Shown: positions 1 through 33,034 of the stretch, piece by piece | Numbering within the stretch: the stretch's first letter is position 1 | Layout: every line of letters starts with the position of its first letter | Source: a virus | Virus record (IMG/VR): IMGVR_UViG_3300020442_004113 | Location: 1-33,034 of that record | Reading direction: 5' to 3' (one strand) | DNA length: 33,034 bases | Position numbers and translations under genes: made by a program | The notes under the pieces: model-generated | What the model saw: the letters and a program-made list of their open reading frames with translations, nothing else | Databases searched by the model: none | Told to the model about the DNA's origin: nothing

Positions 1-1858
1 CACTATCAAAAGATATTGGTCCAGCACAGTGAGCGTTCTCATTACTGTCTATAGTTGTATTTATACTGAGTGACTGTGGATTAGTTCTGAACATATTCGA
101 TTTGATATTACCCGCGATTGCTGTCACGTCAGCTGAATCGATTGCTGTTGATCCTTGTCCTCTAAATGCTGTAATTACAACTGTATCACCAGAATCAGTT
201 GCAGCTCCCAATACTATAGATGTGCCATTTGTTGCGGTATAATCTGCAGAATCAATAAGTAGGATACCATTTCTAAATACTTGCACTTGATCTGCAATAT
301 ATGAGAGGGTTGCACTATTATCATCGTTACCAGTTATTGTAGTTGTAGGAGATGCTGTAGTATACACAAACTGTGTGGATCTAAATACCTCTCCCGAACC
401 GCTTCCACCACTAGATCCACCACCACTAAATTTACTAATTGCAACAACATCACCAGAATCAGTTGCTTGCGTAAGTACAACTGATGATCCATTGGTTGCA
501 GTATAATCCTGTGAATCGACTAGTAAGATACCATTCAAGAAAACTTGTATATTACCGACATCATAAGATAATGTACCACCATGTGTTGCAGTTCCACTAA
601 ATGTTGTTTGTGGTGTTGCGGATACATATTTAAATTGTGAATGGCCGGTACCACTTCCTGCTGTAAATTTGGTAACACTAATAACATCGCCAGAATCCGT
701 AGCCACGCCAAGGGTAATTGATGAGCCGCCAGTTGCTGTGTAATCCGCGGAGTCAACTAATAAAATACCATTTTGGAATACTATGATATTTCCAGCAGTA
801 TATGAGAGTGCTGTACCATTATCATCATTACCACTAATAGTTGTAGTCGGAGATGCTGTAGTATATGTAAAAGTGGTTTGTTGTGATTGGGTATTTACAA
901 TACTTAATACGGTCGCAGAGTCAACAGTGCTACTTCCTCCACCACCAGAATTTGATTGACGAGCTTGAACATACGCAGAATCAACAATGGCTAAAATACC
1001 AGATGAATCTTGGAATCTATCCCTTAGTTGAATATATGCAGAGTCAACAAGGTTAGTTACAACTGCAGAATCAAATACATTTACACGAGCATTAACATAT
1101 GCACTGTCAATAATATTTGCAATTTCTGCGGAATCAAGAGTTAATTTATGCCATGTCGTAAGAGGAGCAGGATTAGTATACATATATTTGTTATCAAACG
1201 GAGGAGCATATCCACTCATAGATGGAGTAAAATCAATATATCCTAAATTAGGTGCACCGCCATACTGCGCTCCTGTATCAGATACTGCAGTAATCGTTCT
1301 TGCATCTTGTCCACCAGAAGCTCGTGCAACCAACTGACCAACAGCAAAATTTTGGGAAGGTAATTGACCGGCCGGAACAATATCAAACCATGCTCTTGTG
1401 ACTGTTCCGTTATTTGTTTGTACACGAAAACCGGTATTTGCATATCCGGAACCTGTACCTATTATATTCGTAAGTACCCATACATCACCACGATAAGCAC
1501 CACCAGCAATATATGCTATATCTCCAACTCTCACTTGACCAATTTCAGTTCCTAGTCCATTATGTTGACTGAGAGTGGTAAGTTCACTAGCAGATGACAT
1601 TCTAAAAACGCGAGTAGATGTACCAGCATTTCTATCTGAATCTGCAGCGGTACCAATTAGTGTATTTACACCAGCTGAATCAACACCAGCATCTGTTCTA
1701 GTAGAAACATATGAACTATCAATAAGGTTAATAACACCGGCCGAATCAAGAGATAGATCAGTTATAACAATGTTCTTTGAACTTTGAACAAGTGCAGCTA
1801 TGGCTCTGTTTCTAGAGCGGTAAGTTTTTTCTGATGAACTACCTTTACGTTCTGACAT
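1..1858 (-). CDS. Modular tail fibre, 3' end cut by window edge
   Basis: An open frame runs from the ATG at 1858 to the left edge (at least 618 residues) with no stop. The N-terminus begins MSERKGSSSEKTYRSRNRAI. It holds four DS[AS]Y[IV] motifs (for example IVDSAYVQARQ) and three tandem beta repeats of about 75 residues with the core NGILLVDSADYTAT, encoded near 165-890. The last visible residues (HCAGPISFDS) resemble the C-terminus of the 82-residue protein at 3997-4245 (LVAGPIFIDSGVTV), so the stop is probably only some 15-20 codons beyond the edge. An AGGG ribosome site lies 7 bases before the ATG and a late promoter box sits just upstream. Role, inferred from modules common in marine phage fibres: host recognition or fibre shaft. 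The gene shares modules with the 1851-residue fibre, so paralogy or exchange is likely. Confidence 0.85.
   Translation of the reverse strand, partial: MSERKGSSSEKTYRSRNRAIAALVQSSKNIVITDLSLDSAGVINLIDSSYVSTRTDAGVDSAGVNTLIGTAADSDRNAGTSTRVFRMSSASELTTLSQHNGLGTEIGQVRVGDIAYIAGGAYRGDVWVLTNIIGTGSGYANTGFRVQTNNGTVTRAWFDIVPAGQLPSQNFAVGQLVARASGGQDARTITAVSDTGAQYGGAPNLGYIDFTPSMSGYAPPFDNKYMYTNPAPLTTWHKLTLDSAEIANIIDSAYVNARVNVFDSAVVTNLVDSAYIQLRDRFQDSSGILAIVDSAYVQARQSNSGGGGSSTVDSATVLSIVNTQSQQTTFTYTTASPTTTISGNDDNGTALSYTAGNIIVFQNGILLVDSADYTATGGSSITLGVATDSGDVISVTKFTAGSGTGHSQFKYVSATPQTTFSGTATHGGTLSYDVGNIQVFLNGILLVDSQDYTATNGSSVVLTQATDSGDVVAISKFSGGGSSGGSGSGEVFRSTQFVYTTASPTTTITGNDDNSATLSYIADQVQVFRNGILLIDSADYTATNGTSIVLGAATDSGDTVVITAFRGQGSTAIDSADVTAIAGNIKSNMFRTNPQSLSINTTIDSNENAHCAGPISFDS
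58..65 (-). promoter_or_regulatory. Possible late promoter box inside fibre end
   Basis: An exact TATAAATA reads on the minus strand. It lies within the partial fibre frame, but that frame seems close to its end, and other boxes in this window overlap the end of the preceding gene. It could serve a gene beyond the left edge or be chance. Confidence 0.3.
166..890 (-). repeat. Three tandem YLNG-type beta repeats in the fibre
   Basis: Three protein repeats of about 75 residues follow the pattern Y-T-T/S-A-S/T-P-x-T-T ... SGND ... G-x-L-S-Y ... I-x-V-F-x-NGILL-x-DS-x-DYTAT ... TDSGD-x-V. The same module occurs six times in the 1851-residue fibre. Such repeats are common in fibres of marine phages. 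Boundaries are approximate. Confidence 0.75.
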
Positions 1859-1874
1859 ATTATTTCCCTATCGG

Positions 1875-1882
1875 TATTTATA
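1875..1882 (-). promoter_or_regulatory. T4-type late promoter box
   Basis: An exact TATAAATA on the minus strand, 16 bases before the ATG at 1858, with an AGGGAAA ribosome site between. It lies in the 29-base gap after the 135-residue gene. In T4 this box is read by the late sigma factor gp55 with the sliding clamp. Confidence 0.75.
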
Positions 1883-1887
1883 ATTAA

Positions 1888-2295
1888 TCATGCTAACGTT
1901 CCAAAGAATGCTAGTCCAGGACCATGTGCGTTTGGTTCATTAGCTGATCCATTTGCGTCCTCTCTTGCTATGCCAATTGAGCCTGTTGCAAAATTATATG
2001 GACCAGTTGAAAAATTTCTAGAAGCGGATGATGCAACAAAAGGATTCGAACTACATGCAGTATAATCTACAGCAGCAAAACTAGTCGTAAAACTTAGAGT
2101 TGCTAAACCGCTTCCGGCATCAGTAATACCTGAGTGATTTAATGTATCTCCAACTGTATTTGTTGGATCTGCTAGGTTAAAACTACAAAATCCAACTGCA
2201 GCTCCTACACCACTACCGGTTCCGAGCGCAACATTTGTAGTATTTGTTGCCTCTGTTTTACCAAGTATGATTGCAAGATCTCTTGTTCTAGACAT
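1888..2295 (-). CDS. Small fibre-tip-like protein
   Basis: 135 residues. The start MSRTRDLAIILGKTEATN matches the style of N-termini by which marine phage fibre proteins attach, and resembles the 378-residue protein (MSRNQQIAKMIGRK). The rest is Gly/Ala/Ser/Thr-rich with no membrane segment and ends FFGTLA, echoing the GDLA end of the 127-residue protein at 3617-4000. The two also share a segment of the type DxxNxSxIxDxxxGxxTxxxTxxFA followed by a cysteine, so they look paralogous. It starts by a TAATG overlap with the gene upstream, which suggests translational coupling. Probable role: distal fibre tip or receptor-binding accessory. This rests on module resemblance and position only. Confidence 0.65.
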   Translation of the reverse strand: MSRTRDLAIILGKTEATNTTNVALGTGSGVGAAVGFCSFNLADPTNTVGDTLNHSGITDAGSGLATLSFTTSFAAVDYTACSSNPFVASSASRNFSTGPYNFATGSIGIAREDANGSANEPNAHGPGLAFFGTLA

Positions 2296-2483
2296 TATTC
2301 ACCTACACTGTCTGCTGGTTCTGGTGTATTACCTGCTGCTATCCATTTTTGGTATTTGATATAATCAGTGTTTGCCGAATCAAATGGGAAACTATAGTTT
2401 TCACCAATCACTTCAGCACCACCGATAGCACCACCTCTTACCTTATAAAGTTTATATGTTCTATTATTTTCTTCTTCTATCAT
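2295..2483 (-). CDS. Small fibre-associated protein (NTDYxKYxxWxAxGNTPEPAD motif)
   Basis: 62 residues. The C-terminal half, TDYIKYQKWIAAGNTPEPAD, is a motif found in many small phage proteins encoded beside tail-fibre genes, where it often follows a Pro/Asp-rich stretch. A GGAG ribosome site lies 6 bases before the ATG. The stop overlaps the next start (TAATG). The function of the family is not settled; fibre assembly or a tip accessory is inferred from position. No signal peptide or membrane helix is visible. Confidence 0.6.
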   Translation of the reverse strand: MIEEENNRTYKLYKVRGGAIGGAEVIGENYSFPFDSANTDYIKYQKWIAAGNTPEPADSVGE

Positions 2484-3620
2484 TTATAGCTCCGAATTAA
2501 AAGCTAACCAGGAAATACCGGCTGTACTGTTAACAAATTCTAATAGATATATGCTAGTTACCGTCATGCCACCGCCTGATCTAACATATCCTAAATCTAA
2601 ATTATTACCGCCTGAATAACCATCATTATGCAACCCCGTTGGAGTGCCGGAACCGCCGGCACTAAATCTACCACCTAAACTAAAATGTGCCAAGTCAGAA
2701 TACTGTATTCCTGGAGGAGTTCTCATTGCACTCTCTAAAAAGAATGGACAGTTACCGTTTGTTGCAGACCAATTACTACCCATTGCTAAACCAGCATAGT
2801 TTGCAAAGTTAGAATATCTCTGATAATATCTTTGGCAGCTTTGTCTTTCCTCACCAAATGTTCTATGTTGAAATGCTGTAGCTTGTGTTCCAACTTGTAA
2901 TTGTAATCCTGTTATATACAAAGTTGCTGCATTTGTTGAACACACATTGATATGCCCAGGAACTGCATAATCATATGATGTATTCCAACCGCCATCAGTA
3001 CTTGTACCACCATCAGAATGATCTGGTCCAAGTCCTGTATACCATTGTACCTTTAATCCAACTGCAGTGCTTCCCGCTCCATTCCACGTTCCTGTCGTTC
3101 TCGCAGGAATTGATATGGTTTTATATTCCCAAGTGTTTGCAGCATTAATTGTACAATTTGCTGTAAATATCTGTGTATCATCATGATTTAGAAGTACAAA
3201 TGGTATTGAACCAGTTACACTACATTTAATATAAAATGAACAAATCAAAGGTTGAGCAGCTGCAGTACCAAATCCAACATGTGCTATATTCTTTGCTTCA
3301 ACTCTTTGACCGATCATAGCATATTGTGTACCAGTAAATGTAGTTGCTGCCTTTGATGTCATTAATAATGAATATCCGAATCCACCTCCCGGTGTGTCTG
3401 TTGACTGTGATATTCTCATAGTGTCTGTTGGATTACCGGCAAAATTAAATCTATCAAGTGCATATAATTCTGAAGTTGTACTATCGATATAGGTTGTGCC
3501 TTGTGTCAATCGTTGTGCAACTTGCATCGCGCCATTAATAATCATATTCTGATTATCAGATTGTGTATGACCGCTACTCTTACGACCTATCATTTTAGCA
3601 ATTTGTTGATTTCTGCTCAT
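2484..3620 (-). CDS. Receptor-binding fibre-tip protein of the NMIINGAMQVAQR type
   Basis: 378 residues. After an N-terminal attachment-like stretch (MSRNQQIAKMIGRKSSG) comes NMIINGAMQVAQR, followed by YALDRFNF, a beta-rich body, and then LQLQVGTQATAF with FGEERQSCQRYYQRY. That combination is characteristic of a widespread family of phage fibre or spike proteins with a jelly-roll, carbohydrate-binding-like body. It is probably the part that touches the host surface. The 4-base overlap with the gene upstream (3617-3620) indicates coupled translation. Cysteines are scattered without a zinc or iron-sulfur pattern. The family match is by recalled motifs; the receptor is unknown. Confidence 0.75.
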   Translation of the reverse strand: MSRNQQIAKMIGRKSSGHTQSDNQNMIINGAMQVAQRLTQGTTYIDSTTSELYALDRFNFAGNPTDTMRISQSTDTPGGGFGYSLLMTSKAATTFTGTQYAMIGQRVEAKNIAHVGFGTAAAQPLICSFYIKCSVTGSIPFVLLNHDDTQIFTANCTINAANTWEYKTISIPARTTGTWNGAGSTAVGLKVQWYTGLGPDHSDGGTSTDGGWNTSYDYAVPGHINVCSTNAATLYITGLQLQVGTQATAFQHRTFGEERQSCQRYYQRYSNFANYAGLAMGSNWSATNGNCPFFLESAMRTPPGIQYSDLAHFSLGGRFSAGGSGTPTGLHNDGYSGGNNLDLGYVRSGGGMTVTSIYLLEFVNSTAGISWLAFNSEL

Positions 3621-4000
3621 GCAAGGTCTCCCATAACATGCTGATTTACAACTGATGTATCACGAGGGGCGCCGGCAAGATTATAGCATTGTACCATTCC
3701 TGCAGAAGTAGTGATACCAGATACATCCGGATCTCCAGGATATGGAGATGCTCCAACACTGTTACCTGCATAATGTTCCGCTGCCGTTGCACACCATTTA
3801 TTAGTAGCAAAATTATTTGTATAAGCTGTTGTGTTAGTACCAGCAGCAGTATCAGCAATAGATGATATATTAAAACTATCAAATATTGAATGAGTACCAA
3901 TTTGATCAATACCAATCCATGCCTTACATGCATTTTGCTTAGTCAGTGTGACTGGACCACCTGATAAATTTTGTATGGTAGTAATATTTAATTGACTCAT
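3617..4000 (-). CDS. Small fibre-tip protein (KAWIGID...DSFNISSI type)
   Basis: 127 residues. The segment KAWIGIDQIGTHSIFDSFNI belongs to a beta-rich domain often seen at the ends of marine phage fibres (typical form KAWxxFDGTGT...DSFNVSSI). It ends HVMGDLA, a common fibre-tip terminus. The start MSQLNITTIQNLSGGPVTL is a short attachment-like region. It overlaps both neighbours by 4 bases and so belongs to the coupled 4245-1888 group. It resembles the 135-residue protein at 1888-2295 in pattern and terminus. Role by inference: host recognition or fibre cap. Confidence 0.7.
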   Translation of the reverse strand: MSQLNITTIQNLSGGPVTLTKQNACKAWIGIDQIGTHSIFDSFNISSIADTAAGTNTTAYTNNFATNKWCATAAEHYAGNSVGASPYPGDPDVSGITTSAGMVQCYNLAGAPRDTSVVNQHVMGDLA

Positions 4001-4245
4001 GCTATCACCAATGTTGCGCTATCGTTAAGTGTTACAGTAACGCCGCTATCTATAAAAATAGGTCCAGCGACTAAGCCATTCTTTGCTGAATCAAGAGTTA
4101 CATCAGCAGATATTGTATGACTATGTTCTCTTATAATTCCATCAATACCTACAAGAGTTAATGTGCCAGCAGAATCTACACCACCGCCACCAGAACCTCC
4201 AGTCGATGAACTCCAATTACTTCTTATATCTGCTAAATTTGCCAT
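3997..4245 (-). CDS. Small Gly/Ser-rich fibre end protein
   Basis: 82 residues. The N-terminus MANLADIRSNWSSSTGG leads into a glycine run and then a beta-rich end, LVAGPIFIDSGVTVTLNDSA, closing with TLVIA. This GPI...SGVTVT end is a frequent C-terminal module in marine phage structural proteins and is also visible at the truncated end of the fibre at 1-1858. It probably acts as a trimer-forming or capping tip, perhaps added to a fibre in trans. It lies one base after the 1851-residue fibre and overlaps the next gene by 4 bases. Confidence 0.6.
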   Translation of the reverse strand: MANLADIRSNWSSSTGGSGGGGVDSAGTLTLVGIDGIIREHSHTISADVTLDSAKNGLVAGPIFIDSGVTVTLNDSATLVIA

Positions 4246-4246
4246 A

Positions 4247-7200
4247 TTAGTTCTCTATTAGTACCCAACCTTGAGTGGTGTTGTAATATACCAATCCAAT
4301 ACCCGCTCTGTTAATGTTAATAGTTAGATCGCTTCCGGAACCTTGAATATTATGTCCATTCCGTGCGACTGTAATATTATTTGTTGCTGCATTTCCTGTT
4401 ACATCAATGATTCTAATTTCATCGCCTAAAGATGCAGATGATGGAAGTGTTATTGTTTTTGCCACTGAGGTATCAATAAAGAGTTTATCACCAGCCACTG
4501 CAGTTACAGATGAATCAGTAGGAGCAGACCATGCATTTGTTCTTAAAGTGTTACTGTTACTTACAAAGGATGTAATTTTTATTTCATCATTAGCAAGTGC
4601 ACCAGTTAGAAGTCTAACTCCCATACCATTATTTGCTACATAATCGTCTGAATCATTTAACAATAAACCATTTAAGTGTACTTGAATATTACCTGGGCTA
4701 TATGCAAGACTTTTACCTGTTAAATCATTACCACTGAAAAGTGTTTGTGCAGAATCCGCAGTGAACTTATACAATTCCATATTGTGGCCAGGATTACTAA
4801 ATGCAGATATAACCAATTCATCATTAACCGTTGCTCCACTTGCAAGAATAATCGAAGTGCCATTTACTGCAGTATAATCTGTATTTCTTAACAGAATACC
4901 ATTCAAATAAACTTGTATTGCATCTGCAGTATAAGCTAGTGTATTACCATTAATATCAGCACCACTAAATGTTGTCTGACTTGCAGTTGCAGTATATTCA
5001 TAATTTTTTACAGTAGGAGATACAATTATTCCTTTACGATTAACCAAAGTAACAAGATCACCTGAATCTGTAGCACTTACAAGTGTTACAGTAGTACCAG
5101 CATTTGTAGAATAATCGTCTGAATCTTTGAGCAATATACCATTTAGGAACACGTCAAGAGTACCACTTGAATAATCAAGTGTAATACTATTATCATCTGC
5201 ACCTGTTATGGAAGTAGTGGGTGACGCTGTGGTATAATAATAATTCTGTTGTGTTAATCCTCGTTGGGTAGCGACACGTCCACGCCTTTCAACAATCGAG
5301 ACGCTGTGTCCGCTGTCGACTCCTGTTGTGAAGGTAACTGCGGTTGTAGAGGCATTGTAATCAGTACCGACCACTTGCAAGACGCCATTGAGGTAAACAT
5401 CAAGATGTGTAGGATCAATTGAACTATGAGTAAATGCAGTTTGTGATGCTGTCGCTGTATACTGCGATCTTTGTGTAGTAAATTCTCCACGAGTAAAGTC
5501 CACCTTTGTGCCAATATAATCTGAATCAATTAATTGTGATACGAGAGCAGAATCTAGACCGCTACCTCCTCCACCCCCTCCACCTGAAATGGTAATTGTT
5601 TTTGTTGCACCAGAACCAGATGCAGTTACTCCTGATCCTACAAAATTAAGAGTTGTGGCAGCAGTGGATAATGAACTACCTTCATCTTGAATAGTGAGGC
5701 TTGATCCACCACCAGATTGCCTTAACTGAACATATGCACTGTCAATTAATTGCGTAGTAAGAGCAGAATCCAGACCAGCACTTGATAATTCACTTTGATT
5801 TGCCAGTCTTACCCAATTACCTGCATGCGCAAAGTAACCAGCGCCAGTATTATGAACATGTGCAAACATACCATGATAGGTAGTGGCACTTGGTAATGCT
5901 CCTACTGAATCATATACGTTACCGAAGAGAACTTTGTTCCCTTTCATATCAAGGTCGCCGTTGGTAATTAAAAGTTTGGCATGATCAGAATCAATTATGG
6001 CTGTTATGGCGGAATCTGTTCTTGCCTTATCAATTTCTTGCCAAAGTGGATTACCAGCAAAGAACAAGAAAACATCATTGCCTGAATAATAATCACCAAT
6101 CTGACTAAATCCTATACCAGTGGCCTTTACACCACTCGGATGACTAATGTCTACAAAAGTATTGCCAGTTGTGTTAGCGCTTGCAGTTTTACCAAGAGCA
6201 ACACCACCTGAATTATACCATGTAACTGTACCACCTCCAGGGAAACCATTATCAGCATAGTCCCCATTTTCATAATCAATTCTTTCCAATCGCCCAGCAT
6301 TTGGATCACTATTTTCAATTATAATACCGCGAAGATCTTGTGGAGTAGTAAAGTCATAATCTGCACTTGCGTTTAATGCAGTAGGAGTCAAAGTTGCAGT
6401 AAAGGCAAACCATGCTGATGCAGTTGTACCAGAGGTAAATGAACCTCCGAGTGCATCTGTTCCACTTATATTTGTTCTTGTTGCAGATGATGAATTATTA
6501 CCAGCCCAATCATATATTTTATTATAATGTACAGTACTACTAAGTGCATAACCAGGCATTGTAGTTGAAAGCGCAGAATTTGGTACAGATTTGTAAAGAA
6601 TATCACTATCGGTTTTATACCAATATTCACCCAATTCTGAAATCGTTGGTTGAGTAGGCTGAATGTAATATTTCTTTTTTGCTTTTATTTTAATTATGTC
6701 AAAAATAAAGTCTGAATCAACATCTGCAGTAATAATAGAACTAACAGTTGCTGAATCAGTACCTGCAGCTGTTTGTCTTGCTTGTACATACGCACTATCC
6801 ACAATAGCAAGAATACCGGATGAATCTTGGAATCTATCTCTCAGTTGGATATAAGCACTGTCAACAATAGCCTCTACTGTACCAGAACCTATTCTTGCAT
6901 TAATATATGCACTATCAATCAGGTTAAGGACGTCTGCAGAATCTACACCAGTTGTATTACCACCAAATTTTAATACCGTAAGTTTATCACCACCTTCTGC
7001 AGATGCTGAATCAAGTAAAGTAATTGACGTACCATTTGTTGCGGTATAATCAACTGTATCAAGAAGAAGTATACCATTTAAATAAACAGCAATTGCACCT
7101 GCAGTGTATGATAGTGAATTACCGTTATCATCATTTCCAGAATAAGTTAGTGCACCCGAATCTAGAGTTTTAGTAAAGAACGTTTGTGTAAATGGTGTGG

Positions 7201-9802
7201 AACCAACTGTTGTTTCATTACCACCGAATTTAATTACCTCAAGTACATCTCCACTATCAGCAGCAACTTTTAAATCAACTTTTGATGTGTTATGCGTATA
7301 GTCTGCTTTTGGTAACAATAGACCATTTAGATAAACTTGGAATTTATCAGAATCAATTATTAATCCAGTAAAGGATGATTGGCTAGCAGTAGCAGTGAAA
7401 CTAGTATTTGTCTGTGTAAGAGGCGATGCCGTTTCATTTAATTGTCTTAATTGAATATACGATGAATCAACCAACTGACTAACAAGTGCAGAGTCAAGTC
7501 CACCTCCTCCTCCACCACCAGTTGCATCTGTGGCCAAAATAAATTTTTGTGTGGCAGAATCAAATTTTAATATTTGGTTATGTGTTGCACCAATTGAATT
7601 AACATTACCAATGGCACCAATACTATCAATATTTGTTGCAGTTGTTTGTCTTGCTTGTACATATGCAGAATCAACCGTTGTATTGATAATTGCTGATACC
7701 GTTGCTGAATCCGTACCACCAGCAGCCTGTGATATTGTAATTGTTTTTGTGGTACCGGTACCACTTGCAGTAACTGCAGAACCTACAAAATTAAGTGTTG
7801 TGGCGCCAGTAGAAAGACCAGATCCTTCATCTTGTATTGTAAGTGAATAAGGTGTTGGAGTATTTGTAAAATTATTATAATCCAGGTAAAACGTGCCAGT
7901 CTGACCATCCAAATTATCTGCATCAATATTTAACGCATTAACAAAGGCTTGATCCACGTCTGCAGTAATAACTTGAGAAACACCAGCCGAATCAATAAAT
8001 GTATTAATATCAAATATCCGGATAAGACCATGCATTTGTGCATGATACTGACACTGATAATACAGAAGATCCGGAGCATTCATTGGTACTTCAAAGAAAA
8101 TATCTCCTACAGCAGCACCATTATTAGTAACTCCTGTTGAATATAAACTGCCACTACCAATTACATTATTTGTTTTAATATAAAATGGATGACCAGATGC
8201 ATTAACACTAAACTTGTATTTTAATCCTCTTTGTAAATAAAGTGTAGGATTATTTGTAGCACCTGAGAACCCGTCACCATTAAATGCATATGCACCAGAC
8301 CCGCTATTAACAACCGCAAAGGCGGCCGCGGCAGGTCTACGAATTTGAATATAATTTGAATCAACTGTGCTTGTTACAAGTGAGGAATCTTGGAAACGAT
8401 CTCTTAACTGAATATATGCAGAGTCAACAAGAGCAATAACAAGATCGGATTCTAAACCTTCTGAATTGATAATATTAAGTACAGTTGCAGAATCAACAAA
8501 GTCGTTACCAAATGTTGGTATTGTAGGTGTACTGGTAAAATTATTATAATTTAAATAATATGCAGCATTTTGACCATCAAGTGTGGCAGCATCAACATTT
8601 AATGCATCAACAAAAGCCTTATCAACATCTGCCGTGATCTGAGTTGATACATCTGTAAGATCCAAAATGGTTGGAGCATTTAATACATTATTCCAATCAC
8701 GATAATAGTTACCATGTTGACCATCCAATTTATCAGCATCAATACCACCGACCGTTTTAATATATGCCGAATCTATAATTGCAAGAACACCAGCAGAATC
8801 AACTGTTCCTGTACTAGATTGTCTTGCCTGAATATATGCAGAATCAATTGTTGCAGTAATATCACTTGTTAGTGCTATTGTACCACTTGAATCTGGTAAA
8901 CTAACAGTGTTATCCTTTGTAGGATTAACCGCTTGAATTTTTGTTTCATTACTGTTTGTTGAATCACCTTCGAAGGCAATACTGGTAATACTGTTAATAT
9001 TTTGATCAAGTTCCAGAGTAACATTATTTGCAGCAATACCTGCATTAATTTGGCCAGTTGTTCCTAAAAATGTTAATGTTTCCGTTGAAGGATCAAGTGT
9101 ATGAGTACCAGTATTACCTGCTAAACCAATGGTTGTACCTGACTGTCTTGCCTGTACATATGCACTGTCGATCAGTTGAGTTGTGAGAGCTGAATCTAAG
9201 AAATTATTTTGACGTGCTTGTATATAGGCACTGTCAATAAGATTAACTGCATCTGCAGAATTAAGGAATGGAGCCTCGGCAACACGAGCAAGAACGTATG
9301 CAGAATCTACTTTATCTTCAATCGTGTTATTAATTGTAATTGATACTGTATTGCCTGAATCATTAAGTGAAGCGGCAATATCTGAATCTGCTCTTGCTTT
9401 TGTATAATATAAATTAGAACCTTCAGTAAGGTCACTTGTTGACTTTGCAGCAAAATCTGTATTAAAACCAGTATAATGATCTGCACGTAAATTGACATAT
9501 GCAGAATCAATTAAAGTTGCCAAATATGATTCTGGTATACGAGCTTGAATATATGCAGAATCAATAAGGCCCGTAACCTCACCAGAATCCAATTGTGCAA
9601 GTGCAATAACCTCAACAGCATTTGCAATTGCTTCTACTCTTGCAGAATCAACAAATGCCTTGATTTGATTACTACTATTTTTATAATAAATTTTGCCGTC
9701 AGCAAAGTTAACGGCAAGTTCACCGTAATCTAAATCACTAGTTGTTGGTACTTTACCTGCAACGGAAGACCGTTTAAGTAGAACTTTTGGTGTTACTGCC
9801 AT
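4247..9802 (-). CDS. Giant modular tail fibre with cupredoxin-like domain
   Basis: 1851 residues. The start VLLKRSSVAGKVPTTSDLDY ... GELAVNF is the usual N-terminal module of marine T4-like fibres. Sixteen DS[A/N/S/D]Y[IV] motifs follow along its length, most as DSAY[IV]Q-x-R. Other parts are three LDGQ...Y[YF]LDYNNF repeats, a cupredoxin-like domain near residues 497-595, two copies of a TIQDEGSxLS...TKTITIS module, glycine runs, six YLNG beta repeats, a large unique middle section, and a TYHGMFAHVHNTGAGYFAHA segment. The last 100 residues (TLPSSASLGDEIRIIDVTGN ... QGWVLIEN) are a common fibre end cap. An AGGA site lies 6 bases before the ATG and a late promoter box precedes it. It is inferred to be a host-recognition fibre or long shaft. 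Confidence 0.88.
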   Translation of the reverse strand: MAVTPKVLLKRSSVAGKVPTTSDLDYGELAVNFADGKIYYKNSSNQIKAFVDSARVEAIANAVEVIALAQLDSGEVTGLIDSAYIQARIPESYLATLIDSAYVNLRADHYTGFNTDFAAKSTSDLTEGSNLYYTKARADSDIAASLNDSGNTVSITINNTIEDKVDSAYVLARVAEAPFLNSADAVNLIDSAYIQARQNNFLDSALTTQLIDSAYVQARQSGTTIGLAGNTGTHTLDPSTETLTFLGTTGQINAGIAANNVTLELDQNINSITSIAFEGDSTNSNETKIQAVNPTKDNTVSLPDSSGTIALTSDITATIDSAYIQARQSSTGTVDSAGVLAIIDSAYIKTVGGIDADKLDGQHGNYYRDWNNVLNAPTILDLTDVSTQITADVDKAFVDALNVDAATLDGQNAAYYLNYNNFTSTPTIPTFGNDFVDSATVLNIINSEGLESDLVIALVDSAYIQLRDRFQDSSLVTSTVDSNYIQIRRPAAAAFAVVNSGSGAYAFNGDGFSGATNNPTLYLQRGLKYKFSVNASGHPFYIKTNNVIGSGSLYSTGVTNNGAAVGDIFFEVPMNAPDLLYYQCQYHAQMHGLIRIFDINTFIDSAGVSQVITADVDQAFVNALNIDADNLDGQTGTFYLDYNNFTNTPTPYSLTIQDEGSGLSTGATTLNFVGSAVTASGTGTTKTITISQAAGGTDSATVSAIINTTVDSAYVQARQTTATNIDSIGAIGNVNSIGATHNQILKFDSATQKFILATDATGGGGGGGLDSALVSQLVDSSYIQLRQLNETASPLTQTNTSFTATASQSSFTGLIIDSDKFQVYLNGLLLPKADYTHNTSKVDLKVAADSGDVLEVIKFGGNETTVGSTPFTQTFFTKTLDSGALTYSGNDDNGNSLSYTAGAIAVYLNGILLLDTVDYTATNGTSITLLDSASAEGGDKLTVLKFGGNTTGVDSADVLNLIDSAYINARIGSGTVEAIVDSAYIQLRDRFQDSSGILAIVDSAYVQARQTAAGTDSATVSSIITADVDSDFIFDIIKIKAKKKYYIQPTQPTISELGEYWYKTDSDILYKSVPNSALSTTMPGYALSSTVHYNKIYDWAGNNSSSATRTNISGTDALGGSFTSGTTASAWFAFTATLTPTALNASADYDFTTPQDLRGIIIENSDPNAGRLERIDYENGDYADNGFPGGGTVTWYNSGGVALGKTASANTTGNTFVDISHPSGVKATGIGFSQIGDYYSGNDVFLFFAGNPLWQEIDKARTDSAITAIIDSDHAKLLITNGDLDMKGNKVLFGNVYDSVGALPSATTYHGMFAHVHNTGAGYFAHAGNWVRLANQSELSSAGLDSALTTQLIDSAYVQLRQSGGGSSLTIQDEGSSLSTAATTLNFVGSGVTASGSGATKTITISGGGGGGGSGLDSALVSQLIDSDYIGTKVDFTRGEFTTQRSQYTATASQTAFTHSSIDPTHLDVYLNGVLQVVGTDYNASTTAVTFTTGVDSGHSVSIVERRGRVATQRGLTQQNYYYTTASPTTSITGADDNSITLDYSSGTLDVFLNGILLKDSDDYSTNAGTTVTLVSATDSGDLVTLVNRKGIIVSPTVKNYEYTATASQTTFSGADINGNTLAYTADAIQVYLNGILLRNTDYTAVNGTSIILASGATVNDELVISAFSNPGHNMELYKFTADSAQTLFSGNDLTGKSLAYSPGNIQVHLNGLLLNDSDDYVANNGMGVRLLTGALANDEIKITSFVSNSNTLRTNAWSAPTDSSVTAVAGDKLFIDTSVAKTITLPSSASLGDEIRIIDVTGNAATNNITVARNGHNIQGSGSDLTININRAGIGLVYYNTTQGWVLIEN
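4553..5475 (-). repeat. Four tandem YLNG-type beta repeats
   Basis: Four consecutive repeats of about 70-75 residues carry the cores DVYLNGVLQ, DVFLNGILL, QVYLNGILL and QVHLNGLLL, each followed by a DY element and a strand ending in a conserved V/I-x-x-F or V/I-x-R-x-G. Two more copies lie at about 6950-7430 in the same gene and three in the fibre at 1-1858. Boundaries are approximate. Confidence 0.75.
8018..8314 (-). other. Cupredoxin-like domain in the giant fibre
   Basis: At residues about 497-595 of the 1851-residue fibre, GHPFYIKT (H538) is followed 46 residues later by LLYYQCQYHAQMHG (C584, H587, M590). Plastocyanin uses H37, C84, H87 and M92, so the His-to-Cys spacing (46 against 47) and the C-x2-H pair match. 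The methionine comes two residues sooner than in plastocyanin. The body between (GVTNNGAAVGDIFFEVP) fits the beta-barrel pattern of the family. Whether it binds copper is inference; it could be a fold kept only for structure. Confidence 0.65.
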
Positions 9803-9830
9803 TTTAATTCCTAAAAAGGATAAGTATTGC

Positions 9831-9838
9831 TATTTATA
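9831..9838 (-). promoter_or_regulatory. T4-type late promoter box
   Basis: An exact TATAAATA begins on the base after the stop codon of the 421-residue fibre and lies 28 bases before the ATG of the giant fibre. It leaves room for a short leader that carries the AGGA ribosome site. Confidence 0.75.
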
Positions 9839-11104
9839 TTAATATGTTCCACAATCAATTGTTCTTATTTCAACATTACCAGCAGTCACTAAAAAGTCAA
9901 CTGAATCAAAACTTGCTGCACCAATATTTGTTGATGTTGCCAATTCTGTACTAAGTGTAAGAACACCAGATGAATCATTATAAGATGCATCCAAACCTTC
10001 GGCCATTGCCAAAAGTGCTGCAACTCTATCATCGACCCTTTCATTTGTATAATATAAATTTGTAGAACCTTCAGGTAATCTATCTGTTGTTGTATTATTA
10101 AGGTCAGAATCAAACCCAAGGTACGTACCAGAAAATGATGTCGTACTGATTGTACCGGTAACATCGATGTTATCTGCAATAATTTTTTTGTTAAAATTCC
10201 ATGTATCTGTAGCTGATTTGTAAAAGATAAATGCATTAGCACCATCTACTGAGATACCTGCTGAATCTGCAGCGGCCGCATTAATTGCGCCAGATGCAAG
10301 TGTAAGATTTTTATCGTCAACGTCTACAGTCGTAGAATTAATTGTAGTTGTTGTACCATCAACCTGTAGGTTACCTGCAATAATAACAGTACCTGTTGCT
10401 CCAGGCGCATGAGGATCGAGTGTAAGGTTACCGCTTGTTGTGGCAATAGTATTGCCGTTTATATCTACGTTATCAACTGTAAGTCTGGATAATCCTAAAA
10501 CATCAGAATCAAGATGTATTTTTACTTGTGCACCACTAACCGTTTCTTTACGAACCGTATTAAGATTAAATCCACCGTTTACTGTAACCGTTTCTCCAAA
10601 ACCTAATACACCGTCACCAGTATTTACATCGCCACCAATTTCAATTAACGATTTTGTATCTACATAATTTTTAGTTGCAGCATCTTGTGCATCAACTGGA
10701 TCAACAACATTTTTTATAAGTGAAGTTGATACATTAACAACTCCAGCACCATTAGGATCAAGTACAATTGATCCATCAACATCGGTAGACGTAATAGTGT
10801 TGCCGTCAATATTAATATTATCAACGTCAAGTTTATTAATTTTACCGTTTGAACCTGTAATAATTGCACTTGACGGCACGACTTGGCCACGTGGGTGATC
10901 CATCATGTCGGTGTAATATTGACCACCTATTGTATGAAAAACACCAGAATCTGCAGTACCAATGTAAAGCCGTCCCGCATCATCAGAATCACCTGCAACA
11001 AATGAATATGCCAATTCACCAGTATGAAGACTTGGCGGTTTACGAGTAACATCACTCGTTTTTATTGCAATAAAAAATCTACGATTATAAGGACGAATTG
11101 ACAC
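9839..11104 (-). CDS. Tail-fibre-like structural protein
   Basis: 421 residues. The N-terminus MSIRPYNRRFFIAIKTSD leads into a GELAYSFV...AGRLYIG module. Next come repeats of the form L-x-V-D-N-[IV]-[DN]-I-x-G-N-T-I with LDP (at about residues 95-120 and 205-230), then LQVDGTTTTINSTTVDVDDK and an EGSTNLYYTNERVDDRV element. These are standard modules of fibre proteins in marine T4-like phages. The GTG start at 11104 overlaps the stop of the preceding gene as TAGTG, which supports coupling. The DAQDAATKNYVDTK element is also typical. The likely role is a fibre shaft or short tail fibre linked to the baseplate; the exact T4 counterpart is unclear. Confidence 0.78.
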   Translation of the reverse strand: MSIRPYNRRFFIAIKTSDVTRKPPSLHTGELAYSFVAGDSDDAGRLYIGTADSGVFHTIGGQYYTDMMDHPRGQVVPSSAIITGSNGKINKLDVDNINIDGNTITSTDVDGSIVLDPNGAGVVNVSTSLIKNVVDPVDAQDAATKNYVDTKSLIEIGGDVNTGDGVLGFGETVTVNGGFNLNTVRKETVSGAQVKIHLDSDVLGLSRLTVDNVDINGNTIATTSGNLTLDPHAPGATGTVIIAGNLQVDGTTTTINSTTVDVDDKNLTLASGAINAAAADSAGISVDGANAFIFYKSATDTWNFNKKIIADNIDVTGTISTTSFSGTYLGFDSDLNNTTTDRLPEGSTNLYYTNERVDDRVAALLAMAEGLDASYNDSSGVLTLSTELATSTNIGAASFDSVDFLVTAGNVEIRTIDCGTY

Positions 11105-11304
11105 TAAAACGTTCCTCCGGATATTAGATTTCTATTTTTCCAGAGGCCACTTGAGGCTTCATATTGTAGGATGTGATCGTCTTCCAAATCTCTAATTTGC
11201 ACATCCAATAAATCATCAAGTCGTTGCGCTTCGGCACCAACAACTCTACGAATGGGTGTACCAATTGTGATTTTTCTTACGAGCGTTTGTGTGTTTTCAG
11301 ACAT
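11104..11304 (-). CDS. Small structural protein of unknown function
   Basis: 66 residues, MSENTQTLVRKITIGTPIRR at the start and NRNLISGGTF at the end. The middle is charged and probably helical (RLDDLLDVQIRDLEDDHILQ), followed by a YEASSGLWKN turn resembling the linkers that precede fibre repeats. It lies one base after the 117-residue gene and overlaps the 421-residue fibre by one base. It may be a fibre adaptor or the detached N-terminus of the following fibre. No firm family is recognised. Confidence 0.55.
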   Translation of the reverse strand: MSENTQTLVRKITIGTPIRRVVGAEAQRLDDLLDVQIRDLEDDHILQYEASSGLWKNRNLISGGTF

Positions 11305-11658
11305 TTATGCATCCGTGACATTAGGGTTAACACGTATCTTTCCTTCAAGAACTCTTTCAATGATTGTATTTGCTGAATCATCAACAAAAGAGATCTCCAC
11401 ATCATACACATAATTACCAACCTTAAGAGCTGATGTTTGTGCATTGGTCAAAGAGAGTGTTAGTATACCTTGTGTCGCGTTTGCAATTGCTGCAGAAAAT
11501 GAATGGGTATCTGCTGAATCGCTATTATAATTGCGCTTCATTTGTGCAGCAGCACTAAAATTGGTTAAATTTTTAGGATTGCCATTGACATCAACTAATT
11601 CTAGTTGAATTGCTATATCCGATCCTTGGTCGATCGCAAATCGTTCGTATTCTGCCAT
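11305..11658 (-). CDS. BppU-N-like small structural protein
   Basis: 117 residues in one immunoglobulin-like or jelly-roll-like domain. The pattern DIAIQLELVDVNGNPKNLTN ... LTLSLTNAQTSALKVGNYVY ... VLEGKIRVNPNVT resembles the N-terminal domain of BppU-type baseplate upper proteins, which join receptor-binding parts to the baseplate. It is the first gene of the fibre region after the enzyme cassette, preceded by a late promoter box and a GGGAT ribosome site. The domain match is by recalled pattern; role as a fibre-to-baseplate connector is inferred. Confidence 0.62.
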   Translation of the reverse strand: MAEYERFAIDQGSDIAIQLELVDVNGNPKNLTNFSAAAQMKRNYNSDSADTHSFSAAIANATQGILTLSLTNAQTSALKVGNYVYDVEISFVDDSANTIIERVLEGKIRVNPNVTDA

Positions 11659-11702
11659 TATCCCACTCGATACTAAGTAACTCGTACATGATTAGTCAAG
11701 GT

Positions 11703-11710
11703 TATTTATA
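11703..11710 (-). promoter_or_regulatory. T4-type late promoter box
   Basis: An exact TATAAATA on the minus strand lies 44 bases upstream of the 117-residue gene and just after the stop of the methyltransferase-like gene. It likely begins the fibre transcription unit. Confidence 0.7.
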
Positions 11711-11715
11711 AAAAT

Positions 11716-12267
11716 TTATATTCCAAAAATCATAAATCGGTTATATTTTTCTAATTCAAGTGTATGTTTCTCCAAAATTTTTATGTTAATACTTTTTGCA
11801 AATTCATCACAATCTTGTTTACAATTAATGTGATCTGCAATATTATAATAATTATTGCTTTGTAAAACAACTAAGGCAGAATCCTTTTTTCTTTGAATAA
11901 AACAGTTAATAACATCATCGGTAATGTGTTCACAGGATGTACAAATAATAACATCATAATCCCATGGATCAAAGTCTTCAATTTTACTGGTACGATATTT
12001 TACATTTTGAAATAATTTTACTTTTTTACAATTATCGTCCATGTCAAATGACACAACATTACGATCGAGCATATGTGCAGTAAGACCATGCCATCCGGCC
12101 GCTACAACAATTTTAGGATCGGATAACATGTCCAAATAAGGTTCTAAATTTTCACACAGCCATTCTTTATTTTTTATTTGGTTAGAATTAACCGAATTTG
12201 CAATATCTTTTATCAGATATATATCATTACACGACTGAATTTTATCTATAGCATTTTGTAAGATCAT
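11716..12267 (-). CDS. Methyltransferase-like protein (Rossmann type)
   Basis: 183 residues. VVAAGWHGL (residues 54-62) resembles the SAM-binding glycine loop, VVSFDMDDNC (71-80) gives the acidic residue after strand 2, and YDVIICTSCEHITDD (from about 104) fits strand 4 with its following motif. This suggests a class I SAM-dependent methyltransferase, although the loop is not the textbook GxGxG. The start codon overlaps that of the divergent glycosyltransferase: both share the bases of CATG at 12265-12268. A TATAAATA box lies only 9 bases before the ATG. Its location at the edge of the plus-strand cassette suggests that it acts with it, perhaps methylating a sugar or protein. The substrate is unknown. 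Confidence 0.6.
   Translation of the reverse strand: MILQNAIDKIQSCNDIYLIKDIANSVNSNQIKNKEWLCENLEPYLDMLSDPKIVVAAGWHGLTAHMLDRNVVSFDMDDNCKKVKLFQNVKYRTSKIEDFDPWDYDVIICTSCEHITDDVINCFIQRKKDSALVVLQSNNYYNIADHINCKQDCDEFAKSINIKILEKHTLELEKYNRFMIFGI
12198..12225 (+). promoter_or_regulatory. Weak candidate sigma-70-like promoter for the plus cassette
   Basis: TTGCAA at 12198-12203, a 16-base spacer and TATATC at 12220-12225 lie 40 bases before the first glycosyltransferase, inside the methyltransferase-like gene. No plus-strand TATAAATA was found near it. The stretch is so AT-rich that chance matches are easy. Confidence 0.2.
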
Positions 12268-13159
12268 GACAAGAATTATTTATAGCCTTTATATTGACAT
12301 ACCTGATAATGAATTAGATTGGCAACCACCTTTTTATGGTGAAGATGAACCTAAAAATTCCAAGGCTAAAAGATTATTTAAGGATTACGAAAATTGGATT
12401 AAACAAAGACATATTGAATATGCAAAAGCATGTAACATAGAATATAGATTATATGAATATGATTCAGATTATATAAAATATAAAAAAATGTTTAATGAAA
12501 AATATCCTATGATCACCTCATATAACATAGTTAATTTTTATAAAATACATTTATTATATAAATTGGCAAAACAATATGATGAAATACTTTATATAGATTT
12601 TGATGTTATTCCAGTATCAAATAAAAACTTTTTTGATTATTGGGATTTATCAAATGGTGTTGCAATACTTACAAACAGAAAGCACATCGATACATCTTAT
12701 TCCGGAATATTAAGTGATAAGGCACGACTATTAAAAAACCCAATATCAAATAGATCACCGACTGCAAAATATTGGAATGCCAGAGCAATGCTCGTGGAGG
12801 CAAATGCATCTGGCATTAATGATGTTTATAATACAGGTATCGTAGGTATTACCGCAAAACAATTAAAGCAATTGGATTATTGGGGAAATTTTAATTCAAC
12901 ACTTGCACTTATGACTGAATTAAAAAACGATGAATTTAGTATGTATCCAGAACACATTCAACGTATATTTGGTTGGGACAATGAAACAATATGGTCATAT
13001 AAAATGTCAATTAATAAAGTTGAAAAACAATGGTTAAATGAAAAGTGGCATCATTTTATGGACAAATGGAATTATGTGCCAAAAGGAACAAATTTGGTAC
13101 ATGTAATTAATAAGGAATTTGGATACGTAAGGGAATGGTGTGAAAAGAATAATTTATAG
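12266..13159 (+). CDS. GT-A glycosyltransferase-like protein, copy 1
   Basis: 297 residues. The start MTRIIYSLYIDIP is followed by a helical segment and then YDEILYIDFDVIPV, where D111-F-D113 is the DxD motif that in GT-A enzymes holds the metal and the nucleotide-sugar. VYNTGIVGI (near residue 190) is the second conserved loop usual in such enzymes, and HHFMDKWNYVP...HVINKEFG is a probable C-terminal metal-site region. It is cytosolic, with no signal or membrane segment. Its N-terminus, DxD block and NKEFG end are shared with the next gene, so the two are tandem duplicates. It heads the plus-strand operon and has no clear ribosome site. Donor and acceptor are unknown. Confidence 0.75.
   Translation: MTRIIYSLYIDIPDNELDWQPPFYGEDEPKNSKAKRLFKDYENWIKQRHIEYAKACNIEYRLYEYDSDYIKYKKMFNEKYPMITSYNIVNFYKIHLLYKLAKQYDEILYIDFDVIPVSNKNFFDYWDLSNGVAILTNRKHIDTSYSGILSDKARLLKNPISNRSPTAKYWNARAMLVEANASGINDVYNTGIVGITAKQLKQLDYWGNFNSTLALMTELKNDEFSMYPEHIQRIFGWDNETIWSYKMSINKVEKQWLNEKWHHFMDKWNYVPKGTNLVHVINKEFGYVREWCEKNNL
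12277..12284 (-). promoter_or_regulatory. Late promoter box inside the first codons of the divergent gene
   Basis: An exact TATAAATA on the minus strand, 9 bases before the ATG of the methyltransferase-like gene. On the plus strand the same bases encode the IIYS of the glycosyltransferase. A transcript from here would have almost no leader. The paralogous glycosyltransferase also has IIYS but its codons do not give the box, so the box is not forced by the protein. Confidence 0.5.
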
Positions 13160-13925
13160 CATTTATACATCAACGGTAGATCCACATAAATCATCTACCG
13201 ATTATAAAAAAATGCAATTTGAAAAATACAAATATAAACTGGAAAAGTCTCAAAGAGATTATGCCAGTTTATGTAATGCTGATTACGATTTGGAAATAAC
13301 AACTGAAACAAATTATGATATTATACAATTTAATAAAATTAAAAAACTTGAACATTTTGCACAATATTATGATGAAGTATTATATTTAGATTTTGATGTC
13401 GTGCCTGTTACAAAGATAAACATATTTGAACACTTTGATTTTAATACAATATGTGCATTTGCCATAGATAGAACTCCACCAAAAAAACATTTTCAATGGG
13501 CTCTTGAAAATGATGCATTTGATGATATGAATATGTATTGTAAAACATGTGCAAAAAATGCAATGCTTTTATTGGATGATATTATGGGAAACCCTTTGGT
13601 AATTAACACTGGGGTTATAGGTGGCAATAAAAATGCAATTAATTTATTAAATTTTACAAGTCGGTTTAAAATGATGGTAAATAAATTGTATGAGGCAAAA
13701 GATGACAATCTTTATCCAAATGAAATAAATAAGGTATGGAAACCAAATAACGAAATATTCGTATCTTATCTTATAGAAAAATTTAATATTCCATTTACAA
13801 ATATTCAATTACAATGGAATTTTTTAATTGATAAAATATCACCTGTTCCATCACCCGGTGCACATATGTGGCATCATGTTAACAAAGAATTTGAGTTAAG
13901 TTTTAATGTACACATGGAAAAATAA
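13140..13925 (+). CDS. GT-A glycosyltransferase-like protein, copy 2
   Basis: 261 residues from a GTG at 13140, chosen because KRIIYSIYT then aligns with TRIIYSLYI of the copy upstream and because AAGGGA lies a few bases before it. YDEVLYLDFDVVPV carries D84-F-D86, the GT-A metal motif. NPLVINTGVIGGNKNAINLL corresponds to the NTG loop of copy 1, and HMWHHVNKEFELS to its C-terminal His region. The middle contains a unique Cys pair (YCKTCAKN) not present in copy 1. It overlaps copy 1 by 20 bases and the radical SAM gene by 20 bases. The family is supported by motifs; the sugar and acceptor are unknown. Confidence 0.75.
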   Translation: MKRIIYSIYTSTVDPHKSSTDYKKMQFEKYKYKLEKSQRDYASLCNADYDLEITTETNYDIIQFNKIKKLEHFAQYYDEVLYLDFDVVPVTKINIFEHFDFNTICAFAIDRTPPKKHFQWALENDAFDDMNMYCKTCAKNAMLLLDDIMGNPLVINTGVIGGNKNAINLLNFTSRFKMMVNKLYEAKDDNLYPNEINKVWKPNNEIFVSYLIEKFNIPFTNIQLQWNFLIDKISPVPSPGAHMWHHVNKEFELSFNVHMEK

Positions 13926-15018
13926 AGACCTAAAATTAATTTTGGATATTAGCACATATTGTAATGCCAAATGCCCTCAATGTTCACGTACAGACTCCAA
14001 GTCAGGTGGACTAAAAAGAGAGGATTTTGTACCACTGGTACATTGGTCATTACCTGAAATACAATTGGCATATCCTAAAGAACAATTAAAAGATGTTTTC
14101 TATATACAGTTGTGTCCCACATGGGGTGATGCAATGATGAATCCAGAAATTTATGAAATTACAAAATATTTTTTGGAAAATATGAAATCAGGATCTGGAT
14201 TTGAAATTGTTACAAATGGGTCTATGAGAGATGAGGATTTTTGGTTTGATTTTTCAGCTTTAGGAATTATTGCAAAAGCAAAAAACATGCGTTTTACGGT
14301 TATGTTTGATGTGGATGGAATTACTCAAGAAATGCATTCACATTATAGAAGAAACACAAATTTACAAAAAGTGCTTAATAATATGAAGGCATTTTCATCT
14401 TATCCTGTTAATATAACACGCACACAATCAGTAATATTTAAACATAATCAGGATTATACAGCAGAAATAAAAAAATTGGCACATGAATATGGTAGTCAAG
14501 ATCATTCATTTGTAAAAAGTTCTCGTTTTGAACTTGATGATAATGGTAATTACATGCCATGGGAATTTAAAAATGAAAATAATGAAACAGAATATTATGA
14601 GTGGGCTGATAAACCTTTTAAGGAACCATATATGTCACTTATACAAGATATGAATATCATACAAGAAAAAGTTGCATGTAAATGGTCAATTAACAATACA
14701 TTAAATATTAATTTTGATGGACAAGTATGGCCATGTTGTTATTTTGGTTCTGCTGATTATTCTGCACCCAGTACAAAGAGTAAATTTAATAGTCATGAAA
14801 TAATTCAAGAATACAATCTTAAAAAGTTACACTATAATGTTAAATTTACTCCGCTTAGGGATATAGTTAAATCATATTGGTATACAACCAGTCTACCGAC
14901 AACAATTGATAGTGAACCAATTCCGCAATGTTTAAGGCAATGTAGTACTCAAGTAAGACCTGCAGATAAATTGGAAATAAGATCTAAAAAAGGAGTGGGA
15001 AATGATACAGTTGCGTAA
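13906..15018 (+). CDS. Radical SAM protein with SPASM/twitch-like C-terminus
   Basis: 370 residues. C19-x3-C23-x2-C26 (STYCNAKCPQCSRT) is the canonical site for the 4Fe-4S cluster that cleaves S-adenosylmethionine. GDAMMNPEIYEI resembles the GGEP-type region, and the body fits a TIM-barrel layout. The C-terminal part has further cysteines, C258, C277-C278 (VWPCCYF), C342 and C346 (QCLRQC), a pattern like the auxiliary-cluster domain (SPASM or twitch) of enzymes that modify peptides or sugars. The start at 13906 places the Cys motif at a normal distance from the N-terminus. It overlaps both neighbours. Substrate is unknown; company with glycosyltransferases and an oxygenase points to glycan or peptide tailoring. 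Confidence 0.8.
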   Translation: MYTWKNKDLKLILDISTYCNAKCPQCSRTDSKSGGLKREDFVPLVHWSLPEIQLAYPKEQLKDVFYIQLCPTWGDAMMNPEIYEITKYFLENMKSGSGFEIVTNGSMRDEDFWFDFSALGIIAKAKNMRFTVMFDVDGITQEMHSHYRRNTNLQKVLNNMKAFSSYPVNITRTQSVIFKHNQDYTAEIKKLAHEYGSQDHSFVKSSRFELDDNGNYMPWEFKNENNETEYYEWADKPFKEPYMSLIQDMNIIQEKVACKWSINNTLNINFDGQVWPCCYFGSADYSAPSTKSKFNSHEIIQEYNLKKLHYNVKFTPLRDIVKSYWYTTSLPTTIDSEPIPQCLRQCSTQVRPADKLEIRSKKGVGNDTVA

Positions 15019-15961
15019 AGGAGAACTATATCCTTCAATACAAATAAAAGATGCAATTCCTAGATCTCTTATTGACAGTGTTGTAGAGGCAGCAAAGGAA
15101 TTTGAAAATGAATTTATTCAATATTTTCTTGATAAAAGTCTAGACGATTACAGGGTATATGAAATAGCTTTTTGGTTTACAGAAGATGATTTTCATATTA
15201 ATTCAGCAATATACTATACGCACACTGGAAAAACATGGAAACATCGTAAGGACGATGATTTAGAATTTGCAGTATTGGCTAAAGAATATGAAGAAAATTT
15301 TTCTGCGCTAAAGGAAGTCCGTTTACATCTATTGGATGTACTTAAAAAAAATAACAGACCTGGTAATGTAACTCAACTTACCTATTTTAATTTTGATACA
15401 GGATTTCCAGCACATACAGATTCACTGGATGTAAAAAATAAATATGCACCAAGGCCTGAAACATGGGATATTCCAAAGGAGCAATATTGGCCAAATCCTA
15501 ATTATGATAATGTGCAGCAAGGTTTAATTAATCTTAATGCCCCTGCTACAAATGGTACTGTAATGTTTGACCAATGGTATCCATGGTCAGTATATTATGA
15601 ATACGATATAAAACTTGAAGATGCAGACACCGCTAAATTTTCATCATTATACAAAGGTAAAAAATATATTTACTTTTTTAAAGATGAAGAGCCTTACAGA
15701 TTTGGAGAGAAAATTAGAAATTTTACTGGTAATGAATTTCCAGAACAAGATTATAAAGATATACTACAATATTGTGACGGCGAAGAAATACGCAGAAATC
15801 AAGTTGACGGTTTATCACTTGAAAAAATGTTATTCTTTGATACACCCGGTACAGTAACATCTTGGGATACACGTAGATTCCATATGCCAATTCCATTTAA
15901 AAGAAAAATGAACGATAATAGAATGACATTACAATATTTTGCAGAGGAATTATGCGAGTAA
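15002..15961 (+). CDS. 2-oxoglutarate/Fe(II)-dependent oxygenase-like protein
   Basis: 319 residues. H138-T-D140 (FPAHTDSLD) and the distal H294 (TRRFHMPIPF) form the 2-His-1-carboxylate iron site, and R307 (NDNRMTLQYF), 13 residues after the distal His, fits the 2-oxoglutarate-binding position. GLINLNAPATNGTVMFD is the usual strand between. This is the layout of prolyl-hydroxylase-like and related dioxygenases, several of which occur in marine phages. AGGAG lies 6 bases before the ATG, the best ribosome site in the cassette. It overlaps the radical SAM gene by 17 bases and the next gene by 10. It probably hydroxylates a peptide, sugar or small molecule; which one cannot be told. Confidence 0.72.
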   Translation: MIQLRKGELYPSIQIKDAIPRSLIDSVVEAAKEFENEFIQYFLDKSLDDYRVYEIAFWFTEDDFHINSAIYYTHTGKTWKHRKDDDLEFAVLAKEYEENFSALKEVRLHLLDVLKKNNRPGNVTQLTYFNFDTGFPAHTDSLDVKNKYAPRPETWDIPKEQYWPNPNYDNVQQGLINLNAPATNGTVMFDQWYPWSVYYEYDIKLEDADTAKFSSLYKGKKYIYFFKDEEPYRFGEKIRNFTGNEFPEQDYKDILQYCDGEEIRRNQVDGLSLEKMLFFDTPGTVTSWDTRRFHMPIPFKRKMNDNRMTLQYFAEELCE

Positions 15962-16533
15962 TATGTGTTAATACTGGAGACAAATATGATCACTGGTATG
16001 TTGAAAATTTAAAATATATGATAGATGAATACTCTGGTTTAAAGTATGATTCATTTGAAATTATTGATTGGGAAATATATGGAGGTGTTTATGATAAATT
16101 ACAAATGTTTAGTAGATTTAAAGATGGCCAGAATATTTACTTTGATTTAGATGTTTTAATAAAAGGTGATTGCAATAAATTTCTAAAAAAGGAATTTACC
16201 GTATGTTATGCCTGGTGGAGAGATGCATGGCACACACCCTTAAATTCATCTATTATATCTTGGTATGGAGATGTATCACACATACATGATTATTTTGTAG
16301 AACAATTGGATTATCATCTTTTAAAATATCATTTAGGTATTGATCAATATCTATATGAAATTTATAACCCTAAAACATATAGAATCTGGCTAGATCCTCA
16401 TACAACTCGTTATGATTACTGTTCTTTTCAAACAGTAACAGACGAACAAGATTATGACGTTTATTTATTTAATCAGAGGTATGAATGTATGAAAACTACG
16501 CAGTGGTGCCAACGGTACTTTCTACAATCTTAA
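15952..16533 (+). CDS. Small GT-A glycosyltransferase-like protein
   Basis: 193 residues. NIYFDLDVLIKGD has D65-L-D67 in the place of a GT-A DxD motif, and the start MRVICVNTGDKYDHWYVENL followed by GGVYDKLQMFSRF fits the donor-binding fold. It is short for a full glycosyltransferase and differs in sequence from the two copies upstream. An AGAGGA site precedes the ATG, which overlaps the oxygenase gene by 10 bases. Its 3' end overlaps the opposing gene tail to tail by 38 bases, so the last 12 codons are fixed by both frames. Activity is inferred from the motif only. Confidence 0.65.
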   Translation: MRVICVNTGDKYDHWYVENLKYMIDEYSGLKYDSFEIIDWEIYGGVYDKLQMFSRFKDGQNIYFDLDVLIKGDCNKFLKKEFTVCYAWWRDAWHTPLNSSIISWYGDVSHIHDYFVEQLDYHLLKYHLGIDQYLYEIYNPKTYRIWLDPHTTRYDYCSFQTVTDEQDYDVYLFNQRYECMKTTQWCQRYFLQS

Positions 16534-17002
16534 TTGAGATTTTTAATGCCTCTAAAATTGTAGTTGATTTTCTTAAACTTGCCTTTAAATTTTTATCTTT
16601 ACATTCTCTAATTTGTGGGACTTCAAATAATTGGATTTTTAAAATAAAAAGTTTTTCCTTATCCTTTTCTGGATCAAAAGGTTCAAAAAAAGCCTTGGCA
16701 AGTGCTTTATAAATGTCAGTATTTACTGCATCAATATCATATATTAAGCCACGTTCCTTAGCAACTTCTATAACTTGATTTTTAAATCCAGCATCTAATT
16801 GTTTTAAATATTGCCAAGTATTTTCGTGTAATTGATCAATTGATATGTCTTTTAATAGTGCTTCCCACTTAGGATTACCTTCTTCAGCAACAATGTGTTC
16901 AATCCATTCTGATTCTTGGTCTGGAGTTTCACGAACAATTCCTACAACAGTTCTTTCATTGTTTGTAAAATATGCTGTGATAAAATCTTTTTCCATAATC
17001 AT
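16496..17002 (-). CDS. Conserved-looking acidic helical protein, unknown function
   Basis: 168 residues from the first ATG, but the second ATG at 16996 (MEKDFITAYFTNN) is the likelier start: GGAG is 2 bases from the first and 8 from the second. It is mostly helical and charged, with an ERGLIYDIDAVNTDIYKALA segment and a KEKLFILKIQLFEVPQIREC segment. It looks like a family I associate with structural regions of marine T4-like phages, without known function. It closes the minus-strand run before the inserted cassette and overlaps the last plus-strand gene by 38 bases. No catalytic motif is visible. Confidence 0.65.
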   Translation of the reverse strand: MIMEKDFITAYFTNNERTVVGIVRETPDQESEWIEHIVAEEGNPKWEALLKDISIDQLHENTWQYLKQLDAGFKNQVIEVAKERGLIYDIDAVNTDIYKALAKAFFEPFDPEKDKEKLFILKIQLFEVPQIRECKDKNLKASLRKSTTILEALKISIKIVESTVGTTA

Positions 17003-17009
17003 TACTCCG

Positions 17010-18188
17010 TTATATAAATTGGTTTTCCGTATATGCCTTCAAGCCATATGTGTTTCCTGTTACATATGTTCCATTTGGAAAATCTTGTGTTCTATAATCA
17101 TCACCAGTATATTGTGTATTTACTGTTGTTTGTCCTGATGATATTTCATTAATAATTGAAGAACCTACTGTAACTGGTGTTCCAAATGATTGTGTAACAC
17201 CAACTTCTTCTATATACCAAACCAGTTTACCTGAACTACCACCTAATGAATTTGTATAACCATTTGCTGCAATGGATTGTGCAGCTTGTTCAAAATATTG
17301 TTGCATACCAGCCAAACCCCATTCTTGTAGTGAACCATCGGTATTTGCATATACCAAATTTTTAGGTGTATCTACTGTGGTTGGTGTATTCATTTCATAT
17401 AAATTCCATTGATTAGCAGTATTAATTGCAACTGGTCTGTCCAAAGTAGTATCACCTGCAGTACCGGCGCCTCCCGGACCACTATAACCACTTACACCTA
17501 CACTTACAGTATCTTCAAATACTCTACCAAGATCAGTAAATCCAGCAGCGTCATCATGGTTGGTAGTAGGAATTTGATCTTGTCTGAATATAGCATATCC
17601 ACCAATTCTTCCTACAGTCATTGCAGGGCCAGTATCATTTGTGTTTACAAAATGTGCAGATGATCCACCGACCTCTCTAATTGCTTCTGCAATTAATTCC
17701 CAAACCTCTATTTGTGAATATTCCCTAATTTTATATACACCGCCAGAATATTCAACTCTTATTGGAAAACTCCTACCAGGACAAAAATCAAAAATGGACG
17801 GTAAGGCAATAGAGGTATCATATGTAAGATCTATTTTTTGCCATGTTGTAGTAACCGTAGTTGTATTTGGAGCACCTGGAAATGAACTTACATTAGTTGC
17901 GTCTGCCCCGGCCACCAAACGTGTATCATACATTGGAGTTAAATTACCTGTATTTCCTGAATTGTATGAAAGTGTTACAGTTTTATTTCTTGCCCAAAGG
18001 TAACGAATCCATTTTTTAAATGCTCTAAATTCTGCTGTAGTCATTTCCCTTAAGCCGTGTGCACCACCTTTGGTATTTAATCCATAAAAATCAAAATTTG
18101 TAAGGGTAGCGCCAGTGTCTTTAAGAAAAACATCTCTGTGATCAACAACAAGAGGCCTATGAGCAGAGTAGGGAGTTGTGCGTGTCAT
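17010..18188 (-). CDS. Virion structural protein of unknown role
   Basis: 392 residues. The N-terminal part (HRPLVVDHRDVFLKDT ... LREMTTAEFRAFKKWIRYLW) is followed by a beta-rich, Gly/Thr-rich body with no membrane segment or catalytic motif. AGMQQYFEQAAQSIAANGYT and KLVWYIEEVG lie in the C-terminal third. The ATG overlaps the stop of the preceding gene as TAATG. Between the paired adaptor-like proteins and the small acidic protein, it probably belongs to the baseplate or a fibre-attachment collar. I do not recognise a T4 counterpart. Confidence 0.65.
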   Translation of the reverse strand: MTRTTPYSAHRPLVVDHRDVFLKDTGATLTNFDFYGLNTKGGAHGLREMTTAEFRAFKKWIRYLWARNKTVTLSYNSGNTGNLTPMYDTRLVAGADATNVSSFPGAPNTTTVTTTWQKIDLTYDTSIALPSIFDFCPGRSFPIRVEYSGGVYKIREYSQIEVWELIAEAIREVGGSSAHFVNTNDTGPAMTVGRIGGYAIFRQDQIPTTNHDDAAGFTDLGRVFEDTVSVGVSGYSGPGGAGTAGDTTLDRPVAINTANQWNLYEMNTPTTVDTPKNLVYANTDGSLQEWGLAGMQQYFEQAAQSIAANGYTNSLGGSSGKLVWYIEEVGVTQSFGTPVTVGSSIINEISSGQTTVNTQYTGDDYRTQDFPNGTYVTGNTYGLKAYTENQFI

Positions 18189-18847
18189 TAAGGAACTCGT
18201 ATATCACTATCTGTTGACAGAACATATCCACCCAACAGTACGGTACCTACAGAATCCTTAATACTGAAAGGAAATACATGAGAAAATTCTTGTCCACCAA
18301 AACCTAATTTATTATTTAATGTTAAATTTTGCACAGTTGCATTAGTAAAAATTGCACTATCTGTTGCAGTTAAATTACCAAATTTTGCACTATCAAAATC
18401 TATGAAATTACCGGAAAGGTATTTAATACGTGCACTGTCATATTCTATTGTTTTACCAGTCAGAAAAGCAATTTCTGCACTTTCAATATGTGCAGTAGTA
18501 TAATCTAATTGGTGACCCCTTAAAATATGAGTAAATGCAGAATCAATATCTGCACTTTCTGCATAAAGAAAGTTTGCCCTAATTCTATTAATTACTGCAC
18601 TATCAGCAATAAGTGTACTGACATTTAAAATACCACCTGAATCAAATATTGCTCTAGCCGCACTATCAATTTTTCTATGAAGAAAATTTAAGGCAGAAAC
18701 AAAGTTTGAATCAGCCTTACCATATCTGTTTGATTCAAATGCAGAATCAAGTAGATCCAAATCACCAAAATTATCTGATAGTTGATTGTTCTTGGCAATC
18801 CATGTGCCGATAGAATTAGATGTTTGTATTTGTATTCTACGTGTCAT
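18188..18847 (-). CDS. Asp-Ser-Ala-rich beta-helix-like adaptor protein
   Basis: 219 residues. The start RRIQIQTSNSIGTWIAKNNQ, with NFGDLDLLDSAF, resembles the start of the 396-residue neighbour. The middle repeats about every 18-20 residues in the form [IY]-x-SA-x-[IF]-x-x-L-x-G-x-x-[IL]-[DE], as a short beta-helix would (for example IEYDSARIKYLSGNFIDFDS). The end FPFSIKDSVGTVLLGGYVLS matches the neighbour's PFSISDSNDDIILGGFLIS. The pair are therefore paralogs with common ends and different middles. A late promoter box lies 17 bases before the ATG. Role is inferred as a baseplate or fibre adaptor. Confidence 0.65.
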   Translation of the reverse strand: MTRRIQIQTSNSIGTWIAKNNQLSDNFGDLDLLDSAFESNRYGKADSNFVSALNFLHRKIDSAARAIFDSGGILNVSTLIADSAVINRIRANFLYAESADIDSAFTHILRGHQLDYTTAHIESAEIAFLTGKTIEYDSARIKYLSGNFIDFDSAKFGNLTATDSAIFTNATVQNLTLNNKLGFGGQEFSHVFPFSIKDSVGTVLLGGYVLSTDSDIRVP

Positions 18848-18864
18848 ATCCTAATCTCTCGTAC

Positions 18865-18872
18865 TATTTATA
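18865..18872 (-). promoter_or_regulatory. T4-type late promoter box overlapping a stop codon
   Basis: An exact TATAAATA on the minus strand contains the TAA that ends the 396-residue gene and lies 17 bases before the next ATG. Confidence 0.7.
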
Positions 18873-20058
18873 CCAACCTATTATCACTATCATATTGACT
18901 TATTAAAAATCCACCAAGTATAATATCATCGTTTGAATCTGAAATACTAAAAGGACTCACAAAGGAAAATCCTGAATCAAGTCTATCGTGAAAAGTTGTT
19001 CTGACTGCTGAATCAATATTAATATTTGGTGCAGAAGGAAATCCTGGTCTAAAATCTTTTATGGAATCATAACTGGAATCAACATCAATAAATAATGTAC
19101 TAATACCAAATGCTGAATCAGTAGAATCAAATGTTATATTAGGTAAATTAATTGAGTCAACTGTTATTTTTCTAAATAAACCACTATCATAATCCAATGT
19201 AAGTGCATATGAACTATCCAGTGAATCTGGAGCAATTACATTAATTGTACTAATACCAGATTTTCCAGGGCCTGCTGAATCTCCATTAATTACTAATGTT
19301 GCAGAATCAAATGTATATCCATTTGGAAATCCAGGTTTACGTGGACGTGGAAATGGAAATACTCCTCTAGGTCCATGTAATGTTCCGATATATGCACTAT
19401 CTCGTACCGTAAATCCAAAATTAAATAACGGTACAAAATTGCCTATGCTATCCGTACTATCATTAAAGAAGGTTCTGAAACCGCTATCGGTTGTAAACCA
19501 TTTACCAATGTCCATGTGTGGCCCAGAAAATCTGGTAATATAACCGCTATCAATTGTAATACCAGTATTGAATATAGGACCACCTTGAAATGATGGTGCA
19601 TAAAAATCACTATCAAGACTATCTCTTAATACAGTTGCTGATTGGCTATCTAAATCAGAATCAATTGGAATAAATAATTTGGCTACTTTTAAACTTTTAA
19701 TTACTGCACTATCAGCAACTAAAACCTTATTCATTTTTATAGCGCCAATATTTGTAATTCCTCTGGCACCAGCACTATCATTACTATCCAGTGGTATAAA
19801 ACCATTAACTGCTAAGTCAATTGCATCCGCTTCTTGAAATAACCACTCAAGTGCAGCAACTGCTGATTGATCCGCAAGCCCACCATTTTCAATATATTCG
19901 TTTTCTTTGAAACCGCCGATAAACGATTTTTGTGGATTTAAATAACCAGAACCATGCAAGTCATCTAAATCGCCAAGATAACTAGTTGACATGGTATTGA
20001 TTTTATTAATCGTGGCAACTAGCGTATTACTTGTATTGAATATTACCTTACGCGCCAT
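18868..20058 (-). CDS. Asp-Ser-rich adaptor-like structural protein
   Basis: 396 residues. The start ARKVIFNTSNTLVATINKIN, with STSYLGDLDDL, and the end FSISDSNDDIILGGFLIS are shared with the 219-residue protein downstream; the middle is longer and rich in DSD, DSAY and DST steps, with a Pro-rich FPFPRPRKPGFPNGY stretch. It is beta-rich, with no signal or membrane segment. It overlaps the small coiled-coil gene upstream by 11 bases. The two paralogs likely occupy related sites on the baseplate or fibre base. Assignment rests on the shared ends and position; no T4 homolog is recognised with confidence. Confidence 0.62.
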   Translation of the reverse strand: MARKVIFNTSNTLVATINKINTMSTSYLGDLDDLHGSGYLNPQKSFIGGFKENEYIENGGLADQSAVAALEWLFQEADAIDLAVNGFIPLDSNDSAGARGITNIGAIKMNKVLVADSAVIKSLKVAKLFIPIDSDLDSQSATVLRDSLDSDFYAPSFQGGPIFNTGITIDSGYITRFSGPHMDIGKWFTTDSGFRTFFNDSTDSIGNFVPLFNFGFTVRDSAYIGTLHGPRGVFPFPRPRKPGFPNGYTFDSATLVINGDSAGPGKSGISTINVIAPDSLDSSYALTLDYDSGLFRKITVDSINLPNITFDSTDSAFGISTLFIDVDSSYDSIKDFRPGFPSAPNINIDSAVRTTFHDRLDSGFSFVSPFSISDSNDDIILGGFLISQYDSDNRLV

Positions 20059-20257
20059 TGAGTTTTTCCACGATTTGAGAAAGCATAGATTTTATATCAT
20101 TAACATCTCTTTTGAGATCATCAATTTCTTTATTTTGGTTTCTTCTAGCTTTTTTAATTAACTTTGCTTGTTTTACTTTTTCAGAGTCAGTATTTAAAAT
20201 GGCATGTGTTTTATTATCCTTTACTAAACCACTACCAACCTTTGAATATCTTTCCAT
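20048..20257 (-). CDS. Small coiled-coil protein
   Basis: 69 residues. The first half is short and polar (ERYSKVGSGLVKDNKTHAIL, then NTDSEKVKQAK); the second half has heptads of a coiled coil (EIDDLKRDVNDIKSMLSQIV). Small proteins of this layout are frequent in structural regions of marine T4-like phages. It starts 2 bases after the 525-residue gene and overlaps the next by 11 bases, so it is likely co-translated. Function is unknown; a scaffold or bundle-forming connector is plausible. Confidence 0.6.
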   Translation of the reverse strand: MERYSKVGSGLVKDNKTHAILNTDSEKVKQAKLIKKARRNQNKEIDDLKRDVNDIKSMLSQIVEKLNGA

Positions 20258-20259
20258 AA

Positions 20260-21837
20260 TTAAACGCTCAATGCAATAACTCTTAAATCCTTAAATACTG
20301 GTATCTTTACACGATCAGTGGATCTCATTACAATTTTTACCTGGAATTGTGTAAATTCCTTAAGGTCGCCACCTAAACCTCCAGCCAAATATTCGTATTC
20401 TCTAAATGTCGAATAATCTTCATCTGTTGGATTATTACTACTGGTAGGTATGAGTACATAATCCACATCTCTAAGATCAATACCCTCTTCAGCAGTTCTA
20501 ATATATACGTCAAAATTTGCCCCGGCCGGTCTATTTGCAGAGAATAAAATTTTCAAACCTACTGCAGGTTCAACCAATTCTATTAATCTTGTAATGTGTT
20601 TTGCTGCAGCTGAACCTCCACGGGCATTTGTTTCATTTACAAAATTTATTGGAACATTAAATCCTACAGTTGCAGCGGAATCCTGATTATCAATTAATAC
20701 GTCAACCAATGTAACGGATGATCTTTGTAAATCAAGCATTGGTGAAACTTTACTGTCGTCTGTATTAATTAAAAATTTTTGTTCAAATGATTTAACACCT
20801 GCACCAAGTTCGGAAGTTTCAATTGCATCATTCATTACAACAAAAGGTTTTCTTTCCACAATAGTTTCGTGAATTCCAGCCTCTAAGTAATTTGGTTCTT
20901 GTACATATGGTGTTTCAGTTCCAGCAAATGATTTACCTCTGACTGGTTTATACGATGGATAGCATGCAGTATTATCTGGTTTTAATATTTGACTATTGTT
21001 ATAATACACACCAAATGGAATATTTTTGGTAACTAAACATCCATTTCCACCACCAATTGCATCACTATCTGCAGACGAATCTGCAGTAATATTATACCCA
21101 GACCAATCAACTGCAGATATTGTTTTTGCAGCACCCATAATACTTGTTGTTTTAATACCACCAATTGTTTGTGCTGAATCTAATCCTCTTATTGTAACTG
21201 GATCATTTACAACAAATCCATGTCCAGTATCATATATTCTTACTGTATCACTTCCTGAGGTTGTTTGTATTGGATTTGATTTTAATAATTTTTGTGGTAA
21301 GGATCCATTTTTAAGAACAATTTCACCATTGACAAGGCTATCAAATTCTGCCCTGTATATTTTAAATGTTAAATCTTGATCCTGTGATGCCGTAAACGTA
21401 CCACCATTGGCTGAATAGAAAAGTGATCCAAGAGCCGGATTACGTGCAACACGACCAGCGGTTGTACCTATTTCAAACTCATCGATTTGTGCAATATATA
21501 TTTCATACTCGTCACTATTAGTAATAACCACTATTGCATAATCGTGTGATCCTATAAGATATAACGGTTCTTCAAATTCAAAACTAGTTGCTGCAGTGGC
21601 ATCTGCAGATATATTAACATTAGAACCATTTACGTAAACCGTTGATTGTGGTATAATTTCTGAAGTAGAAGGAAATCCATTTACCATTGGTCTAATTTGA
21701 AGACAAACTGGAGAGGTTGTTACCCGCGATTTAAAAAACAAATCAACCTTCGTAAGATAAATACCATTGGTATCCTCTACAAAAAAAGATTGTGCAATTG
21801 GATTTCTGTTTATTTGATATCCTAGCGAAGTTGCCAT
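20260..21837 (-). CDS. Large virion structural protein
   Basis: 525 residues. The start GYQINRNPIAQSFFVEDTNG, followed by YLTKVDLFFKSR and LQIRPMVNGFPSTSEIIPQS, is a pattern I associate with a conserved baseplate-region protein of marine T4-like phages. The body is beta-rich; the C-terminus (YEYLAGGLGGDLKEFTQFQV then STDRVKIPVFKDLRVIAL) looks like a closing sandwich domain. No enzyme motif or membrane segment is visible. AGAGGA lies before the ATG. It follows the Hint-bearing protein and the GNAT gene, and probably assembles beside the former on the baseplate periphery. The T4 counterpart is unclear. Confidence 0.68.
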   Translation of the reverse strand: MATSLGYQINRNPIAQSFFVEDTNGIYLTKVDLFFKSRVTTSPVCLQIRPMVNGFPSTSEIIPQSTVYVNGSNVNISADATAATSFEFEEPLYLIGSHDYAIVVITNSDEYEIYIAQIDEFEIGTTAGRVARNPALGSLFYSANGGTFTASQDQDLTFKIYRAEFDSLVNGEIVLKNGSLPQKLLKSNPIQTTSGSDTVRIYDTGHGFVVNDPVTIRGLDSAQTIGGIKTTSIMGAAKTISAVDWSGYNITADSSADSDAIGGGNGCLVTKNIPFGVYYNNSQILKPDNTACYPSYKPVRGKSFAGTETPYVQEPNYLEAGIHETIVERKPFVVMNDAIETSELGAGVKSFEQKFLINTDDSKVSPMLDLQRSSVTLVDVLIDNQDSAATVGFNVPINFVNETNARGGSAAAKHITRLIELVEPAVGLKILFSANRPAGANFDVYIRTAEEGIDLRDVDYVLIPTSSNNPTDEDYSTFREYEYLAGGLGGDLKEFTQFQVKIVMRSTDRVKIPVFKDLRVIALSV

Positions 21838-21846
21838 ATCATTCCT

Positions 21847-22308
21847 CTACCTTTGGTCTTTTTCCCACTGTTCATCATCCTGTACAAATTCAAAATCAGT
21901 GTATGAATTATTAACATCTTTCACAAAAGTTCTTACACTATTTTCGGTTAATTTAAAACCGTGCAATCTTGTATATCTTTTCATCAATGAATCATCAGAT
22001 GTATTAGTAAAAATTAATTTATAACCTTTATTATCAACTAGTTTTATTAACTCATCAATACATAACTGTATTGCCTTATGTGAATCTTTCAATGATGCAT
22101 TCTTGTCCTTAACAAGCCAGTCCATCATACAAAATTTACAGCCTTTTCCAAAATATACACCGACTGCACAAATTGGTTTATTATCATTTTCTACAATAAT
22201 ACCATCAGGTGGTAACAGTTCCTGTGGTACTACTCCAAACTCCCATTCGTTCCACCATTTTTTTAGTGTGTCATAATCACTGTCTAATTTCCATTTGCGC
22301 ACTTTCAC
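21847..22308 (-). CDS. GNAT-like acetyltransferase
   Basis: 153 residues. The layout fits a single GNAT fold: an N-terminal strand and helix (KVRKWKLDSDYDTLKKWWNE), the central strands GIIVENDNKPICAVGVYFG and CKFCMMDWLVKD, a helix (SHKAIQLCIDELIKLVDN), then KLIFTNTSDDSLMKRYTRLH and GFKL, the usual acetyl-CoA-proximal end. The Q/R-x-x-G-x-G/A loop is not clear, so catalysis is uncertain. The start lies inside the 3' end of the Hint-bearing gene (32-base overlap). Such genes occur in marine phage structural clusters; modification of a virion protein is a guess. Confidence 0.55.
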   Translation of the reverse strand: MKVRKWKLDSDYDTLKKWWNEWEFGVVPQELLPPDGIIVENDNKPICAVGVYFGKGCKFCMMDWLVKDKNASLKDSHKAIQLCIDELIKLVDNKGYKLIFTNTSDDSLMKRYTRLHGFKLTENSVRTFVKDVNNSYTDFEFVQDDEQWEKDQR

Positions 22309-25300
22309 TATTTAATACCCTTTCGCATATTGCATCATCTTCCTCAATGGTATCTTGCCATTCATCAAAGTATTTATCACCTTTTTCCAATAATAATTCT
22401 TGCGCACTAATTTCAAAATAATCAGTAAATAATATTCCTTCAATCAGAAGTCTACGTTCCTCTGTTCCAAAGTTATAAACCACAACAGTTTCATCACTAA
22501 TTGGTACACCATGTTTTGTATCTTTAACGCGCGTCCAATGGCCATCCTCGTAAACCATATGGCTTCCAGATACCTTAACACCTTTATAATCGTGTAAATC
22601 ATTACTAAGGAATTGGCCACATGCAAATACCATACCACCAACCGCTACTCGATCTCCAAGTTGTACAGTTTCAACTGCCTTAAATGTTCCATCTTCCATT
22701 TCAACCATTGTGCCTGCTAAGAAACATGTACCACCACCACTACGACCTTTCATTGCCTCTTGTGCGTGATAATTACCTTGTGCAATTGCAGCACCTTTAG
22801 CTCCTGTTGATCCAGTTCCTTGATAATATGTTTCACCTTTGTGCGAGTGTTCCTTACCGCCACCACCATAATTGTTGTTAGGTGGATAATAACGATTTTT
22901 GCTGGATCTTTGATGTTCAACATTTAAAACACGAGTTGATTTTATTGTTTGATCAACCGTGTCCAAATAACCAGTCGCTGCATAGAGAGCAGTAGCAATT
23001 GTTCCACTTGTCTTTTTATTACCGCCACTTACATCCAAAATCATAAATTCTTGGATTCCTGTACGGAATCTAATTGCATTTGTATTTGGTATAAAGAATG
23101 AACCTTCGACTGCACCATTTGCATCAGTAATTAAATCAGTTGAACCTTCAGGATGAGCGACTGCATTACTCTGTGTATTACCATAATCTTTATGATCATC
23201 AGACATATTCTGGAATGTTTCTTCTCTTACAAATGCATCAACTCTCACTCCATCAAAATATGCAAATACCTTTGAATCAGGTCTTAAACCTTCAGCCTTA
23301 AAATATACTTTCCTTGATCTCATAAATGGTATTAATGCAATATCAATTACCCTTTGATCGATCACTTCAAGTAATGTTTCTTCCGAAACAACTTTATTTA
23401 CATTTGAATGTATTTTAGTTGAAGTGGTTTCTGTTTTAGTGTTTGTTGTATCACCTACCTTAAGATCCTCAATATTTTTTCCACCCCAATTCCACTGCCA
23501 GTTATTCCACAAATATGCCTGGGTTGTATCAAGTTTTGTACCACCGTCAACCATTTTCTTTGCACGAACATTTATTTCTCGCCATTCATCAGATGATGGT
23601 GAAAGTTTAATATCGCCTATGTAGATAACAGCTTCAAATGGATTAATTCTTATTGATCTAGATGCTTGTGCCTGTGAAATGTATTCAACTTGACTGTGTT
23701 TTAAATAAACATTATCACCTTTCTTAATTACATTTGATGATGCATCTGAATCGTAAATAAGTCTTACATTATCCTCGTTAAATGTTGGAACCATAAAATT
23801 CATTTGTGGATCAATTGATGCTCTATATTCAGGATTTTTTGTATCACTGAAAAGTTGAGTTGAAAAATTATCCACGAAGAATCCTGACTTGGTTCTATCT
23901 AAACCTGAGGAATCAAAAATTTGGAAATTCTTGGTATCAATTTCCAAAAGGCTAAGTGCAATCATTTCCTCATTACGATCAACTCTATCCTCAAGTCTTG
24001 CAATGTCTTTCATTGTGTATCTACGATGATCAATTTTTTGTATTAACAAATCAGAATCATTAAGAGTATTAGCACCAAAGAAAATATCATATAAAGGTAA
24101 ATTATTTGGAGGAGTAGATGGAGGTGACGGTGAGAATGAAGCATCGCCTTTACGAAGCACTAAAACACCATCTGGATTAATTGTTAATATTGCCCTTTCC
24201 GGCAAGTAATATGAAATATCTGCTTGTACAGTATCATTAACCTCAGGTAATTCATTAATTCTAGCACCTTTTGCAGCATTATCAAATTCACCATCAGAGT
24301 CCATAACTGATCTGAAATCAATTACATTTCTTAAATTGTGTTCTTGACCATTTGAAAGAAATACATTTTGAATTTTATCATAATCAACTTGACCTGTATA
24401 AGAATTAATTGCAAAGAAATCACCATTTGCACCATGTGCAAAATATTCATATCTTACAAAAGCCGTGGTTGGTGCTGAATTACCAGGTATAAGTTTAAGT
24501 GAACCAAGAGCATAGAAATTATCCCTTTGGCCATTATCCAGTTCGTATCTTCCAGAAATATCAAGACCGTCTGAATCACCAATCGTTACTCTTTTTATAT
24601 TAAAAATATCTGCCTTACCAAGTGGAATATTTCCATTACCATCTGGCGCCACTGTAATTGTTGTTTCAGTTTTGGTTTTACTTCTTACAAGACCAATTGA
24701 TTTATTAACAAAAGCAAGAATTTCATATGTTGTTGTGGCATTTAAACCTGTAATATTAGCAGCAACTTGGCCTACAGGACTTGATGCAAATGTAAGTGCA
24801 GTGTTTAATATGTCATCACCAGCCGGTGCAACTATCCAATCCGCAGTATTTGCAAATGTCTCACCACTTGCTGTAAGTGAAAGGGATGCGGCTCCTGCAC
24901 CATCAGTTGTTACTTGAAATCTTCTTTGTGTTGTAAGACTAATATCATCTAGGGCTTGAGGTCTACTTTTAGGTAATTGAAAAATTAAATTATTTTTTGT
25001 AACTTCTTTTAGTTCTGCTTTACTGAGTGGTCTATAAAGATTAAAATAATCACTAGTTGAAAGGCCAATACTTTGTACATTTCTAAAGTTTTGTCCAGAA
25101 TTCATTTGAATATCGAAAAGATAAAACCGAAGGAAATTACCAGTATCTCTTACAATCTGCCGAACGCGTGCAGTACCAATACTATTACCAGTCCAGCCAG
25201 TAGCGTCTTTTAAGGTTAATTTATCAAAATTATTAATATCAGGCATACCAGCAGTATTATTGGATGTACCGTTATCAACCAATACATAATTACCAAAACC

Positions 25301-26386
25301 TATAGCCGTAACTTGATTTTCAATTTCTTTTGTTGTATTAGGTTTTTCAATTCTTTGTTTAAATGGCGCATATAAATTTGCTCTATAACCATCAACAACT
25401 GCAGTACCAGGACTTACATTCATAATTAAATTATCTTGATCAGAGTCCTCTTCAAAGGAAAGTTTAAATGGTTTGATAATATAATCACCAGAATTTTCCT
25501 TAATACGAGTTGCAATAACATCCCTTATAACATTATATGAATTATCTTCATCTACCGTTCTAAATACCACACCATCTTTAATTGATGCAATAGGTATAAA
25601 ATTATCACTTGTTCCAAGTGAAGATTGTTTTGTAAGTACCAGTTTAATTCTTAATCTATCAGCACCCGGAGAGGATATGTTTGGTACTGCACCTTGATTA
25701 TCATAAAGATCATTATCATCATCAACGTTGACAACATCCTCTACAATTTTATATCCTACAGTTTCATTTGCAGTATCTGTATATTTTGAAACAATAAAAT
25801 TCTGTGCTTCGGTAAACACAAAAAATCCTTTTGCATAGTAAACACCCTTATCAATTGAGTATCTGGTTCCTCTACCGACTGCAGGATTTGTTGTTGTATT
25901 TGTTTGTTGGACCCTAAGTGTTACAGATCCATTTGTAATTGATTCACCTGGAGTAAATCTTGGTGTGGTTAATCCAGTTTGTGCTGCTGGACCGTTTGTG
26001 TATGCAATATAAATCGTTGCAGGATCACTATTTTCTGCTTGTACAACTTCGATAATTCTGGCAGTAATTCCGGATTGATTGCCAGTAAATGTGGTTCCTA
26101 AAATTGTACTGGTATTAGATGGTAATGCAAATGTTGATGTAATAAGTTTTGCAAATTCGTATGAATTATTTAATACAGCAGCACCTGGTTTTACAACTCC
26201 ACCTTCCTTAAAAATATTATTACCAAATCTTTTAATTTGTTGTTGGATAATCGTTTGCATTTGCGTAAGTTCGCGCGCTTGCAAAGGTCGGCCGCTGTTA
26301 AAGAGTATTCGATGATAATTATCACTATCACTGAAATCGTCTTTATACGTATTGCTTAAAAGTCCTGAATTAAGTAGCGTTGCCAT
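22277..26386 (-). CDS. Large baseplate-region protein (DUF4815-like) with C-terminal Hint domain
   Basis: 1369 residues. The start FSDSDNYHRILFNSGRPLQA, then RELTQMQTIIQQQIKRFG, is the signature of DUF4815-type virion proteins. The long middle includes a helical DHRRYTMKDIARLEDRVDRN region near residue 790 and beta domains such as ALIPFMRSRKVYFKAEGLRP. A Gly/Ser/His-rich linker (YYQGTGSTGAKGAAIAQG) precedes the Hint domain, which begins at C1221 and runs to about 1326; 43 charged residues follow. It is probably a peripheral baseplate or fibre-attachment component. The gene ends inside the GNAT-like gene. Whether the Hint domain is removed cannot be seen from sequence. Confidence 0.82.
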   Translation of the reverse strand: MATLLNSGLLSNTYKDDFSDSDNYHRILFNSGRPLQARELTQMQTIIQQQIKRFGNNIFKEGGVVKPGAAVLNNSYEFAKLITSTFALPSNTSTILGTTFTGNQSGITARIIEVVQAENSDPATIYIAYTNGPAAQTGLTTPRFTPGESITNGSVTLRVQQTNTTTNPAVGRGTRYSIDKGVYYAKGFFVFTEAQNFIVSKYTDTANETVGYKIVEDVVNVDDDNDLYDNQGAVPNISSPGADRLRIKLVLTKQSSLGTSDNFIPIASIKDGVVFRTVDEDNSYNVIRDVIATRIKENSGDYIIKPFKLSFEEDSDQDNLIMNVSPGTAVVDGYRANLYAPFKQRIEKPNTTKEIENQVTAIGFGNYVLVDNGTSNNTAGMPDINNFDKLTLKDATGWTGNSIGTARVRQIVRDTGNFLRFYLFDIQMNSGQNFRNVQSIGLSTSDYFNLYRPLSKAELKEVTKNNLIFQLPKSRPQALDDISLTTQRRFQVTTDGAGAASLSLTASGETFANTADWIVAPAGDDILNTALTFASSPVGQVAANITGLNATTTYEILAFVNKSIGLVRSKTKTETTITVAPDGNGNIPLGKADIFNIKRVTIGDSDGLDISGRYELDNGQRDNFYALGSLKLIPGNSAPTTAFVRYEYFAHGANGDFFAINSYTGQVDYDKIQNVFLSNGQEHNLRNVIDFRSVMDSDGEFDNAAKGARINELPEVNDTVQADISYYLPERAILTINPDGVLVLRKGDASFSPSPPSTPPNNLPLYDIFFGANTLNDSDLLIQKIDHRRYTMKDIARLEDRVDRNEEMIALSLLEIDTKNFQIFDSSGLDRTKSGFFVDNFSTQLFSDTKNPEYRASIDPQMNFMVPTFNEDNVRLIYDSDASSNVIKKGDNVYLKHSQVEYISQAQASRSIRINPFEAVIYIGDIKLSPSSDEWREINVRAKKMVDGGTKLDTTQAYLWNNWQWNWGGKNIEDLKVGDTTNTKTETTSTKIHSNVNKVVSEETLLEVIDQRVIDIALIPFMRSRKVYFKAEGLRPDSKVFAYFDGVRVDAFVREETFQNMSDDHKDYGNTQSNAVAHPEGSTDLITDANGAVEGSFFIPNTNAIRFRTGIQEFMILDVSGGNKKTSGTIATALYAATGYLDTVDQTIKSTRVLNVEHQRSSKNRYYPPNNNYGGGGKEHSHKGETYYQGTGSTGAKGAAIAQGNYHAQEAMKGRSGGGTCFLAGTMVEMEDGTFKAVETVQLGDRVAVGGMVFACGQFLSNDLHDYKGVKVSGSHMVYEDGHWTRVKDTKHGVPISDETVVVYNFGTEERRLLIEGILFTDYFEISAQELLLEKGDKYFDEWQDTIEEDDAICERVLNSESAQMEIRQ
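22409..22726 (-). other. Hint (intein/Hedgehog-like) domain
   Basis: Residues 1221-1326 of the 1369-residue protein. CFLAGTMVEMEDGTFKAVET, then VQLGDRV, is the N-terminal block with the nucleophilic Cys (C1221). SGSHMVYEDG has the conserved His (H1276) of the second block. VVVYNFGTEERRLLIEGILF matches the late block, but the usual His-Asn and following nucleophile are replaced by Thr-Asp. That suits N-terminal thioester chemistry or cleavage rather than splicing. There is no endonuclease insert. Confidence 0.75.
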
Positions 26387-26396
26387 CCTCTAATCC

Positions 26397-27755
26397 TTAG
26401 AATTGAATAATAACTTTAATGTCTTCATTTTGTGCCGTGCTTCGATCAACTGGAGATCTATTATCTATAAACAGTACCTCACCTGTTGAAGGTAAAACCT
26501 CAGGTAATATGGCAGCTGAATCACCAATTGTTCCTTCACCACCACCATTTGTTTCTTCAATTAATTCCCCAGTCTGAAAGGCCACAAAACCTGTTTCATT
26601 TGTTTGGTGATAATAAAGAATATTGGAATCAACTTCATCTATATATGCCCTTGCTAAAGTTGTGGCACCTTCAATAATTTTATCAGCGGTAAATGCAGTA
26701 ATAATACTACTAAGTTTCATAGCCTTTAATGCATTACCTGTTGTTTCTGAAAAGATTGTATTATCATTTTTCTTAATATCACGAATAAGTCCCACTTGTC
26801 TGAAATCTTGATTAACAATAAAATCACTATCGGTACCTTTTAATTCTGCATGGAACATAACAGATGCTGATTTTAAATCTTCACGAGGGTCACGACCAAT
26901 ACCGGAATCTGGACCAAGTACTGCACGGGCCTGTGCATTTAATGTGGCGCCGCCACCATTGAATGTAATTGATGGATTTGTATATCCAGAACCATGTCCA
27001 GAAATATCTCCATTTGTACTATCGTCCATACGAATACGAACAACTTGTCCTGTTGCAGAATCAATAGTTATATTAAAACTAGCACCATTTCCACTTGGAT
27101 CTGTAATTGTTGCAGTTGGAATACCTGTATAACCTGCACCGCCATTTGTTACAATAATACTTAAAATTTCTCCAGGTGTTGCTGCATCTTGTACTGCCTT
27201 TTGTTTTAACTGAATACCTGTTGAGTTGGAATCAGTTGCACCCTGTAAAAGTGTTGGCATGAAATTTGCAGATAAGAAATTATTTGCCCTTTCAGCACTA
27301 ATTGTAAATAGGAATTTCCAAACATATCCATCGGATTCTCTACGTGAATCCAAATTTGCATGTGTAGGCTGTACAGTTGAAGGTACAGCAGCACCAGTTC
27401 CATCACGACCAGTTTCCAAACATACATATACTGAACGTGTTTCATTCATCACATAATATGGTTGTGTAGGATACCCACCTTGTTGATCATCATACTGTGA
27501 ATAAATTCTACCAGATGACCAAGTGTGACGAGGAACAACTAGTGAAGTTGCCTCAACTTTTTTTACCGATTGTAAACCATTCCGAAATGCCTCAACTGTA
27601 GTTGGAGTATTTGTTGGTGTTGGTACAGTATCCGTGGAATCCCACTGTTCTGATCGACCAACTCCAATGTAATACTTTCTTGTATCACCGGTAAATTGGT
27701 CAAAGAAGTCCTGTGCAATTTGTCTTCTTAAGGCATCTGTTACAATCGCTGGCAT
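26397..27755 (-). CDS. 8: Baseplate wedge subunit gp8-like
   Basis: 452 residues (T4 gp8 has 334). Several short blocks align in order with T4 gp8: YIGVGRSEQW (gp8 FITFGRSEPW), VVPRHTW (IPRRDW), VYVCLETG (VYRCLD), SDGYVWKFLFTI (GDGYVWEYLFEI), and the end LFIDNRSP...DIKVIIQF (IYMENRPP...EINILFTF). In T4 a gp8 dimer joins the wedge with gp6, gp7, gp10 and gp53. The extra length lies mainly in the middle third, with GGAGYTGIPTATITDPSGNG and GSGYTNPSITF repeats like those of Gly-rich structural insertions. An AGGATA site precedes the ATG. Confidence 0.85.
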   Translation of the reverse strand: MPAIVTDALRRQIAQDFFDQFTGDTRKYYIGVGRSEQWDSTDTVPTPTNTPTTVEAFRNGLQSVKKVEATSLVVPRHTWSSGRIYSQYDDQQGGYPTQPYYVMNETRSVYVCLETGRDGTGAAVPSTVQPTHANLDSRRESDGYVWKFLFTISAERANNFLSANFMPTLLQGATDSNSTGIQLKQKAVQDAATPGEILSIIVTNGGAGYTGIPTATITDPSGNGASFNITIDSATGQVVRIRMDDSTNGDISGHGSGYTNPSITFNGGGATLNAQARAVLGPDSGIGRDPREDLKSASVMFHAELKGTDSDFIVNQDFRQVGLIRDIKKNDNTIFSETTGNALKAMKLSSIITAFTADKIIEGATTLARAYIDEVDSNILYYHQTNETGFVAFQTGELIEETNGGGEGTIGDSAAILPEVLPSTGEVLFIDNRSPVDRSTAQNEDIKVIIQF

Positions 27756-27768
27756 TTTCTATATCCTA

Positions 27769-28986
27769 TTAAGTACTGATCTGTGTTCCAAGCACGATCC
27801 TCTTATAAAATCCTGCGTCACTGTCAAAAACAGCAAGGCATGGTGCACCCGAGTTACCGTTACTTACAAAAATTAAATTACCATTCTTTGGGTTGTTAGG
27901 TACTGTTCCAACAGTATATGATCTAATATCTGGTTCAACTACCCTTGCTCTTACATAAGCACTATCAACTGTAGAAATTACATCTGCAGAATCAAATGCA
28001 GTTCGCGGTAGTGAAAACCAACCATCACTATCTTTAAAATTAAACTGATTATCTGTTGAATTGTAGTGTACAGTACCTTTTCCAACAGAACCGCTATTAG
28101 ATGTATTATGACCTAATTGTATATAACCTGCAGGTGTATCCGAATCACCTATTCTAACTTGTGGTGCAGCTTGATTAAAGTGAATATATTGTACACCATC
28201 AATTGTACCAAAATTAAATTTAGGTGAACGCATATTCATTCCATTTGAATCAACAAAGGAATTACCTTGTAAGTCCATGGAATTTACAACTTTAATATTT
28301 GCAGTAATCGGCCGACCAAATTTTACACTACCACCATCATTTTTAATTGTTGTATCACCTAGATGGATTGTTGTGCCACTTAAATATAGGTCTTTCCATT
28401 TACGTGCAGAATCACCTAAATCATATGTACTATCAACTGATGGTACCACATGACCTGCTATTGCAGTTAACTTTGTAAAGAGTGCAGAATCCGTACCAGC
28501 AAGTTGTCTTGCCTGTACATATGCAGAATCAATCAATAATCTTGCACCTGTGGAATCAATAGAGTTTGCTTGCACAATAAGGAGTGTGGCGCCAGAATCC
28601 TGTGCAACACCCGTACGAACGGCAATATAATTAGAATCAACGGTATTATTAATAATACTCAGTGTAGCACTATTTACAACTGCAGCAATATTAGTATCCA
28701 GAACCAAGGTACCACTTGAATCTGGTAAATTAATTGTGTTATCTTTTGTAGGATTAATAACACTTAAGGTTGTTTCAAATGAGTCTGCAGTACCTTCAAA
28801 TATAACTTGATTACTATCAAATGTAACACCCAAGTTGGTACCGGTGGCCCCAGTAGTAACTTGTAGAGTTCTTACATCACTATACAGTTCCGTAAAATTA
28901 TCATTAATTTTATTGCCGGCGGTACGTAGATCATCACCGGTACCGTCATTACCGGTAGTTCCGACATTAATAGTTTGCTTACCCAT
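27769..28986 (-). CDS. Baseplate/fibre adaptor with gp9-like N-terminal motif
   Basis: 405 residues. NDGTGDDLRTAGNKINDNFT, then ELY, near residues 13-35, matches the N-terminal attachment motif of T4 gp9 (GDILFDGGNKINSDFNAIY), the protein that links long tail fibres to the baseplate. The rest is fibre-like: a NPTKDNTINLPDSSGTLVL module also present in the giant fibre, three DS[AN]Y[IV] motifs (LIDSAYVQARQ among them), and a middle section DLGDSARKWKDLYLSG resembling intramolecular fibre turns. A late promoter box lies 27 bases before the ATG. It probably plugs into the baseplate by its N-terminus and presents a fibre-like body. Equivalence to gp9 is inferred. Confidence 0.7.
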   Translation of the reverse strand: MGKQTINVGTTGNDGTGDDLRTAGNKINDNFTELYSDVRTLQVTTGATGTNLGVTFDSNQVIFEGTADSFETTLSVINPTKDNTINLPDSSGTLVLDTNIAAVVNSATLSIINNTVDSNYIAVRTGVAQDSGATLLIVQANSIDSTGARLLIDSAYVQARQLAGTDSALFTKLTAIAGHVVPSVDSTYDLGDSARKWKDLYLSGTTIHLGDTTIKNDGGSVKFGRPITANIKVVNSMDLQGNSFVDSNGMNMRSPKFNFGTIDGVQYIHFNQAAPQVRIGDSDTPAGYIQLGHNTSNSGSVGKGTVHYNSTDNQFNFKDSDGWFSLPRTAFDSADVISTVDSAYVRARVVEPDIRSYTVGTVPNNPKNGNLIFVSNGNSGAPCLAVFDSDAGFYKRIVLGTQIST

Positions 28987-29013
28987 ATTAAATCCTACAA
29001 TCTGAATTAATGT

Positions 29014-29021
29014 TATTTATA
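29014..29021 (-). promoter_or_regulatory. T4-type late promoter box
   Basis: An exact TATAAATA on the minus strand in the 42-base gap between the gp7-like and gp9-like genes, 27 bases before the ATG. Confidence 0.75.
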
Positions 29022-29028
29022 ATAGTTT

Positions 29029-30060
29029 TTATAGTCCTTCGACAACATATTGGCCAATTGTTAATTGACTTTGATCTGCAATATGGCCATCATCAACATA
29101 AGGTACACATACAACTTCGTATTGCCGTAAATCCATTGTTTCATATGTGTTATCAAACCTCATTGCAGATGCACCTGCAGAATCTGCTGCATCGTCAAAT
29201 GTTATTCCAGCAAGTGGAAATCCTCCCCATTCATCTAAATTACTATACCAAGTTGTAAAATATTGCATGGTGTTTGTAGCACCGCCATAATAATCAATGG
29301 TACGTAGTGGATTCATACGCTGTGGACATCCATCTGAATCTCCACCATCATCAGGAATTAATATAGTGGTATCTGCCTCTGGTGAATATGAGAATGCAGC
29401 ATTTGATATTACCTTAAGCCTCGGATCCAAATCTGTTTGTGATGAGGCAGTTGAAATTGTTATGGTACCTTCACCTTCAAGTACCGTTTGTGCACCTAAG
29501 AAAAATCCTGTAGGGTGTACAAATTTACGATATAACTGTTCCCAGGTATTTAATGAAATAGGAGATTTAATTAAAACCGATAGTATTTGATAGAGTCTAC
29601 CATCAGTTAAAACAAATGCCTGTTCTGGTCCAATAGGATCAACACCAACTTTAAGTATTGATTCCTTTGGATATATAACCTCTATTTCTTCGTTAAAAAA
29701 TGCTCTAAAAAAACCTTCTGCAGAATAAAGTGATCCTTTTACTCGGAAAAAATTACCGAAATTTCTTAAGGCTTCTCTTGGGAATGTAAATTGTGTATGT
29801 GATATTCCTAATGCAAGTTCATCAAATACAAAATCCAGTCTCTTCAAAGTTGTATCTTGTAAATCCCTTATTGTATTTAATTCTGCAATTGAACCACCAT
29901 AGTTTAGATCAGAATCAAGAAATTCGTAATAGCCTTCCAAAAATTCTATTAAATTAGGATACGATGTTTGGAAATATTCTGGCAGTACTTCTTGAACCAA
30001 ACTTTTTCGGAAGTTGGGATCAAATCTAAAAAGATCTTTTTGTGTTTCAAAAGTGGCCAT
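29029..30060 (-). CDS. 7: Short gp7-like baseplate wedge protein
   Basis: 343 residues, against 1032 in T4 gp7. It matches only the C-terminal third of gp7: YPNLIEFLEGYYEFL (residues 34-48; gp7 has FEAFCEAYIQYLSDGYG), KGSLYSAEGFFRAFFNEEIE (108-127; gp7 STKGIEASYKFLFKVLYNEE), and RKFVHPTGFFLGA (178-190; gp7 IRFVHPVGFGFI). Its place directly after gp6 and before gp8 is the same as in T4. It thus seems to be a minimal gp7 that keeps the part packing against gp6 in the wedge core. The last 150 residues do not align with anything I know. It overlaps the gp6 gene by one base. Confidence 0.75.
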   Translation of the reverse strand: MATFETQKDLFRFDPNFRKSLVQEVLPEYFQTSYPNLIEFLEGYYEFLDSDLNYGGSIAELNTIRDLQDTTLKRLDFVFDELALGISHTQFTFPREALRNFGNFFRVKGSLYSAEGFFRAFFNEEIEVIYPKESILKVGVDPIGPEQAFVLTDGRLYQILSVLIKSPISLNTWEQLYRKFVHPTGFFLGAQTVLEGEGTITISTASSQTDLDPRLKVISNAAFSYSPEADTTILIPDDGGDSDGCPQRMNPLRTIDYYGGATNTMQYFTTWYSNLDEWGGFPLAGITFDDAADSAGASAMRFDNTYETMDLRQYEVVCVPYVDDGHIADQSQLTIGQYVVEGL

Positions 30061-31904
30061 TAGATACTAACTTGTAAATTTGCAGTTTGTCTATCTGTTC
30101 TTGCAGTTGCCGATGATCTTCCAACGTCAAGTGCAAGAATATAATTACGTAGTGGTTCTACTTTTGAATCACTTTGTGGTGTTGCAGCTATCTTAATAAA
30201 TGTATTACCACTAATAACTTGACTTGGATTTAAACCAATAATTGACACACTTCCTTTTGCAGGATTATATCCACCTACATTATCAAGTAAAATATTTCCA
30301 TCTAGATCAAATATTTGTAATGTTGTGGTTTTCAATTGATTTTTAATTTGTGCTGGTATTCCATTAAATTCAAATGTGTCTGATTGAATTCTGTGAAAAA
30401 TATCATCTGGTGTGGCTATTGCTACAGGGAAATTTAAGGTTTTTGTATTTTGAACATTTAATGTAACTTCTAATCTCATTTGTATTTTTAAATCAATGTC
30501 ATTTGATAAAATGGCCTTATCAAGTGCATCAATTTCTGTCATTAAATTAGACTTTCTAAATACCTGACCAAAGTCTCTTAAGGACTGCACAAAATATGTT
30601 TTAATAAAATTAAAGACTTCGTCTTCCATTGCTCCTAAAGTTTTACCAGTTAAACCAGGATCAAATTGGAAATTATTATTTAATTCTAAAAATACAAATT
30701 CAGGATCAATAAATTCCGGTTTAATTGACATTACAGAAAGATTGGTAGTATAATTTGTGACAATTGCATCCTTAACGGCCTGCTGTACAGTTGACGATGT
30801 TCCGTCAGTAAAATTAATTGCTATGTAAACCTTACCATAATCAATAGGAATATTTTCATCACCACTCCACACGGATACCGAAGAAACCTGTGGAAAATTA
30901 CTTTCAATCATTGCCTTATAATCCAAAGATGTTACAAGTCTTTGTTGTCCAGCATATGCAATAGGAGCAAGTTGCCGTATGGATTCTATTGATTGCTTAG
31001 CTGCACCACCACTTGATTCTGTATTCGTTACGATCGAAAGTGAATATTCAATACCATTAACGGTAATGCCAGAAACAGGAACAAATACATTACCATTATT
31101 AGCCAAGGCACCCTTACATGACAAATATGTTACTACAATTTTTTCACCAGGTTCTGGAGATTTACCATATGAAACACCATCACCAAAATTTAATTCGTAA
31201 AATCCGTTTGGCGATTCATGAATTGCATAAAAGGTTGTATTAGCATCAATTGTAATTGCTTGACTGAGTGGAGTATATGTTGTAAAATTGGAAGAACTAG
31301 AAGTTTCAAATACATTTACATCAGCTAACATTGTATCAATTGTTTCATCTGGAATTATGTAAATTTGTCTTTCAGTTTTTTCACCCACTAAAAATGTTTT
31401 TGTTTTTTCTACACCTTCATAAATTGCAATATTTGTGCCACCTGATGAATTTTTAAATACATATAATCCTGTACCATCGTCACTTGCATTAATTGCTTCT
31501 CTTGTTCTAAATGTATATGATATACCATCAACTGAACTTGTAAATTGTTTCCCTTTGGGTATATTTAATTTTGCAGGACGACCAGAAACACTGGATAAAT
31601 TTACAGAAATATTAATTAGTGCATTTGCAGCAGTACGGGATCTTGTTTCATAACCCAACATCTGCGCATGTGATATAACGGAACTTCTTAATTGTGCCGA
31701 AGTTAAAAATGATTCATTCATTGCAAAGTTAGCAGTAAGGCCATTTACATGTGTGTTATATGCCAAAACATCTAGGATATTTGACATACCAGATGCTTCA
31801 AAATCATAACTAGAAAATTCAGTTTTACTTTTTAGAAAATTTTTCAGACTCGACTTGATATTATTAAAGTCCAAATCGGATGATTTTACTGTACTAGTTG
31901 CCAT
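30060..31904 (-). CDS. 6: Baseplate wedge subunit gp6-like
   Basis: 614 residues (T4 gp6 has 660). The N-terminal block FSSYDFEASGMSNILDVLAY, then NTHVNG (residues 30-55), with DFNNIKSSLKNFLKS before it and MNESFLTSAQLRSSV after, is the hallmark of gp6 and the wider baseplate J-like family. Two gp6 chains per wedge form the inner ring of the baseplate that triggers sheath contraction. LVTSLDYKAMIESNFPQVSSV, a further conserved part, is visible in the middle (around residues 320-345). It lies directly next to the gp25 gene with no intergenic base, as expected for translational coupling. Confidence 0.9.
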   Translation of the reverse strand: MATSTVKSSDLDFNNIKSSLKNFLKSKTEFSSYDFEASGMSNILDVLAYNTHVNGLTANFAMNESFLTSAQLRSSVISHAQMLGYETRSRTAANALINISVNLSSVSGRPAKLNIPKGKQFTSSVDGISYTFRTREAINASDDGTGLYVFKNSSGGTNIAIYEGVEKTKTFLVGEKTERQIYIIPDETIDTMLADVNVFETSSSSNFTTYTPLSQAITIDANTTFYAIHESPNGFYELNFGDGVSYGKSPEPGEKIVVTYLSCKGALANNGNVFVPVSGITVNGIEYSLSIVTNTESSGGAAKQSIESIRQLAPIAYAGQQRLVTSLDYKAMIESNFPQVSSVSVWSGDENIPIDYGKVYIAINFTDGTSSTVQQAVKDAIVTNYTTNLSVMSIKPEFIDPEFVFLELNNNFQFDPGLTGKTLGAMEDEVFNFIKTYFVQSLRDFGQVFRKSNLMTEIDALDKAILSNDIDLKIQMRLEVTLNVQNTKTLNFPVAIATPDDIFHRIQSDTFEFNGIPAQIKNQLKTTTLQIFDLDGNILLDNVGGYNPAKGSVSIIGLNPSQVISGNTFIKIAATPQSDSKVEPLRNYILALDVGRSSATARTDRQTANLQVSI

Positions 31905-32351
31905 TTATCTTAACCTTGTCAATGTTAAATCAAGCACTACCAATTCAGATGTACTTAATACTTGAAATTCTACTGTGACTACCACTTCATTTCTTGAAGG
32001 ATATACATTACCATCAACTCTTGTTACTTGAGCCCTTGGTTCATATAAATCAACTGTCTCTATAATTCTATCTGCTAATATATCAAAATCAGTGTCAGTA
32101 TCCAATTCAAAAAGAAAATCATTTAAATTACCACCAAAAGACATTTTAAAAGGTTTTTCAGTATAATTTGTCATAAGGAGATTTTTAACAGATTGTTTTA
32201 CATCTGCTGCATCAAGTTTTTTAAATATATCACCAGATGGTTTTGCTGTAAATGTTAAATCAATATCCTTATATTGTTGCTCTCTTGCAGATACAAGTTG
32301 AGTACTTGCAAGATTACCGTCCTCAATAGAAAATGCTTTGGTTACTGCCAT
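31905..32351 (-). CDS. 25: Baseplate wedge subunit gp25-like
   Basis: 148 residues (T4 gp25 has 132). E104-P105-R106 in DLYEPRAQV is the EPR motif conserved in gp25 and in TssE of type VI secretion, which sits where the wedge core meets the sheath and starts sheath assembly. DLTFTAKPSGDIFKKLDAAD and VKQSVKNLLMTNYTEKPF fit the N-terminal half of the family. The TATAAATA box is only 7 bases before the ATG and no Shine-Dalgarno sequence lies between, so a transcript from that box would be nearly leaderless. Confidence 0.9.
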   Translation of the reverse strand: MAVTKAFSIEDGNLASTQLVSAREQQYKDIDLTFTAKPSGDIFKKLDAADVKQSVKNLLMTNYTEKPFKMSFGGNLNDFLFELDTDTDFDILADRIIETVDLYEPRAQVTRVDGNVYPSRNEVVVTVEFQVLSTSELVVLDLTLTRLR

Positions 32352-32358
32352 AGTGTAC

Positions 32359-32366
32359 TATTTATA
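32359..32366 (-). promoter_or_regulatory. T4-type late promoter box next to the gp25 start
   Basis: An exact TATAAATA on the minus strand in the 20-base gap before gp25, 7 bases from its ATG. It is the first late box visible for the baseplate genes in this window. Confidence 0.65.
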
Positions 32367-32371
32367 TCCTT

Positions 32372-33034
32372 TTATAGGCATTCAATAATTTCATTTGTAC
32401 TTTGCACAAAGTTATTATATCGTGTTTCAATTAGATTATCAAATGATGCCTCGTAATTTGAACTTAATTCTGGCATTATAAGAATAATTTGTGCAGTTAA
32501 TGTACCACCTTTTGGATTAAACGTATCATAACTTAATATCATTTTTTGAAATTGTAATGAATCTTTCCACCAAGATGCAAGATCAAATGTTTTCTTTAGG
32601 TCAATGTTACCTGTTCTGTCATGTAATTCGTAAACAACACATCTACCTTTTGATTTTAAATCATTTACACCAAGTGTTGTCATGCCTTCATTTACATATT
32701 TACGATATATTCCCTCGGCAACTATAAGGCGATGTTCACTATACACATCATTATCGACCATAATTGCTCTATTTGCATTTGCATTTAATAAAAGATTACG
32801 TGCAATTTTAACCTTTTCACTATTATCAATTACATGATCAAACGTGATTGAATCTCCACAACCACCCAAAAATCTTCCTATAACAATTCCCTGTGCAAGT
32901 TCAGTACGAGATGTAATAATTTTACCATCAGGTTTATACACAGGACTAATTGTAATGGATCGTTTTCCATCAAGTACAGAACCTTTAAATCTTTTTGTTT
33001 CACCGCCTGGATTTTTACCTAAAATTTTCTTAGA
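32372..33034 (-). CDS. Partial structural-region protein, 5' end beyond window
   Basis: The frame is open to the right edge (at least 220 residues). The first candidate start inside the window is a GTG at 32941, but coding continues upstream (KKILGKNPGGETKRFKGSVL leading into ITISPVYKPDGKI), so the gene begins outside. The visible part is mixed alpha/beta: VIGRFLGGCGDSITFDHVID, SKGRCVVYELHDRTG, WWKDSLQFQKMILSYDTFNP and the helical end EASFDNLIETRYNNFVQSTN. Lying directly before gp25, it could be a further tail or baseplate component. I do not recognise the family; it does not resemble T4 gp53. No membrane segment is visible. Confidence 0.6.
   Translation of the reverse strand, partial: SKKILGKNPGGETKRFKGSVLDGKRSITISPVYKPDGKIITSRTELAQGIVIGRFLGGCGDSITFDHVIDNSEKVKIARNLLLNANANRAIMVDNDVYSEHRLIVAEGIYRKYVNEGMTTLGVNDLKSKGRCVVYELHDRTGNIDLKKTFDLASWWKDSLQFQKMILSYDTFNPKGGTLTAQIILIMPELSSNYEASFDNLIETRYNNFVQSTNEIIECL

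Follow-up and report, generated by a model that had tools for sequence, protein, structure and literature searches.

Known cupredoxins act as electron carriers or form domains of oxidases. The locus considered here raises the question of what such a domain, with a seemingly complete set of type-1 copper ligands, might be doing in the fibre of a virus. The protein concerned is a fibre-like structural protein of 1851 residues, encoded by an ORF on the minus strand at positions 4247–9802 of the window, i.e. the whole 33,034-nucleotide stretch of viral DNA that was analysed. The reading favoured here, which is considered probable, is that the fibre contains a domain of the cupredoxin type in which a type-1-like site is intact; this site would be loaded with copper, and the domain would work as a structural or adhesive module of the fibre.

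The carrier fibre and its predicted cupredoxin domain

Judged by its gene sequences, the window is part of the genome of a T4-like marine myovirus. The baseplate wedge protein encoded at 30060–31904 is closest to that of Phage C48C1 (39.6% identity), with methylophage and pelagiphage relatives next, and the baseplate gene order is also similar to that of Phage C48C1; from these comparisons, the phage is not evidently a cyanophage. The 1851-residue protein contains shaft-like repeat motifs and matches phrog_677 (category tail) at E 1.1e-27. This family corresponds to the cyanophage gp9 ‘baseplate wedge tail fiber protein connector’, and its entry makes no mention of copper. The fibre is not itself gp9 and shares only the C-terminal part of phrog_677; a Pfam search of the fibre did not find PF07880 (T4_gp9_10_N, the gp9/10 N-terminal domain), and another gene (27769–28986) matches the N-terminus of phrog_677. 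The shared C-terminal part matches the cupredoxin-like domain of the fibre (residues 497–595; 8018–8314, minus strand) at E 5.8e-29.

Repeats of the type xDADxLDGQxxxYYLDYNNFTxTP are found at fibre residues 359, 408 and 631, with the cupredoxin-like domain in between. All are on the minus strand: DADKLDGQHGNYYRDWNN (residues about 355–380; 8663–8740) and AATLDGQNAAYYLNYNNFTSTPT (about 405–430; 8513–8590) lie upstream of the domain, and DADNLDGQTGTFYLDYNNFTNTPT (about 620–650; 7853–7945) lies downstream. Since it is flanked by shaft repeats, the domain looks like a module inserted in the fibre shaft. Elsewhere in the window, a radical SAM protein is encoded at 13906–15018 on the plus strand (PF04055, 32.1 bits against a cut-off of 29.5); its gene sits in a plus-strand cluster (12266–16533), while the surrounding structural region is otherwise on the minus strand.

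Translation of 8018–8314 (minus strand) located the codons of the four residues that the initial annotation had named as copper ligands. These candidate ligands are His538 (8189–8191), the first equatorial ligand, which lies in a GHPF motif; Cys584 (8051–8053), the cysteine ligand and the only Cys of the entire fibre; His587 (8042–8044), the second histidine ligand; and Met590 (8033–8035), the presumed axial ligand. The distance of 46 residues from the first His to Cys was likewise confirmed, and the complete spacing is H-x45-C-x2-H-x2-M. The more permissive motif H-x(40–50)-C-x2-H-x2-M appeared in none of 20,000 shuffles of the fibre protein, and the four residues are kept in 35 of 35 diverse phage homologues that are 44–62% identical to the fibre domain. 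The four-ligand motif is therefore not due to chance.

An AlphaFold2 model of residues 490–602 (7997–8335), made with 35 homologues, contains eight strands and is confident (pLDDT 92, pTM 0.85). In this model, His538 (H49 in model numbering) is located just before strand 51–54, Cys584 (C95) at the end of the penultimate strand (90–95), and His587 and Met590 (H98 and M101) in the loop that precedes strand 102–108; as modelled, these strand positions are those of the ligands in cupredoxins. When the model was compared with the PDB using Foldseek, the top matches were cupredoxins. The best structural matches in VIA-align were the N-terminal domain of a three-domain copper nitrite reductase (NirK; pdb 2dv6; Z 12.1, 97 residues, rmsd 2.2) and the rusticyanins (1rcy/2cal; Z 9.7–10.9, 94–95 residues, rmsd 2.1); small laccases gave Z about 10.

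At the sequence level, the relationship is more distant. A phmmer search of the PDB with a single domain gave no match, and cupredoxins were reached only with A4, a broad profile that combines phage and bacterial members of the domain family. Run against all PDB sequences, this profile matched 57 distinct sequences at E ≤10 (best 3e-5), and every one of them is named as a copper protein; they include plastocyanin (2plt, E 0.0012), azurin, amicyanin (1sfd, E 0.009), rusticyanin, auracyanin, NirK and CuA. Structural comparison of the model and the sequence profile both place residues 497–595 in the cupredoxin fold superfamily, and the earlier proposal that the domain combines a cupredoxin fold and a complete set of type-1 ligands is thus well supported. 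Nevertheless, no Pfam or NCBIfam family scored above its cut-off for the fibre domain. PF00127 (Copper-bind) gave no match to it and only weak ones to 4 of 35 family members (best E 0.042), and PF25489 (At5g54830-like) reached 26.6 bits with the domain and 25.2 with its core, below the cut-off of 27.

The likeness to individual cupredoxins varies along the domain. The C-x2-H-x2-M segment matches copper nitrite reductases 9cck (YICTLHPWMKG) and 2vmj (YHCTPHPFMSG) without gaps, and amicyanin has a short loop of the same type. In plastocyanin the C-H-M loop is longer, and a two-residue insertion is needed for alignment, whereas the rusticyanin loop is C-x4-H-x4-M. Around the first His, rusticyanin GHSF resembles GHPF of the fibre domain, and NPTL-x-[IL] can be recognised by eye before it. 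Plastocyanin and amicyanin (PF00127) have the same fold and ligand order as the fibre domain but are electron carriers; the rusticyanin and NirK domains, with ~20% identity to the fibre domain, belong to free periplasmic redox proteins rather than to fibres. Placing the first His by alignment is less straightforward: hhalign of domain profiles with rusticyanin aligned only the last strand and the Cys loop, the hmmsearch alignment misplaced this His across an insertion of rusticyanin, and plain sequence alignment to plastocyanin left it two residues off (GHPF versus GFPH). The equivalence of His538 to the first ligand therefore rests on strand order and on coevolution. In terms of sequence and topology, the predicted site is that of a type-1 copper centre.

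Retention and loss of the four residues

Because the 35 homologues had been found partly through patterns that contain the ligands, relatives were also collected in a ligand-blind manner. Two DNA patterns without any ligand codon were used for retrieval, and the alignment was made with a profile in which the ligand columns were masked. With the mid pattern, HCHM was kept in 98 of 105 full-length distinct domains; with the N-terminal pattern, whose matches include many members of ligand-less clades, it was kept in only 23 of ~64. The ligand-blind finds and the earlier loci together gave 159 phage domains after clustering at 80%. All four ligands are present in 111 of these, three in 6, two in 4, one in 13 and none in 25, while independent loss, with the frequency at each site left unchanged, would give 53, 67, 32, 7 and 0.5, respectively. 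The six ligand pairs occupy ranks 1–6 among 1830 column pairs (phi 0.92 to 0.64; next best pair 0.62). Collapsing two large ligand-less clades to one sequence each leaves the pairs between His538, Cys584 and His587 at ranks 1–3 of 4465, and the pairs containing Met at ranks 11–150.

This joint retention and loss indicates that the four residues act as one site, and the ligand-blind covariation is the strongest evidence for the predicted site. The initial annotation had proposed ligand conservation among related phage domains as a check; the ligands are invariant in the 35 homologues, and where relatives lack them, they are lost jointly. It had also asked whether the four residues lie together in the model; strand order and coevolution are in line with such an arrangement. 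Essential H, C and H, with a dispensable axial Met whose coupling is looser, is what would be predicted for type-1 copper. The metal as such is not fixed by the sequence, which does not distinguish Cu(I)/Cu(II) from Zn, and cupredoxin sites accept other metals in vitro. That the site holds Zn, Fe or Ni in vivo, or serves as a reactive thiol, is nonetheless very unlikely. Within a cupredoxin fold, H-C-H plus a loosely coupled Met is what characterises type-1 copper, all sequence relatives in the PDB are copper proteins, and a lone thiol leaves the joint loss of both His residues unexplained.

Changes between ligand-bearing (holo) and ligand-less (apo) forms were counted on a tree built without the ligand columns, from a short alignment and with 13 starred branches. 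The best topology requires 9 such changes, and 3 is the minimum if only supported branches are considered; since the alignment is short and the tree poorly resolved, the number of losses is given as a range of 3 to 9. Two large ligand-less clades occur in structural proteins of marine phages. Ligand-less domains are often flanked by additional partial copies in the same ORF, and they constitute a natural set of apo controls. A model of one ligand-less clade shows the same fold (pLDDT 92.9; Z 11.0 to 2dv6), which suggests that the domain has a use in itself as a module of the fibre.

The success of these clades, which fold alike, could be taken to mean that the domain is altogether a metal-free, Ig-like fibre module and that the four residues are simply inherited from a bacterial cupredoxin. 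This is the least probable of the explanations considered, since both the invariance of the residues at 44–62% identity and their concerted loss need active selection. The distribution of cysteine points in the same direction. Among the 212 phage ORFs with the site, Cys occurs outside the domain at only 1.4 per 1000 aa, and 109 ORFs have no other Cys; the near absence of other Cys in many carriers again implies active selection.

Distribution in phages and bacteria

By tblastn, the domain was found in 363 of 50,697 phage records (E ≤1), and 353 of these are named as Synechococcus, Prochlorococcus or cyanophage. Taking such matches as carriers, the domain is present in at least 363 phage records, mostly of cyanophages; in IMG/VR, there are 318 matching stretches. 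Fifteen of 16 reference phage genomes have between one and five copies, the exception being HTVC008M with no copy. In S-SSM5, S-ShM2, S-RIM12 and P-RSM6, the connector of baseplate wedge and tail fibre, gp9, has the domain as its C-terminus; S-SSM5 gp9 has the T4_gp9_10_N domain at its start and the cupredoxin-like domain at its C-terminus. The remaining phage carriers are tail fibres, proteins annotated as peptidase S8, and structural proteins. Cyanophage proteins with the domain that are annotated as peptidase S8/subtilisin-like occur in S-BM3 and S-H9-1. A cupredoxin in a virion fibre had been called unexpected in the initial annotation; the domain is indeed there, but it is common in the baseplate and fibre proteins of marine T4-like phages, and its presence is less exceptional than that wording implied.

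Bacterial genomes contain 46 matching loci, many of them for short proteins that are secreted or have a lipobox, in Bacteroidota, Myxococcota and Acidobacteria. Among bacterial-genome domains at full coverage, 44 of 45 have the four ligands, and the remaining one lacks Met only. From their sequences, the secreted and lipobox relatives apparently represent an unnamed family of secreted cupredoxins; two bacterial domains searched against NCBIfam gave no match. Seven of the secreted or lipobox proteins have all four ligands, and several of these consist mostly of the domain. Single-domain relatives among them have about 50–58% identity to the fibre domain over the matched part and an identical H, C, H and M, but they are short, carry a signal peptide or lipobox, and occur outside fibres. 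One locus assigned to a Gammaproteobacteria MAG (MED685) lies on a contig with cyanophage-like structural genes and two domain copies, and is thus probably phage sequence binned with a bacterium.

Possible roles of the site

The complete electron-transfer ligand set is kept in the fibre domain, and its structurally solved relatives are mostly electron carriers or redox enzymes. In principle, the site could therefore be a redox-active blue copper centre that cycles between Cu(I) and Cu(II), and that senses the host or triggers infection through redox contact with the host surface or through a light-driven redox state. Light-dependent adsorption is known for some cyanophages (PMC7112961, PMC5082946). 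P-HM2, with adsorption near zero in the dark, has three copies of the domain, and P-SSP7, without a light effect, has none. The light-dependent adsorption case of Jia et al. 2010, however, is reportedly S-PM2, in which there is no clear copy, only one fragment at E 0.006. Light-dependent adsorption was rejected as the role of the domain, since P-HM2 and P-SSP7 fit but S-PM2 does not, and a redox or light-driven role is retained only as an alternative of low probability. It is also disfavoured by the phage of the window not being evidently a cyanophage, and by the lack of a known redox partner. A redox-active centre is accordingly unlikely, and a redox-gated adsorption step, with type-1 centres in marine T4-like virions acting in host sensing or infection triggering, is a little more doubtful still. 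The fibre domain probably does not serve as a dedicated electron carrier.

Among published ideas, the one that comes nearest is that HxH motifs in phage fibres bind iron, as described for T4 gp37 and marine fibres together with the Trojan Horse idea (PMC11705849). These are also metal-binding modules in a phage fibre, but with His-only ligands and iron, in contrast to H, C, H and M and presumed copper here. The present fibre has a single HxH as well (HVH in MFAHVHNTGAGYFAHAGNW; residues 1315–1317, about 5852–5860, minus strand), a motif for which iron binding has been proposed in other phage fibres. By analogy, and given its location in fibre and baseplate proteins, the loaded domain might act as a metal bait that is recognised by a copper-uptake or copper-handling receptor on the host surface. 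Such attachment is improbable. The positions at the C-terminus of gp9 and in mid-shaft do not indicate a fibre tip. Moreover, the copper in type-1 sites lies buried beneath one His, which is unlike the display of metal by a siderophore.

A metal-stabilised structural or adhesive module is the most likely role. This reading is preferred for three reasons: several lineages have retained the module without the site, its position is in mid-shaft or terminal in gp9, and a redox partner is not evident. Each fibre subunit would probably bind one copper ion, through His538, Cys584, His587 and Met590. The fibre is presumably trimeric, so that three sites would be displayed per fibre, arranged as a ring. 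There is almost no free copper in the bacterial cytosol, and for this reason the metal would probably be acquired during or after host lysis. Once bound, copper may make the domain more rigid, together with its C-terminal loop, which is exposed at the periphery of the baseplate or fibre. As is evident from the apo relatives, the module is able to function metal-free, and copper may thus be important in some phages only.

Searches of the open-licence literature found no description of a cupredoxin in the virion of a phage. That phage baseplates and fibres should contain a large family of cupredoxins, in which the site is selected for and yet has been lost repeatedly as one unit, makes for an unusual application of this fold. 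As the domain is present in gp9 of cultured cyanophages, and natural apo variants exist as controls, the hypothesis of copper loading is directly testable. With the domain in tail proteins of hundreds of marine phages, many virus particles in the ocean probably carry copper. If the sites are loaded, particles of abundant marine phages would bind copper, in parallel to the proposed iron-binding fibres, and this would affect adsorption, the stability of virions and the chemistry of trace metals.

Follow-up and report, generated by a model that had tools for sequence, protein, structure and literature searches.

The window, by which we mean the whole 33,034-nucleotide stretch of the virus record IMGVR_UViG_3300020442_004113, carries a run of five overlapping plus-strand ORFs surrounded by long minus-strand structural genes. 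Both the run and its opposite-strand setting had been pointed out in a preliminary description of this DNA, and both were confirmed, with successive overlaps of 20, 20, 17, and 10 bp. The relevant features are as follows.

11716-12267, minus strand: MT, a SAM-methyltransferase-like protein of 183 aa; a frame gene, here divergent from the cassette
12265-12268: CATG in which the minus-strand start codon of MT and the plus-strand one of GTa overlap
12266-13159, plus strand: GTa, a predicted GT-A glycosyltransferase of 297 aa; the cassette's first frame gene
12277-12285, minus strand: CTATAAATA, a T4-type late-promoter motif for MT, within the GTa coding sequence
13140-13925, plus strand: GTb, a second glycosyltransferase of 261 aa and paralog of GTa
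13906-15018, plus strand: a radical SAM core fused to a SPASM-type half, 370 aa
15002-15961, plus strand: a putative 2OG-Fe(II) oxygenase of 319 aa; orphan cargo gene
15952-16533, plus strand: GTc, a small glycosyltransferase-like protein of 193 aa; last frame gene
16496-17002, minus strand: dn, a conserved, island-closing gene of 168 aa with 38 bp of its 3' end inside GTc
17010-18188, minus strand: fib5, a fiber-like protein adjoining the island
20260-26386, minus strand: a VrlC-like baseplate protein, as two ORFs separated by one of 153 aa; bounds the host recognition cluster on one side

A methyltransferase-like gene had also been placed at the edge of the operon. MT does adjoin the cassette, but because it lies on the minus strand and shares its start CATG with GTa, it does not belong to the plus-strand run. 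The same -2 spacing is also present in loci L003 and L114. The island is flanked by baseplate wedge genes and by the VrlC-like ORFs, whose matches are Mosig_100 and phrog_358. It sits next to VrlC within a structural region of T4 type, and its gene content is not syntenic between loci.

The host recognition cluster of pelagimyophages has been described as a hypervariable island in which glycosyltransferases, radical-SAM cassettes, and fiber genes lie beside VrlC, and editing of the host surface is the published inference for it (Zaragoza-Solas et al. 2020, PMC7029224). The cassette belongs to this cluster of pelagimyophage-like T4 relatives, as the cluster passages of that paper describe it. 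The proposal that the genes form an undescribed system was therefore partly right: an island with these enzyme classes was published in 2020, but those passages do not include the MT-GTa-cargo-GTc-dn frame, split or fused radical SAM/SPASM enzymes, SPASM-glycosyltransferase proteins, or oxygenase cargo. The other border of the published cluster is the neck gene gp14; none was identified in the window, and the 33-kb record ends on that side. Pelagimyophages infect SAR11; for the window, a SAR11 host is a possibility raised by its relatives. The island of Pelagibacter phage Mosig EXVC030M (MT647606, genes 82-95) holds homologous MT, GTa, GTc, and dn genes and a split radical SAM enzyme in the same place, with carbamoyltransferase, DegT aminotransferase, MoaA-like, and nitroreductase genes as cargo. 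MT is co-directional in Mosig, whose island has neither GTb nor the 2OG gene.

The same layout recurs across a comparison set of 115 non-redundant loci: MT, GTa, variable cargo, and GTc are followed by the convergent small gene dn and then by fiber genes. MT is immediately upstream of GTa in 77 of 95 loci, and dn closes the run from the opposite strand in 58 of the 85 closed runs within the set, so the synteny beside fiber genes that had been proposed as a check is indeed conserved. Wherever the flank suffices, the module lies beside fiber or baseplate genes and not with replication genes. The 85 closed runs nevertheless hold 43 different interiors, and the exact five-gene set of the window occurs among them once. 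We therefore consider the set to be one state of a shuffling module rather than a fixed pathway; the end genes are widely shared, whereas the middle genes are exchanged from phage to phage. Cargo found elsewhere includes a carbamoyltransferase, a DegT aminotransferase, and an epimerase, which are typical of glycan decoration. Thus, of the earlier idea of a self-contained pathway for an unusual modification, a glycan-modifying role survives and the self-contained five-gene pathway does not, given the many interiors and an oxygenase for which no search found a relative.

The low local G/C content noticed earlier is real. The island has 29.3% G+C compared to 35.7% in the rest of the window, and 60-base windows at or below 18% G+C number 167 of 4,209 in the island and 11 of 27,624 elsewhere. 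However, base-shuffled versions of the island reach a similar minimum (13%, against an actual 11.7%), third-position G+C is alike in the cassette (0.18-0.20) and the structural genes (about 0.17), and G+C is lower in the homologous island than in the fiber genes at 47 of 47 loci. The low G+C content is therefore a family trait rooted in amino-acid content and bears no mark of recent import.

A late-promoter motif, TATAAATA, lies upstream of the fiber genes and of MT in the window, and the only exact occurrence of CTATAAATA in the window is the one for MT. Where MT is the first gene of a run, TATAAATA lies upstream of it in 17 of 32 loci; elsewhere it does so in 3 of 59, against 0.8% at random. 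No such motif was found on the cassette strand, an absence that carries weight as a consensus argument only. A scan for sigma-70 promoters gave no useful excess over shuffled sequences, and a terminator scan found none.

GTa is assigned by structure. Its AlphaFold2 model (pLDDT 95.3) is confidently of the GT-A fold, with the PBCV-1 capsid glycosyltransferase (2p6w) as the best match (Z of 14.4 over 188 residues), Z values of 11.9 to 13.3 to LgtC, xyloglucan xylosyltransferase, and LARGE1, and a Foldseek E value of about 1e-5; a sequence-profile search of the PDB gave no match. The DxD residues D111 and D113, a metal/nucleotide-sugar motif, are invariant in 52 relatives. The only relative in a named phage infects HTCC1062. 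GTa is absent from SAR11 chromosomes, the one match among 297 being a mis-binned phage contig, and it is thus a phage tool; other apparent bacterial matches were likewise rejected as mis-binned phage contigs. GTb is 27% identical to Mosig_91, has a conserved DxD, and is a GTa paralog representing an old lineage in the second position. Putative glycosyltransferase is a reasonable name for GTc, which is 51% identical to Mosig_94 over 140 aa, has invariant D65 and D67 residues, and by profile matches the DxD-bearing GT9 family and, weakly, the GT-A enzyme NleB (E value of 0.011). A direct profile link between GTa and GTc covers the DxD region only.

The radical SAM enzyme matches Pfam PF04055 above the cut-off (1.5e-7) and the Pfam SPASM family below it (0.0013, 19.5 bits against 21.5). 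Its CX3CX2C cluster motif (C19, C23, C26) and SPASM auxiliary-cluster cysteines (C258, C277, C278, C342, C346) are invariant in 16 relatives. In relatives the enzyme is often split, with the core adjoining the SPASM half in 34 of 36 cases, and in six loci the SPASM half is fused to a glycosyltransferase (SPASM-GT9), which ties the radical enzyme to a glycosyltransferase. A search of viral contigs with the radical SAM protein alone found nothing. Fifteen of the 18 top matches among its closest SAR11 relatives lie in surface-glycan loci with NeuB or CMP-sugar synthase, compared to 1 of 14 control regions, and such sialic-acid-type loci point to a sugar substrate. Two SAR11 nonulosonic-acid loci (L190 and L191) share the enzyme family, the sugar context, and an overlapping gene order with NeuB, CMP-sugar synthase, and SIS isomerase, but they are chromosomal, and the phage islands lack NeuB and CMP-sugar synthase. 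Because the phage and SAR11 enzymes are only 22-25% identical, a common context need not imply a common substrate.

Naming of the genes in the preliminary description thus stands for the radical SAM enzyme (by Pfam) and GTa (by structure) and is reasonable for GTb and GTc, whereas the 2OG-Fe(II) oxygenase is a putative assignment from motif only. This single sequence contains H138-x-D140, H294, and a distal R307, as in a facial triad plus arginine. Family searches gave no match, its single-sequence structure model has a pLDDT of 37, and no relatives were detected in phages at an E value of 10, in 289 genomes from the same class as G001, or locally. Viral matches L161-L165 were rejected as relatives, being unrelated proteins, nucleotide-binding by eye, that match over short chance stretches.

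MT has no match in Pfam, but a profile built from 38 relatives finds SAM methyltransferases and spermidine synthases of solved structure (4.8e-5 to 2e-4 across approximately 100 residues), and the protein is 27.8% identical to Mosig_90. The dn protein is 31% identical to Mosig_95 and co-varies with GTa beyond the backbone (partial r of 0.63). Most of the 82 relatives of fib5 share the C-terminal motif DDYRxQ(E/D)FPxG. An N-glycosylation sequon there was rejected, as the FPNGT form occurs in only 24 of 82 and many others have D instead of N. Collagen-type hydroxylation was likewise rejected because there are no Gly-X-Y repeats, and the window's fibers show no excess of sequons. Mantel tests of enzyme-fiber co-evolution had a mixed outcome. 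In the 35-locus test, none of GTa, GTc, and MT follows fib5 beyond the backbone (partial r of 0.03-0.06), whereas in a smaller test of 22 loci GTc tracks the fiber genes beyond VrlC (partial r of 0.36-0.50). The island enzymes have almost no membrane-spanning segments, and the cassette encodes neither a membrane nor a lipid-carrier enzyme; it is therefore unlike gtrABC-type seroconversion, with its membrane flippase and bactoprenol-linked glycosyltransferase, which counts against editing of the host surface.

Starting from the established gene order, modular exchange, catalytic motifs, and modeled GT-A fold of GTa, we tentatively favor, at a little short of an even chance, a glycan-editing module in a pelagimyophage-like T4 relative whose acceptor is most likely a host surface glycan. 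The frame enzymes GTa, GTc, and MT, together with swapped-in cargo (in the window GTb, the radical SAM/SPASM enzyme, and the putative oxygenase), would build or alter a carbohydrate inside the infected cell. The soluble glycosyltransferases may move sugars from host nucleotide-sugars, the radical SAM/SPASM enzyme with a glycosyltransferase could change a sugar carbon (for example by epimerization or dehydrogenation), and MT and the oxygenase might cap or hydroxylate the sugar. If the host's surface glycan is altered in this way, neither sister phages nor released progeny would bind any longer. The enzymes would share the fibers' cluster because the fiber chooses the receptor, and the absence of late motifs from the cassette strand, while fiber genes bear them, also counts for this reading.

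The host surface is a somewhat likelier target than the virion. Decoration of the virion is a possibility that we lean against, in which the enzymes attach and trim a modified sugar on fiber or baseplate proteins during assembly, tuning receptor binding or hiding the phage from host binding proteins. It is suited equally well by the island's place among fiber genes and by the fold nearest to that of GTa, which belongs to a viral virion glycosyltransferase. This best structural match of GTa, PBCV-1 A64R, in which GT-A and O-methyltransferase domains linked to capsid glycosylation are joined (PMC4691112), mirrors the GTa-MT pair, although it comes from a eukaryotic algal virus, is about 15% identical, and has fused domains and another neighborhood. 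Mimivirus L230 likewise pairs a glucosyltransferase with a hydroxylase, and the soluble enzymes without lipid-carrier partners and the 22-locus result agree with decoration. However, the 35-locus result, fibers lacking collagen repeats or sequon excess, a cassette strand lacking late motifs, and the host relatives of the radical enzyme in surface-glycan loci do not.

Doubtful is a modular radical-SAM glycan-editing machine of marine T4-like phages whose core, detachable SPASM half, and glycosyltransferase recombine in split and fused forms, so that each phage would write its own unusual sugar on receptor or fibers. SPASM enzymes generally act on peptides, and the radical enzyme has its best NCBIfam matches, which fall far short of the cut-off, among peptide or protein maturases. 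It is nevertheless unlikely that this enzyme and the oxygenase act on a peptide or protein in the style of RiPP or sulfatase maturation before glycosylation, as the overlapping run has no intergenic space and no precursor ORF of at least 40 aa, the host relatives lie in glycan loci, and the best solved relative, cytosylglucuronate decarboxylase, acts on a sugar. Similar enzyme mixes occur in phage DNA modification, but hypermodification of phage DNA by these glycosyltransferases, radical SAM enzyme, and oxygenase for restriction evasion is highly improbable because family searches found no Tet/JBP or other nucleic-acid-modifying family and the module does not adjoin replication genes.

If the module does edit a recognition glycan, it would be a tangible set of exchangeable genes underlying host range and superinfection exclusion in kin of the phages of SAR11, which is among the most abundant groups of ocean bacteria. 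The SPASM-glycosyltransferase fusions would offer a direct route to radical-enzyme action on sugars, and the frame-and-cargo description allows the published “hypervariable island” to be tested one gene at a time.

In this virus record of 33,034 bases, five plus-strand ORFs lie within 12266-16533, surrounded by long structural genes on the minus strand, and their successive overlaps of 20, 20, 17 and 10 bases bear out the preliminary description of an overlapping run amid structural genes of opposite orientation. The methyltransferase-like ORF (MT) placed at the edge of this operon does adjoin the first glycosyltransferase gene (GTa), but it is encoded on the minus strand. The genes of the island and its borders are as follows.

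11716-12267, minus strand: MT, whose start codon has CATG in common with that of GTa
12266-13159, plus strand: glycosyltransferase GTa
13140-13925, plus strand: glycosyltransferase GTb
13906-15018, plus strand: radical SAM/SPASM enzyme
15002-15961, plus strand: putative 2OG oxygenase
15952-16533, plus strand: glycosyltransferase-like protein GTc
16496-17002, minus strand: convergent gene (dn), overlapping GTc by 38 bases

The low local G+C first counted by hand is also real (29.3% for the island versus 35.7% for the rest). Because third-position G+C in the cassette (0.18-0.20) equals that of the structural genes (about 0.17), and because 47 of 47 related loci likewise have an island lower in G+C than their fibre genes, the dip is due to amino-acid content and is no evidence for recent acquisition.

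Among 50,697 phage records, the sole match to GTa, GTb and GTc is Pelagibacter phage Mosig EXVC030M. This phage has homologues of MT (28%), GTa (40%), GTc (51%) and dn (31%) at the same site, whereas the cargo between them differs. IMG/VR was then represented by the best 80 of 177 stretches matching a GTa alignment and the best 80 of 217 matching a GTc alignment, yielding 115 non-redundant loci with the window and Mosig counted in. The five-gene order, for which a search had been proposed, was found as an exact set only once among 85 closed runs, but its borders recur: MT is immediately upstream of GTa in 77 of 95 loci, and dn terminates 58 of the 85 runs on the opposite strand. GTc is present in 64 of these runs and is the last gene in 52. 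GTa is present in GTa-derived loci by construction, which does not apply to how the other genes are ordered. The closed runs have 43 distinct interiors, and same-strand neighbours overlap in 274 of 318 cases (median 13 bases). Locus L006 has the window's run minus the 2OG gene. The GTa sequences fall into a single well-supported group (92 sequences), and GTb comprises two older lineages that both hold the second position. GTa, GTc, MT and dn diverge in a correlated way beyond what the baseplate protein VrlC, taken as the backbone, accounts for (partial r 0.34-0.63, 35 loci).

Several features of the neighbouring structural genes were also recorded. The VrlC-like protein (20260-26386, minus strand) is split into 1369 and 525 aa, unlike the single 2045-aa ORF of Mosig. 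A 153-aa ORF (21847-22308), acetyltransferase-like by eye and without a Pfam match, lies between the parts; the same family intervenes in two other loci (L003 and L074), and other relatives are split without it. The fibre-like protein fib5 (17010-18188, minus strand) and 81 relatives conserve a C-terminal motif, DDYRAQEFPxG...TYYLxIxKS, which is perhaps an attachment or trimerisation tag, and are otherwise variable. The 1851-aa product of 4247-9802 (minus strand) matches the baseplate wedge-fibre connector family phrog_677 only at residues 225-598.

An AlphaFold2 model of GTa (59 sequences, pLDDT 95.3) shows a GT-A fold. In structural comparison it comes closest to the PBCV-1 glycosyltransferase A64R (Z 14.4, 188 residues, 3.2 A), followed by xyloglucan xylosyltransferase, LARGE1, UGGT and LgtC, and DxD residues 111 and 113 are invariant. 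GTc likewise has an invariant DxD; it weakly matches the GT-A protein NleB and is linked by profile comparison to a second DxD-bearing family, called GT9 here after its cluster number in this analysis. Remote profile matches make MT a putative methyltransferase. The putative 2OG oxygenase was named for the motif H138-x-D140, H294 and R307; family and homologue searches with this protein, phages and bacterial genomes included, turned up neither a family nor a relative.

The radical SAM protein carries a CX3CX2C motif, and five of its cysteines towards the C-terminus are invariant. Related phages mostly encode the core (about 236 aa) separately from the Cys-rich SPASM-type half, which adjoins a short core in 34 of 36 cases. 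In six loci this half, immediately following a short core, is fused to the GT9 N-terminus, an arrangement that connects a glycosyltransferase with the radical enzyme.

SPASM-GT9 fusions
L033:13133-14218
L119:7579-8706
L061:14716-15807
L110:8924-9982
L059:13586-14671
L035:7122-8273

Campylobacter phages CP220 and F379 each have three places that match the window's radical SAM protein (best about 26% identity).

GTa was absent from 297 SAR11-order genomes, except for one mis-binned phage contig, and each of its ten matches among 84,980 bacterial and archaeal species is either a phage contig or next to the same phage genes. The radical SAM enzyme does have host relatives. A NeuB-family or CMP-sugar synthase gene lies within about 8 kb in 15 of 18 loci picked from the top profile matches, versus 1 of 14 controls (12 weaker radical SAM matches and two arbitrary regions). 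One SAR11 locus (L191) has a run of CMP-sugar synthase, NeuB, SIS isomerase and radical SAM/SPASM genes. Since NeuB synthesises sialic-acid-type sugars, the host members of this family work in surface-glycan loci. This context favours a sugar substrate for the window's enzyme but, at only 22-25% identity, falls short of proof. In the SAR11 sialic-acid-type loci L190, L191 and L183, the radical SAM/SPASM gene overlaps the SIS isomerase gene.

All eight TATAAATA motifs in the window are on the minus strand, with none on the plus strand, and seven are 8-45 bases ahead of a minus-strand gene.

TATAAATA before genes, minus strand: 1875, 9831, 11703, 12277, 18865, 29014, 32359

The motif of MT is 10 bases before the gene, within the GTa coding region. 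Across loci, MT has TATAAATA ahead of it in 17 of 32 cases where it begins a run, as against 3 of 59 where it does not; for GTa or GTb the figure is 6 of 38 cases where either is first (background, 0.8% of random 100-base pieces). TATAAATA is the late-promoter motif of T4-like phages, and with this placement the fibre genes and MT look late-expressed; the window's cassette is probably driven by another promoter class.

Together, the enzymes, layout and host context point to a glycan-editing module. Editing of the virion is a somewhat less likely reading, with strong points in its favour: the cassette position, the solubility of the enzymes, and viral precedents for a glycosyltransferase partnered by a methyltransferase, as in A64R, or by a hydroxylase, as in Mimivirus L230 (PMC4691112). 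We tentatively prefer editing of the host surface glycan, as already put forward for this island in PMC7029224, because of that proposal and the glycan-locus context of the host relatives. Furthermore, the cassette is without the late motif, and co-variation of the enzymes with fib5 is not robust, being absent in the 35-locus set and present in a smaller 22-locus set. The island type is known, and the undescribed system first suggested is only partly borne out; what is added here is the rule of a shared frame around variable cargo, the split or fused radical SAM/SPASM-glycosyltransferase architecture, and the putative oxygenase cargo.
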